Part shown: positions 1 through 64,000 of the stretch, one piece after another
Position numbering within the stretch: the first letter of the stretch is position 1
Layout of the letters: each line of letters begins with the position of its first letter
Assembly (NCBI GenBank): GCA_025267735.1
Contig: CM046294.1
Location: 32,457,222 to 32,521,221, forward strand
Direction of reading: 5' to 3'
DNA from: Mactra quadrangularis
Taxonomy: Eukaryota; Mollusca; Bivalvia; Venerida; Mactridae
Length of the DNA stretch: 64,000 bases
The notes under the pieces: generated by a model
Database searches by the model: none
Told to the model about the DNA's origin: nothing
Seen by the model: the letters and a program-made list of their open reading frames with translations, nothing else
Program-made: the position numbers and the translations under genes

Positions 1-308
1 TGTAGCTTTTTCTTGTTCCTTCAAATTCTTAGCCCCTATTTTACGGATTTGATTGGAACTTCACTCGTATACCAAGCAGACATGTGCACATAACCATTTT
101 GGTTACAGTCCATTGATTTTTTGCCGAGTTTGGCACGTTGATAAAAATTTTGTCTGCTTATTTTCTCAGCTCCCAATTTCTTTCTTGACGAACACATGTT
201 GGGGTTATTTTTCACATTTTGTGATAGGTCTAGTTTGTCATAGTTTATGTCATATTCTTTGACACATCTTGTTTCTGTATTACAAATTATCACTTGTGTT
301 TATTCAAG

Positions 309-510
309 GCGCCAAAAAACAGCAAGAGAAAAGTGAAGTACAAAAACCCAGGGAATCACAGCAAACAAATAAAAATAATAATCAGAAAATTAGAATTCAA
401 GGTCAGGGTCAAGTTCAAAGACAAACTCAAGGTCATATACAGAATTACCATGGTAACAATCAAAATAAGAGACCTCCTGTTTTAATGCATCAACCAAAAG
501 GTGGCAATAG
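309..510 (+). CDS. Exon: basic K/Q/N-rich linker of the dsRBD-like protein
   Basis: Acceptor AG at 307-308 and donor GT at 511-512. The exon enters with two bases of a split codon and leaves with two bases (AG). The residues are AKKQQEKSEV onward and end in KGGN, rich in K, Q and N, with no domain visible. The reading frame hits a stop just past the donor, which supports the exon end. Confidence 0.65.
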
Positions 511-3500
511 GTAATGTATAGTTTGAAATGAATTTTTTGAATTTTACAATGGGTTTTTTTTTAAAAGGGTTGCCCGCAAACTCTTTGACATATTTCATAA
601 TTGTTTAGAGTCTAAAACTAGGTCACCAGGTCAAATCATGTAAAAACTTTGCTAATGCTTGAGAGGAAATGTTTATGCTCCAATTTTACCAAACCATTTC
701 AAAAGCTGTATATCAAAGAATTTGTTTTCAAGGTTAAATAACAGACATTGTGATGAAAAAAACTTGCTAAAACCTGCTAAAACACTACATTTTCTAAACC
801 ATGGGCAGTCATTTGAAAGAAATGGATCACCAAGTTCACAAATGATTTTTTTTACTATTTTTACTCAGATGGGTATTAAAGGGTCTTCATGGCTCTCTTG
901 ATCTCTATTATTTTGGCTTTCTTGAACAGTAAGAGCTGTCCAGTATGTGTTTGGGCCTTAAATTACTGTAAATTTATGTAATGTACATGTATGTAACTTG
1001 TATCCCTGCAACCACCAGTCATCACCTTAACCCACTTACCTGAAGCATGAGCGCGGGATGAGTGGAAACTGATTCAACTTCAAGTTAGTGAATTTATCTA
1101 ATTCATTTATTCGAGTGAGTTGATCATTTTGCCTTATGCTTTACAGCAAAATAAAATGAGCTAGTGCTCATGAAAATTTAAGATGATGATTAGAACCACT
1201 GAGAGAATTCTGTTTAAACTTGACACATGTCTACAAAGGTTATGTATATTTTATATTTATAGAAATCCAGTATTAGAATTGATGAACTTCTGTCAGTCAT
1301 TACAAATGGGTTTACCAATATATGATTATATACCGAAGGTAAGTTATTTTATTCTTACATGAGATTAATACTGATTTCAGCATTTTGATAATAAATTACT
1401 AAGTGTTATTTATGTGATATCTGTCCATTTCAGTATTTTGAAAGTAAGTTTTCTATATTATCAAAACTTTTAACTTCCACCCATGTTCTTATTATGTGGA
1501 AATCATGTAAGGGCTTTGGTCATTCGGAAATCATCGACCTTTCATGAATGAATTATATCGGAAGGATTTGTGGGGGGTCTACCCTGGCAGCTTGGGATTT
1601 TACTACCTGCGTGAAGCGAAGCACTTAACGATTATGCAAAAATAGTTCTTGTAGTATACACACAGATCTGTGTCAAAACATATTTCTATGTTATACATTG
1701 AATCAAATATTGTTCAGTGATATAATTGTTTAATTATTTCAAATTTATGGACAAAAAACGAAACGTCACTCATCATCTAAACAATTAGGGACTTTAGTCA
1801 GTTATTTCCCCTTTTATACTCTTTAAATAGGTAGGTCTAATTAGTTGGATTACTCGGATTTTACCCTTACTTTTCAATGTCAATTTGCCAAAATTAATCT
1901 TAAATAACTGTTTTTGTAAATCATTTAAGTTGTTTAAAATTCAAGCTAGGTATTTTTAGGGAAAAGAACTATCTAAATTTTATCATTTCTGTTAATATCT
2001 TCATTAACAAGAAAGATATTTGATGAAACATTTTGTTATCCTTATATAGGAATTCAATGATAAAATCCGAAGATTCCAACTGTAAGGACCTACTTACCAA
2101 TTGGATTGCTTCAGATTTTATCAGGGAAAGATAACTGACTAAAGTACCTAATTGTGTATTTGTTTACTTCAACACCGGTAGTTCTGAAATGGTGTCTAAA
2201 TATGTCCGAGGTTATTCGTAGTGAATGGTCGAGGAGTTATGAATGGGGGTTTGGTGTCATGTGCTCTTTTCTGCTTACATTTAAAGATGCTAGTGTGTAG
2301 CTTGACTATTTGGAAAAGAGTATGGCTATCCTATTCATTTTGTGTCGGCATAACACTTATCGGTTAAGTTTTTAGGTGCAATATTTTTTATCTTTAAAAC
2401 CACTGTAGGGATTCACTTGAAATTTTTTATATGTCTATAGGGTTACTGGTAGAGATCAAATACCAAGTTGCATAATGTTTGCATGAATTTTGGCTGGATT
2501 AAGGACCTTTTATACTTAAACATTTCTTTGTTAAGATTTTTGGCTCATCATTTTATCTTTGCAACTGCTGACAGATGTCACTTGAAACATTGCACATGTC
2601 TAAGAGATTAGGAAATTAAAGTCAACTATCATGTTAGATAACTCTTGCGTGAATTTTGACTGAATTTTGTCCCTTCAATATTTCAGCATTATTTGGTTAA
2701 GGTTTTTAGGGGGCACTGTATGATAAATGATAATTACAAGTGCTATACATAAATTACCTGTGTATAAAAACAGTATTGTTGTATTTTGTCTCAAGTAATC
2801 TTTAACGAGCTATATACATGTATATTACAGGGAGGATTATATTTCTGTGTAGTATCATTAATTACTGGTGCTAGATTTACTGGAGCAATGTGTAAAACTA
2901 AAGAAGAAGCTGCTGAATCTGCTGCTAGTGTCGCTTTATTACAACTGGTATGTATTTATATATGTTGCCTAGCAACATGGCCAGAATAATGATTTTTTGT
3001 TGAACTCAAGTTTTTTAGCTTGATTGTGAAACAAGTTTTTGCAACTTAGATAAATCACTCTTGAGTCCACTTCCTTGTCTCTTAGTTGGTTTTTTACTCA
3101 GGGAAAAAATGAGGTAGGTTTGAGATGTGATTTAAATCAATGCTGAGATGACTTTCCAATGTTGTAACTACTCATCCACACCTGCTCCTATGTACCAAGA
3201 GCCCATTGCTTATGCCTCAGTCCCATAAAATCGTGGTTTGTTACGGACCCGTACGTGCAGAGTCGTAGGCCGTGGGAAGCCTTGCGTATCAAGGTGACTG
3301 TACGCACATGGTACAAAACAACACACTCGTACGGAGCTGTAGCTGGAAGATATGGATGTTTAATCCATACTCGGCCACGATTTTGTTCACAATTTAACTC
3401 TGAAACTGATATGTGTATCCTGGGCTCATCTCACGGACCCTGGTAAAAAGTAACAGTCTGTACAGATTTGCTAGAGTTCATACGGGTCCTTGCGAAGCTT

Positions 3501-6500
3501 GATCCCACGCGCCCGTACGGTGCCCTCACGGCTATTTTTATGTTTATGGGACTGTAGCTTTAAGGGAAGCCCTAGCTAGTGCATTACCCCTGATACCATT
3601 GATTTTATCTTAAATTCTTATTTCTTTTTTGTGTAAGTAGGTTACCAGGTACAAAGTCCTTAGTAAACTGGCCACAAAATAGCCCTGAAAAAATTTACAC
3701 CAACACAATAGTATTGTAAATAAGTTGCATGATACAGCATTGAATGCTTCTACTATCTACAATCTCCTTCCTCAGCAGTGTTCTCAGTAAGATTTTGTTG
3801 AATAGGCTCAAATAGAAAAGTAATAGGCTTTCAAAGGGGGTCCAAGACAATTTCTTTTCTTCTTTTCTATATTTTACCAATTTTAACAGGCCTATTAGTC
3901 TCTCTAACCGGCCGTTTAGGTCGGCAGCTGGTTCCTAATGAGAACACTGCCTCAGGCAGGAACCATATTGCCGTTCTCTCTCCTACTTTCAGTATCATGT
4001 AGGGATGTTGCCAGCTATAGACAATGTCTGCAATAAGTACTTTTTAAAAGCTTTTAACCAGAGTTCTAAGTCAGAAAAAAACTGAGGTCATATGATTGCA
4101 GTCTTATGTCTGAAAAAAATGTTTAAAAGCATGGTAAAGCCTTGTAAATTAAGTAAATCACAAACATGTGATTATAAGATGAGTTAATAGAATGATTTAC
4201 TAGTTACTTAACATATATAATTACATCAAATAACTCCAATAGTTTTGTTGTATTACAGAGAGCCAGTATGCAGTTACCAGTACGACAGATGCCAGGATAT
4301 ATGCCTGGTGTTATGCCTCATGCTAGACAATTCTCATCACCAAACTCTGCCTTTAGTCCTGTACCAGGTAATCATCTATAACCTTTTAGTTATTACCTCA
4401 TCTTGTGTTTGAAATGTATACATGGCATCATACATGACCCCTTCCTAGGGGTAACAAGTTCAACATAGTGTTGTATAAGGAAATACTAAAAATCATATTC
4501 TCTCTAAAACCACAAGGTCTAAAGTTTCCACATTTGGCTTGAGGCATTACCTCAAGGTCCACAACAAAGAGTATCCAAATTATATCCCCCAGGGTTAACA
4601 AGTTGTCCTAGTTAGTTTGCTCTTATCTGAATATGAAAGTGTTAGAAAAATCTTGTCATAAACCCTCTGGATCGGGTTCTTTGGTAATAGGTCTAGGCTC
4701 CTCAAGACCTTCTTGTTTGAAGACATCTTTGATTAAATGATTTGACTCATGTCACATGTTTGTTAGGTTTCTGTAACTTGTGTAAAGGAATCTGGTAAAA
4801 TTACAAGTTGTATGGTTGCCATAGTCCACCAGTTTTACATTCAAGCTACTAAAAGTATTGAACCATCATTTTGCAAAGTAGTTATGAAACTTGTTGATGT
4901 AAAGAAGCTTTTTAGGAAAAAACATCCTTTGAATCCCAAAGTACAGTCTACTTTTATTTAAAAAAAAGTAAGAAAATGCTTAAAGTGGATTGAAACTTTG
5001 GTGAGGCGATAAGAATGATGGTTATCTGAACTGGCCTGACATAATTGTTGAAAAGAGGATTAAAACAAAGAGAAGTCTGATTCTGGTTATAAAGATTGCG
5101 AAGATGATAGTGTTCATTATTTCCTTGTTGTTAAACATAAAACCATACCTTGAGTAATTATTGACCTAATTTGATAATGTAGAGTGATTTAGAAAAAGAA
5201 ATTAGTTTTAAATAATGTACAGGTTGCTGGATTAACTATTTGTGAGATATTTCAATATTTTCATATTAATTGTAGGTTTTTATCAAGGAAATGCTAATCA
5301 GGTTCCTCCCAGAGGTTATCAAGGTCACCCCCAGCAACGACCTTACAATGGAGGTCAAGGTCAGATATATCAGCAATATAACAGGGGAGGTAACCAACGA
5401 CATCCAGTACAGAATGCTAATCAACCATTTGTGAATAATATGTCTGTGTTGCCTCCAAATTCTCAAACTCAAGCTGTCATTCAGAGAACAGAAGACAAAA
5501 TACCAACGAATCAGATTGTAGATAACAAATCAACCAATCAGATGACAGGAGACAGATCATCAACCAATAATAAACCAAGTAAAGATGTCAAATCTCAACC
5601 TACTTGTGTGGTTTCACCTTTTGTGCCAATGCAGGTACTAACCATTGTAATAAATTTTAGTGAATTATGGCTTTTTTGCATTTTGCTTGATTCCTTTTAC
5701 TTATTTTTTGCTTCATTTTTGTGAAGAGTATTAATTCAAGCTTTACTATTTACTTAAGCTTCAGTTTAAGTTAAGCCGCCCGGCTAGCTCAGTTGGTAGC
5801 ATGCAAGTCTACTGATCGAGGGGTCGTGGGTTCGATTCTCGGGCGGGGCATACTTTCGTTGAGTTAGGTCGTGAAATTATTTCTACGGCCATTCTCCCCC
5901 CAACCAATGATTTTTTTATGCCCGAAAGAATTTCGGGCATATTATGTTATACCCCCTGGCGTCCGACTGTCCATTTGTAAGCAATTTGGTTTCTGGAGCA
6001 TAACTTAAGTTCCATTTTGCCCACAATATTCAAACTTCATATGATGATTGTCCATATCGGGTAGAAGACCCCTATTGATTTTGGGGTCACAAGGTCAAAG
6101 TCACTATTACCTTAAAACTGAAAACAGTTTCCGGAGCATAACTTAACTTCCATTTGGTCCACAATATTCAAACTTCATACAATGATTGTCCATATCGGGT
6201 AGAAGACCCCCTATTGATTTTGGGGTCACAAGGTTAAAGGTCAAGGTCACTATTACCTTAAAACTGAAAACAGTCTCTGGAGCGTAACTTAAGTTTTATT
6301 TGGCCCACAGTATTCAAACTTCATGGGAGGATTGTCCATGGTTTCTTTTTTCTCTACTTTGTTTTCCACAATTATTCATAATATGATATTCATATGAAAT
6401 ATTCTCATGTCTTACAAATGCTTAATCTTAACTAAAAACAACAACACTTTTGGGCATATAATGCTCCACCTAGCGGTGCTCTTGTTAATTATGTAGAGCA

Positions 6501-9500
6501 GTTGTCAGTCACTGACGAAAGTATGTGCTTAGTAGTTGGTTAACAGCTAATTCCAGTCTGGATTTAGCCTTTCCAGGAGGAGTGAGTAGGTTGACTGACC
6601 GCCGTTATATGACCTATAAAATGTGTTGCTATGGCGCTAAACCCAACAAAACAAACAAACAAACATTCCGTCTAAGTTGACCTCAGGATAACCCTTGATT
6701 TAAATTTCAAACAACTGGCTTATTAGATATATTTCTAAGATAAATATTAACTTCAATTTTAACATATGGCCTCAAAGTTAATAATTGTAGGTACTCACTA
6801 TGAATACTTTATCCTGGTCCCATTGCACAGTAGCCTACACACAGGCTTTAGAATCAAGTGTCCCAAAGAGATTAATGATTTGAGTCTCATCTGTACTGGT
6901 TTAAGCCTTCCATGAACATTTTAAATTAATGTTGAGCCCACTGTTATAAATTTTGTGATCAGGATGTTTAACCCAATCAAAAACAAAGCAAAATGTTTAA
7001 GGTTATATGTGAAACTAGATAAAGGTCCCAGGTTTGATTTCTTCCAGCAGCAGATTTTAAACTTTTATGAAAAATTTGACATAGTTATTAATATCAGTTT
7101 TCTCTGTAGTGGGAAAAGTAATCAAGTTAATTGGGGGGAGAAAGCAAGTACTGGTAAAAAACTTCCATGGAAACCTATTTGGCATATTGGTCACTGTACA
7201 TAAACCTATTAAAGTATTGATAATTGGTATAAAATTGAATTGAAAAAAAAAGAAATTGTGCTTGTTTGTAAATGAAACATGTGAAGTTAGGCATTTAACC
7301 ATATTTTGCCATGCCTTAGAATAATTCACTAAAATTTTATCTTCTAACTTTATCTGGTCTTTGGGTTAAAACAGACACATTTATATGCATGAGAATATCA
7401 CTTTTGTTTTAACATAAAAACATATTATTTGTTGGATCGTAATTTTGAAGCTAAGAAATAATTATCTGAGTCAGATGAACCCTTTGATTGGCCTAATCTA
7501 TTAGCTTATTTAACCCGAATATTCAGTTCATTTACCCACTAACTAGCTGTTACGTAGCTTATGATGGTAATGTTTGTGGCCATATATATTGTCATTTAAA
7601 TTAAAAGGTCAGTTTTGGGTTGGTCAATTTATGCTAGCTGTTCCGATTTTGCATGTTTTAAATGCATTTTATGTTTTTCTTGCAATTAGTTTTAACCATG
7701 ATTTTTGCAATCATATGATTTTTTGTACTAATGTTATACATGAAGAATTTTGTCTTTCTAACTTGTATTATTTAATATATTAACATAACATGAAGGTTGT
7801 GGACTAGTTTCCATCATATTGCCAAGCTCATCTAAACAGATTCTATAGAATAAAAATATTTGTTTTTAGTGCTATTTCTATAGGTTATTTTTTTTTGTTA
7901 GATAAAACCCTAGATAGAGTTGTTGTAACTTCCCTACCCTGTCTGTCTTATTAAAGTAGGGCATTGATTTACTTTACAAAGAGTTAAGTTAAATAGCTCT
8001 GTTGTTAGATTGTTTGCTCTAAATTAATTTGAATCACATCCAAAAACCTTCCTAGTTGGTTCTTTGAGCAAGAAAGTTTATCCTACCTAATCTTAGCACT
8101 GGTATACCAGAAAGTGAAGGCTAGAATGAATTATCTAAATAGTATGAACTTGGTTCACTATCAAGTTAAAATTAACTAAGTTTGAGTATAAACAACACCT
8201 TACATATATTTTATTGACCCTTTGTTAGTCCCCTACATGTGTTTACACTTGAGGGGACTCTAGGTTTGCACTCTGTCCGTCCGTCTGTCACTCTGTCTGT
8301 CCATCCACTTAAATCTGGATCCCCCAAAAAAGTATCCTAGCTATTTTGCTGAAACTTGGTATGTGAATACATTGCAATGAGTAGATTATGCACATAATTG
8401 CCTTATTTTTCTGACCAACATTCTGGTTGCTATGGATACAGAAATAATCAAAATTTGATCAAAAAGCTTGTATCCTGGTTTTATTTGGGAAGTCAATCTT
8501 TTTATTTAATTTTTTTGTGTCGCTTGACATAGTCAGAAGACATATAGGTGTAACTCATGGTGCTTGCGGCTGCTATGGCAGTGGCGGTGGTGACGGCTTC
8601 AGCCGTGGCTGTGGCAGCATTCCATTTCTTGTCCAGGACATAACTCTGAAACTGTAGGAAGTATTGATGTTAAACTTAGTAGGTAGATAGAACGCATCTA
8701 GTAGAAGTGCCGTGCATAGAAACTGTAACTCTGCATTGCCTGATTATGGAGTTATTCCCCCGTTTTATTTTTTACTTTAAACTTTGTCCGGGACATAACT
8801 CTAAAACTGCAAGAGGTATTGACGTGAAACTTTATATTAGATAGATCTCATCTAGTAGAAGTGCAGTGCATGGAAACTGTTACTCTGCTTTGCCTAAGCT
8901 TGAATTTATTGCCCCTTTTTTATTTTTATACTTTAAACTTTTTACAAGACATAACTTCTAATCTGAAAGGCAAATTGACATAAAACTTTGTAGGTAGATA
9001 GATATCGTCAAGTAGAAGTGCAGTGCAAAAGAGGGATCTCTTGGGGTTTTTTGTCTGAGGTCAAGGTCATGCTGCTGTTCTTAAGTCAGTCATAGATCGC
9101 CAGTAGGGGAGTTCAGTATTGTCTGCAATACAAACTGACCCTTGTTTTAATTTAAATTAGCTAAAATTTCATATTTATTTCAGTGAGCATAAGATGTCCT
9201 TATTCATTTCTTATTTCATTTCTTGGCTAAAGATACTGTTTCTGTAGGTTTTTAGATGCTTTATTCAGATGTGCGGCTGATATCTGATTTCAAAAACAAG
9301 ATTATGATAACAAATTCTCTTTTACTTCAGAAAACTAATAATGTTATGTATTTTAGGTGACACGGAAGCAGACGCCACAGAAATCTAGAAAAGAATCTAC
9401 TTCAGACGACTCTCCTAAAGTGGAGGGAGAAAAATTATCTAACTCTAGTCAATTGAATGTGTCTAAGGGAGATAGCTCATTAAGTGCTTCAAATTCTGCA

Positions 9501-9707
9501 AGGACTTCAAATGAAATTCAAAATGCAAAAATAAAAACTGAAAATGACTCAAAGTTAGTGAAATCTGACGTTACTGAAACTCGAGGTGCACAAAAGTCAG
9601 CAAATACTAAAGAGCAGACGCCACCAAAAACCAAAAAACCAGCAGAATCAGGCTCGGGGAAAAAATCACGGCGACGTTTAGCAGCAAATTTTGGCAACGT
9701 AGGTTGA
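309..9707 (+). CDS. C-terminal part of an RNA-binding protein with a dsRBD-like module (XRN1-like candidate), six exons
   Basis: Six exons join in frame: 309-510, 1263-1338, 2831-2947, 4259-4367, 5276-5634 and 9357-9707 (stop TGA). Every intron is GT-AG and phases match (2,0,0,1,0). The visible product is about 403 residues. It starts with a basic K/Q/N-rich stretch, then a compact module spread over exons 2-3 (NPVLELMNFCQ ... GLPIYDYIP ... GARFTGAMCKTKEEAAESAA) that resembles a double-stranded-RNA-binding fold. A P/Q/G/N-rich low-complexity region follows, and a polar tail ending in a basic cluster (KKSRRR). The N-terminal part and start codon are outside the window. The dsRBD-like module followed by a Q-rich tail fits the C-terminus of the 5'-3' exoribonuclease XRN1, but I cannot confirm this without a search; another dsRBD protein is possible. 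It converges with LSG1. Confidence 0.68.
1263..1338 (+). CDS. Exon: first half of the dsRBD-like module
   Basis: Acceptor AG at 1261-1262 and donor GTAAGT at 1339. It completes an Arg codon and then encodes 25 residues, NPVLELMNFCQSLQMGLPIY and DYIPK. The 'P-x-L-E-L-x-x-x-C-Q-x-x-G-x-P-x-Y' layout is the usual first helix and loop of a dsRNA-binding domain. Ends in phase 0. Confidence 0.68.
1787..2149. mobile_element. Nonautonomous TIR element (MITE) family 1, copy A
   Basis: Ends are inverted copies (AGGGACTTTAGTCAGTTAT at the left, matching the complement of the right end to 2149). It is flanked by AATT at 1783-1786 and 2150-2153. A second copy lies at 12855-13207. No transposase is encoded. 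The 4-bp duplications are compatible with several DNA transposon superfamilies; I do not assign one. Confidence 0.8.
2831..2947 (+). CDS. Exon: second half of the dsRBD-like module
   Basis: Acceptor AG at 2829-2830 and donor GTATGT at 2948; 39 codons in phase 0. It encodes beta strands (GGLYFCVVSLITGARFTG) followed by a helix with the K-E-E-A-A-x-x-A-A pattern (KTKEEAAESAASVALLQL) typical of the dsRBD third region. Confidence 0.7.
3213..3562. mobile_element. MITE family 2, copy A (CAGTCCCATAAA ends)
   Basis: Left end CAGTCCCATAAA and right end TTTATGGGACTG are inverted repeats. The inner sequence is matched by the copy at 17577-17897. The repeat seems to extend a few bases beyond CAGTCCC (left ATGCCT, right TAGCTT, imperfectly complementary), so the exact boundary and target duplication are unsure. 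It lies in the intron after the dsRBD-like module. Confidence 0.65.
4259..4367 (+). CDS. Exon: P/M/G-rich linker
   Basis: Acceptor AG at 4257-4258, donor GTAATC at 4368. Encodes RASMQLPVRQMPGYMPGVMP onward, ending with one base of a Gly codon. An alternative acceptor at 4260 would shift frame and lose the low-complexity pattern, so 4259 is preferred. Confidence 0.6.
5276..5634 (+). CDS. Exon: Q/N/G-rich low-complexity region
   Basis: Acceptor AG at 5274-5275, donor GTACTA at 5635. It completes a Gly codon and encodes 119 further residues rich in Q, N, P and G (for example YQGHPQQRPYNGGQGQIYQQ), then an S/T/N/K-rich stretch ending SPFVPMQ. This looks like a disordered or prion-like RNA-granule tail. 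Ends in phase 0. Confidence 0.66.
5776..6666 (+). mobile_element. tRNA-derived SINE (family 1), split by a nested element
   Basis: The head is tRNA-like, with A box TAGCTCAGTTGGTAG and B box GGGTTCGATTC. The body continues to about 5927, is interrupted by 5928-6487, and resumes at 6488 with the same body seen in the copies at 20085, 41086 and 56401. It ends in an (AAAC)n tail near 6640-6666. Flanks CTTCAGTTTAAGTTAA and ATTCCGTCTAAGTTGA look like a diverged target duplication (12 of 16 match). Confidence 0.75.
5928..6487. mobile_element. Pearl/Helentron-like element with ~150-bp core repeats, inserted in a SINE
   Basis: It begins with a small hairpin (CCCGAAAGAATTTCGGG) and holds at least two full tandem units of about 130-160 bp (GGAGCATAACTTAAGTTCCA ... 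TATTACCTTAAAACTGAAAAC). It ends with a CACC-GCTA-GGTG hairpin followed by CTCTTGTT. Internal tandem cores and a hairpin next to AACAAGAG match the known style of bivalve pearl elements. Comparing with the uninterrupted SINE body at 20240-20280 places the junctions, possibly with a TTA duplication. Confidence 0.6.
8225..9155. mobile_element. Pearl-like repeat with three ~155-bp core units
   Basis: Three tandem units start near 8633, 8788 and 8943, each with 'GTCC-GGACATAACTCTGAAACTG' related sequence and 'CTAGTAGAAGTGCAGTGCA' later in the unit. They are preceded by a GTCC/GTCTGT-rich stretch (8270-8310) and followed by a unique end near ACAAACTGACCCTTG. No coding capacity. It occupies the last intron of gene 1. 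Confidence 0.5.
9357..9707 (+). CDS. Terminal exon: polar C-terminal tail
   Basis: Acceptor AG at 9355-9356. The frame enters at GTG (Val) and runs 116 codons to TGA at 9705-9707. It encodes TRKQTPQKSRKES and a long S/T/K/E-rich disordered tail ending in KKSRRRLAANFGNVG. An upstream acceptor near 9330 was discarded because its frame stops at once. Confidence 0.62.
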   Translation: MTRKQTPQKSRKESTSDDSPKVEGEKLSNSSQLNVSKGDSSLSASNSARTSNEIQNAKIKTENDSKLVKSDVTETRGAQKSANTKEQTPPKTKKPAESGSGKKSRRRLAANFGNVG

Positions 9708-10690
9708 ACCTGAGGATCTCGTTGTGATTGATAGTGACTTGAGGTCATTATGTGTACACTTGTATAAAAATAAAAAGAGTTTTTTAGATATTTACATTTT
9801 TCGAAAAATATTTTTATACTCGCACGAATGTTCGACTTGTAGCATTTACTTCACTATGCCTCAAGCAAAATATGCTTTCTGTTTCATCTCCTGTTGTTTA
9901 TTAGCAAATTTGAATTCTTCACTTACTCTGCTTAAAAATTCTCACTAAAAATTTCATTTTATTATGTAGATGCCCCTTCTCAAATTTTTTTTTTTTAGTC
10001 CTATTTTTCATTTGGATAGTTCTTTCTTACAAAATGTTTTCTACAAAATCAAGCTAAAATTCTCATACATGAATTAGTACATTGTAGTTTCATTACTCAA
10101 GATTTGCTAGACCATGAAATTTAATATATGTGGTCTAAGTCTTCATGTGCCAGTATCAATAGTGTGGTAGAAATATCTAAAGGTAAAACTTATCTAGGGC
10201 TCAACATTAATTTGTTACTAGGTTGCCTGGTTAAACAACTAGCTATATGTTTTGCTTGCATGAATCAAATTTTTACTAGCAGTAACAAGTTGCTGGAACC
10301 AAAACATTGGTTACAGGGCTAGACATTTAAAGTAGGTTGCCCTGTAGGACATCCAGATGTATATTTTACTTGCCCGAATCAAATGTTCAGTAGCAGTAAT
10401 AAGTTGCTTAAACTCAAATGTAGGTTGTTGGGGACAATAGGGTGACCATAAATGTTGAGCCCTTGGTTGTCTGGTGACCCTGACAAGCCCTATTATCACC
10501 TCCTACATTCTCAGACTACCATATATGGAACACATTTTCTTAATATTTCATGAGCAGTACAGTTTCTCAATCGTCATATTTTTACAAAGTTGTGGTTAAA
10601 ATACACAAAACGTCTTTATTATAAGATACAGGTTTACTACTGAATCTATGTTAGAACTACTTTCTCTCCTTATGATGTCCTAGATATACA
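9708..10690 (+). other. 3' UTR and start of the convergent spacer
   Basis: AT-rich sequence after the gene 1 stop codon with no supported coding exon. An AATAAA-like signal occurs soon after the stop (near 9768) and others much further on (near 11524 and 12735), so the transcript end is undecided. Nothing repetitive was recognised here. Confidence 0.4.
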
Positions 10691-10692
10691 TA

Positions 10693-10963
10693 CACTGGGG
10701 TCCAAAAGTTTCTTTACACATGTTCATTTTTAATATTTTGCAATATATTTAGATATACTTCACTTGTGTTGTTAGTTTTACAGCTAATGTACATTTCAAC
10801 ATGAACACTCAATTGTGTTCTTTCATCCTCCCTTCTTGTCAAAATGTAGTTTTTATTTGAAAAAAAAGACTTGAATTCATAATTATTTAATTCGATACAA
10901 AATTACAAGTATTCAGTGAAAATTGAAAAAAATTACACATGAAAAGAAACTTGGACCCCGGTG
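10693..10963. mobile_element. Tc1/mariner-type MITE
   Basis: The left end CACTGGGGTCCAAAAGTTTC and the complement of the right end (CACCGGGGTCCAAGTTTC) form inverted repeats, flanked by TA at 10691-10692 and 10964-10965. At 271 bp it has no coding capacity. A TA duplication with CAC-type ends fits the Tc1/mariner group. Confidence 0.75.
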
Positions 10964-10965
10964 TA

Positions 10966-12850
10966 TTTTTATGTTGAAAATCATGAGGATTTACCAGTTT
11001 ATGTAGAGTTACTTCCCTTTGGGAAAGGAGAAATAACTAGATTATTTAGATATCATGATTTTGAATTTTAATAAAAGAAGTAATATAATTATTTTAATTG
11101 TCCTTTTTTTTCAAGTCATTTACCCTTAATTAAGGGAAGCAAATCTAGGTAGGTTATAATGAACATTTTGCTTACCTCCCTTTTATAAAAAAAGAGAAGC
11201 AACTCTGCTTTAGTTTTCATGTTTTCGAGTCGCCTCCCATTGATAAGTTAATAGTTATGTGCTATCATCATAAATAGTAATTCAAAATTGTTTTATACGA
11301 TGCCTGCTAGTTTTTTTTGTTAACTTTCATTACCCTGATTATCTGTTATGGATGAAAGCAACTTGCTAAGTCCCCTTCAATTTTCATTATTTTACCTGGT
11401 TTTCTTGCTGGCTTACATAGTAAGTTGGGGAAAGTTGTAAAAATGCACCATAAACATGTGAATCATCAAACTAAGCTTATTTATTGTGATCATATGACTT
11501 GTTTGTTACATAAAAAATGCAGTAAATAAAAGTTGTTTAGGTTAAATTGAGACAAATCTAAGCAATTCTCGGTGAACTATGTCTCATGTTATCCTAAATG
11601 AACTAGAGTACAAAATTATCATAACTTGTAATTTTAGACATGTCTTTGTTGTTGTCGGTTGATATCCTGATGATGCTAGATGACATTGTGTTTACTAGAA
11701 CATTTGACATTTCATGATTTAATTATTTAGTTTATAAAAATCAGATAGATTATGTTTTGAGTGAGTTTTTCACCAGTATATCTTGACCTGCTCCTATGAG
11801 TACATTACATACATTGTGGTTTAAGCAAGATGTTACTTTACTATTATGTTGTTTAACTGTATTTATTCTTTTAACCAAATTCTTAATTTATTATTTTTAC
11901 AAATTAGGTGTGTTTCTCTGAAACAACTTAATCATTCCCAACACCTTTTCTCAATTTTAATTTTTTATAACATAACTTTCATGCCTATAAAATTGGTTAG
12001 TATTGTGGATAGCTGGTTGTTCTGGTAACCTTTATTCTATTAAGTCTGACCTTCATTAATCCCCTTCAGAATGATTGACCTCTATGCAATAATTCTGGTA
12101 TATTAAACTCAGTATTTACTGTCTATTTTTGTCTTCGCTAGTAAATCGCCCTTTATCGGAAGCTTTGGTCAAACACACTTGATGAACAATTAATTTTGTT
12201 TTTTGTAAGAATAAATACATTTTTGTACTTTGAAAATGTGGCACATTATTGCGGATTTACGCGTTTTCCCACAAAGGAATGAGTCAAAAATAAATACAAT
12301 AACATGCCATGTTTATGAATTTGATTTATAGTCACATAGGTTAATATAAACATGTGTATAATCATATATACACATTGTGTTGAATCAGAAACTCACAATT
12401 AAATGTAAGTGAAGCGTGTAATTAATATAATAAGGTAGATCAAGCTCAGGCTAATATTGTTGGTGTATACCAGCGGACACCAGGCATTGCCTGTAAATTG
12501 GGTCAGACTGCATTTTATGAAGTTTTTACACACTGCGAATTCTCTGATCATTTTAACATATTTAGGTATTTGATATACATGTACTTGATTTATTTATTCC
12601 TATAATCAATTCTAGTACAGTTTTTCAGCAGGCCTATCCGTGTAATGTATTTATTGGAACAGATCAATACTTACTGGTAATACAGTGTTTAATTTATGTT
12701 CAATGATTAACATAAAAGTATTCTGTGATGTCAAATAAAGATATACAAATATCTAAGTATTGTTTTTACTTGTTTTCTCAATGTAGCTTTATGCTGCTCT
12801 GTGAGCTCATTATTAGAGTGATGAGTAGAAGTTGTCAGAACTGTGCCATC
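10966..12850. other. Non-coding spacer between convergent genes
   Basis: AT-rich sequence with no supported exon on either strand. A good poly(A) signal context (TCAAATAAAGATAT) occurs near 12732 and could be a distal polyadenylation site of gene 1. Nothing else recognised. Confidence 0.4.
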
Positions 12851-12854
12851 AATA

Positions 12855-13207
12855 AGGGACTTAAGTCAGTTATTTCCCCTTATATACTCTTCAAATAGGT
12901 TGGTCCAATTAGTTGGATTTTAACCTTACTTTTCAATGTCAATTTGCCAAAATTAATCTCCAATAACTTTTTTGTAAATCATTTGATTTGTTTGCAAATC
13001 AAGCTAAGTATTGTTTGGGTAAAGAACTATCTAAATTTCATCACTTCTGTTAATATCATAATTAACAAGGAAGATATTAGATGCAATATTTTGTTATCCT
13101 TGCATAGGAATTCAATGATAAAATACGAGGCTTCCAACTGTAAGGACCTACTTACCAATTGGATTGCTTTAGATTTTATCAGGGAAAGATAACTGACTAA
13201 AGTCCCT
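12855..13207. mobile_element. Nonautonomous TIR element (MITE) family 1, copy B
   Basis: Same family and orientation as 1787-2149, with similar sequence throughout. Flanked by AATA at 12851-12854 and 13208-13211, a clean 4-bp target duplication different from that of copy A. Small ORFs inside it are incidental. Confidence 0.8.
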
Positions 13208-13449
13208 AATAGCTTTGTCAAAGCATTATACACCCCAAGTTGGGTGTTGTGGCAATATTCATACTAGTTTATTGAATGGACTAGACGACAAAATGGATGA
13301 TCCTTTAAACCAGTTACTTCAAAATATTTAGTAGTCACCTACTGCCAGTGGCTAACCTTTCTACCAAGTATAACGCAGATCCAAGTAGGCAAGAGTTATT
13401 GAGCGGACATGAAATTGTATGAGTGGCCATAAAATTTTATAGATGGACA

Positions 13450-13870
13450 AAGAAGTGCCCAATATCCGTAAACAGATATCCTGTAGAGTGATGTCGTACA
13501 GGATCTCTACTTTCTCAATGCAGGGTCACGTCGAGATGAACTTTGTGTCGACCAATCAATGCGTAGCTTTCATCTAGATGAAAACACTATTAATCACATT
13601 TTGATTTCGTAATTTCTATTTTTAGACCAAGTTTTGCTTGCTAATTTAACCACGGTAAAATTCACAGTCTGCGATTGGGCGGCTCATTTCAAATTGCGTG
13701 ACGTAGACGATATAAACAAGTTACGTATCATAACAATTTTGTCATGAATATTATGATGAGAAAAGGTCGCCTGAACGTGACCTTTGTTCAGAAAAGGCCA
13801 GATCTAAATTAGCGAGTATGCGAGCGGTAAATTTTAGACGGGTTTTAATCAGATTGAGAAGTGCCATACC
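13450..13870 (+). repeat. Dispersed repeat family 3, copy A
   Basis: Contains blocks also seen at 26015-26325 (same strand) and 28755-29090 (opposite strand). They include a CATCTAGATGAA segment, an 'AAAAGGTC-CTGAACGTGACC' segment, and CCAGATCTAAATTAGCGAGT followed by AATCAGATTG. No coding capacity or clear termini seen. Confidence 0.5.
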
Positions 13871-14235
13871 ATTATACTTCCTTAAATATTACTTCAGGTG
13901 TGAAAATGAGTTTTTGGCAATGGACTGGTGTATTTATCTTAAGGGCATTATTATCTCTAATTAATTGAGTTTTGAAAAAAATCTCTCTAGGTCTTACAGA
14001 CTAGCAATAAGGTCAGCTCTTTCTCGATCTCAAAAGATAGCATTTCACTTAACAATTATAACATTGAAAGTTCTGTTACTAGTCATGAGTGCAAGGAGTG
14101 AAAAAAATAATCAAAATTGAACAGCTCAACCTAAAGCTGACTTACTCAGACTGTTATCTACACAACATGTCAAAAGGTTGAGATAAATTGAGCCTTTTTA
14201 TACACCTGTTTGAAAAAAAGTCATATATTATGGCG

Positions 14236-15530
14236 CTAGTCTTCTGTATGTCTGTCCGTCATATCTTGTGCATGCTGGTTCTCTGTCTGTAATATCTTGT
14301 GCACGATGGTCCTTTGTATGTCTGTCCTTAATATCTTGTGTACGCTGATCCTCTGTCCGTCTGTCCATAATATCTTGTGCACGATGGTCCTCTGTCTGTA
14401 ATATCTTGTGAATGATGGTCCTCTGTCTGTAATATCTTGTGCATGATGGTCCTCTGTCTGTAATATCTTGCGCATGATGGTCCTCTGCGTGTCTGTAATA
14501 TCTTGTGCATGATGGACCTCTGTATGTCTGTAATATCTTGTGCACGCTGGTTCTCTGTATGTCTGTAATATCTTGTGCACGCTGGTCCTCTGTATGTCTG
14601 TCCATAATATCTTGTGCACGCTGGTCCTCTGTATGTCTGTAATATCTTGTGCATGCTGGTCCTCTGTATGTCTGTAATATCTTGTGCATGCTGGTCCTCT
14701 GTATGTCTGTAATATCTTGTGCATGATGGTCCTCTGTGTGTCTGTCCATAATATCTTGTGCACAATGGTCCTCTGTATGTCTGTCCATAATATCTTGTGC
14801 ATGCTGGTCCTCTGTATGTCTGTAATATCTTGTGCATGATGGTCCTCTGTGTGTCTGTCCATAATATCTTGTGCACAATGGTCCTCTGTATGTCTGTCCA
14901 TAATATCTTGTGCACGCTGGTCCTCTGTATGTCTGTAATATCTTGTGCATGATGGTCCTCTGTATGTCTGTCCATAATATCTTGTGCACAATGGTCCTCT
15001 GTATGTCTGTCCATAATATCTTGTGCATGCTGGTCCTCTGTATGTCTGTAATATCTTGTGCATGATGGTCCTCTGTGTGTCTGTCCATAATATCTTGTGC
15101 ACAATGGTCCTCTGTATGTCTGTCCATAATATCTTGTGCATGCTGGTCCTCTGTATGTCTGTCCATAATATCTTGTGCACAATGGTCCTCTGTATGTCTG
15201 TCCATAATATCTTGTGCACAATGGTCCTCTGTATGTCTGTCCATAATATCTTGTGCACGATGGTCCTTTGTGTGTCTGTCCATAATATCTTGTGCACAAT
15301 GGTCCTCTGTATGTCTGTAATATCTTGTGCACGATGGTCCTCTGTGTGTTTGTCCATAATACCTTGTGCACGATGGTCCTCTGTGTGTTTGTCCATAATA
15401 CCTTGTGCACGATGGTCCTCAGTGTGTCTGTCCATAATATCTTGTGCACGATGGTCCTCTGTGTGTCTGTCCATAATATCTTGTGCACGATGGTCCTCTG
15501 TGTGTCTGTAATATCTTGCGCATGCAACTC
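14236..15530. repeat. Minisatellite with 31-, 35- and 39-bp units
   Basis: About 35 tandem units built on TAATATCTTGTGCA-NNNTGGTCCTCTGT. Unit length changes in 4-bp steps: CTCTGTCTGTAATATC (31), plus TATG (35), plus TCCA/CCAT as well (39). The unit has no stop codon in several frames, so it yields overlapping ORFs of 351-459 codons on the minus strand and others on the plus strand; these are repeat artefacts. It lies between the two convergent genes. Confidence 0.9.
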
Positions 15531-16775
15531 CTCCTTTATTACTTGACCTATTTTCTTGAAGCTCACTAATGATAGATATTGATGTATAGTTGAGCATAAA
15601 AGGGAAATAATTCAAATTTCATCATTAACTTTTGGATTATTTCCCTTTATATATACAGTTGTATTTGTTAGCAAATTTTAGAGTAGACAACTACTTCATT
15701 ACTTGCCTTATATTCTTGTAACTCTTGTTTAGAGTTGACTCATCTTTGGGCATATGTTGCCCCATTTAGTGGATCTGACAAACAAAAAAGACAAAAAGTA
15801 CACATTTGTTTTAGAACTTTTATTATTTACAGATAAAATGTAACATATGACTTTGCTCTACATGTTTATAGAACAGTCATTTATATGAGCAGTACATAAG
15901 GCTTTTAACTGAATAAGCAAATGATCAGTATTGGTCTTGATCAAACAGAACGCTAGAAAATGGCTTAGTCAAACAATTATTCGTTAATAGCTCAACCAGC
16001 AAAATGTTCAAAACTGACTTGACAAAGCACATTTTCAAAATAGGCTGGACCCTACAAGTCTCGGCAAACTAGGCCAACATTGCTAACAGCAAGTTTAGGA
16101 TTCCAACTTTCATGCTTAACATATTCATATTTCATGAATTACTGATGTACTTGTTCAATAAAATAACTTTAAACAATGACTGTTATCGAACAAATATGAG
16201 TTCAGTCAAACAGTGTACATGTAGTTTGACAATAGAAGTTACACCAGGTTGTTTGTTGGAGGGTCTAAATTTCATGCGGAGGGTTAAATAAGAGATGAAT
16301 CTGTTTAAATGCCAGGTCTGTCAAACTAGAAACAGGGTCAGAAAGAAAAAATACCAACATTCTAAAATAAAAAAATCATGCAAGGGTGAAAGTTCAAATT
16401 TATCAAAATCCTAAGACTCCTATATTTCATTATTTACCACTTTCACATTGGAAAAGAACCCTTATTCTGATAAAAAAAAACCCTAAACTCCAGGATCAGT
16501 CCTGAAAACTGTCACCCATATTTTACAAACTTTATATTGGTTGTAACCAAGTTCCAGTATCAGCACAACAAAACCTGATCTAAAAACATGCCTGGTCATA
16601 CACACTGATCCTCTGAACAGGGGTTCATGTAGAGCAAATGTCAGGTGATCTAGCCACTTGCTGATTACCCTAGTAGGGATGCCTACAGCAGATGAAAAAT
16701 AAAATCAGGTTTTGATTGATGAAAACCGATTGTCCGGTGTCCAGTCTTGACCAGCAGACATGTAATCAGGTATAT
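15531..16775. other. Spacer downstream of LSG1
   Basis: The right flank of the minisatellite. It carries a small inverted repeat (AAAGGGAAATAATTCAAA near 15598 with its partner near 15632-15650) and a block at 15746-15775 (GGGCATATGTTGCCCCATTT) similar to the 3' part of the element at 5928-6487. The part next to 16775 should include the LSG1 3' UTR (minus strand). No exon supported. Confidence 0.4.
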
Positions 16776-16949
16776 TTAATCACATTTGTCAAGGTAACCA
16801 TACACTCTACGAAGTTTTTCTTTCTTTTTTCTGTTATTATGTTTTTTCCATGGTTTTTCATTCAATGATGACTGGCTACTTTGTGGTGTCCTTGCACCAT
16901 GCTGACCACTCTGTCCACTAGCTGACCGTGTATGAACTGTTGAATGTTT
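16776..16949 (-). CDS. LSG1: LSG1 exon 13 (stop codon)
   Basis: 57 codons plus TAA (complement of TTA at 16776-16778). Encodes a polar stretch, then KPWKKHNNRKKKEKLRRVYG, a basic tail expected for a pre-60S binding protein. Confidence 0.92.
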   Translation of the reverse strand, partial: KHSTVHTRSASGQSGQHGARTPQSSQSSLNEKPWKKHNNRKKKEKLRRVYGYLDKCD

Positions 16950-19900
16950 CTGTAAAAAATAAACCACAAAAATCAAGTATTTATAGAGGAACCATCTCCT
17001 CTCAAATCAAGCACTTTGGGACTAAAATCATCAAAAAATTAGAGAATGCTTGCTGAATTTAAAAAAGAAAATAATAATTTTGCGAAAATCTGTTTTTAAA
17101 TAACAGAAACTTGCTGTGTCATGCTTAGTCATGTGACTTATAAATAAAACAAAAATTGCTTTCCATTAAACCATTTACAACCAATATTCATGTCTGATTT
17201 ATCTCTTACCTTGCTAAAGAAGTCAGAATCTATTTTACTTGGTGCTACGATATTTTCCCCAGTCTGGTTCCCTGTATTCATTTTCTGTGTACCACTACAC
17301 ACCATAGCTGTTTCCCTTTGTTGAAACTCATTAAATTCAACTTCATCCAAACCAGGTGGTGGATGACAAAACAATAATTTACCCTGAATATTACAATACA
17401 AAACATGAATTTTATACATTTGTAATTAAAAAAGTAAAAACATAAATTTTATACATTTGTAATTGAAAAAGTAAAAACATAAATTTTATACATTTGTAAT
17501 TGAAAAAGTAACAATATAAATTTTACACATTTGTAATTGAAAAAGTGTTCAGTGTACAATTCAGGAATCAAGTCTAATGCCTCAGTCCCATAAAATCGTG
17601 GCTTGTTGTAGACCTGTGCGTGCAGACAGCCATAGGCCAAGGGAAGCCTTGCGTATTAAGTAGACGGTACGCACATGGCACAAAACAACACACCTGTACA
17701 GAGCCATAGCTGGAAGATATGCAAGTTTAATCCATACTTGGCCACAATTTTGTTCACCATTTGACTTTGAAACTGATATGTGTATCCTGGGCTCATCTCA
17801 CAGAAGCGGGGAAAAAACTGTAACAGTCCGTGCAGGAAGGCAAGAGTTTGTACAGGTCTCAAGGCTTTTTTTATGTTTATGGGACTGTAGCTTTAAACTT
17901 CCTTCTTCCAAGACAGAGGCTCTACCATCTAAGCTAAGCTGATGTATGCCAAAAACAAATTATCTTAACATAAGTTAAAATTAATGTTAAAAGTTAAAAT
18001 GCAGTTTAAAGTCTGTTTCCATATATATGTGTACATGTTCAGCCGACTTTACAATTTTGCATGATATCCCCAGTTTGTTACAATAGCCTTCAGTTATTGA
18101 CAGTAACCATTTTAACAGGCAGATGGAGTGGAACAACTGTAGGTAAATTTCTTGATCAAGGAAATAAGCAACTCCCAGTGGGGTTTTAAGCTGGAACCTC
18201 CTCAGTGATTAATTCAAAATAATGCATCCCAAATGTCTAATTCAAATACAATAGGGTCCCTAAATAAAGACTGTTTCAGCATTAAGACTATAGATATTGA
18301 TGGTTCTAGTAGCAGAACTTTACTATAGGTATTTAAAGGCTGGGCTTCAACTATAAAAGAGAGAGAATCTTGAAAATGGCCACTTCTTTCTGACTCTCTG
18401 AGCAGTGAACATGTTATACCAGAGAGAGAAAATCTGGAACTGTCACTAATTTACTGATCAGATTTTAATGAATTTTGACATACTGTTTCTTTGACTAATT
18501 TTCAGTTTTCTAAGTTACCTAAAAATGGTACTTTCAAAGAATAATGTTGAAAACAATTTCAAAAATTCAAATTTGACAGACATACGCTTAGGGATTCATA
18601 AGCTTCATGAAGCCAATCAGAAGAAAGTTAATGAACTTCGGAGAGCCAGTAATATTATATTCTTGCTGCCCCTCATAGAAAGTTCCCATGACTGTTGATT
18701 CATGGATTATATACATACAGTATTTTTACTGTCTCCAAGTGTCTAAAACTTGTCTTAGAGCATGCATTGGAATTTACAATATAAACACTGTAGTAAATTT
18801 AGAGAGAATTTGTTTACAATCATAGAGAATTTAGCCATTGGTGACCTCTGCTTGCATAGATCAAACCCTCCCCCTTTCTCCTTAACAGCTGAATTGCTTA
18901 CCACCCGGTAAAATGAAAAAAATTTAAAGTTAACTTACATTCACATAATCTTTCAGTAGATATCTAGACGATCTAGGTCCATCAGGTAATCCTCTAGATG
19001 TCATATATCCTCTCATAGCTACACAAATACAAAAAACATGAAATCTTTTTAATACATGTATATTTTGTTTTTTCTAAATTGGTTTTAACGTCGTATTCAA
19101 CACATATTTAGGTCATAAACTTCTTTTTTTCTTCCAGTTACTGCGCAGGATCCCTCTCTGAGGTATTGTCACACAGACCCAGTCAACTATATTACTTGAA
19201 ACTGAGACAAAACAAGCAAAAACCAGGCCAATGACATTTATGCAATCACTATATGAAAATTTAACAATTTGATTGGTTCATTTGCTTGGCTTAATAAGAA
19301 AATTATTTTAATTCACCATATTACAATGGTTACAGTGGGAGCAGTGGTTCAGTGGTAGGATGCGCGCTTAGGGATCAAGAGGTCCTGGGTTCCAATCCCA
19401 CTAGGGGCACTGCTAATTTTCTTGAGCAAGAAATTTACCTGCGATTGCTTCACTCCGCCCAGGTGTAAATGGGTACCTGCGAGGGTGGTATAGTTCCGCT
19501 GCGCCAATTTGTCGGCTGCACTAATAAGCGGAGTAAAAAGACTCCCCTGGGAGGTTGATAGATAGATACCAGTAGCCCAGTGACCAGGGGTAATTGCTGT
19601 CAAGTCGGTGAACATGCGTAAGCATGAAACTAAGACTATAAAATGTAATTACATTTTTTATTACTATGTAATCTTTAAACCATGTTTTAAAACTACAAAA
19701 GTTGTTAAACTGTTAAATATTACATCGACTGCAAGTCTACGGCTCCACCCATAGGCTATTTCAAGTAATTCAAATTTCATTACCAATAACAGTTATATAG
19801 ACATATTATCCATACTATAGATCAGAAAAATCAAGCTGTGTTGCAGAAATAACCCAATCCTAATTAAGCAAAAATGTATTTCTTTATTATTTTCAACCCT

Positions 19901-22900
19901 AAATTTACATTTTAGATGCCTTAAAAGCTTGTACTCTTCAAATAATGAAAATAACAAAATATCATGCCATCTCATCACTACTTTGCATCATTTTCCAGCA
20001 TCAAATGATCAGAAGTTTTCTGAAAATGAGCAACAGTGAGGCACATATCAGCAGCCAGAAATTAAACCCGAGATCTTTTTCCTTTTTTGGGGGGAGGGGC
20101 GGAGGTTAACATCATAGATACACATTGTATAGGTCATATAACGGCGGTCAGTCAATCTACTCACTCTTCCTGGAAAGGCTAAATCTCAGGATTTATCTGT
20201 TAACCAACTACGAAGTGCATACTTTCATCAGAGACTGACAACTGCCCTACATAATTAAAAATCATTGGTAGGAGGGAGAATGGCTGTAGAAATAATTTCA
20301 TGACTAAGCTCCACGAAAATAAGTATGCCCCGCCCAGGAATCGAACCCACAACCCCATTCGGAACTGCCTCGGCGATCATCTACGAAGATATACCTCTGA
20401 AATCAGACGTAGTAGGAATACAACCAGGTTATGAGGTCCGGCGACTGTAATTTTCATGTCAACATATAATAATAACATTGTTACACGCTTTATCACATCA
20501 TTTCATCAGTACAATGTCTCACACATAGTATTTCTGTGTAGTTCAGACTATATTTTACCACAGAAACCAAATTCAGCTAGATCTACTTTTTCACCTTATG
20601 ATATCCGAGGTTTATCTGCGTAGAAGATCGCCGAGGTAGTTCCGAATGCCACAACCCTTCAATAAGTAGACTTGCATGCTACCAACTGAGCTATCCGGGC
20701 GACTTCACAGGTATGTATGAGAGACTAAAACAAGCTAGACTGTACATACCACCATATGAATGTAATAATTCATGAGCTGTAGGTGGTCTATTAATATCTT
20801 CACCTTCACAAGGTCGTGGTAAATTTATACCATATGTAGTTTCCAGTAGCCATCTTGGTACACGCTCACATAACTGCATTTATTGTTAAAGTTCATTGAC
20901 TACAGGTCGTATTCTTGGTCATGCATGTTTTTGTATCCTAAACAATGGACTTGCCCACTAAATAGGCGAATTAGCTGATGCATGACCAGTATTTTAATGA
21001 TTTAAACATACCACTTTGATAATTAACATTTATTTTAAATAGTGTATATGCACATTATAAAATCTTATATTCTAATGTGTTTATATAATAAGTGTAATCA
21101 AACTAAACTGTAATTTGTAAAAATAAATCACCCCTAAATATTTGTGTGTAATGAAACAAGAGTCTAAACCTAGCATCCTTTTTCTGACATATTAATAACT
21201 TTAAAGATGAAATAACTTGATTATAATCATTATTGATTATTATATTATTTACATATATATTTAACGCATATAAAGTCTATAAATTGTTGCGTCACACTTT
21301 ATCCAGTGTACTTATACAGTATAACCTCTGCAGAGCGGCCCCCTACAGAAAAAACCCTCTGCACAACATCTTTTGATATTTCCCTTAGGTGTAATTTTAA
21401 TTGAATTTGACCTCTGCAGAGCAATAACCTCTAAACAGCAACACATTTTAGCCCCTCCCAGTGGGTGTTGTTCTAGAGAGGTTGTACTGTATAAAAGAAC
21501 CTTTAACCAACTCCAGACATTGGAATAGATTTTTATTGAAATAGAATCAAAGTTGATTAACACAATAAATATGACATTTCTTATATCTTTGATTTTGAGT
21601 TCAAAATGATGGTTTTTTCTAGGAAGAAAACTCTATTTGTACCAGATGTATCTGTGTGGAACAAACTTGAAATAAAAATGTGAGTAAACAGAACAATAGG
21701 ATTTAATCTGTGTAGCATATTTTCAGCAATAATGTGTATAATACCTTTGTTTTGCAAGGATGCATCCCGTTCAAACAAACCTTATTTGGCTGGAAAACCA
21801 ATAAATTTGAATTCCAAACTGAACTATGAACTATTTTTTGTTCAGTGTTTATTTTCACTCTTAGGGGAAAGGTGGCAGGGCCCTTTTTAAGAGAAATAGC
21901 GACAAAAACAAAATTAGGTGGGGGGGGTGTAATAATTGAGAAATGGGCAAAAATGCTATAAAAAAGTACAAAAGTTTAAGGACACTCCAACAGGGGAATT
22001 TTTTACCTGGGAAGGGGAAAAATATATACTTTTTGGAGAGGAAAATGGGGCTCAATTTCAGCCCCAAAATGGCCTGAAAAAAACCCACTGTTGTTAAAAT
22101 GTAAGAAAGGATACAAGAGCTGTAGGAGATATATAATCTCTCATCTGATCTATAGGAAGTATTCCACTAACAACAAGATCTGCTTTGGTGGTAACAAATG
22201 ATGGAAATACAAGTCCAGGACAGTCACATAACATCAATGTACGATCAACAAATAATGTCTGTAAGAGAAAAACATACAAAAGTTAAAAAGTTGTCCTAAG
22301 TTAAAATGTGGTTTAAAGTCTGCCTCCTTATACAAAACAAGAAATGTCTTTAAAAAAGACAAACGGCGTCGATTTAAAAACAAGAGGGCCCAAAGGGCCC
22401 TGGGTGCTCACCTGAGGAAAAGGTCAAAGGTCACAGAAGAGCCATTTACATAGGACCACTAATGTTAAAACCTATTTTTGACGTGGTGATGGATTGCCAG
22501 ATTCCGTTAGTATTTGCTCATACAAGTTGTGACCACGCATCATCACTTCATCAACAACATTTGCAGACCAGTTTCGCAGACTTGGCACATGATTGCCTAC
22601 CGTAAACAATATGACAGCCAATGCAATTGCCGTACACTGATAACCACAGGGAATTGTCAAGTTACCTCCCTTTGATTTTTCCAACATACCTTTAATATAC
22701 TTATATACAAGGGGTACAACTGCGTTTACTAGACCGATTCATCTAGATTTCTTATTTTGTGGCTCACAAAAAATACTGATACCCTAGTAGCACTTTAACC
22801 GCACGATTAAATTGATTAAACATAACTCTTCGAGCTATGAATATTAAATGTTTCATAGGGCAGATCATTAAAACACTCGCCAACAAAAAACAATTCTTTT

Positions 22901-25900
22901 TGACAAATAATTCTTAGATATTCAAAATATGAATTTCAAGACCTTTCTAGTGATATAAAATGCAAAATTGTTTGATGAAAAATGACTTAGTAATTGCAAT
23001 TTTAAAATTACTGTGTTTTCATTGTATTTACTCGCTATCATTTCTTGCCAACCAGCGAACGGTTACCTGTAGTCTTTATCAGCTCCTTGTTACTATTTAT
23101 AGACATCATAACAATAACAATGAACTGGTCTATATGTGGAGCTGTGACTCTCAAAGTGTAAACCCCGGAAACTGGACGTAGTGAGGCTAATTTAATAATT
23201 ATTGGGTAATATGTCAGACTTTTTACTAGAAACCGGTTCACATCTGGAGACGTAATTCATTTTACCCATAAAATATTGTGTTTGACACGTAACTTTTTAT
23301 TGTTACAAAATAAAAAAACACTTTGGAAAGCAATAGAAGTCTACCCAAAAAAAATAATCTACGAACGAAGCAAAATTTCGTAAAACACTGCATTACAATA
23401 GTGTGGCCTTTATTTTTTCGCGCGTGTCAGGGCCATCCAATCGAAGAGGGGGTTTTCTCTGTTTCCCCCGTACGTCATTCTCAGTGCTTATAAAATCATC
23501 CAATAGAACGGCGGATTTCCGAAATCCCAGAGACGTCATTATACAGAAATGTAGATCAAAATCCAGCTTAGACAGCTACGCCGAAAAAAGTAACATGTTC
23601 AGCTGACTACAATTTTGTAGGAAAACCCCTGATCATTGAAATCACCTTTAGGCAGGTAATTCCACACCAGTGCTAAATTCAATCTCGCATATTCACAAAA
23701 TGCAAGTGGATTTTGAAAATTGCGAGTAACTTTTATTCATACTCGCAACTTTTGGAAAGTTGAAATCGATGCAATAATATTATTGTCATAACTAATGTAG
23801 CAAAATCCTATGTCTACAAAAATTTGTCCATTTTGAAAGAATCATGGAGAAGACTCAGAGTAATATAAGTTGCTACTTTAGATGAAAATTTCAAATAAGA
23901 AAACAACATCCACAAGTATTTATCTCTAAGTCAGCTCTAAAAATGACCCGCCTCTTTTCCAAAACAAGTAAGAATAAAGTGTGTACTAAATGACAAACCT
24001 GAAAGTGTTTAGTTCTACCAGGAGTAGCTGACACTGGAACTTTCTTCATCTTTAATATAGCATTTATAGTTGAACTTTTACCAACATTTGGATAACCAAC
24101 CTAAATATATCAAATATAATAATACATGAGGTACATAGAGATAATTATAATAATACATGTAGTACATAGAGATAATTATCATAAAAGACATAATACATGT
24201 AGTACATAGAGATAATTATAATAATACATGTAGTACATAGAGATAATTATAATAATACATGTAGTACATAGAGATAATTATAATAATACATGTTGTACCG
24301 AGAGATAATTATAATAATACATGTAGTACATAGAGATAATTATAATAATACATGTAGTACATAGTGATAATTATAATAATACATGTAGTACATAGTGATA
24401 ATTATAATAATACATGTAGTACATAGTGATAATTATAATAATACATGTAGTACATAGAGATAATCATAATAATACATGTAGTACATAGAGATAATTATAA
24501 TAATACATGTAGTACATAGAGATAATTATAATAATACATGTAGTACATAGTGATAATTATAATAATACATGTAGTACATAGTGATAATTATAATAATACA
24601 TGTAGTACATAGAGATAATTATAATAATACATGTAGTACATAGAGATAATTATAATAATACATGTAGTACATAGTGATAATTATAATAATACCTGTAATA
24701 CATAGTGATAATTATATTAATACCTGTAATACATAGTGATAATTATATTAATACCTGTAATACATAGTGATAATTACATTAATACATGTAGTACATAGTG
24801 ATAATTACAATAATACATGTAGTACATATAGATAATTATAATAATACATGTAGTACATAGTGATAATTACAATAATACATGTAGTACATAGAGATAATTA
24901 TAATAATACATGTAATACATAGAGATAATTATAATAATACATGTAGTACATAGTGATAATTATCATAATACATGTAGTACATAGAGATAATTATAATAAT
25001 ACAGGTAGTACATAGTGATAATTATAATAATACATGTAGTACATAGAGATAATTATAATAATACATGTAGTACATAGAGATAATTATAATAATACATGTA
25101 GTACATAGAGATAATTATAATAATACAGGTAGTACATAGAGATAATTATAATAATACAGGTAGTACATAGAGATAATTATAATAATACAGGTAGTACATA
25201 GTGATAATTAAATTATACTACATAGTGATTATTGTTCTAAAGTAGAATAGCAGGACACTGCATCCTGGCCTTTTTTATCCTCATTGCCCTTTTTTATCCA
25301 CCATATGCAATTATATTTACTAACCTTAACCTTTTAATGAGTCCTGCCTCATTACCTCCCTGCCCTTTTTTGTGTTCAAGTATAATGTACATAAGTACAG
25401 TATAAGTTTGGTTTAGAATCTCCTTCCATATACATACATCTTCAACCAATGTTAAAACATTGTACAATAAGGCCATGCCATACCGGAATTTTGTTAAGCG
25501 TCCACATGCACGTAAGTTTTAGAGCCCTCAATCCAAAATAAACAAAATCATTGGTGGAATTTTCTTGAATAGTTCTGTTGTTCCTGGATTCAATAACTGA
25601 TTATCTCAGGAAATACTGATAGTTCCTTAGTTCTGTGTATTTGATTAATGAAAATGTACAAGTGTATGTTGCGTATACTTTTTTATAGAATTACTTTAAT
25701 CTCACATTAATGTCATAAACATTCATGCACCAGCACTACTAAGTTCTTATTTGTGTGAAAACTAGCTAGAATGATAGCTGTGTTTTCATTTTCGGTTTGT
25801 GTTTTTGTGAATAGGTACCTAGGTTTGTCAAACTTGAGTTGACGCTTAACAAAATTCCAACTTGGCATGACCTTACCTATGATCAATGAAATTAATCACC

Positions 25901-28900
25901 TTGAAGCAGGTAATCCTCGCAATAACCATATACAACTAGGTGGAGTGAAGCAATGGCAGGTTAATTTCTTACTCAATGAGTGCTTATTAGGTCAATACAC
26001 TTACCCAATCTTCATAAACAGATGTCCTATAGACCATAGTCATCTAGATGAAGCATTATTAATAGCATCTTGATTTTGTAATTTCACATTTTTAACAGAG
26101 GCTTATGAGCTTATTTGATGGTGGTGTTATTCACATGCTGTGATTGGACAACTCTTTTGTATCATGTAGATCAAGTCAACAAGTTACTGAATGTATTGAT
26201 TGTGTTTTGAATATTATAAAGACAAAAGGTCATCTGAACATGACCCTCATAACGAAACAGCCAGATCTAAATTAGCGAGTGGTGAGTGGAGAATTCTAGA
26301 TTAAGTTTCAATCAGATTGTACACTTACCATTCCCAGAGTAGTTATGCCAGTCTGTACTTTCTCTGTTTTATGTAAACCTTTTAACATTTCTAACAGTTC
26401 AGGTCCAGAGTAGACATAAGATGTATTACATATCTCTGTATTTACTGTAGATTTACTGACACTGACACCTGTACAAGTCTGACCATCTGTTGAACCTGAT
26501 GGTCTAGAGTCTGTGGAAGGTTGAGTGTCTGTTATATCACAGCAATCTTTGTTATCAACATTAGAACCATCATTTGTCTCACTAACTCTGTTACCATCCG
26601 TATTAATATCAACATCCATGTCCACACTGTTTTCCGTCAGATCAGTACTTTCAGTACTTTGATTCTGTCCTTTATTATCTCCCTTTGTTTCAAAACCAAC
26701 ATCTTTATTATCAGATTCTTTCATTTGTTTATCATTAACTAGTTTGTCAATATCTTTATTATCTGTTCTAGTATCAAGATTATCAGCTTCATTTAATTCT
26801 AAATTTTTCATTTCAACATTTTCATCATCATCATCATCATCACCATCACTTTCATCATCAGAATCATCACCATCACTTTCATCATCAGAATCATCATCAT
26901 TACCATCTGACTTCTGTTCCATAGTATCATCTTTATCTTCAGCCTCTTGTCTAGCTGTTTCATTCACAGCAGACCAAAATGCAATTCTAATTCCTTTCTC
27001 AGTGAAGTAATTAGCCCAGGTATCTCTGGAAACATGCAAAAGAATTTAATCCATGAAATATTCAATTGACCAAAAATAGAGTTCTGCTTCTGGAAGCAAA
27101 AAAGTAGAATTGGTACATAGGTAATTTCTTTTTAATTAATATTTTGTCAATTGTTCAGTGATATAACAGGTCGAGGGTTGCCCGCAAGACTGTAGTAAGT
27201 GCATTGCGTTAAAGAGCTAGTTACTACAGTCTTGAGGGCAACCCTCAAGGTATATCAGTTTCAGTGAGAGTTCCCTTTAAACCAGTACTGTAGTTTTGAA
27301 AATCATTTCCATCTTAATAACGTTTCTTTTTAACAAGTTTCTACCATAAAATGTCCACAGCGTAAAACCTTACATATATAAATTGATTTTAACAAATTTC
27401 TATTTTTAATATTACTATTTAAAACAAAACAGACAATAGCTGTCAATGTTTAGAATTTAAATAAACAAACCTTTGCTGTTGAGTTAAGAAATCAGCTTTA
27501 TTTATTAATACCATACAAAGTTTTTTAGGGTCCACCTCGTGTACATAGGCTTCTAAATCAGGACAATAAAATAACAATGGATTCCTAGCATCAACTATCT
27601 GTACTATAATATCACTGAAAATATAAACAAATTCATGTTTTGTAATATGCATATGAGTATTCATTAGAATAAATAATCTGCTCATGAATATGCATTACAA
27701 TAAATAATCTGCTCATAAATATGCATTACAATAAATAATCTGCTTATGAATAATCATTAAAAAATAATCTGTTTAGAAATATTCATTAAAATTAAGAATC
27801 TGCATATGAAAAAACTTATGAATAAATTATCTACTCATGATTCATTAAATATTATATGTACTTAAGGACAGAAACAATTTGGTTCATCAAAAATCGATTG
27901 CACGGGGTGCTGACTCATTTCCGGAACCCATGATTTTCAATTCATTATAAACCTTAAAACATGTCTGTAATTTTACAAAGATAGAAACCGAGATCCACCT
28001 AATAAACAAAACAAGCAGACAGTGAGACTGTGTTATGCTTTGATACATTTCTCAAAAGTCTATATTATGATTCTAAGTTATAAATTTTGGAACTTTTGTT
28101 GAAAAATAAAACATAAACCAGTGTTTTCTCCAGGGTCAAAATTTTGGGGGTCACACAAGACCCCCATGTTAAAAAATTGGGAGTCAAATGGAAATATTAG
28201 GGGGTCAGCACTTATCCGTTCCGCGGGTCAGATGATTGCTACCCTTAAATGACGGCAATTTTAGGAGTGCGTCACGGAAGACCCGCTAGTCGTCTTTCAG
28301 TGCGTCAAAGCTGACTAAAAGTGCGCCAAAAACGCACTCAGGAGAAAACACTGCATATACAGAAAAACAGACTTTGTTTACCTTCTTTCAATAACTCTCC
28401 AGAGTTGTCTCCAGAAATCAAGATTCTTTTCATAAGGTGTCATAACTATCCTGTCATCTTCTTGAATACTGTACATTAATAATAATATCTAGTTGACAAA
28501 GGTGTACACATAGCAATATTACAACATACAAACAACATATTTTATCACAGCATATATAAATTTGCAATGACCAGCAAACCAACACAAGGGCGAGCACTAA
28601 AAGGGCAAGCCCTTACTTCCATTGTGGTCTCAGAAATAATTATATATTAAACTCTAACTTACTTGGAACACAATAGATAGAAAAACTATAAACTGAATAT
28701 AATGCAATAAAAAACAATAAACAAGTAAAAGAAATAAGTATAAATAAGGGTGGTCTCCGGTCTGATTACAACCCAATCTAAATTTCTGTGCTTGCCTAAT
28801 AGCTAATTTAAGATCTGGCTATTTCATTATGAGGGTTCAGGTGACCTTTTCCCATTATAATATTCATGATGCAATCATTATGTTTAGTAACTAGTTTACA

Positions 28901-31900
28901 TTGTCTATGTCAGACAATTTGAAAAAAGCTGTCCAATCACAGCCCATAAATAACACCGCAGTCAACTAAGCTCACAAACCTCGATCTAAGTTTAATAACA
29001 AAATCAAGTTTTTTTATAGCATTTCGTCGAGATGACAGCTATGCATTGATTGGTTGACAAAAAATTCATCTACACATGACTCTCGAAGCAACCTCGAAGC
29101 TTCAGAACTAATATTTATAGTGAGCATTAAAGAATATAGAGGATATTCGTCAACTTTGGTGCAAGATCGATTTTTATTTCACCGAGTGAGCTCAGAAAAC
29201 ATAGTTTCACGAGTGGCATAGCCACGAGTGAAAATGTCATTTTCTGAGTTCACAAGTTGAAATTAAAAAGATCCTACACCAAAGTTGACGAATATTCTGT
29301 TTCTTTCATGCTTAGTTTTGTGTTTTATTTGATGAATTTTACACAAATTATAACGTGACGTCATTTCTACTCCAAGATGACGTCATTTATCTTCTAATAT
29401 GACGTCCTGAAATTTATATTTTCATCGTTTATTTTCATCGAATAACGCGACGTTTCACCGTAAAGCATGAAAGAAAATTTGTACATTACCTAGCAAGTGT
29501 CCGTCTCCAGTCTAAGAATGCTGTCTTTTCATTCTGATCTAGCTCTGATGCTGACATTCCTGTATGCCATGGTGGTCTGTAAACATTAGTAAAACAAACT
29601 ATTTTGATTACAACCAAAACAAAACTTAATTAAAACACATTTCAACATTTACAAGTTGATATACATAGACATTAACAATTATAAAATTGTTCAGATAATT
29701 ATAAATCAAGCTATTGTCCAATACTGGCTCCATTTCTACTGCATTCAAGTTTTGAAACTGTTTGACTTTTGTCAAGGCTTTTTTCTTTATACTACAGTGG
29801 CGGTTTACAGGCGCCTTCCCTATATGAAATTTCTATGAATTTATGCAGTTTTCACCAAATTTGGAGGTAACCTTGATTTTTCATTCCCCTGTCTATGAAG
29901 TTACTATAAAATTTCCCCCACTGTTCCATATAAAGTATGACTCCAGGCCACTCCTAAGTATGCCCTTGGTCTACCATTTTGGGCCACCTACCAGAAAACA
30001 AGAGCTGTCAGAGGAGACAGCATGCTCGACTTAGTAAGTGTTTGTCACAGGAGATGTGGTTGATGATAAGGAACATACATATTTTAAAATTTGAAAATAT
30101 AACATTAACAAATTCAAAGAAAAAAAAAAGAAATAAATAGAAAACTATAAGTTCAAGGGGATAACTCTGAAAAAATGTATAAGGAGTTATGAATCTTGTC
30201 ACATGAGATGTGGTTGATAATAAGGAACATATATCTAAAGTTTGAAGTCAATACCTGAAGAAATAAAACAGTTGCAGTAAAAACAAACATTTTTAAAAGA
30301 AAACTCTAATTTCAAGGGGAGATAATTCTGAAAAAAATACATTTGGAGTTATGAACCTTGTCACATGAGATGTGGTTGATAATAAGGAACATATATTTAA
30401 AGTCAATACCTAAAGAAATAAAACAGTTGCAGTAAAAACAAATATTTATTAAAGAAAACTATAAGTTCAAGGGGGATAACTTTGAAAATAATGTATATGG
30501 AGTAATGAACCTTGTCACATGAGATGTGGTTGATAATAAGGAACATATATTTAAAGTTTGAAATCAATACCTAAAGAAATAAAACAGTTGCAGTAAAAAC
30601 AAACATTTTTTAAAGAAAACTCTAAGTTCAAGGGGAGATAATTCTGAAAAAAATGCATTCGGAGTTATGGACTATGTCACATGAGATGTGGTTGATAGAA
30701 AGGAACATATATTTAAAGTTTGAAGTTAATATCATAAGAAATAACAAAGATACAGAAGAAAGTATTTTACTGCACAAAAACTTTAATCTGTGCACAAAAA
30801 CTTCAATCAGTTCAAGGGGAGATAATTCTTGAAAAAATGTGTTTGGAGTTATGGACCTTGTCACATGAGATGTGGTTGATAGTAAGGAACATATATTTAA
30901 AGTTTGAAGATAATATCTTAAGAAATAACAAAGATATAGAAGAAAGTATTTTACTGCACAAAAACTTTAATCAGAAGTGTGGACGCGGACGCGGACGCCG
31001 GGGCGAGTAGGAGAGCTCTACATTACTTCGTAAAGTCGAGCTAAAAAACAGTCAGCATTTATTATAATTTTTGACAAAAACAAATTATAGTCACAAGAAA
31101 ATCTAAATCAGTGACAGGGCCGGCGAAATCAAACGCCCGTATTGTCCGTGTTGTCCCAAGGCAAGTACGGACAAGTGGATTTTTCAATAATTTTATTCTA
31201 TAATGTTCATACGGACAAGTAACTTTACCAATTGCCAAGAACAGAGAAGTAAATAATCTTAAGATTTCTCCAGCCCTGAGTGATTTTCTTGAACTCAAGC
31301 CAGCAAGTGTCTGAGAAAGCTTTGTACATTTAGACAAAGCCTAAATACCTTCTAGGAATCCTCAGCAGTTGTTCATGCTGTTTGTGAAGTCCTTTAATAG
31401 TTCTTATTTCATCAGCTTTAGGTAATGATCCAGTATCGTTAGAAACAAATTTTACATTCTGTTTTTCTGAAAGTGGATTAAACAAAAATGTGATTGAAGA
31501 AACATGTTATTTTTATATACTGGATTTAACACCTGTGTCAACAAAATTTAAGTTAATATCTTTGTCCAGTGAACCTAACCTAGCTTTCCTGGACACTTGT
31601 CTATGTCCAGAACTCACCTACTCTTCTACAAGTCCGGGAACTTCTCCATATATCTTATTAATGGAGAAAAATGACAATACATGTATTGACAAAGGGTATG
31701 TCATGGAAGGGTATAAACTCCCCAGGTGGGACATTGAACCCATACACTCTTTGGGACACAACATTCGAAATCCAGGTGCACAACAAATTGCGCAACAGAC
31801 TAAAGTTCAGGAAATATACGAAATCAATTTGTTTGATTTCATATAACCATTTTGCAATCCCTTAAATAATTTAGTATTTAATAAGTATACAAGTATTGTA

Positions 31901-34260
31901 TGAAGTATACAAGTATTGTATGAAGTATGCAAGTATTGTATGTATGAATTATGCAAGTATTGTATAAAGTATGCAAGTATTGTATGAAGTATGCAGGTAT
32001 TGTATGAAGTATGCAGGTATTGCATGAAGTATGCAGGTATTGTATGAAGTATGCAGGTATTGCATGAAGTATGCATGTATTGTATGAAGTATGCAGGTAT
32101 TGCATGAAGTATACATGTATTGTATGAAGTATGCAGGTATTGTATGAAGTATACATGTATTGTATGAAGTATACAAGTATTGTATGAAGTATACATGTAT
32201 TGTATGAAGTATATAAGTATTGTATGAAGTATACATGTATTGTATGAAGTATACATGTATTGTATGAAGTATACAAGTATTGTATGAAGTATACAAGTAT
32301 TGTATGAAGTATACAAGTATTGTATGAGGTATACATGTATTGAGTGACTGTGGAGTAGAAATCATACACTATTTGCATGCCGTTGATTTGTTTACCAGTT
32401 TACACAAATAAATTTCTGTATAACATGCCTGTTTAGTTTTTATGGTGTTTCAGACCTTTCTTAAATTCAGCCAGGATTAAACACATGCATTCATCATAAA
32501 TTGCCAACATTCAAACTTTATACAGCTGGTGATGGGAGAATGAACATATAATTACTTGTCTGTGGACAAGTATTAACTTTACAGACTCAGTAGATACATT
32601 GAGTCAGACTTATTTTAATATAATTTTAGGTTTTAAAGATATAAACAATTCTAACATATTATTTACAACACACCAGCAGTAAATTCAGTCCCAGCTAACT
32701 CTGCTGTGGTAAGAAAATCATCTAAGTTATTCTGCTCAGTGACTGATTGTAGATTTAGTCGGTTCCAATCATAACCATCCTTGAGATCAGCTGTGTGAAG
32801 CTGAAATTAGAAAGATGTTCTAAAAATTGATTTTGAAATTAATATATGGACAAAATTTTGGCCGCTTGATTCATTCTTGAGTTTCTTTGTAAAGTATTTG
32901 TTATCAAAAGAGGACTAACAAATTATTCAGAAAAAAACTTGAAAGAGGAAAATATTTTTTCAATTGTCAGTTCTATTTAGCAACATTTCAGTTTGAATTA
33001 TTTTTTTATATCACTTCTTTTGTTCCATACTATAGGCCAGTTATCAAGTTTAAGGAACCATGAATTCCAGTACATATCACCTGGAGCGTGCTCGATTCGA
33101 AATTCGAAAACTGTTACAACTGGGAGAACTCCTATCGAGTGTGTTAGAACTGTGTTCTGACAGCGTTCAAACCATTCCATCGAAACAGGTGGTGTGAGCG
33201 AAATCGGTCACAGTTTATTCATACCCAAGATGGGCGACATCACTGCAAACAAATGTGTTTGGTGTTTTAAAAGCAAATGTTGTTAAAATTATACTTTTGC
33301 CTGATTGTTTACAATGACAATTCAACTATTTGCTATAAATAAAGTAAGAAGCCAGTATATTTGCTACGGATATTGCCTTTTGATTCAGTTCAGACATCCA
33401 ATTTCACTAGTTTGCGAATTCTGTGGAAGAGTGGGAATTTGATTCTGGCACAGTTCTGACAGCCCAATCAAGCATGCCCCTAGCCTGGATTACCTGCCCA
33501 ATACCACTATCTTTATTGGGCCAGGCAAACAGGAATCATGGCAGCCTCCTCAGTTATTATATGTTTTTATTACGTATTCTTAATCTTGCATAATCATTTG
33601 CTGACGATAGTAACTTTAGTAGGAGTTCGGTACTATATAGGACATTCGATTTCAATTTTTCAGATTACACGTATATTAAGCCGACGATTAACAAAAACAT
33701 GTCTCAAGTGAACACAATTCGGATGTGGATTAGTCTCATTAGAATTTCGGATACTTTATTTTGCATCAATTAATGTAACCGAACAACTAAAAAAGGTATC
33801 CACTGCATTTCTTGTACAATGATCCTTTGATTTAAGCCTGTGTAGTAAGAAATGCTCATTAAAAAACATAATTATCCAATATCTAATTTATTACATAGGG
33901 AGGCCATAATCATGCTTTGCCTGATGTACTTTTACCTGCCAAAGTATGACTGGGAACCAGACAAGCACGCCCCTTGAGTCTAGCTGGAAGTGGTTCAAGT
34001 AAAGTCTTTTTTTGCTTCCAAAAAGTAAAATAAAAAATGGTCTAACTCATCAAAATGTTCAAAAACAAACAAACAATGTGATGCTGGTAATTAATTCAGA
34101 TGAAAACTTTTAACTTAAGTAAAGATGTATTTGCATAGGTACAAGGTATTAGATTTAGAATACTCACAAAATTGTCCGCTCCAACGGTTCTTTCTTTTTT
34201 CCCAAACCTGTCTCTGATTATTGATTTACCAAGTGACGATGTCTGTTTCTTCTTGCCCAT
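16776..34260 (-). CDS. LSG1: LSG1, large-subunit GTPase 1 (60S ribosome maturation), complete, 13 exons
   Basis: On the minus strand the exons are 34260-34168, 32800-32674, 31466-31349, 29576-29490, 28468-28382, 27614-27471, 27025-26329, 24100-23999, 22258-22115, 20873-20750, 19018-18939, 17383-17210 and 16949-16776 (with stop). They total 2151 nt, or 716 aa, all with GT-AG junctions and matching phases. The GTPase motifs appear in circularly permuted order: G4 NKAD (exon 6), a G5-like SA (exon 7), G1 GYPNVGKSS and a G2 region PGRTKHF (exon 8), then G3 DCPG (exon 9). That order and the flanking sequence identify LSG1, the cytoplasmic GTPase that releases the export adaptor NMD3 from pre-60S subunits. 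The basic N-terminus MGKKKQ and basic C-terminus (KKHNNRKKKEKLRR) fit. An acidic Asp-rich insert lies between G4/G5 and G1. The human protein is about 658 aa; the difference lies plausibly in this insert. Confidence 0.95.
17210..17383 (-). CDS. LSG1: LSG1 exon 12
   Basis: 58 codons starting GKLLFCHPPPGLDEVEFNEF, the conserved G-K-L-x-x-C-x-P-P segment, ending SDFFSK. Phase 0 at both ends. Confidence 0.92.
17404..17545. repeat. Short tandem repeat, about 38-bp unit, ~4 copies
   Basis: Units share AAATTTTATACATTTGTAAT followed by TGAAAAAGTAAAAACAT. It starts within 25 bp of LSG1 exon 12. An ORF across it is incidental. Confidence 0.75.
17577..17897. mobile_element. MITE family 2, copy B
   Basis: Same order and strand as 3213-3562, with the CAGTCCCATAAA left end and TTTATGGGACTG right end. 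It is shorter than copy A near the right end. It lies inside the LSG1 intron between exons 12 and 11. Confidence 0.65.
18939..19018 (-). CDS. LSG1: LSG1 exon 11
   Basis: Encodes (A)MRGYMTSRGLPDGPRSSRYL and LKDYVN, the conserved R-G-x-P-D-x-x-R-S-x-R-x-x-L-K-D-Y block. Donor GTAAGT. Phase 0 out. Confidence 0.93.
19330..19640 (+). mobile_element. tRNA-derived SINE (family 2)
   Basis: Head with A-box-like TGGTTCAGTGGTAGGA and B-box-like GGTTCCAATCC. The body contains TTGAGCAAGAAATTTACCTG and AGGTGTAAATGGGTACCTG. A body fragment of the same family occurs in reverse at about 25910-25985. It lies in the LSG1 intron between exons 11 and 10. The small minus-strand ORF over it is incidental. Confidence 0.65.
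20085..20703 (-). mobile_element. tRNA-derived SINE (family 1), minus strand, split by a TIR element
   Basis: Reading the minus strand, the tRNA-like head (CCCGGATAGCTCAGTTGGTAG) starts at 20703. It is interrupted by 20356-20648, continues with the B box (GGGTTCGATTCC) and the family body, and ends with a C/A-rich 3' end at about 20085. It is the reverse-strand relative of the copies at 5776, 41086 and 56401. Confidence 0.8.
20356..20648. mobile_element. 293-bp TIR element inserted in a SINE, 9-bp target duplication
   Basis: Ends CATTCGGAACT-G/A-CCTCGGCGATC are inverted over about 41 bp with four mismatches. It is flanked by CCACAACCC at 20347-20355 and 20649-20657. Removing the element and one flank leaves the SINE head intact, as in the 5776 copy. 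No ORF. Nine-bp duplications are typical of Mutator-like (MULE) elements; the superfamily call is an inference. Confidence 0.85.
20750..20873 (-). CDS. LSG1: LSG1 exon 10
   Basis: Encodes LCERVPRWLLETTYGINLPR and then PTAHELLHSYG, the conserved helical region after the G domain. Ends with one base of a codon. A SINE carrying a nested element begins only about 50 bp downstream in the intron. Confidence 0.92.
21317..21489 (-). mobile_element. TA-flanked MITE (CAGTAYAACCTCT ends), copy A
   Basis: Ends CAGTATAACCTCT and AGAGGTTGTACTG are inverted, with TA at 21315-21316 and 21490-21491. The same family lies in opposite orientation at 57637-57812. No coding capacity; the ends resemble Tc1/mariner or pogo-type termini. 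Confidence 0.75.
22115..22258 (-). CDS. LSG1: LSG1 exon 9 (G3 motif DCPG)
   Basis: 48 codons, TLFVDRTLMLCDCPGLVFPS onward to IDQMRDYISPTAL. DCPG is the G3 motif that coordinates magnesium. Phase 0 at both ends. Confidence 0.95.
22379..22700. mobile_element. Helentron-like terminus and adjacent sequence
   Basis: Starts AACAAGAG followed at once by a perfect hairpin, GGGCCC-AAA-GGGCCC (22386-22400). The start matches the termini at 29997, 60755 and 6486. The adjacent 22472-22687 minus-strand ORF of 71 codons (see separate entry) may be part of the element. The far end was not found. Confidence 0.5.
22472..22687 (-). pseudogene. Short ORF fragment, unknown protein (possible mobile-element domain)
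   Basis: 71 codons including IPCGYQCTAIALAVILF and LRNWSANVVDEVMMRGHNLY. A Gln-Cys pair before a helix, followed by W and a G/H-x-L-Y motif, recalls cysteine-protease-like domains carried by some mobile elements. I cannot identify the family. It sits in an LSG1 intron next to a Helentron-like terminus and is probably a decayed fragment. Confidence 0.3.
23999..24100 (-). CDS. LSG1: LSG1 exon 8 (G1 P-loop)
   Basis: 34 codons, VGYPNVGKSSTINAILKMKK then VPVSATPGRTKHFQ. GYPNVGKSS is the Walker A/G1 loop and PGRTKHF the G2/switch region with the expected Thr. Phase 0 at both ends. Confidence 0.95.
24105..25215. repeat. 31-bp minisatellite, about 35 units
   Basis: The unit is ATACATGTAGTACATAGAG plus ATAATTATAATA, with alternation of TAGAGA and TAGTGA and a few ACCTGTAATAC variants near 24690-24780. 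There are no unique spacers between units, so it is not a CRISPR array. It begins a few bases after LSG1 exon 8 within the intron. Confidence 0.92.
25470..25873. mobile_element. 404-bp MITE with ~36-bp TIRs and TA flanks
   Basis: The left end AGGCCATGCC... and the complement of the right end (AGGTCATGCC...) both contain GGAATTTTGTTAAGCGTC. TA occurs at 25468-25469 and 25874-25875. No coding capacity. It directly follows the 31-bp minisatellite in the same LSG1 intron. Confidence 0.7.
26015..26325 (+). repeat. Dispersed repeat family 3, copy B
   Basis: Shares with 13450-13870 the CATCTAGATGAA block, an 'AAAAGGTCATCTGAACATGACC' related block and CCAGATCTAAATTAGCGAGT, ending AATCAGATTG. It abuts the 5' splice site of LSG1 exon 7 (exon ends at 26329). 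Confidence 0.5.
26329..27025 (-). CDS. LSG1: LSG1 exon 7 (G5-like region and acidic insert)
   Basis: The largest exon, 232 codons. It begins DTWANYFTEKGIRIAFWSAV (SA of the G5-like motif). A long acidic, S/D/N-rich insert with runs of Asp encoded by an ATC/TCA microsatellite-like tract (plus-strand 26820-26900) follows. It ends YSGPELLEMLKGLHKTEKVQ and TGITTLGM before G1. The insert is probably disordered and variable in length between species. Confidence 0.92.
27159..27257. repeat. Hairpin-forming inverted repeat (~40-bp arms)
   Basis: Left arm 27159-27198 and right arm 27221-27257 share GAGGGTTGCCC and CAAGACTGTAGTAA as inverted copies around a 22-bp loop. Probably a foldback-type MITE in an LSG1 intron; no target duplication was determined. 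Confidence 0.7.
27471..27614 (-). CDS. LSG1: LSG1 exon 6 (G4 motif NKAD)
   Basis: Encodes SDIIVQIVDARNPLLFYCPD, then YVHEVDPKKLCMVLINKADF. VDARNP and NKAD are the first GTPase motifs in permuted order. NKAD supplies guanine specificity. Confidence 0.95.
28119..28353. mobile_element. Candidate MITE with CAGTGTTTTCTCC ends
   Basis: Left end CAGTGTTTTCTCC and right end GGAGAAAACACTG are perfect inverted repeats. Flanks ACATAAAC and CATATACA are not a convincing 8-bp duplication. No ORF. Confidence 0.55.
28382..28468 (-). CDS. LSG1: LSG1 exon 5
   Basis: Encodes IQEDDRIVMTPYEKNLDFWR and QLWRVIER, the conserved T-P-x-E-K-N-x-x-x-W-R-Q-L-W-R-V-x-E-R block before the permuted G domain. Phases 2 in and 2 out. 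Confidence 0.93.
28755..29090 (-). repeat. Dispersed repeat family 3, copy C (reverse)
   Basis: The reverse complement contains the AATTAGC, AGATCTGG/CCAGATCT and GGTCACCTGAACCC blocks of copies 13450 and 26015. It lies in the LSG1 intron between exons 5 and 4. Confidence 0.5.
29142..29297. repeat. Large near-perfect palindrome (~77-bp arms)
   Basis: The left arm starts GATATTCGTCAACTTTGGTG and ends CACGAGTGGC. The right arm from 29221 is its inverted, slightly diverged copy ending GACGAATATTC. Three bases (ATA) separate the arms. It is followed by the CRE cluster at 29356-29407. Probably a foldback element; it sits in an LSG1 intron. Confidence 0.75.
29356..29407. promoter_or_regulatory. 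Cluster of CRE-like sites (TGACGTCA x2 plus TGACGTCC)
   Basis: Perfect palindromic CREB/ATF consensus at 29356-29363 and 29378-29385, and a near match at 29400-29407. The sites are intronic and next to a palindromic repeat, so they may simply belong to that repeat rather than regulate LSG1. Confidence 0.35.
29490..29576 (-). CDS. LSG1: LSG1 exon 4 (PPWHTGMSASELDQNEK)
   Basis: Encodes the conserved RPPW segment followed by EKTAFLDWRRTLA, a strong LSG1 signature. Phases 2 in and 2 out agree with the neighbours. Confidence 0.93.
29997..31046. mobile_element. Pearl/Helentron-like element with ~160-bp core repeats
   Basis: Begins AACAAGAG plus the hairpin GCTGTC-AGAGGA-GACAGC. About six core units are marked by GAGATGTGGTTGAT at 30051, 30205, 30367, 30521, 30682 and 30867 (spacing 154-185). 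It ends with a GGACGCGGACGC stretch and a terminal GTCGAGCTAAAA near 31044, inversely related to GCTCGACTT near the start. This is the architecture of bivalve pearl elements. It lies in an LSG1 intron. Confidence 0.7.
31349..31466 (-). CDS. LSG1: LSG1 exon 3
   Basis: Encodes KQNVKFVSNDTGSLPKADEI and then RTIKGLHKQHEQLLRIPRR, part of the helical N-terminal region ahead of the GTPase fold. Ends in phase 2. Confidence 0.9.
31885..32342. repeat. 20-bp minisatellite, about 22 units
   Basis: Unit GTATTGTATGAAGTATACAA, with variants CATG, CAGG and TGCA. Because 20 is not a multiple of three and the unit is stop-free on the minus strand, all three minus frames stay open and give 138-169-codon artefact ORFs with a 20-residue period. 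It is in the LSG1 intron between exons 3 and 2. Confidence 0.92.
32674..32800 (-). CDS. LSG1: LSG1 exon 2
   Basis: Encodes LHTADLKDGYDWNRLNLQSV and onward to AELAGTEFTA. Acceptor CAG is before 32800 on the minus strand; donor is GTGTGT. Ends with one base of a codon completed by exon 3. Confidence 0.9.
32801..34167 (-). other. LSG1 intron 1
   Basis: About 1.4 kb of non-coding sequence. A short minus-strand ORF (32998-33180) has no recognisable character. No repeat or exon supported. Confidence 0.4.
34168..34260 (-). CDS. LSG1: LSG1 exon 1 (start codon)
   Basis: ATG is the complement of CAT at 34258-34260. Encodes MGKKKQTSSLGKSIIRDRFG and 11 more residues, a basic N-terminus typical of the family. 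Donor GTGAGT follows. Phase 0. The next upstream minus-strand sequence gives no in-frame extension with LSG1 character. Confidence 0.9.
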
Positions 34261-34294
34261 TTCTGCTCCTTCTAATTTCTGAATGTAATGATTT

Positions 34295-34343
34295 CACGTG
34301 TCTTTCGTAATCATCAAAAACAAAACATGGGCGCTGCCATTTT
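34295..34343 (-). promoter_or_regulatory. Likely LSG1 promoter-proximal sites: E-box and YY1-like motif
   Basis: CACGTG at 34295-34300 lies about 35 bp upstream of the LSG1 ATG. On the minus strand AAAATGGCAGC (complement of 34333-34343) matches the YY1 core. Both are common near start sites of ribosome-biogenesis genes (E-boxes via Myc/Max or USF). The transcription start is not known, so the role is inferred. Confidence 0.4.
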
Positions 34344-34907
34344 ACTTGTATAAACTCTAACTTTACCGTACCGAGCCGGGCGTGTCATTTTATCTTTCCA
34401 TTATGGTTTGTCTCCCTTTAAACATTTTCCTTAATGTACAAAATGTAACATATTGCTATTAATCGTAATCACGTTTGCATGATTTGTCTAAATGATTATA
34501 TTCTTCTTCTTGCTCATAACAAATTTTCAAAAATAAAATACATTTTGTTAGATCTATCTCACTGACTTCATTCTTTATATGAAGCTGAGACATATACTAA
34601 GGTGGTATAAGATAAGATAAGATAAATTTTATTTTGAGTCGACAAGACATAGTAAAAGACAACATAACAAAAGATAGATTCTTTATTGACCTCCATTAAG
34701 GAGAGGTATCGTACATACTGAACATATATACAACATATATGACAAAGATAAACATGAAAGAATATATACATATATACATACATATATCAAATTTAACTCA
34801 AGTACAATAAAAATAACATTTTTAATTGTACACTATTACATGTAGAATAATAGAGACCATTGTCAGTACGTTATATACATGTATATATGTACATGTATAT
34901 GATGAAA

Positions 34908-35944
34908 TCAATGATGCCTTATATTAATGTATTGGCCATGCAATACTCTATGTAAGAATGAAACACTCAGTAGTTTAAGTTCATCCTGTATATGTACAGG
35001 TATTGAGTCTATTCCAGTAAGAAGTTCACTAACTTGCTGCCTGGGTTCCTTCACAATTAATTTGCGATATTCATTAATACCCATGCCTACTGTCACTTTC
35101 AGCCAAAATACTTTTCTAATATCTTCATATTTTAAGCAATGAAATACAACATGTAATGTAACATTATTAGTTAACTTATTGCAAGCAACACAACGTTCAC
35201 ATATTTCTGATGAAACAAGGCGGGCTAATGCGCCTAAGGCGAAGTAGCATTTTGCTTTCAGTTGTGGGTAACGTCTAATAAACAACCAGATAGAGCAGGG
35301 TTTATTAGCGATGAAGAGATTACTACAGTTCAACCATGGATTATGGCAGATTACTCGTGAAACTTGAGCCGTGAACTCACGATCAAATATAGATGATTTC
35401 AAAATTCCTTTCCATTGTCTTTTGGATGGGATTAGTGATGTTTCTAAAAAGTTAAACAAATGATGTCTCAAATTATATTTGATGAGAATTCTATTGATAT
35501 CTGGAACAAATCCATTCAACTGATTATCACAGCTACAAAAGTGTACGAGCCTTTTAACAAACACTTGTTTAGGAAGATAATTGATAGATCTATAAGCGAC
35601 ATAGCTGTCCAAGAAATTGCAGTTTTCTATAATCAATTACTGATTCAATCGAGTTTATACCAAAACAGCTTAATGCAAAGTCTGTATTTGTTCTGTTGGG
35701 GGAAGTTTTGTATAAGTTTTATACAAAACCGATGGCTCCTCTCTATTTGTAGCCTGCTTGCTGGTGCAGTATTGCTCCATAATTCACACCCAAAAAGACT
35801 TTTAGGTAAGACAATTGATTTGTAAATTGTTGTCCAGGATATCGTTGAAATGCTCAATTGATTGAATGTATTGTTCATGATACTGTGAAGAGTACCGCGT
35901 CGTTTATTTGAGGCCTCTTTAATGTTGGTCTGTTGATCCAAATA
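34908..35944 (-). pseudogene. C-terminal part of the same non-LTR ORF2
   Basis: Two minus-strand segments (35947-35645 and 35636-34908). The second ends with a stop at 34908 and contains CERCVACNK, then HVVFHC, a CCHC-type zinc-finger-like arrangement (C-x2-C ... H-x4-C) usual at the C-terminus of LINE ORF2. The first continues the RT frame on the other side of the MITE. A break between the two segments indicates decay. Confidence 0.7.
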
Positions 35945-36811
35945 CACTGAACAAAATTTCTAACGGGTCACTTTTCAAATTTTGATTGTTTTATAACGAG
36001 CCAATGGATCCTTATTAAATTTTGCAGAGGTGATTTTTGTGTCATTTTCTACCGAGTTGTGGGAAAAAAATAATTTCATACGGTCCGATGCACTCAATCG
36101 GCTCAACGGGTGTGTTTTATACATATTGACACAAAATGTTAGTCCAGAGGAGTGGTGAGTATTAAATTTCACTTTGTATGAACCCTTGTTAACTTTATAA
36201 GAGAAAAAAACATAATACATTGCACGAACATCAATCCCATCGGCGAGTTGTAACCTTTGTTCTTGGCCATCGGCGTCAGTCAGAAACGATTCCCGCCCCT
36301 TTCTACATCGTCTAATGTCGCGATCGTCGAAAAGACCTGATTAAAGTGTCATGCAACTTGAAATAGGAATAAACACATTGAGAATAATAAAATTAAAGCA
36401 TTTTTCTATTTAAGCAATACTTTATCGATATTTTGTAAAGATATTTCCATTTACAACCACTAATCTGTTTGATAGATGCTCCAGCATTCAACATTACATT
36501 GTCTACGCCTCGATCCTGCATCGACATTCGTGCAGTGTTTTATGTTTTTTCACTTTTAAAGTTATCAAGAGCTCATGCAAAGTGAAATTTAATACTCACC
36601 ACTCCTCTTGACGAACATTTCGTGTCAGAATGTGTAAAACACACCATGTGTGCCGATAGAGTGCATCGGACCGTATCAAATTATTCCCCCCCCCCACAAA
36701 TCGGTAGAAAATGACACAAAAATCACCTCTGCAAAATTTAATAAGGATCCATCGGCTCGTTATAAAATAATCAAAATTTGAAAAGTGACCGGTTAGAAAT
36801 TTTGTTCAGTG
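35945..36811. mobile_element. 867-bp TIR element (TIRs ~230 bp) inserted in the LINE reverse transcriptase
   Basis: Ends CACTGAACAAAATTTC and its complement are the outer tips of long inverted repeats that match, with some differences, for about 230 bp on each side. TA is present at 35943-35944 and 36812-36813. Deleting the element and one TA rejoins the RT frame exactly, proving the boundaries. No transposase ORF. A TA duplication suggests a Tc1/mariner-related foldback MITE. Confidence 0.85.
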
Positions 36812-36813
36812 TA

Positions 36814-37372
36814 TTTATCACATGTGACACCCAAATGTACATACTGTTCTGTCTCAGCAATAATGCCTGTCCCAATCATCCACCGTCTTTGCTGATGCTT
36901 ATAATCCGTTTCATTTTCATTGAAAACAATGACGGAACATTTACCTTAGTTATATAGAAATCTCCATTGTTAAGCATATTTATTACATATGTTTAGCATT
37001 TTATCAAGTCCTGCTTTAGTGTAGGATATGAGTAACATGTCATCAGCAACAGTCGGAGAAGAAATGTTCATGTCGTACACACATATACCGTGATTACAAT
37101 TTTCAAGTTCATGTATTAAACCATTAATATATAGAAGGTATAGTAAGGGAGAACTCCGACCACCTTGACGAGTTCCTTGTTTCACACTAAACCACTCGGA
37201 CAAAAACGATCTATTCCGTACGCGGCTTTCCATAGATCCATACATTGCTTTGAATGCTCTGTATGAATAGATATCAATGTCTATTTGTAACAATTTAAAG
37301 AGTAAGCCATCATGCCATACCATGTCGAACGCTTTACTAGCATCGAGAAGACAAACATACAGTTTACTGTAG
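36814..37372 (-). pseudogene. Reverse transcriptase core fragment (non-LTR)
   Basis: Reading from 37372 the minus strand gives LDASKAFDMVWHDGLLFKLL (motif with catalytic Asp), then KQGTRQGGRSSPLLYLLYIN (primer-grip/template motif), then SPTVADDMLLIS (the catalytic ADD box). A stop and frame shift follow near 36970, after which the frame recovers (a TAA lies in it) up to the MITE junction. An RT of the APE-type LINE group; N-terminal endonuclease absent. Confidence 0.78.
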
Positions 37373-37439
37373 CGCCTCGGTTGATATTATTTTCCTCGGG
37401 TTGATAATCTGTACTGTCACCCTCACTGCCATGTGTTAT

Positions 37440-38384
37440 TTATATAATATCTTCTACTACGTATTAAAACTTTTCTTAGTATTCATTCCCGCAAATTATT
37501 CTTCAATGCATATATTCTACCCCATCTAGACTACTGTTGCACTATTTGGGGAAACTGCAGTACTGAACTGTTAGATTCTGTTATCAAATTTAAAAAAAGA
37601 GCAGCAAGAATTATTTTAGATCAAGATTTCACAACTCCCTCAGCTGACCTCTTTAAGGAGCTTAAATGGATGCTTTTTTCAGATAGAATCATTTACAAAA
37701 AAGCAATACTAATGTTAATCCCTGAATAATAGTGGTCCAGATTATTTAAACTCCATGTTCACTCTCAAAACCCCAATCATGGCCATACTCTAAGATCTAA
37801 TGACCAAGAAAGGATTTCTGTCCCAAAACCTAAGCTCGAATTTTTTCGTAAACCCCTCAACTTTATTCTGGCCCTGTGATTTGGAATTCCATTCCTTTAA
37901 ATGTTCGAAAGTCAATTTCTCTTAATAAGTTTAAGACAAACTATCTTAGGTGGAAGTACTCAGGTTGTGCTATGTAAATACATCTTATTTTTATCATTTA
38001 CTAAAATGTTTGTATATATATCATTATATTTAACCCCTGTATTTACTCCATACTAAACGTGTACACCACATTGGTTTATATCTATTTTCAAATAAGTACT
38101 TTCTTAAGATTATTATGTCAAATTATAATGATGAATTCACATATTTCATAAATTGTCTCCTTAAATGATACTAAATAACCTCTCTTGTATGTTTATATAT
38201 TTAAACTCTTAATTTGCTTGTTAATTTCAAGATGTAAAATATTGCACCAAATTTGCAGCTCATTGTTATTGTATATTGTAATATCTGCGTGGACCATATT
38301 GAAAATTGGTTTACACCATATATGTTATCCACAATAAATAAAGTCGTTATTATTATTATTATTGTTATTATTATTATTATTATG
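37440..38384 (+). mobile_element. 5'-truncated non-LTR retrotransposon fragment with (TTA)n tail
   Basis: The plus strand from about 37493 reads KLFFNAYILPHLDYCCTIWG and KKRAARIILD, the conserved C-terminal region after the RT domain in Jockey/CR1-like ORF2s. It then decays, with a stop and frame changes. It ends with (TTA)n at 38350-38384, a typical microsatellite 3' tail. It abuts the truncated end of the minus-strand LINE. Confidence 0.7.
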
Positions 38385-41085
38385 CCCAGTCGATCCGTCA
38401 TTAATCCTACTTCGTGTATGGTGTCAGTGTCTGCGTCCGTATTTTAGACCGTCATATTGTTTTACCCACAATTCAACCAGAAACAGAAAGTTCACTTTCG
38501 GTTTCAAATTAATTCTTGGAAGAGTGATAAATATTGTTTATCGAGTGAACTAAACGTGTTTACTAAGTGTTTTAACTGTAAAACTTTAGTTGAACATGAC
38601 AAGTGTTCAGTATGTTGACTTTTAATCGATGACAATTGTTGTGGAGACAAGTTTATATAATGAAGACTAGAAGGGGATGACAGCTCGTCTAGGGGCTAAA
38701 AAGTTCCCCAGAGGTCAAAAGGTAGTCAAAAGGTAGTGGAATTTACAAGCTAAGGTAAAATTCCCTTACATCCCATTCAGGGGCAAAGGTGCCCGTCACG
38801 TCCAAAAGCCTAACATTTGTTTAATAAAAAATATAAGGCATCCAACTCGATGAAATCCTTCAGAATTTTACTCGGAAGAGATGTGACAGGTCTGCTTTTC
38901 AAGACTAAACAATCATTCCCGAACGGTTTAGCGCTAAAATCTATTGAGGATGTGTTAGACAAATAAAAAAATGAATTACTAGGGTCAATATCAAACTTCT
39001 CGCTATGTTTCACAAGACTGCATTTCGATCAGTTTACTCCAATCGCTATTGTTTATTTGCCGTCTCAACCATTTTGTGAATGGTGATGCGCGCGCATCAC
39101 ATATGATATGAAACAAAATTTTGGCTTTTGGCTGGAACTTTTGTATTTGGTGTTATATAAAAAAGTTACGTAGGGTCTTATATTTAGGACTAAGTGTAGC
39201 TATGATAGCATCACGAGAATTCTGATTTAATTTAGGCCTATATGCTTAAAATTTTACCAAACAAATATTGTGGACAAAAAATTCGTTATTCGGAAATTTA
39301 TTTCAACTTTGTATGCCTGAATGCGGTGACTTATGTTTGAACTAGTCGTTTCCTGAAGCACTAATTGCTACATGTATATTAAGAAGAACAAAATAAAACA
39401 AATGATTAGTTAATTACATTACTGACATAGATTTAAGAGTGTCTCTGATTACAATTTATCACAATGAATGACGGGATTTCATTTTTACGAAGTAGAATAT
39501 TAAATTATGAGTAATAACTTAATTTAGTTGTTCACTGGTGACAATACAATTTGTTTTGAGGTTTATTTTTGTTGAGTTTTACAGTTTTGTTCATGATTTG
39601 ATAAATCGATTTTCGCATGTACGTACCGAAAATGCAAGTGATTTTCGAATTACAGTTTTCTTCATGATTTTATAAATTTTTATCGATTTTCGCGCGGCGT
39701 GTACCTGCCGAAAATGCAAGTGATTTTTGAATTAACCATCAATCACATGTCTTAAAATCACTTTTGACAAATACGCATTTCAAGCCATCAATATCAATAT
39801 GCAACCTCATGCTTTCACTCTTTTAATGATAAGCAAACAACATTTTGCTTACATATAAATCGATAAAATGCGTACCGGTATATTCGTTAAAAAAAATTTC
39901 TTCAGAAAAATAGGAACGGAAAAAGTAATGTTTACGTAACTTTCTAACAAAAATGATAAAATAACGAATCTCATAGTTTAACTTTGAAAGTTAATTTAAC
40001 TACAGAAAAGTGATTTCCTGCAATTGCCGATATCGTATATTTTAAAAACCAGCCAATATTTTTTAGCGTATATAGTCAACAATAAAAAACTAGGTCACAC
40101 TTGATTTACGAATTCATTGAATCAAAGTAACAAATAAATTATAGAAAGTCTATGATTACACAATGAGACATTGCAATTATGACATTGTATTGTTACGCAA
40201 TCAAACATCGACTGTGTGAAAAAGTGCCGACACATATAATAAATTGTTTACATCAATTTTCTGTTCAAAATTGCAAACACATGTTCGTCATCAAATAAAG
40301 GATTAACATTGATTTAAATTGCTGCAAACATTTAAAGCGTTAACTCCCCCGGGTACATGACAATTTGTTATGTAATAAGCCAAGATTACTACTTGGAATT
40401 AATATGATATACCCAATTTATCACAGAAAATGACAGCTGTCATTAACATTACTTGTCGCCGATTATGGGACAACTTTGCTCGGCAATTGCTGCTATGCAT
40501 GTCTATCTATAACTTCGACAGCATTATGCAGAGGTGAAAACATTTTCAACCAATAAAAAATAAATTTTCCACTTGTCCACAGGCAACTTAAATTGAAAAA
40601 TGACTTGTCCGGTCCTTATTATGTATGACCCGAACAACTCGTACATATGATTTCGCCACCCTTGCCATTTTATCTCTATCATTCAGTTTACTGCAGGCGT
40701 ATTTGATTCGGTCTACTCAGAGTACTCAGGTGTACTCTTGGAGCACTGGCAAATCAAATGTCACAATTTTGTAGCAGAACAACAAAATGTAGAAAAAAGT
40801 TGTAAGATAGTTTTTGTTAGATGACAACAGTTTATCAGGATAGTCTGATGAATATCTGACACAAAAAATGTTTTACAAACACTTCAATGGTCAAAAAACA
40901 ACATTTATGGTGTATCGTGAACCAATAAAAGTGTGTTTGGAATGCTCCCATTAATCTATAAAGTGCCAAGTTCTTCTCCTGTCTGCTACAGACACTTACC
41001 CTACAAAATCCAACAAAAAACAGCAATTTTTTTTGTGCCCAGTTAAACTTCCTTTCCATTTTTATCACTCGATACAGAAAAGTGA

Positions 41086-41410
41086 GCCTGGCCGGCTAGC
41101 TCAGTTGGTAGCGCTAAAGTCAACTTATCGAGGGCTGAGGGGTCCTAGGTTCTATTCCCAGGCGGGGCATTCTTTAGTGTTGCTTTGTCATGAAATAATT
41201 TTCTAGGGCCATTTTCCCTCCTACCACTGATTCTAAATCATGAAGGGCAGTAGTCAGTCACTGACTGAAGTATGTGCATAGTAGTTGGTTTACACCTAAA
41301 TCCAGAGATTTAGCCTTTCCAGGAACAGTAAGTAGGTGGACTGGCCGGTGTGATATAACGGTAACCAATACCATGTGTTGCTATGGTGTTAACCTCCCCC
41401 CCAAAAAAAG
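41086..41410 (+). mobile_element. tRNA-derived SINE (family 1), full length
   Basis: A box TAGCTCAGTTGGTAG, B box GGTTCTATTCC, the family body (AGTCAGTCACTGACTGAAGT) and a C-run/A-run 3' end. Part of long repeat copy 1. Not a functional tRNA gene because the acceptor and anticodon arms do not pair and the body continues for ~250 bp. Confidence 0.8.
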
Positions 41411-41917
41411 TGTCAACCTATATTAAATTTTTAAAAACAATGACTGATAAAGAGCATGTAATTTTTATTTTTTCTATTTTTTGTCAGATTTTGATAACAA
41501 ATGGCGAGTCAAAAATATTCATTCCTTTGTAAAAAATGACATTTTTAAACAACAACTTCCCCTTCCGACAAATGGTTAAAAAAACCAAAGTGGACAGAAC
41601 ATAGCAGACAAAGACATCCGTTAGGTGTACGTGCAGAGATCTATAATTGGGATATCATAGTAATCACTGATAATTAGTGTAGGGAGTATAAACTAGGGCT
41701 GTCACAATAAACCGGTATACCGGTATATTGCGTTACGCAGCTGCGGCAATACGTACCGTGGTATGATTTTAACATACCGGTATTTTGCAATATTTTTTAT
41801 TTAAATTGGAAAATTCTTCCTTTGGCGATATAAAAGTAGCGAAACCTTAGTTTTTCCATTGTTCATTCCACCTTACATTAAATAACAAGTATTTATCTGA
41901 TTAGGGCGCGTCACAAT

Positions 41918-43436
41918 TCCGGTTCCGGTTTCATTGTGTGAAGACGTTGAAAATTCAGGAAAGAAAAATTATCCGTCTACATCGTGATTACAAATGGACA
42001 AAAGAGAATAATAGTTGTGAAATAGTGTTACAGAAGAGCCATCAATCATTTAAAACAGGATCTGTTTCATTTTCGATTGATTTAATTGCATTTATTTAAT
42101 CCCATCGTTTCGCCATTACTTACACTGTGGGTGGGGTAACGCAAAAAAAAAAAAATACAAGTTGTTCTCTGTTGGGTCTGGGTCTTACCCTAGTCCTATC
42201 TAGTAACTAATTCAGTTTACTATTATATTTATGTTTCTTTTAATAATTATGATGTCCTGAGAGAACAACGATGTAAAATTTACGTACACTTGGTAATCTG
42301 TACGGGTGGGGTACCGTGTTTTTCAATTTGGTCTAGTTATTTAGTTAGTTTCTGTACTTAAATTATTGTGTTGATTATCGTAGTATTACCAGTATTTCCA
42401 CCTCTAATCTTTAAATTCGAATTACATTGGAACTACGACAGTCTGTGAATATCGTAAGATAAGACATATTTTTCTATTTATGTAAAGTTGAATACTAATT
42501 GGTAGTTGCGGGGACTGCCCTGCCACCTAACCACCATCATTTTTTTATTTATTTTTTTTTTGATGTTTCATCATTTTTAGAACATAACAGACTGTGAAGT
42601 TGTAGGGACTGCCCTGCCGCCTAACCATCACTAATATTTTGATGTGTGGTACTTAAAAAATTTTCCAACGAGGGAAGTCGTAGGGACTGCCCTACCTCCT
42701 TGAAATTAACTTTTACTATTTATCTTTATTTGTTTATTATTATTCGTGTATTGATCCTTCAGTGATACTTATAAATCTATCCAACGTAGGAAGTCGAAGG
42801 GACTGCCCTGCCTCCTCACAAACAATTTTTTACTATCTATCAGTAGTGTTCCTTATTATTCATATATTGATCTAAAAGTGGTTGTAGTAAGGACTGCCTT
42901 ACCACCTCACGTTTTCCATATACTTATACTCGAAAAAAATAGGAATCAAGTACCCTCTGGCTTGCATTGTTTGTCCAATGTCTTTTGATCTTGTTTTTCT
43001 GTCTCGGCATTAAGCAAAAATATCCTTCTAGTTTATAAAAGTATTTATGTAACTTGTTCTGTCTTATATGATCAGTATTGGATGTGGTTGGGACTGCCCT
43101 GCCTTCCATCTCAGTCTGATTAGCTTCTTATATCTTAATTAATCTTAAGTCTCATAATTTGTTCTCCCAACCCTCAGGTCTGCCCTAAATTTCTTTTTTT
43201 CTAACTTATTAAATTGATTCATAAATAAATACATCTGTATCATAAGTATAGCTAAACTGTTCAGATTATAATACATACATAGTATTATATTTTATTCAAG
43301 AATTGATATTCACCAAGCAATATAAGTATTTCCAGTAAAATTATTAATATCAGCCGATAGTAGGGACTGCCCTGTCTCACAAATATAAATTTATGTAACT
43401 AAACTCAGTTTATAGATATTACATTCAAACTAATTC
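41918..43436 (+). other. Leader (5' UTR) of the CR1/L2-like element
   Basis: 1.5 kb without a supported ORF. Starts TCCGGTTCCGGTTTCATTG. Carries stem-loops 1-7. Must contain the internal promoter, but no specific promoter motif is recognised. Confidence 0.6.
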
Positions 43437-44364
43437 ATGTCAAGTCAGGTATTAAAAAAAGCAAGGAAGTTCCTAGAGAGACCTGCCCCTTCCTGGCCAA
43501 CCTATAATATCATAAACATCTACTCTGATAGCAAAGGGAATTATCTGAAACCTGATTCCTCTGATTGCAATACAATTATCAACTTTTACACAAAGAGTGG
43601 TGCTAGAACAGAGGAGGGTCTGAATTTCTACAAAAGGCATTGTACTCATCCAACAGAACCAGATACTTTGAACCTACTATGGTATGGTACATGTGATATC
43701 ACCAGAAAAGTAGGCAATTTCATCTATCCTAGGTACAGTAGCACTGAGGAATTAACTAATTACATTGGTGATCTCTTCAACCAATTATCACTCTTTGCAA
43801 CAGAGAAAAAACAAAACATAGGTTTAATTGAAATTCCCCCAATCTTTACTAAAGTTTGGAATAAGAACAGAAACTATCCTCATTGGCAGGAAGTGGATGA
43901 TACAGTCATTAACGAACAGGTTCAACTTATCAATAACCTCATTCAAGACTTCAACAGTAAACACAATTTTACATCTCCAAAATTGTACCAGGACTTTGTC
44001 AAAACTAGAAGGGATAGAAGGAAGGGTAGATCAGCACCCCGTACTAGATACACTTTAGACCCCAGCCTATCCGTTGATGGTATTCACCCAGAAGGAGTAA
44101 CAGCTAAGAAGTGGCTGAAAAAAATAAGTGAGAGTAAAAATACACAAAGGCCATCTTAGATTGTACAATAATTTAATATAAAACACTATTTGATACATTT
44201 TTAAGCATACAACCATAGTTGTTTTTTTTTTACAGATGTGTAGGGACTGCCCTGCCATCAACTAACAGTAAATTATAGAATATAGTATTGTTGCTTAGCC
44301 CACCGGCTTTTCAATACGAATTATTGTTTCTTAACATGTACTGATGTTGTGAGGACTGCCTTAC
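42508..44364 (+). repeat. Nine dispersed stem-loops with invariant ACTG loop
   Basis: Each is a 6-bp stem closing a 4-nt ACTG loop: 42508-42523, 42602-42617, 42680-42695, 42796-42811, 42887-42902, 43087-43102, 43360-43375, 44240-44255 and 44349-44364. Arms run from GTAGGG/CCCTAC to GTAAGG/CCTTAC, GCGGGG/CCCTGC and GTGAGG/CCTTAC, so both sides change together or by G-U wobble. Copies 4 and 6 each have one mismatch. All lie outside the ORFs. A 3' flank of CCxCCTCAC type is often present. A decayed tenth copy may lie near 43171-43187. Confidence 0.88.
43437..44159 (+). CDS. Retrotransposon SGNH/GDSL-type esterase ORF
   Basis: 240 codons starting ATG. SGNH hydrolase blocks are visible: block I IYSDSKGNY with the nucleophile Ser32, block III WYGTCDIT (G84-x-C-D87, with Asp where the family usually has Asn), and block V VDGIHPEG with Asp213 and His216. 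Esterase domains are known in ORF1 proteins of CR1-like LINEs, where they may act on lipids or membranes; here the domain is a free-standing ORF upstream of a PHD ORF. A basic stretch (KTRRDRRKGRSAPRTR, residues 188-203) could bind nucleic acid. The start context (T at -3) is weak. It is followed by a 278-bp spacer with two stem-loops. Confidence 0.82.
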   Translation: MSSQVLKKARKFLERPAPSWPTYNIINIYSDSKGNYLKPDSSDCNTIINFYTKSGARTEEGLNFYKRHCTHPTEPDTLNLLWYGTCDITRKVGNFIYPRYSSTEELTNYIGDLFNQLSLFATEKKQNIGLIEIPPIFTKVWNKNRNYPHWQEVDDTVINEQVQLINNLIQDFNSKHNFTSPKLYQDFVKTRRDRRKGRSAPRTRYTLDPSLSVDGIHPEGVTAKKWLKKISESKNTQRPS

Positions 44365-44437
44365 CTTCATTACACATTTTGTAACACAGTATATATATCT
44401 ACTTCCCTTTCACTTTAATATTATAAGAACGGACATA

Positions 44438-45535
44438 ATGGCAACCAGTACCCCAAAAATAAATAGACCCTTGGTCAATGTTGCACGTAGGTTAGAACCG
44501 GCTTTAAAAAGAAACCTTCAAACAAGAAGCCCAGATCAAGGGGACCTATGTACTAACTGCAAGAATAATGTCGATCTACTTAATAAAATCCAATGTAGTG
44601 GCTGTAAACTGTATTTTTGCAAAAATTGTACTGAATTATCTTCTAGAACTCTTGAATTGGTGGAAAGTGGTGAACTCGATGAATTTAAATGGAGATGTAA
44701 ATGTTGTAAAGCAACTGCCCCGTCTTTGGAATACATCAGCTCTACCCTACAGGACCTCAGTGAAAAACAAGAGGCAAGATTATCTGCCCTTGAATCTAGA
44801 ATGGATTCCTTAGAAATTGACACTAAATGCCATATAAAGTCTGAAATGAATAATTTTAAGAAGGAATATGATGAGAAAATTGAAAATAGAATGCTTCAAC
44901 TTATCAGGGAAGAGACTAAAGAATTAGAAGATAGAAGGAAAAGAGAAATGAATTTGATCTTTTTCAATGTTAAAGAAGGTAATAGTTCCATTGGGTTAGA
45001 TAACAAAGAACATGATATAATGATGTTAAAAAAATTAGCAGACTCAATTGGGGTTCAAGATCTTCAAATAAACACCTGCATTAGATTCGGGAGAAAAACA
45101 AAAAACATGGCCAAACCTAGAATTCTTAAAGCAGTCTTGTCTAATATCTCGCACAAAAAACAAATACTTAATAATGCTAAAAAAATAAGGTTATTAGGAG
45201 ATCCTGATCTAAAAGTAATAACTATCTCTAAGGATTTGACCAACGTACAAAGATTGGAAAGAAGAGGCAATCTAAGGAGAAGCAATGACAAACCATCTAG
45301 TGAAAGCGATACCACCATAGTAAGCTTAAATACAAGTGACAAAAAGATAGCTGGCAGCGAAATGACTACCAAACAAAGTATCAATTCTTCACTCAATGAG
45401 TATAGATTTAGTCAAGAATTTTTAGATGAAACTGTACCTATGGACACCACCTTACCTGGAGGTTTCAATATCAATAAGACTATAATCAATGATGTAAGTG
45501 AACCTAGTTCACCAGAAATTAATCGTCTACAATAG
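44438..45535 (+). CDS. Retrotransposon ORF1: PHD-like finger, coiled coil, RRM-like region
   Basis: 365 codons with a good ATG context (A at -3, G at +4). Residues 38-90 hold a PHD-like zinc finger: CTNC, CSGC, FCKNC, W85-x-C87 and CC, with Cys where PHD fingers usually have His. A long charged helix (about 98-175) is a likely coiled coil for trimerisation. RKREMNLIFFNVKEG begins an RRM-like fold typical of LINE ORF1 nucleic-acid chaperones, with CIRFGRKTKN and KPRILKAVLS further on. An S/T-rich tail ends at TAG (45533-45535). The frame continues open directly after this stop into ORF2. Confidence 0.85.
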   Translation: MATSTPKINRPLVNVARRLEPALKRNLQTRSPDQGDLCTNCKNNVDLLNKIQCSGCKLYFCKNCTELSSRTLELVESGELDEFKWRCKCCKATAPSLEYISSTLQDLSEKQEARLSALESRMDSLEIDTKCHIKSEMNNFKKEYDEKIENRMLQLIREETKELEDRRKREMNLIFFNVKEGNSSIGLDNKEHDIMMLKKLADSIGVQDLQINTCIRFGRKTKNMAKPRILKAVLSNISHKKQILNNAKKIRLLGDPDLKVITISKDLTNVQRLERRGNLRRSNDKPSSESDTTIVSLNTSDKKIAGSEMTTKQSINSSLNEYRFSQEFLDETVPMDTTLPGGFNINKTIINDVSEPSSPEINRLQ

Positions 45536-48517
45536 GACAAGGATTTTAGCTTGAATAGAAACTCAGGCAATCACTCTAAAGTGAACATTTTTTATAATAA
45601 TTCATCACCTTTTAACTGTGAGAGTAACTCTGTTTTTAATGATAAATATTGTTTTAATATTGTAAATAACCTTAGTGTTCTGTATACTAATGCAGACACA
45701 TTGACTAAAGTGAAAAAAACTGAACTGTATAGTCTTATCAATGATAAGAGTCCTGACGTTATTGCTATAACTGAAGTATTCCCAAAAAATTCAACTTTTG
45801 GTAATATTAAGGAAGTATACAATATTGAAAATTATGACATGTTTATTTCTGACTTGACAAGAGGCAGAGGAGTCTGTATTTTTGTAAAACAATCCTTTAA
45901 AGCATCTAACATAGATATCAGTCATGATTATGAAGAATTCACCGCTTGTGAAGTTTGCTTACAAAAAAAAGACAAATTGTTAATTCTGTGTATTTACAAA
46001 AGTCCTAACTGTGATATTGTGAATGTTCAAAAGCTAATTGAATTGTTAACTATTTTCTATGTTAAAAATTACTCTCACTTTCTAGTGCTTGGTGACTTTA
46101 ATCTACCTAGTATAGATTGGACTAATGAATGTTCATATAACAGCTCTAATCATCAAAGTAACGTGTTTCTAGATGGAATAAAAGACCTGTTTCTCTATCA
46201 ACATGTCAAGAAACCAACAAGATTTAGAAATAACCAAACTCCTTCAATGTTAGATCTAATCTTTACAAATGAAGAAAACATGATAGACGAAATTGATTAT
46301 TTGCCCAGCTTAGACAGCAGTGATCATGTTGTACTTTTCTTTAAATTTTCCTGTTATATACCAGCAAGTAGAAATAAACAAAAAAAATTCAACTACTTCA
46401 AAGGCAACTATGATGGCATGAGGGAAGAACTTGAGAAGGTCAACTGGGAAGAGATAATTGTGGGTGACATTGAGAATATGTGGGAAAGGTTCAATGAAAT
46501 AATTATCAAGTGTGTAGAACTTTATGTACCTATCAGTAAGGACCCTACTGCTAATTTCAAGAACCCCATAATAGATCATCAAGCTTCTCTCGCAATTAAG
46601 AAAAAGCGACAAAAATGGACCAAATATCTCAACAACAAAAACCATAAAACCTTTGAGGAATACAAAGCAGCAAGGAACAAGGTCAATTATGAACTCAGAA
46701 GATCTAAGTACAAATATGAACAAGATATAGCCGCTAATATTAAAAGTAATAACAAAAAATTCTGGAAATACATCAGAAAAAACACCAAAACAACAGCTTC
46801 TATTTGTAACCTTGTTAAAAAAGATGGAAACACAACCATTGATGATAAAGAAATTGCTGACACACTCAATGGTCACTTTACATCTGTCTTCACTGAAGAA
46901 GATACTAGTAATATACCTGTTTTCAACCCTGTGTCACAAAATCTGGAGATAATAAGATCTATAACTATTACTGAAGACACTATAGAAAAAGTGATTAATG
47001 AACTGAACCCGTCCAAGGCCCAAGGTCCTGACAACATACACCCAAAAATTTTGATAGAATGTTCCAATCAGTTGTTAAAACCCTTAAAAATACTATTTAA
47101 CAATTCTCTTCATAATGGGAAACTTTCTAAAAAGTGGAAAGAGGCCAATGTAACTGCTATTTTCAAAGCCGGAAATAAAAAACTACCTGAAAATTACAGA
47201 CCAATATCAATTACACCAATATGCTGTAGAGTCTTAGAAAAAATCATCAGAAATGCCATTGTTGAACATTTAGAGACTAACAACATCATAATTGATGAAC
47301 AACATGGGTTTAGAAAAGGAAGGTCGTGTAACACTCAATTGCTGGAAATAGTAGAAGATTGGTCAAGGGAAATCGATGAAGGTCATAGTATTGATGTCAT
47401 TTATTTAGATTTCAAAGCGGCTTTTGATAAAGTACCACATCAAAGACTATTATCAAAAATTTGGGGTTATGGAATACAGGGAGATATATATAAATGGATA
47501 GAAAATTTTTTGGAAAATAGGGTACAAAGAGTGTCAATTAACGGCACAGTATCATCTTGGTCTAAAGTCACTAGTGGTGTGCCCCAAGGAAGTGTTCTGG
47601 GTCCTATTCTATTCTCAATATACATAAATGATCTTCCTAACTCTTTAACTTGTTCTACCAGACTGTTTGCTGATGACACGAAACTTTATAGGTGTATAAA
47701 AAGCGACAATGATTCACAAATGTTGCAAGATGATGTATTTGAAGCATGCAATTGGGCCAATAAATGGCAAATGATATTCAATGTAAAAAAATGCAAAGTA
47801 ATGCATATAGGTAAAGGTGAATATAATGAATATTTTATGAAAAATCAATATGATGTAGTTGAAAAAATCCAGATGGTAGAGGAAGAAAAAGACCTGGGAG
47901 TGATCTTTGACAACAAACTGACCTTCAGAAACCATATTCATAGTAAGGTCAAATTGGCCAATAGAAACATAGGAATCATTACAAAAAATTTTACTTATTT
48001 ATCTAAAGACATGTTTTTAAGTCTTTACAAGACCCTTATTCGTCCCCATTTAGAATATGCTGCTTCAGTCTGGTCACCTAGGCTAAAAAAGGACAAAAGA
48101 GAAATCGAGCAAGTGCAAAGAAGAGCAACCAGATTAATTAAAGGGTTAGAAGGTCTTAATTACAGTGAAAGGTTAAAAAAATTAGGATTACCTAGTTTGG
48201 AGTACAGACGCTCTAGGGCAGACCTTATCCAAGTTTACCGTATTAAAAATGGTCATGATAAATTAAATCACAACTATTTCTTTCCTGAACAAGAAAATGA
48301 TCCCATGCATAACATAAGAGGAAATTCTCATAAAATATTTAAGAATAGATCCAAAACTGATTTTAGATCCAATGTATTCAGCCAGAGGGTAGTTAATAAC
48401 TGGAACTCACTATCTAATGAGATCGTTACAGCCCCCTCAATTAATGCATTTAAAAATAGACTGAACAAAAAATGGTCTGGAGTCATTGATAAATTTCACC
48501 CCACCTGTCTTAGTTAA
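45536..48517 (+). CDS. Retrotransposon ORF2: APE endonuclease and reverse transcriptase
   Basis: Open for 993 codons from just after the ORF1 TAG, in the same frame, to TAA at 48515-48517. The first in-frame ATG is at 45839, inside the endonuclease, so normal AUG initiation cannot give a whole protein. Endonuclease motifs: NAD, ITE, IYKSPN, LGDFNLP, LDLIFTN and SSDHVV. RT motifs: YRPISITP, FRKGRSCNTQ, VIYLDFKAAFDKVPH, SGVPQGSVLGP and RLFADDTKLY, so the catalytic Asp residues are present. A C-terminal region with PHLEYAASVWSP and RATRLI follows. Function: target-primed reverse transcription. It looks intact. Confidence 0.9.
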   Translation, partial: DKDFSLNRNSGNHSKVNIFYNNSSPFNCESNSVFNDKYCFNIVNNLSVLYTNADTLTKVKKTELYSLINDKSPDVIAITEVFPKNSTFGNIKEVYNIENYDMFISDLTRGRGVCIFVKQSFKASNIDISHDYEEFTACEVCLQKKDKLLILCIYKSPNCDIVNVQKLIELLTIFYVKNYSHFLVLGDFNLPSIDWTNECSYNSSNHQSNVFLDGIKDLFLYQHVKKPTRFRNNQTPSMLDLIFTNEENMIDEIDYLPSLDSSDHVVLFFKFSCYIPASRNKQKKFNYFKGNYDGMREELEKVNWEEIIVGDIENMWERFNEIIIKCVELYVPISKDPTANFKNPIIDHQASLAIKKKRQKWTKYLNNKNHKTFEEYKAARNKVNYELRRSKYKYEQDIAANIKSNNKKFWKYIRKNTKTTASICNLVKKDGNTTIDDKEIADTLNGHFTSVFTEEDTSNIPVFNPVSQNLEIIRSITITEDTIEKVINELNPSKAQGPDNIHPKILIECSNQLLKPLKILFNNSLHNGKLSKKWKEANVTAIFKAGNKKLPENYRPISITPICCRVLEKIIRNAIVEHLETNNIIIDEQHGFRKGRSCNTQLLEIVEDWSREIDEGHSIDVIYLDFKAAFDKVPHQRLLSKIWGYGIQGDIYKWIENFLENRVQRVSINGTVSSWSKVTSGVPQGSVLGPILFSIYINDLPNSLTCSTRLFADDTKLYRCIKSDNDSQMLQDDVFEACNWANKWQMIFNVKKCKVMHIGKGEYNEYFMKNQYDVVEKIQMVEEEKDLGVIFDNKLTFRNHIHSKVKLANRNIGIITKNFTYLSKDMFLSLYKTLIRPHLEYAASVWSPRLKKDKREIEQVQRRATRLIKGLEGLNYSERLKKLGLPSLEYRRSRADLIQVYRIKNGHDKLNHNYFFPEQENDPMHNIRGNSHKIFKNRSKTDFRSNVFSQRVVNNWNSLSNEIVTAPSINAFKNRLNKKWSGVIDKFHPTCLS

Positions 48518-49141
48518 TACAATAAAAAGTTATTGCATCTTGTTTGTACTTTACTTCAAAAAAAATTTTTTTTTTTTTAACAAATATCTTCTAAGTAGTA
48601 TAGTAAATTGTTTTGTTCAACAAATAACTTTTTTCATGCTTTTTACCTAAGTATAGTACATTGTTCTGGTAATTAAAAATTGGGTACAGCGTCACTCATT
48701 TCTCACGTTCTTGAAATAAGTTTAGTGCATTTTGGGTGAGGGACTAGTTATTCCTTACACACCTCAAGGGTTTTATTGGGCAATGGAAAATTCTGGATGG
48801 TTCATATTCATATCAATCGAACTTTCATTGTGGACATGGATTGTTACTTTAAAAAGTGCATAAGTGATGTTTTTACTGTAAATAGTTTTAAATCTCAGTG
48901 ACGGTCAACATTGTGTGACATTAATCAATGTGTTATGTTGCATAGGAGGAATATTCGTGTATTTAATGTGACTTATTCTGTGATGTGAAGTATCATATAT
49001 GTGAACCGGAAGTCAGTCAAGTTAAACTCATGTACATGAGAATCAGTAATACGTATAACTATGAAGAGCCTAACAAACCCTTGTGTTTATGTGTTTTACA
49101 CATCCGGCTCGGAACTTTTGTGAACTTTGTGAACTTTGTGA
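48518..49141 (+). other. 3' UTR and repeat tail of the CR1/L2-like element
   Basis: Includes AATAAAA just after the ORF2 stop, a T-run near 48566, and a 3' end of GAACTTT-TGTGAACTTTGTGA type with three 9-bp units. Such short repeated 3' ends are typical of CR1/L2-group LINEs. Confidence 0.7.
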
Positions 49142-49346
49142 ACAATCCTAAATGACCGTGAATACTTAGAGGCTAGATTCTATCAGTAACTGCATTTAAG
49201 ATGTGCAATGTTTCTGTTAAATACAGCAGAGGCACAACCAATCTAATAGCCCATAATATATTGTGGTAGGTATTGCGATACTACGCCAGCTTATTGCAAT
49301 ATATCGTGATACACTTTTGATGTATTGTGACAGCCCTAGTATAAAC

Positions 49347-50532
49347 TAGGGCTGTAACGATTCACCGATGCATCGTGAGATCGTATTCGCGACTGTCCGA
49401 TACGGGTGTATCGAATCGCGTCCTAAAAAATCGCGATTCAGAGGGCCTTTTAGTTCACAAGAAATCAGTTAAAACAAGATATACTATATTCATTTGTAAC
49501 TATAGCATTTAACTTGCAATTGCAATCTTCACTCAGTGTTCAATCTAGAGCGCGCCATTGGCATCTTATGAACGCAAATGGCGCAATATCAATCGTCTAT
49601 TGGGCCCGTCGGGCGCACTCGCCGAAAATATGGCTGTATCGCGAATTTGACAACTTTTCGTATATTCTATGCCATTTGTTTTCGTTACATCAATTTTGCT
49701 AAATTAAACGGGTACATCAGTCTTTGAATCTAGCTTCCGGGCCGAAGACCAAGTCCGTCTTGAACGCCGACGTTAAAAAGATACGGATCGCAAGACCGAA
49801 TGTCTGGTAGCAATTTCAATAGCAATATTACTAAAAATGGATAATTGAACATAAAAATTGCAGTTACAAGCAATTTATTATTTGGACGCTAAAAATCCAG
49901 CCGAGAGTCCGCAATACGCATTACATTTTTATCCACGCTTGTAACAATCATAGACAATATGACTTTTGTGTAAGGCGTCCTCTGAAAAATCAATAGTGCT
50001 ACATACGTATATGACGGCTCGATAAAATTGATTACGTAATCAAACGGTTGCAATTAACAAACACGTGCCAAACTTTGGTGAACAATGATTTAGGAAGATA
50101 ACACTTCTTTTATGTTTGCCGATAAGCTGATAATTGTTATTAATTATTAGCGTGTTGTGTGGCAGTTTAAATAGACATAATTAGTTGATTTTTTAATGAA
50201 CTTGTTAAATTCCACTAGAAACAAAAAAACTTTGTCATTATTTTAAAACAAATAAAGTTATTTGTATTTTATTATTCAATATGTGGTATTCCATTTTGTA
50301 CAAATAAAATTCCTTCAATCATTATTTCGTTATGTCATACATTTTCGCGACCCACGCTATCGTTTTTTTTTTAATTTTATGATTGTTTGATTAAAATATC
50401 ATGATTTGTGTATGCATTCATAATTTTATACCAAATTTACAATTAACATCGTATCGCAATTAATATCGTAATCGCGAGGCATATATCGCGAGACGTATCG
50501 TATCGCGACCTTGGCCACGATACACAGCCCTA
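49347..50532. mobile_element. Second hAT-like element (TAGGGCTGTAACGAT ends), copy 1 only
   Basis: Left end TAGGGCTGTAACGATTC and right end GGCCACGATACACAGCCCTA are partly inverted copies. It is flanked by GTATAAAC at 49339-49346 and 50533-50540. At 1186 bp no transposase is seen; inner blocks with repeated ATCG/CGATA motifs occur near both ends. It is absent from copy 2. Confidence 0.83.
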
Positions 50533-50629
50533 GTATAAACCATTATTCATCAAATATGTTAAATGGCAACAAAACATGCTATTTTTCATTTGTCTAATCA
50601 TTTCGTTATTTTCCATCGTGTATTTTGAT

Positions 50630-51759
50630 ACTACTTTTTCAGGTATTCCAAACCTTGAAAATATAACCTTGAGTTTTCTTATTATAGAAACACTCTTGCT
50701 ACTTGTCAACAAATCAACTTCAAAATATCTCCTGAAGTAGTCAACAGTAACTAAATAGTCGTCATTGTCCCATGTGAAAATATCAGTACCCAATACCTGC
50801 CATGGTCTGTCTGGAATTGGATGACTTTTCAATGGTTCTTTAGTGTTTGAGTTTCTATGTTTCAAACATATGTCACAATTCAAAACATAATTTGTAATGT
50901 CTGAACTCATTTTAGGCCAAAACATAATGTCTCGTGCTCGATTCAAACATTTTTCAGTACCCATATGACCAATATGGACAGCTTTAATCATTTCTTGTCT
51001 CATAGACATAGGAATTAGTAACTTTTGACCTCTGAAAATTAGATCATTTCCCACGGATATTTCATCTCTGTGGTTCCAGAATTCAATGATTCTTGTAGGA
51101 CAATCTGTTCTACACTCAGGCCAACCATTTAATATTACTTCAATAAGCAACTGACATTGTGTATCATTGCGAATTGCTTGTCTGACCTGGTCTAATGTTT
51201 GGTCACTTACAACTAAACTTGAAATCACAGTATTGATATGTATATCAATATCTTCTGATAATTCAGGATATGTGTCTGACATGTATTTTCTAGACAAAAG
51301 GTCTCCTACAGGGATATCTTTGCCTGGTATATGCACAATATTCAAATCATATTTCTGCAATTGTAACAACATTCTCTGTAACCTGGGACTTGCACTACAT
51401 AACGATTTCTTCCAAATCGAAGATATAGGCTTGTGATCAGATTCAACTGTTATAACTGAACTATTACCATAGATATACTGATGAAAACGCTTACATGAAA
51501 AAACTATACTTAACAATTCTTTTTCAATTTGGGCATAGTTCTTTTCTGTTTGGGTCAAAGATTTGGATGCATAAGCTACAGGTTTTCCATCCTGAAGTAA
51601 TACACTTCCAAGTCCATCTTTTGAAGCATCACATTGCATAGTAATAGGCTTCGTATGATCAAAGAATGCTAGAACAGGGGCAGATGACAAGATAATTTTG
51701 ACCTTCTGAAATGCCTGATCATGTTCATTTTTCCACTCAAATTCTACATCTTTTTTTAG
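50630..51759 (-). pseudogene. Gypsy RNase H and partial integrase
   Basis: Same frame as the gag-pol ORF beyond the stop. RNase H is seen in FDHTKPITMQCDASKDGLGS and SDHKPI. Integrase has the HHCC finger (HIGHMGTEKC and CDICLKH) and the first catalytic Asp (GTDIF). It stops matching after FGIPEKVVS, before the second catalytic Asp; the following residues to 50530 come from repeat copy 1. Confidence 0.83.
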
Positions 51760-53835
51760 TTATGAACGCATTGGAGCTGTAACCGTAGCTAACCTTGAAG
51801 AAAATTTTGTCATATATGTACACATTCCTAAGTAAGTTAAAAGTTCAGCCTTATTCTTAGGCGGTTGCATCTCAGTAATTGCGCTGATTTTTTGCGGATC
51901 TGGTTTCACACCATTTTCAGACAAAATATGACCAAAATAGGACACTTGTTTAACCCCGATAACACATTTTGCAGGATTAAATTTAACACCACAGGACTGA
52001 GCACGTTTCAGCACCTGTCTTAAGTTTGAGTCATGTTCGTCTTTTGTCTGTCCGTATACTAAAATATCGTCAACGATTCCAGTCACACCTGGTAATCTTT
52101 CAAAAATAGAATCTAGCTTTTGTTGAAATATGTCTTGTGAGCATATCAGTCCAAAAGGTAATCTTTTAAAACGATATCGACCAAACGGAGTATTAAATGT
52201 AGTGTAATAGGATGAAGTGTCATCTAACTTTACACTCCAATAACCACTTGCAGCATCTAGTACAGAGAAGTACTTAGCACCTGCTAGCTGAGAAGTAATT
52301 TCCTCAAATGTTCTCATAGGGTAATAGGGTCTATATAGGGCTTCATTTAGGGCCTTCGGGTCTAGACATACCCTAAGTTTCTTTGTTTTGGGTTTCTCTA
52401 CAATTACAAGATTGTTTACCCATTCAGTTGGACATGTAACTTTATCTATTATATCTAACTTTTCCATGTGGTCTAGTTCCTCCCTGAGTTTGTCTTTCAA
52501 TGCGACTGGCACTCGTCTAGGTGAGTTTACCACTGGTACACAATTAGGTTTCAGGTGTAATTTCACTTCACCTGACATTAAACCTGTGCCATTGAATACA
52601 TGTTCATATTCGTCTAATAATTTAGACTTATCTACAGTCTCAACAGGTATTTCCTGGCTATCTAATGAATTAGTCATCTTGATCAAATTTAGATCAACAG
52701 ATGTTTGGAGGGATAACAGGGGTGTTGATGTAGTTTCAACAACATAGAAAGTTATTGGCATATTAACTTTTCTATAGGTTACTTGTAACTTTACAGTACC
52801 TTTGACTTTAAGGCTATTTCCCGTATATGATGATAGCTTGACATTTGTGGGTTGTAAGGCGTACTTTATCCCAATTTGCTTGAATTTAGATTCCGGCAAA
52901 ATGTTGACCTGACTACCAGTATCAATTTTAAATGAGATTTTGGTATTATTTGGACCAATGTTTAAAGTGGCAAAAGCTTGATCATTGAGAGATAATGAAG
53001 TGATTACTGTACTTACATGAAACTCGGCTTCTGAACTATTAGAATTGTCATAGTCCTTATTAGCACCAATGTCATTCACTGTTTTAGTGCGACACATACT
53101 TTTAAAATGATTTAATTTTTCACACTTGTTACATTTCTTTCCTTTTGCATAGCAATCTCTGTCTAAATGTTTGTATCCACATTTACTACATTTCACATCA
53201 TTGTCCACAGTCTTGCTTTTTGTCATTGATGATTTCTTCTGATTGGTGAAGGTCGAAAGTCTTTTTGAATTTCTTTTCTTGATGGAATGTGCGACTTCAT
53301 CTCGTCCCATTTCCTTCAGTTGTACTCTTGAATATTCATAATTTTGACAAATTTGAACCGCTTTGTCTAAAGTTAAATCCTTCCCTTGATTTATCAACTT
53401 TTCTCGAATTTTATTTGAATTTGTCCCAAAGACTAATCTGTCACGTAACATCTCATCGGTATTCGGAAAATTACAGTCTTTTGCTTTTAATCTCAATCTC
53501 GTAACAAAAGAATCTACTGGTTCATCTTTCTGATATTCATTAAAGAATTGATAACTAGCAAAAATTGGATTTAAAGTCGGTCTCAAATAGTTTCTAAAAC
53601 GTGAATAAAATGTATCTAGTTTATTAGCCTCTTCGTCCGTAATGTCAGTCCATGAATGTCTTATATCCCTTCCTTTATCTCCTAACCACAAAAATAGATA
53701 TGAAACTTTTTCCTTTTCACTTTTGTTTGCCAAAGGTCCACTAAAAACTAAGTCCGAATGTCTTATAAATTTCTCAAATGTCTCAGGTAAGTTACTTTCT
53801 TCCCATCTCATTGACGGTGTAACAATCCCTTCCAT
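51760..53835 (-). pseudogene. Gypsy gag-protease-reverse transcriptase ORF (ends at a premature stop)
   Basis: 691 codons from ATG (complement of 53833-53835). The N-terminal half is a gag with two CCHC zinc knuckles (CSKCGYKHLDRDC and CNKCEKLNHFKSMC). A retropepsin active site with DTGS follows, then the RT with a VLDAASGYW block and the GIVDDILVYG catalytic box. The frame stops at about 51760, immediately before the region that normally links RT to RNase H. The same frame is open again beyond it, so a single nonsense change probably broke one gag-pol ORF. Confidence 0.85.
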
Positions 53836-53923
53836 TTTAAGTCAAAATTAATAACACTTTTAGATTATACTATCAATCCAAAAATATTTGTATTAATTTT
53901 AAAAAACAACACTTCTGACACCA

Positions 53924-54127
53924 TGTATTATTCTGTCTTGTATACTGGACACTGTCCATTGACATCTAAGTCATATACAAATATAAGAAAATAAAGTACG
54001 TCTTAACTGTTTAATCTACATTATAAGAGTCATGGTATTGTACAAAGGTATAGTGTTAGTAATATGAGTTATACACAAATTATAGACTAGCTACAGAAAC
54101 ATATATAAAGTAACACATAATTCTACA
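53924..54127 (-). repeat. Gypsy 5' LTR, 204 bp
   Basis: Bounded by TGTA and TACA. Inside, on the element strand, it is followed by TGGTGTCAGAAGTG, a TGG start as expected for a tRNA primer-binding site. Directly outside lies the first base of long repeat copy 2. Only one LTR is present. Confidence 0.75.
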
Positions 54128-56400
54128 TTTAATAAAAAATATAAGGCATCCAACTCGATGAAATCCTTCAGAATTTTACTCGGAAGAGATGTGACAGGTC
54201 TGCTTTTCAAGACTAAACAATCATTCCCGAACGGTTTAGCGCTAAAATCTATTGAGGATGTGTTAGACAAATAAAAAATGAATTACTAGGGTCAATATCA
54301 AACTTCTCGCTATGTTTCACAAGACTGCATTTCGATCAGTTTACTCCAATCGCTATTGTTTATTTGCCGTCTCAACCATTTTGTGAATGGTGATGCGCGC
54401 GCATCACATTTGATACGAAACAAAAGTTTGGCTTTTGGCTGGAACTTTTGTATTTGGTGTTATATAAAAAAGTTACGTAGGGTCTTATATTTAGGACTAA
54501 GTGTAGCTATGATAGCATCACGAGAATTCTGATTTAATTTAGGCCTATAAATTATATGAATATGCTTAAAATTTTACCAAACAAATATTGTGGACAAAAA
54601 ATTCGTTATTCGGAAATTTATTTCAACTTTGTATGCTCGAATGCGGTGACTTATGTTTGAACTAGTCGTTTCCTGAAGCACTAATTGCTACATGTATATT
54701 AAGAAGAACAAAATAAAACAAATGATTAGTTAATTACATTACTGACATAGATTTAAGAGTGTCTCTGATTACAATTTATCACAATGAATGACGGGATTTC
54801 ATTTTTACGAAGTAGAATATTAAATTATGAGTAATAACTTAATTTAGTTGTTCACTGGTGACAATACAATTTGTTTTGAGGTTTATTTTTGTTGAGTTTT
54901 ACAGTTTTGTTCATGATTTGATAAATCGATTTTCGCATGTACGTACCGAAAATGCAAGTGATTTTCGAATTACAGTTTAGTTCATGATTTTATAAATTTT
55001 TATCGATTTTCGCGCGGCGTGTACCTGCCGAAAATGCAAGTGATTTTTGAATTAACCATCAATCACATGTCTTAAAATCACTTTTGACAAATACGCATTT
55101 CAAGCCATCAATATCAATATGCAACATCATGCTTTCACTCTTTTAATGATAAGCAAACAACATTTTGCTTACATATAAATCGATAAAATGCGTACCGGTA
55201 TATTCGTTAAAAAAATTTCTTCAGAAAAATAGGAACGGAAAAAGTAATGTTTACGTAACTTTCTAACAAAAATGATAAAATAACGAATCTCATAGTTTAA
55301 CTTTGAAAGTTAATTTAACTACAGAAAAGTGATTTCCTGCAATTGCCGATATCGTATATTTTAAAAACCAGCCAATATTTTTTAGCGTATATAGTCAACA
55401 ATAAAAAACTAGGTCACACTTGATTTACGAATTCATTGAATCAAAGTAACAAATAAATTATAGAAAGTCTATGATTACACAATGAGACATTGCAATTATG
55501 ACATTGTATTGTTACGCAATCAAACATCGACTGTGTGAAAAAGTGCCGACACATATAATAAATTGTTTACATCAATTTTCTGTTCAAAATTGCAAACACA
55601 TGTTCGTCATCAAATAAAGGATTAACATTGATTTAAATTGCTGCAAACATTTAAAGCGTTAACTCCCCCGGGTACATGACAATTTGTTATGTAATAAGCC
55701 AAGATTACTACTTGGAATTAATATGATATACCCAATTTATCACAGAAAATGACAGCTGTCATTAACATTACTTGTCGCCGATTATGGGACAACTTTGCTC
55801 GGCAATTGCTGCTATGCATGTCTATCTATAACTTCGACAGCATTATGCAGAGGTGAAAACATTTTCAACCAATAAAAAATAAATTTTCCACTTGTCCACA
55901 GGCAACTTAAATTGAAAAATGACTTGTCCGGTCCTTATTATGTATGACCCGAACAACTCGTACATATGATTTCGCCACCCTTGCCATTTTATCTCTATCA
56001 TTCAGTTTACTGCAGGCGTATTTGATTCGGTCTACTCAGAGTACTCAGGTGTACTCTTGGAGCACTGGCAAATCAAATGTCACAATTTTGTAGCAGAACA
56101 ACAAAATGTAGAAAAAAGTTGTAAGATAGTTTTTGTTAGATGACAACAGTTTATCAGGATAGTCTGATGAATATCTGACACAAAAAATGTTTTACAAACA
56201 CTTCAATGGTCAAAAAACAACATTTATGGTGTATCGTGAACCAATAAAAGTGTGTTTGGAATGCTCCCATTAATCTATAAAGTGCCAAGTTCTTCTCCTG
56301 TCTGCTACGGACACTTACCCTACAAAATCCAACAAAAACAGCAATTTTTTTGTGCCCAGTTAAACTTCCTTTCCATTTTTATCACTCGATACAGAAAAGT

Positions 56401-56725
56401 GAGCCTGGCCGGCTAGCTCAGTTGGTAGCGCTAAAATCAACTTATCGAGGGCTGAGGGGTCCTAGGTTCTATTCCCAGGCGGGGCATTCTTTAGTGTTGC
56501 TTTGTCATGAAATAATTTTCTAGGGCCATTTTCCCTCCTACCACTGATTCTAAATCATGAAGGGCAGTAGTCAGTCACTGACTGAAGTATGTGCATAGTA
56601 GTTGGTTTACACCTAAATCCAGAGATTTAGCCTTTCCAGGAACAGTAAGTAGGTGGACTGGCCGGTGTGATATAACGGTAACCAATACCATGTGTTGCTA
56701 TGGTGTTAACCTCCCCCCCAAAAAA
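56401..56725 (+). mobile_element. tRNA-derived SINE (family 1), copy in long repeat 2
   Basis: Same insertion as 41086-41410, inherited with the duplicated segment, differing at a few bases (for example CTAAAATCAAC against CTAAAGTCAAC). Confidence 0.8.
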
Positions 56726-57008
56726 AGTGTCAACCTATATTAAATTTTTAAAAACAATGACTGATAAAGAGCATGTAATTTTTATTTTTTCTATTTTTTT
56801 GTCAGATTTTGATAACAAATGGCGAGTCAAAAATATTCATTCCTTTGTAAAAAATGACATTTTTAAACAACAACTTCCCCTTCCGACAAATGGTGAAAAC
56901 CAAAGTGGACAGAACATAGCAGACAAAGACATCCGTTAGGTGTGCATGCAGAGATCTATAATTGGGATATCATAGTAATCACTGATAATTAGTGTAGGGA
57001 GTATAAAC

Positions 57009-57431
57009 TAGGGCTGTCACAATAAACCGGTATACCGGTATATTGCGTTACGCAGCTGCGGCAATACGTACCGTGGTACGATTTTAACATACCGGTATTT
57101 TGCAATATTTTTTATTTAAATTGGAAAATTCTTCCTTTGGCGATATAAAAGTAGCGAAACCTTAGTTTTTTCCATTGTTCATTCCACCTTACATTAAATA
57201 ACAAGAATTTATCTGATTAGGGCGCGTCACAATCCTAAATGACCGTGAATACTTAGAGGCTAGATTCTATCGGTAGCTGCATTAAGATGTGCAATGTTTC
57301 TGTTAAATACAGCAGAGGCACAACCAATCTAATAGCCCATAATATATTGTGGTAGGTATTGCGATACTACGCCAGCTTATTGCAATATATCGTGATACAC
57401 TTTTGAGTCTTGACGTATTGTGACAGCCCTA
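57009..57431. mobile_element. hAT-like element in copy 2, intact
   Basis: 423 bp, same element as 41694-49338 without interruption. GTATAAAC is at 57001-57008 and 57432-57439. No transposase. Confidence 0.88.
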
Positions 57432-57528
57432 GTATAAACCATTATTCATCAAATATGTTAAATGGCAACAAAACATGCTATTTTTCATTTGTCTAATCAT
57501 TTCGTTATTTTCCATCGTGTATTTTGAT

Positions 57529-57889
57529 TAGATTAATATGTGTTTATAAGATATCTATAGATTTAATCACAAGTGCCCAACACAAGTTTTTGTTCTTACT
57601 GTATACATATAAAGTCTATGTTTGTTTTTCTGAATACAGTACAACCTCTCTTGTGCAACACTCAATTGGAGGGACTTAAAAGTGTTGCTGTTGAGAGGTT
57701 GTTGTTCTGCAGAGGTAAAATTCAGTTAAAATCAGGCCCTACAGAAATATCAAAAGCTATTGTTATGCAGAGAATTTGTTTTGTAGAGGGCTGCTCTGCA
57801 GAGGTTTTACTGTATTTTGTTTTGCATGGACCACAAACTAAGTTCAATGGTTGTTTCAAAGGATAATTATTTGTTTATTTTATTTTCAG
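57529..57889 (+). other. Sequence before the first JAK coding exon
   Basis: Unique sequence plus the TA-flanked MITE at 57637-57812. An acceptor (TTATTTTCAG, ending 57889) precedes the exon, so the JAK transcript has at least one 5' UTR exon further upstream, not recognised here. Confidence 0.5.
57637..57812 (+). mobile_element. TA-flanked MITE (CAGTAYAACCTCT ends), copy B
   Basis: Starts CAGTACAACCTCTC and ends GCAGAGGTTTTACTG, with TA at 57635-57636 and 57813-57814. The internal sequence aligns with the reverse complement of 21317-21489. It lies just upstream of the first JAK coding exon, so it could lie in or near its 5' intron. Confidence 0.75.
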
Positions 57890-58838
57890 ACCTAAAATTA
57901 TGGAGTTTTTTAGAAATAGATTTGATGGTCAAGGAGATGACCAGGATGTTTGTCCTCCAGGATTTGTAGATGTACTTTTGTATGATGATAAAGATGACCA
58001 CACCAACTTGACCGGTCGAGCTAAACACTATAAAGAAAGTAATACGTGTGAAGATATCTGTAAAGAGATTGCTATACAAAATGATATGACCCCAACATTA
58101 CTTCCTTGTTTTGGTATATCAGTGTATGATCCAGCATTAAAGACTTTCACTTGGTTAAAACCTAATCAGAGACTCGGTGAAGTCAGATGTAAGAATGAAG
58201 GTTGTGAATTTCATTTTAGAATGAGATATCTTCCTCATAAATCTAAAATTAAATATTTACAGTCTTTTGATGTGGCAAGCTTTCAATATTTATTTGCTCA
58301 AGTTATGCGAGACTTCTTGAAGAATTGTCTTGAATGTTTCTCATCCTCTGAAAAGATTAAAGAAGTACATGTTGTTAGTGTTCTTCTCATGATGGGTAAG
58401 ATGAGACAGGATACAGAAAAACTGAACAGAAACTCGGACGATGTGAAAAAATTGTTTAAAAATTTTGATTCATATCTCCCTGCTTCAATTAAAGTAAACA
58501 AAAGATTTTACACTTCAGTATATTTATTTATTAAATCATTTCTGGATGGTCGGAGAGTGTTACAAGGCCATATGAAAAATGAAGTTAAGAAACTTGTTGA
58601 AAAATATAAAGTAGGAACATGTGACTATTTGTACATTTGGGGTTTTTGCTTGAACTATATTCTGGGTTTAAACCACGCATATTACAAGGAAACTTTTACA
58701 GCTTTTGATGTAGAGATTGATGAGGAAGAATTTGAAACTGTTGATGATGAACTTCATGTCGATGAGAGTATCGAGAAATTATCAGTGTGTGTAGAGATGG
58801 GGCAGACAGGACAGAGACTTATAGTTTCTAATGAAAAG
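57890..58838 (+). CDS. JAK: JAK exon with start codon: FERM F1 and F2
   Basis: 313 codons from ATG 57900, phase 0 out at GTTAGT. Ten bases of 5' UTR precede the ATG in this exon. Encodes MEFFRNRFDGQGDDQDVCPP, the F1 ubiquitin-like lobe and the helical F2 lobe, then an acidic loop (DVEIDEEEFETVDDE). Confidence 0.87.
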
Positions 58839-61800
58839 GTTAGTAGCAGTACTAACACTATTCTTCAAAATTTGATATAACATCTTATAGATTTCTCAAA
58901 GTGCCATATACATTGATAACCCCTCAGGGAAAGAACATAGACAGATGTATACTCCCCCCTAAAATTGCCCATGCAAAGGTTTTTATCTATCTAATAATAT
59001 GATGTTTATAGGAAAATATATATAAGTGTCAAAAAAAATGCTGGCTATATGTGCACAAAGTTAGAAGACTGATTGTCACTAATACAATGACATAACTTAA
59101 AATAATTAAAAACAAAACCCTTTTCATCTTTTGTAAAATTTTAGCATGATCCAAGAGCTTTTAAAAAGTTATATAACATATCTAGATGCTTTATATTGTA
59201 TACCTTCGGAAAGGATAGTTGAAGTTGTGGTAATGTACTTGAATCCCTTGGAAATGACCAAAACTTATGAGATTTTGAGAGCCTCCCCCTAAAGCCCTGG
59301 TCAGGGCTTTGCCTAGAACCCATCAGGGGCCTTTACAGCCCCTGGACTCTCATTCTGCTTGTTCATTGTCTGCCCCTATAATTAGATTCCCCTTAACTAG
59401 AAATCCTGGATCTGCCTATGAATAGTCTGATTACCTCTCATGGGAAAGGGTCTGTTTTATAGCCCCCAAACAATGCCATACATACACATTATGATAACTA
59501 TTGGAAAGGGCATCTTTCCCTCATAACCTCCTGGGAAAAGACTTTAAATTGATATGATTTAAACCCTTTTCCGGTCAATCCTGAAGGTTTGAGTGTCTGG
59601 AACCCACCTACTCTTCTATACATCAGTTCGAAAGATTAACTCGTTCACTTTCTACCTCTGCTAAAATACTACGTGCAAACTGATATTTCTATTCATAGAC
59701 AGAGACACATAAACATTTAAGTCGCATGACTGCCACGTGATTTTTAAAAATAGATGCAAAAAAATGTCACGCCTGTAATTTAAAAATGTCGAAATGCAAC
59801 CAATGAAAATGCGTATACAGTTTTTGAGCTAAATTGGAAATTGGTAAACTTTCATTGGTCGTTCAAAGGTTCATAGTAAAGGTCAATATCATAAATCGAC
59901 ACGTTTTAAGGCAGCGAGTGAATGTAATGTATTCACTGAGCTGCGAGGGGAGCGTAGAACCCACCAAAATGGCCACAGGACCAGTTTCTAACTGGATTTA
60001 ATGAATTTCTCTTCAGAAAAGCCGCAATAAGGACCCCTCTGTCACTGAGGTTTGAAGAGTGCCCTGTGCTCCTTATGTCAGAAAATATAACTGAATTATA
60101 TTTTATTTTTTTAGCCGGATTTTCAACGAAATAATTTGGCTTATAGTTTGGCGAAACCCAGTCCGACAGTCGTGGGTCTGGTGTCGTTAACAACTGCATT
60201 TAAGTTTTTCTTTACCAGATATTTCTGACAAATATTGTCAGATCTTTATGAAACTTCATACTATGATAACATACCATGCCATGAACAGACTAAGACAGTA
60301 ACCCTAACTCTACCTGTCTTTATTATGGATTATTTCCCTTAATAATTTTTGCGTTAAAGTTTTTAAATCCGGCTTTAATGTAGTTTTCACATTACATTTC
60401 TTGTTGTAGGATGATCTATACAAGATCGATCTCATAGATCTCACAGAGCTCAAAATAAAACAAGAGAAAGAATGGTGGTCAGTTCAAATTCATCATCAAA
60501 ATGGACATCCTAAGGTAAGATAATTGATGTATTTATTTAAACTCTGATTGTCTATGAAGGGACATTACTATGGATGAATGTTTTAGGAGTTATGCCCCTT
60601 TTCTATTTTACAAACATTAATTGGCAATTATTGTTTGATTTATTTCCTTTAACGAATTAAGTATTGTCTTGAAATCATTTTTTGTTTAAAGATAAGCCTT
60701 GCCAAGAACAAAGCACCCAAAAAGTCAAGCGCGCTGTCCTTGGACTGCTCTTGTTATTAGTGATACAACATAGTAATTGCATGTAGTTAGATTTGTTGTC
60801 AATTAAAAAAAAGATATGAATTTGACCTACAGCACATATGCTTACGTTTGTTCCTATGGGGACTAACAATATAAAGAATCATAAAAATATTACGGGCACA
60901 TTATCCAAATGTCATTTAGTTAAGAAATTACAAACAGCTGTCTATAATTTAGTTTTATTAAAAACATAGGCACGAGTTTTGTGTGATATAATTAGATATT
61001 GAGTTATTTAATAAACTTATCAAAACTAGTGTCTATGTTTTATTCTACTTAAAAATATAGAAAAAAACTGTATGTTATTTCAGTTCTTACATAGAAAAAT
61101 AAATTATTTGACCTTAAGTTAATAAACGAGGAGGTAAATTATAGCAGCCGTGTATGTGTTCAATATTAAAACATAGATGATGTCAGATGTAATATAGAGT
61201 GAAAACACACATGCCTATGTTAGACGTTAAAGTGTTTAATCTATGTATTAGGCAAGTTTTAAAGTATTGTGATGGTCCAGTAAATGTCTCCAGATATTTT
61301 TATCAACCCTGTAAATAATTTTCAGGTTATATATTTTGACGATAAGTGTACAGCTGAGTCATTTCTCTCCTGTTTAGAATGCTACTGTCGTTGTGTCTAT
61401 GATTTTTACTCAAGTTTATGTAAAACAGTACAACCTAGTTCTCATGAGGACTTAAAAAAGATAAGAAGATCGCATGGTCTTGTTTCGTATGTATAGTTTT
61501 GTACTATTTGAAAAAGAGGGTGGTTGTGTAATATTGTTGAATCATGGTTGTGATGATTTTCCTCGGAAGTGGTTACTTTGTTGGACTTGGACTCATAATT
61601 ATGGGTTTCAATCCCAAACCTATCATGTAATTTCTCTAGCAAGAAACTTTATCCCACTAGCTCAGTAGTGGGGGACCAGGAAGTAGCTGCTACTTCCTGG
61701 TCACCATAAGAGCCAAGTTATGTTTAGCATAATTTAGCTTTCATGTGGCATTAAGCATTCATTTACCTTGCAATTCATGGGTTTGAACTGCAGAAGCAAT

Positions 61801-62323
61801 AATGGAGTTCCATTTTGAGAGGTTTGGGATTTTTTTCCTTTTGAATGTTTATCAAGTGTTACATTTTTAAAAATCACTTAGTTCCTGTCATTGCTTCCAA
61901 ATTATAACTTGCCCATCTCAAGAAAAGTGTCCTTTCAACATAAATACGAGGAAGATCTATGTTTGATTAAAATTTAAACTAAATAACTTCATTTGACTAA
62001 GAATGAAAAACCTTGAGTGTGGGTATAGTTTTTTATTGGTTATGAAAATATTTATTATAAATGTTATTTTGAAGATTTTAATTTACAAATCAGGAAATAC
62101 ATGCCTTTGATGTGCTATATTTTGTCTTATACATGTAGAACAATCTTCTGGTTTTTTTGACAGAATGATTTTTTTCAGTGATGATTATGTTAAACGAATC
62201 TTACTAAAGAAAAACAGTAAAGACTTGTATATTTTACGTATGAATGGTAAATCGTTTGATGTTTATGATGTTTTATATCTATCCAATCAAAATGGAAGAT
62301 TGAAAAAAGCTTCATTACCCAAG
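57890..62323 (+). CDS. JAK: Janus kinase (JAK family), 5' coding exons: FERM and start of SH2
   Basis: Exons 57890-58838 (ATG at 57900), 60410-60514, 61326-61486 and 62164-62323 join in frame to 455 codons, with GT-AG introns. Residues 15-115 look like the FERM F1 lobe (DVLLYDDKDD ... CEDICKEIAI ... DPALKTFTWLKPNQRL), then F2 (FDVASFQYLFAQVMRDFL ... EVHVVSVLLMMGKM) and F3 (WWSVQIHHQNG ... IYFDDKCTAESFLSCLECYC). After a linker with HGLVS comes an SH2-like start (DDYVKRILLKKNSKDLYILR, Arg of the phosphotyrosine pocket). In JAKs FERM-SH2 binds cytokine-receptor Box1/Box2 at the membrane, ahead of the pseudokinase and kinase domains; these lie beyond the right edge. Invertebrates usually have one JAK, like fly hopscotch. 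Confidence 0.85.
58839..60409 (+). other. JAK intron
   Basis: 1.6 kb with no exon supported. No repeat recognised; small ORFs at 59141 and 59933 (minus strand) have no domain character. Confidence 0.4.
60410..60514 (+). CDS. JAK: JAK exon: start of FERM F3
   Basis: 35 codons, DDLYKIDLIDLTELKIKQEK then EWWSVQIHHQNGHPK, beta strands of the PH-like F3 lobe. Acceptor TTGTAG, donor GTAAGA. Phase 0 at both ends. Confidence 0.83.
60640..60755 (-). mobile_element. Helentron-like terminus (reverse)
   Basis: On the minus strand it starts AACAAGAG (complement of 60748-60755) followed by the small hairpin GTCC-AA-GGAC (60736-60745) and CAGCGCGCTTGACT, matching the terminus at 29997. Only this end is recognised. 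Confidence 0.5.
61326..61486 (+). CDS. JAK: JAK exon: end of F3 and FERM-SH2 linker
   Basis: Encodes VIYFDDKCTAESFLSCLECY, the F3 C-terminal helix with the F-D-D-K-x-x-A-E-S-F-x-S pattern seen in JAKs, then a linker to HGLV. Donor GTATGT. Ends in phase 2. Confidence 0.85.
61560..61720 (+). repeat. SINE family 2-like fragment
   Basis: Contains GGGTTTCAATCCCAAACC (B-box-like), TTTCTCTAGCAAGAAACTTT and an inverted GTAGCAGCTAC-type segment near 61684. Diverged, low-confidence relative of 19330-19640. Confidence 0.35.
62164..62323 (+). CDS. JAK: JAK exon: N-terminal part of the SH2-like domain
   Basis: Encodes MIFFSDDYVKRILLKKNSKD then LYILRMNGKSFDVYDVLYLS. YILR matches the SH2 FLVR-type strand. 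Ends in phase 0 at GTAAAC. The rest of the domain is outside the window. Confidence 0.82.
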
Positions 62324-62402
62324 GTAAACTCTATAAGCATTTCAGTTTTCCTAATCACTTGGAGCTTGTTGTGCTAGAATTTTGCCATTTACATGTAGCA
62401 CT

Positions 62403-62480
62403 AGGGGTGTAACAATACGGTAAAAACCGTATTGCAATATGTTGTAATACACGAAACCCGTATTGCAATATGTTGTAATA
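62403..62480. repeat. hAT-like end fragment (TAGGGGTGTAACAATACGG)
   Basis: Resembles the TAGGGCTGTAACGAT ends at 49347 and has an inner tandem of TATTGCAATATGTTGTAATAC. The partner end was not found within the window. Confidence 0.4.
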
Positions 62481-63639
62481 CATATTGTTCTTTGCGCATA
62501 CATGCATAGCATGAATTAATGCACATGCATTGTCTTAATTTGATCAACATCGTACATAGATATTTGTATTTTCAAATGATCTACACGTATAACGCGAATG
62601 TTTGAAAAAAATAGAAAAAGGTTTTTTGAATCGACTTTCAAAGATTTTTATTCTCTCACTTGAAGCTTCCTTGGTATTGCTAGCTTATAGGAAAATGTTG
62701 CATATTACGTAGGTATGCAAAATTGTTTTTAAAGCACAACACGTTAACTGCCAGAGTCTCATCACACTGATGTACTGTTGGTTGTTCTATTCCACAATTT
62801 CTATGGTTGTCTTGCTTCTGAACTAGTTACTTTCAAGTTTTTTAGAATTATTTCTCTTGGGGTAAAAGTTGAGCTCTCTCCCAAAAGGTCTCCAGTGATA
62901 CACAACATTTTTATATTTAGAAAAACAACAACAAAATTACCTGATTTTTTAATTCAACTGATATTATTTCACGGCGTCTCAACGCCGTGATATTGTGGTG
63001 GGTAGTTTTTGGTAGCAATGGGCAAAAGTCACTGACAAAAATCCTTTCGATTTCTACTGTCGACATTTTATTGGTTTTTAATGCAATCATTGTACAGCCC
63101 ATTTCCGTTTAAAGTTTAAAGAAAAAAGCATTTTTTTCGAAACCATATGCACAATATTTTTATCAATACGCTAAATATAAGCGTGTTATATAAACACATT
63201 TCCGAAAATCCTTTTGACACGCTTGAAAAGCTTGCCAGTTTTTAATTTGTTCGAATGGATTATGTTTTCTCGTTTTTGAGTTAATTTCACATGCATTTTG
63301 AACCTTACATTTCTAAGTTTCTATATTTGCTGGCATGTTATTTTATTTCTTTCTTACAAAATTATGATTTCTATTCGAAATAGCTTGCCTTTTATATTTA
63401 GGCGCATCTTTTCGGAATTGAGTGTTAAATCCTTTCGACTACTACATTTTCAAGCGAACATCAACATAACATGCGGAAAAAAATAAAAATGTACATAGAT
63501 ATTGCTGAATTAACGTTAATTACTTCGCAGGGTAATACATGATTCATAACTTTTTGTCTTGAAAGGATTCAGATTTCATTACGTACGACTTTAAATCTGT
63601 ATTATAAAAACATAGAACTGTTAATATGCGAAAAATGCA

Positions 63640-64000
63640 GTTAGGTTCAAACCAATGTAGAACCCTAACGGTGAAGTGTGACCCTGGAAAACCGGATATA
63701 CAGACGTATATTATGCTAATACCAAACGAATAAGCAACATCAAACAAGTCCATCTTGGGGCTGAAAGGAGGGATGTGACCTCAATTAAGCTATACAATAT
63801 ATGTACTTTAAACGTTTTAAAGTTGGTTCGAACCCCTGTACAGCCCCAACGGCGAAGTTTGACCCTTGAAGACCAGGTACACAGGCGTATTTTATGCTAA
63901 TACCAATCGAATGAGCAACATCATACAAGTTCATCTCGGGGCTGAAAGGAGGGATGTGACCTCAAAGAAGCCATATAATGGAAATACTTACTATAGACAG
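63640..64000. repeat. Tandem repeat, unit about 180 bp, two copies at the window edge
   Basis: 63645-63822 and 63826-64000 align over most of their length, sharing GGGGCTGAAAGGAGGGATGT and TATGCTAATACCAA blocks. The array may continue past the right edge. Possibly another pearl-like core repeat. Confidence 0.7.

Follow-up and report, generated by a model that had tools for sequence, protein, structure and literature searches.

A short hairpin with an ACTG tetraloop occurs nine times in the non-coding parts of a full-length LINE of the bivalve Mactra quadrangularis. Judged by the sequences compared, all nine are versions of a single hairpin-forming sequence, which recurs in the leader and inter-ORF spacer of related LINE families. 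The unit is very probably a conserved RNA motif of the sense strand, and it likely lets some protein, perhaps the element's own, find the sense RNA. The element lies in a stretch of 64,000 nucleotides (the window), and its relatives were drawn from the window's own genome (979 Mb, 447 contigs).

The element and its nine hairpins

The LINE occupies positions 41918..49141 of the window (+ strand; 7,224 nt) and is intact. Its bounds were set by an empty site in the same window, i.e., a host copy without the LINE (56966..57439, +), which gives both junctions: the flank at 41651-41917 matches 56966-57233, and the flank at 49142-49346 matches 57229-57439. This empty site, the 5-bp duplication ACAAT, the tail of GAACTTTGT repeats and the endonuclease and reverse transcriptase of ORF2 identify the element as a LINE. 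Since the two copies of the upstream host flank are 99% identical over 1.4 kb, insertion was recent, and the hairpins most likely diverged from one another before it. The features are as follows.

41913..41917, +: 5' copy of the target-site duplication, 5-bp ACAAT
42508..42523, +: hairpin 1, leader, GCGGGG-ACTG-CCCTGC
42602..42617, +: hairpin 2, leader, GTAGGG-ACTG-CCCTGC
42680..42695, +: hairpin 3, leader, GTAGGG-ACTG-CCCTAC, in a 112-bp tandem duplication with hairpin 4
42796..42811, +: hairpin 4, leader, GAAGGG-ACTG-CCCTGC, one A/G mismatch
42887..42902, +: hairpin 5, leader, GTAAGG-ACTG-CCTTAC, G-C changed to A-T
43087..43102, +: hairpin 6, leader, GTTGGG-ACTG-CCCTGC, one T/T mismatch
43360..43375, +: hairpin 7, leader, GTAGGG-ACTG-CCCTGT, 61 nt upstream of the ORF0 ATG
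43437..44159, +: ORF0, 240 aa, SGNH/GDSL-esterase-like (weak), by profile match
44235..44259, +: hairpin 8, spacer, GATG-T-GTAGGG-ACTG-CCCTGC-CATC, core 44240-44255
44349..44364, +: hairpin 9, spacer, GTGAGG-ACTG-CCTTAC, core end 73 nt upstream of the ORF1 ATG
44438..45535, +: ORF1, 365 aa, modelled with a PHD-like zinc finger, a coiled coil and a LINE-1 ORF1p-type RRM
45536..48517, +: ORF2, endonuclease and reverse transcriptase, by domain matches
49112..49141, +: 3' tail, GAACTTTGT repeats
49142..49146, +: 3' copy of the target-site duplication, 5-bp ACAAT

ORF0 matched the Lipase_GDSL profile at E 0.0049, below the curated cut-off; matches of this type were found in two of eight ORF0 family members (best 1.4e-4, weak), and a sequence search of PDB esterases with ORF0 gave no match. 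ORF1 ends in a UAG stop and is in frame with ORF2, whose first ATG comes no earlier than residue 102 and whose domains are RVT_1 (1.2e-34) and Exo_endo_phos_2 (7.7e-13). A database search with ORF1 alone found no relatives. A single-sequence model of ORF1 was poor and was replaced by one built from 6 sequences (mean pLDDT 62). LINE-1-type ORF1p comprises a coiled coil, an RRM and a CTD, and CR1/L2 elements have a PHD-bearing ORF1. The domains of the modelled ORF1 are those of the CR1/L2 group with a PHD and a LINE-1-type ORF1; unlike those elements, the present one carries a separate esterase-like ORF0 upstream of ORF1. The model also resembles type IIC ORF1, given as PHD plus transposase 22 in PMC4120745.

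The preliminary description of this DNA had reported nine ACTG-loop hairpins on the + strand, of which seven belong to the leader, two to the spacer that precedes ORF1 and none to the three ORFs, and this was confirmed by both pattern and position-weight scans for GGACTGCC. A pattern scan of the 64-kb window allowing up to 3 mismatches gave 12 matches (0.55 expected; maximum of 100 shuffles, 3), and the three extra matches were devoid of either the ACTG loop or the stem. In the position-weight scan of 41951-49100, nine sites scored at least 31.4 bits and the next best 2.7, a gap indicating that half-decayed copies are absent from the element. No hairpin was found in ORF0, ORF1, ORF2 or the 3' UTR; non-coding sequence, which makes up 34% of the element, contains all nine. 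The loop is present in all nine, as are the flanking GG/CC. The claim of nine 6-bp stems held for seven, in which pairing is perfect with G-U allowed, the sites at 42796 and 43087 having one mismatch each. Among the 54 stem cells, 45 are Watson-Crick, 7 are G-U, none is A-C and 2 are other mismatches. Exact copies of GGGACTGCCCTGCC number 36 genome-wide, five of them within the window element, and the reversed pattern does not occur. The reverse complement of the 8-nt core, as a possible partner site, is likewise absent from the element.

With regard to arrangement, the hairpins had been described as irregularly spaced (78 to 880 bp) and scattered, unlike contiguous LINE monomers. They are indeed not contiguous, but the spacing is less irregular than claimed: hairpins 1-5 lie 78-116 nt apart, and of the 880 nt separating hairpin 7 from hairpin 8, ORF0 takes 723 nt and leaves 157. 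ORF0 may have been captured inside a leader array that was once continuous. Nor is the scatter free of tandem structure, since hairpins 3 and 4 lie within the 112-bp tandem duplication (78% identity) and hairpins 1 and 2 within a 43-bp one (84% identity). Mean pairwise identity of the nine copies is 0.77-1.0 inside the hairpin, 0.59 over the five bases that directly follow the stem on its 3' side, 0.31-0.45 over the next approximately 40 nt and 0.25-0.32 farther out, with a base-composition background of 0.29. The hairpin unit is GC-rich and its surroundings are AT-rich.

Pairing, covariation and spread among relatives

The layout common to the families consists of an outer helix, usually a 1-2-nt bulge starting with U, a 6-bp stem and an AC-N-G tetraloop. 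The strict form, with outer helix and bulge, is found in hairpin 8 alone among the nine window copies, in which outer-helix pairing is generally poor. An outer helix with a 4/1 internal loop, derived from these nine copies, paired at 19/27 positions (permutation 0.23) and was dropped in favor of the bulge form that the relatives show.

The stems had also been said to change on both sides. From the nine window copies alone the compensatory evidence is moderate: one of six pairs changed on both sides, which 219 of 500 shuffles reach, and the covariation score of 0.324 was reached by 5 of 500. Relatives strengthen it. A core alignment of 43 cores (9 from the window and 34 from 14 loci, near-identical copies being dropped; 21 distinct rows), whose rows share ancestry and were selected by their AC-N-G loop and, in most cases, by 5-6 pairs in the stem, was 94.4% paired, with both-sided changes in five of six pairs (reached by 10 of 500 shuffles) and a score of 0.628 versus 0.346 shuffled (0 of 500); versions slid along the sequence scored at most 0.273. 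In the one-nt-bulge set (21 rows, 18 distinct), 92.2% of positions were paired, 6 of 10 pairs changed on both sides (73 of 500) and the score was 0.487 versus 0.274 (0 of 500); RNAalifold, unprompted, returned the same fold minus the outermost pair. The two-nt-bulge set (23 rows, 20 distinct, including eight of the nine window copies) was weaker: 85% paired, 2 two-sided pairs (470 of 500) and a score of 0.188 versus 0.159 (29 of 500); one of its outer pairs is broken in 13 of 20 rows. The hairpin of L087, which is without a bulge, was excluded from both bulge sets. Covariation is thus above every shuffle in two of three alignments, the set richest in window copies being the weaker one. Because the shuffles keep shared ancestry, the independent facts are a few stem classes rather than the counts of cells.

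G-T pairs had been taken as a sign of selection on the plus-strand RNA, and this stood: besides the 7 G-U against no A-C cells in the window copies, the G-U:A-C ratios are 20:3 in the one-nt set, 23:11 in the two-nt set and 15:2 in the core set, and matches to the covariance model inside the elements fall on the sense strand. When 44-nt pieces were folded locally, 32 of 43 formed the complete 6-bp core; in a fold of 42400-43436, stem probability was about 0.2 or less for hairpins 4 and 7.

At least 53 ORF0 matches are present in the genome, the window's own included, and 36 stretches around selected matches, chosen partly for the hairpin, were compared. All nine hairpins are present in two near-identical copies, L055 and L058; L057 retains five plus a sixth that is damaged, L056 has three and the other near-identical copies have one or two; lower counts in such copies go with cut or changed leaders. 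Among diverged relatives, L063 has eight hairpins (ORF0 pieces 58-95% and ORF1 pieces 57-79% identical), L065 four, L064 and L082 two each, and L078, L087 and L090 one each. L062 has two, its ORF0 and ORF1 being 67% and 36% identical to those of the window element. When 41918-44437 was compared with L062 by blastn, the hairpins alone aligned outside ORF0 (67%), over 23-36 nt at 81-100%. Selection on the hairpin is the simplest reading of this comparison of aligned leaders, in which the hairpins are kept and the rest fails to align, in line with the preliminary description.

Sixteen sister loci (L066-L077, L079, L080, L085 and L086), with ORF0 matches mostly 35-45% identical (about 38% for these families), contained no GGACTGCC hairpin above the cut-off. 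Their ORF0-ORF1 spacers hold one to three hairpins of the form RCAATG-ACAG-CATTGY or close to it, with ACGG once (L085); outside the stems there is mostly GATG or GTTG and a bulged T, then CATC, CGTC or CAAC. Leader matches, such as GCAATA-ACTG-TATTGC, occur as well in 12 of the 16. The ACTG loop given in the preliminary description as that of the motif has accordingly to be widened to AC[T/A/G]G, with different stems in relatives. In a loop-blind census of 23 of the 36 loci (1,500 nt upstream and 560 nt downstream of ORF0, extending into ORF1 at some loci), ACAG ranked first among 256 loops (33 hairpins, 15 loci) and ACTG second (25, 9 loci), followed by GCAT (23) and AGTT (18). The GCAT hairpins are mostly an alternative register of ACAG sites, and in 15 of 16 loci the AGTT hairpins represent a rival fold, whose sequence overlaps that of the first hairpin in the spacers of the sister families; both were rejected. 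A loop-blind descriptor search of 20 loci gave 50 matches (ACAG 18, ACTG 9, GCAT 5), no loop exceeding 2 of 17 on the reverse strand. In the window it found hairpin 8 alone of the nine, one chance match in ORF2 and 12 elsewhere.

A covariance model of the one-nt-bulge form, run on the window and the 36 loci (259,836 bases), gave 126 matches at E up to 5, all on the sense strand of the element with one exception, a window match outside the element (2759, E 0.49) at chance level. For L087 and L090, in which no ORF was found, sense was assigned from the hairpin itself. Matches occurred in 33 of the 36 loci, some of them core-only at E 4, and the 21 rows that built the model match by construction. 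The model had no match in L081 (a fragment) or L084, and a single one in L083 (24% GC, E 0.70). One lineage, L083/L084, is taken to lack the hairpin; the motif persists across the other diverged families compared.

Outside this genome, a search of a viral contig collection for relatives of the element found none. There were 13 pattern matches in viral contigs. The related prophages L003 and L010 scored 32 and 30 bits, respectively, against the first model; their matches, which adjoin an integrase-like gene of bacterial phage type, were judged coincidence in a scan of 2.9 million contigs. A genome contig collection yielded 10 distant loci, four bacterial and six in MAGs at 26-36%. The latter are probably eukaryotic contamination, and a search of them for at least three copies found no repeated hairpins. 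A DNA search of plasmids gave no match. Rfam had no match at E up to 1 in window positions 41500-50600, and its 35 matches in L062, L066, L070 and L085 were all below the gathering score, none on hairpins.

Possible readers of the hairpins

In six representatives (L055, L062, L065, L066, L070 and L074), the matches lie in the leader or spacer, with none in ORF0 or the examined part of ORF1, and hairpins precede both ORF0 and ORF1 in all six. The reading tentatively favored here, with translation control as a close rival, is that the hairpins are putative docking sites for the ORF1 protein. The transcript would fold into these hairpins in the cell, and a protein would read the loop and bulge. 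The reader would be ORF1p, modelled with PHD, coiled coil and LINE-1-type RRM; its binding ahead of the ORF0 and ORF1 starts, outside both frames, would nucleate a ribonucleoprotein and could couple packaging with translation of the same RNA. LINE-1 ORF1p is an RNA binder that is largely sequence-nonspecific, so specific hairpin reading by ORF1p would be new.

Docking is favored by the company that the hairpin keeps. In hairpin-bearing families with a readable ORF1, this ORF is homologous to that of the window element (34-42% identical in L062, L065, L066, L070 and L080, E ≤3e-38). On the other hand, the three-ORF L083/L084 lineage (mutual ORF0 identity 98%) keeps an ORF0 relative, 29% identical to the window's, and has neither the hairpin nor that ORF1 type; its second ORF combines a motif that we take to be 2A-like and a PHD-like finger, followed by an endonuclease-like region. 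The esterase, named as a potential reader in the preliminary description, is for this reason the weaker candidate: on present comparisons, the ORF0 protein appears a poor candidate and ORF1p a fair one. The co-occurrence with ORF1 is a pointer only, since the negative lineage is a single one with two loci. It is further tempered by the second ORF of that lineage, which retains a weak PHD match as its sole match to the window ORF1 (40 finger residues, 27.5%, E 0.05).

It is also possible, if somewhat doubtful, that the hairpins are translation-control modules, through which ORF0 and ORF1 would be translated by cap-independent initiation or by reinitiation. Their positions before both starts in six of six representatives and their absence from the 3' UTR of the window element fit translation control as well as, or better than, docking. 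In addition, simple scanning would meet 13 upstream ATGs in the leader, and the spacer is 65 nt in the hairpin-free lineage versus 140-346 nt in the six representatives. That lineage likewise has a second ORF to translate, however, and both distance and copy number vary: the nearest match stops 38-241 nt short of the ORF0 ATG and 45-188 nt short of that of ORF1, and copies number 1 to 7 per leader and 1 to 3 per spacer. Phage operator hairpins combine packaging and translation control in one device, and by this analogy ORF1p docking and translation control can be one device here.

A more specific version of docking, rather unlikely at present, is an identity code in which the ORF1p of each family would read its own version of the hairpin, the stem being the family key and AC-N-G plus the bulged U the shared frame. 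Hairpins before the ORF0 and ORF1 starts would then put translation and packaging on the same RNA.

It is unlikely that the hairpins are sites at which a host RNA-binding protein or nuclease acts in export, stability, silencing or processing, whether to the benefit or at the cost of the element. A short UTR hairpin with a conserved loop and bulge is the usual form of host protein sites, and the motif persists across diverged families; however, the one covariance match outside the element in the window is at chance level, and the hairpin co-occurs with one ORF1 type.

Elements acting at the DNA level, i.e., decayed tandem 5' monomers, comparable to those of mouse LINE-1, whose promoter site would be a palindrome, are very improbable. 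The two hairpin pairs in tandem duplications and the 78-116-nt spacing of hairpins 1-5 are in their favor, and leader repeats are shared with the mouse 5' UTR monomers, from which the present ones differ in being non-contiguous, present in the spacer and conserved in the hairpin alone. A palindromic site would leave the loop free, yet the loop is the most conserved part; G-U outnumbers A-C in all three alignments, the spacer sites lie 2.3 kb into the element, stems are swapped between families with pairing kept, and copies within an element share one orientation. Selfish GC-rich micro-repeats spreading in the leader without function, for which mitochondrial GC clusters offer a likeness and the short repeated unit in AT-rich surroundings some support, are already disfavored and scarcely credible given the absence of decayed copies from the window element, the compensation across families and the shared location of the hairpins in families whose stems are unrelated in sequence.

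Known hairpins and significance

UnaL2, ZfL2-1 and ZfL2-2 carry a 3'-terminal stem-loop bound by ORF2p. As in these stringent LINEs, the present motif is a small LINE RNA hairpin proposed to mark the RNA for the element's own protein; unlike their 3' stem-loops, it occurs in several copies in the leader and inter-ORF spacer, and the 3' UTR of the window element has no such site. Recognition of a LINE RNA hairpin by the element's own protein is the subject, for a stringent-type LINE, of PMC4176376, and PMC5135761 concerns a stem-loop conserved in the 3' UTR of L1 and Alu. Among the literature matches listed, no such hairpins were described in LINE leaders.

Two other systems are similar in outline. 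The operator of MS2-type coat protein has an ANYA loop and a bulged A two pairs below it; the present motif is likewise a tetraloop hairpin with a 5'-side bulge near a start region and would couple packaging with translation, but its loop and bulge differ from those of the phage operator and no relation is claimed. The iron-responsive element, with a CAGUGN six-base loop and a bulged C, is likewise a 5' UTR hairpin with a bulge on the 5' side beneath its short upper stem, whereas the present hairpin has a four-base AC-N-G loop, a 6-bp stem and a bulge of U or U plus one base.

How a LINE protein chooses its own RNA among cellular mRNA is a long-standing question, which has been studied mostly at the 3' end or called cis-preference without a sequence signal. 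A cis-acting LINE RNA hairpin is already known from 3' ends; the multi-copy form at the 5' end and between ORFs, with family-specific stems, is new as far as found. It offers a testable 25-nt ligand, whose natural variants can serve in studies of recognition, translation and packaging, as well as an RNA model with which other genomes can be searched for the same logic. A covariation-supported motif that is present in multiple copies in the 5' leader and between ORFs bears on RNA choice by LINEs, and the identity code, if true, would provide an RNA basis for LINE cis-preference.

Genomic setting of the LINE

A host segment occurs twice in the window with 99-100% identity (40501-41917 versus 55820-57233, and 50524-50629 versus 57423-57528), and the LINE is present in one copy and absent from the other. 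Either this segment was duplicated recently, or the assembly retains two haplotypes. The LINE is enclosed by a small DNA transposon (41686-49346), presumably hAT-like, which has inverted ends similar to TAGGGCTGTCACA and 8-bp flanks (GTATAAAC). This transposon is directly followed by a second element with similar ends (at about 49347-50540). ORF reading also revealed gag-pol-like retrotransposon frames on the minus strand (50530-53841), Ty3-like by eye, in which two open frames directly adjoin each other.

Both strands of 14228-15618 contain long open frames, an artefact produced by a 39-bp tandem repeat.

Hairpins and look-alikes

In 15 loci of the same genome (L070, oriented positions 4313-4330, and sister loci), a competing hairpin with an AGTT loop shares sequence with the first spacer hairpin on the 5′ arm of the latter, and the two might form a switch.

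Outside the host genome, a GTAGGGACTGCCCTAC hairpin was found downstream of an integrase-like gene in two related bacterial prophages (L003:8657-8688 and L010:1306-1337); its likeness to the LINE hairpin was judged coincidental. LINE-like reverse transcriptases were also detected in archaeal and bacterial MAG contigs (L014-L019), where they are probably eukaryotic contamination.

ORF organization and the ORF1-ORF2 junction

The lineage that has an ORF0 relative and lacks the hairpin carries a different second ORF:

L083:1-1192, minus strand: second ORF
L084:4343-5500: second ORF

In this ORF, DIELNPGP, a 2A-like motif near the start, is followed by a PHD-like finger and then an endonuclease-like region. 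In the sister locus L074 (4595-5501), the reverse transcriptase is fused directly onto the start of ORF1; this is a copy with an internal deletion.

In the LINE itself, ORF1 is terminated by UAG at 45533-45535 (CAA UAG GAC) and ORF2 continues in the same frame, with its first ATG only at residue 102, within the endonuclease region. The same UAG junction is present in another locus of this genome (L088), and a further one (L089) has identical DNA there. The ORF2 protein is likely to be produced by stop-codon read-through.
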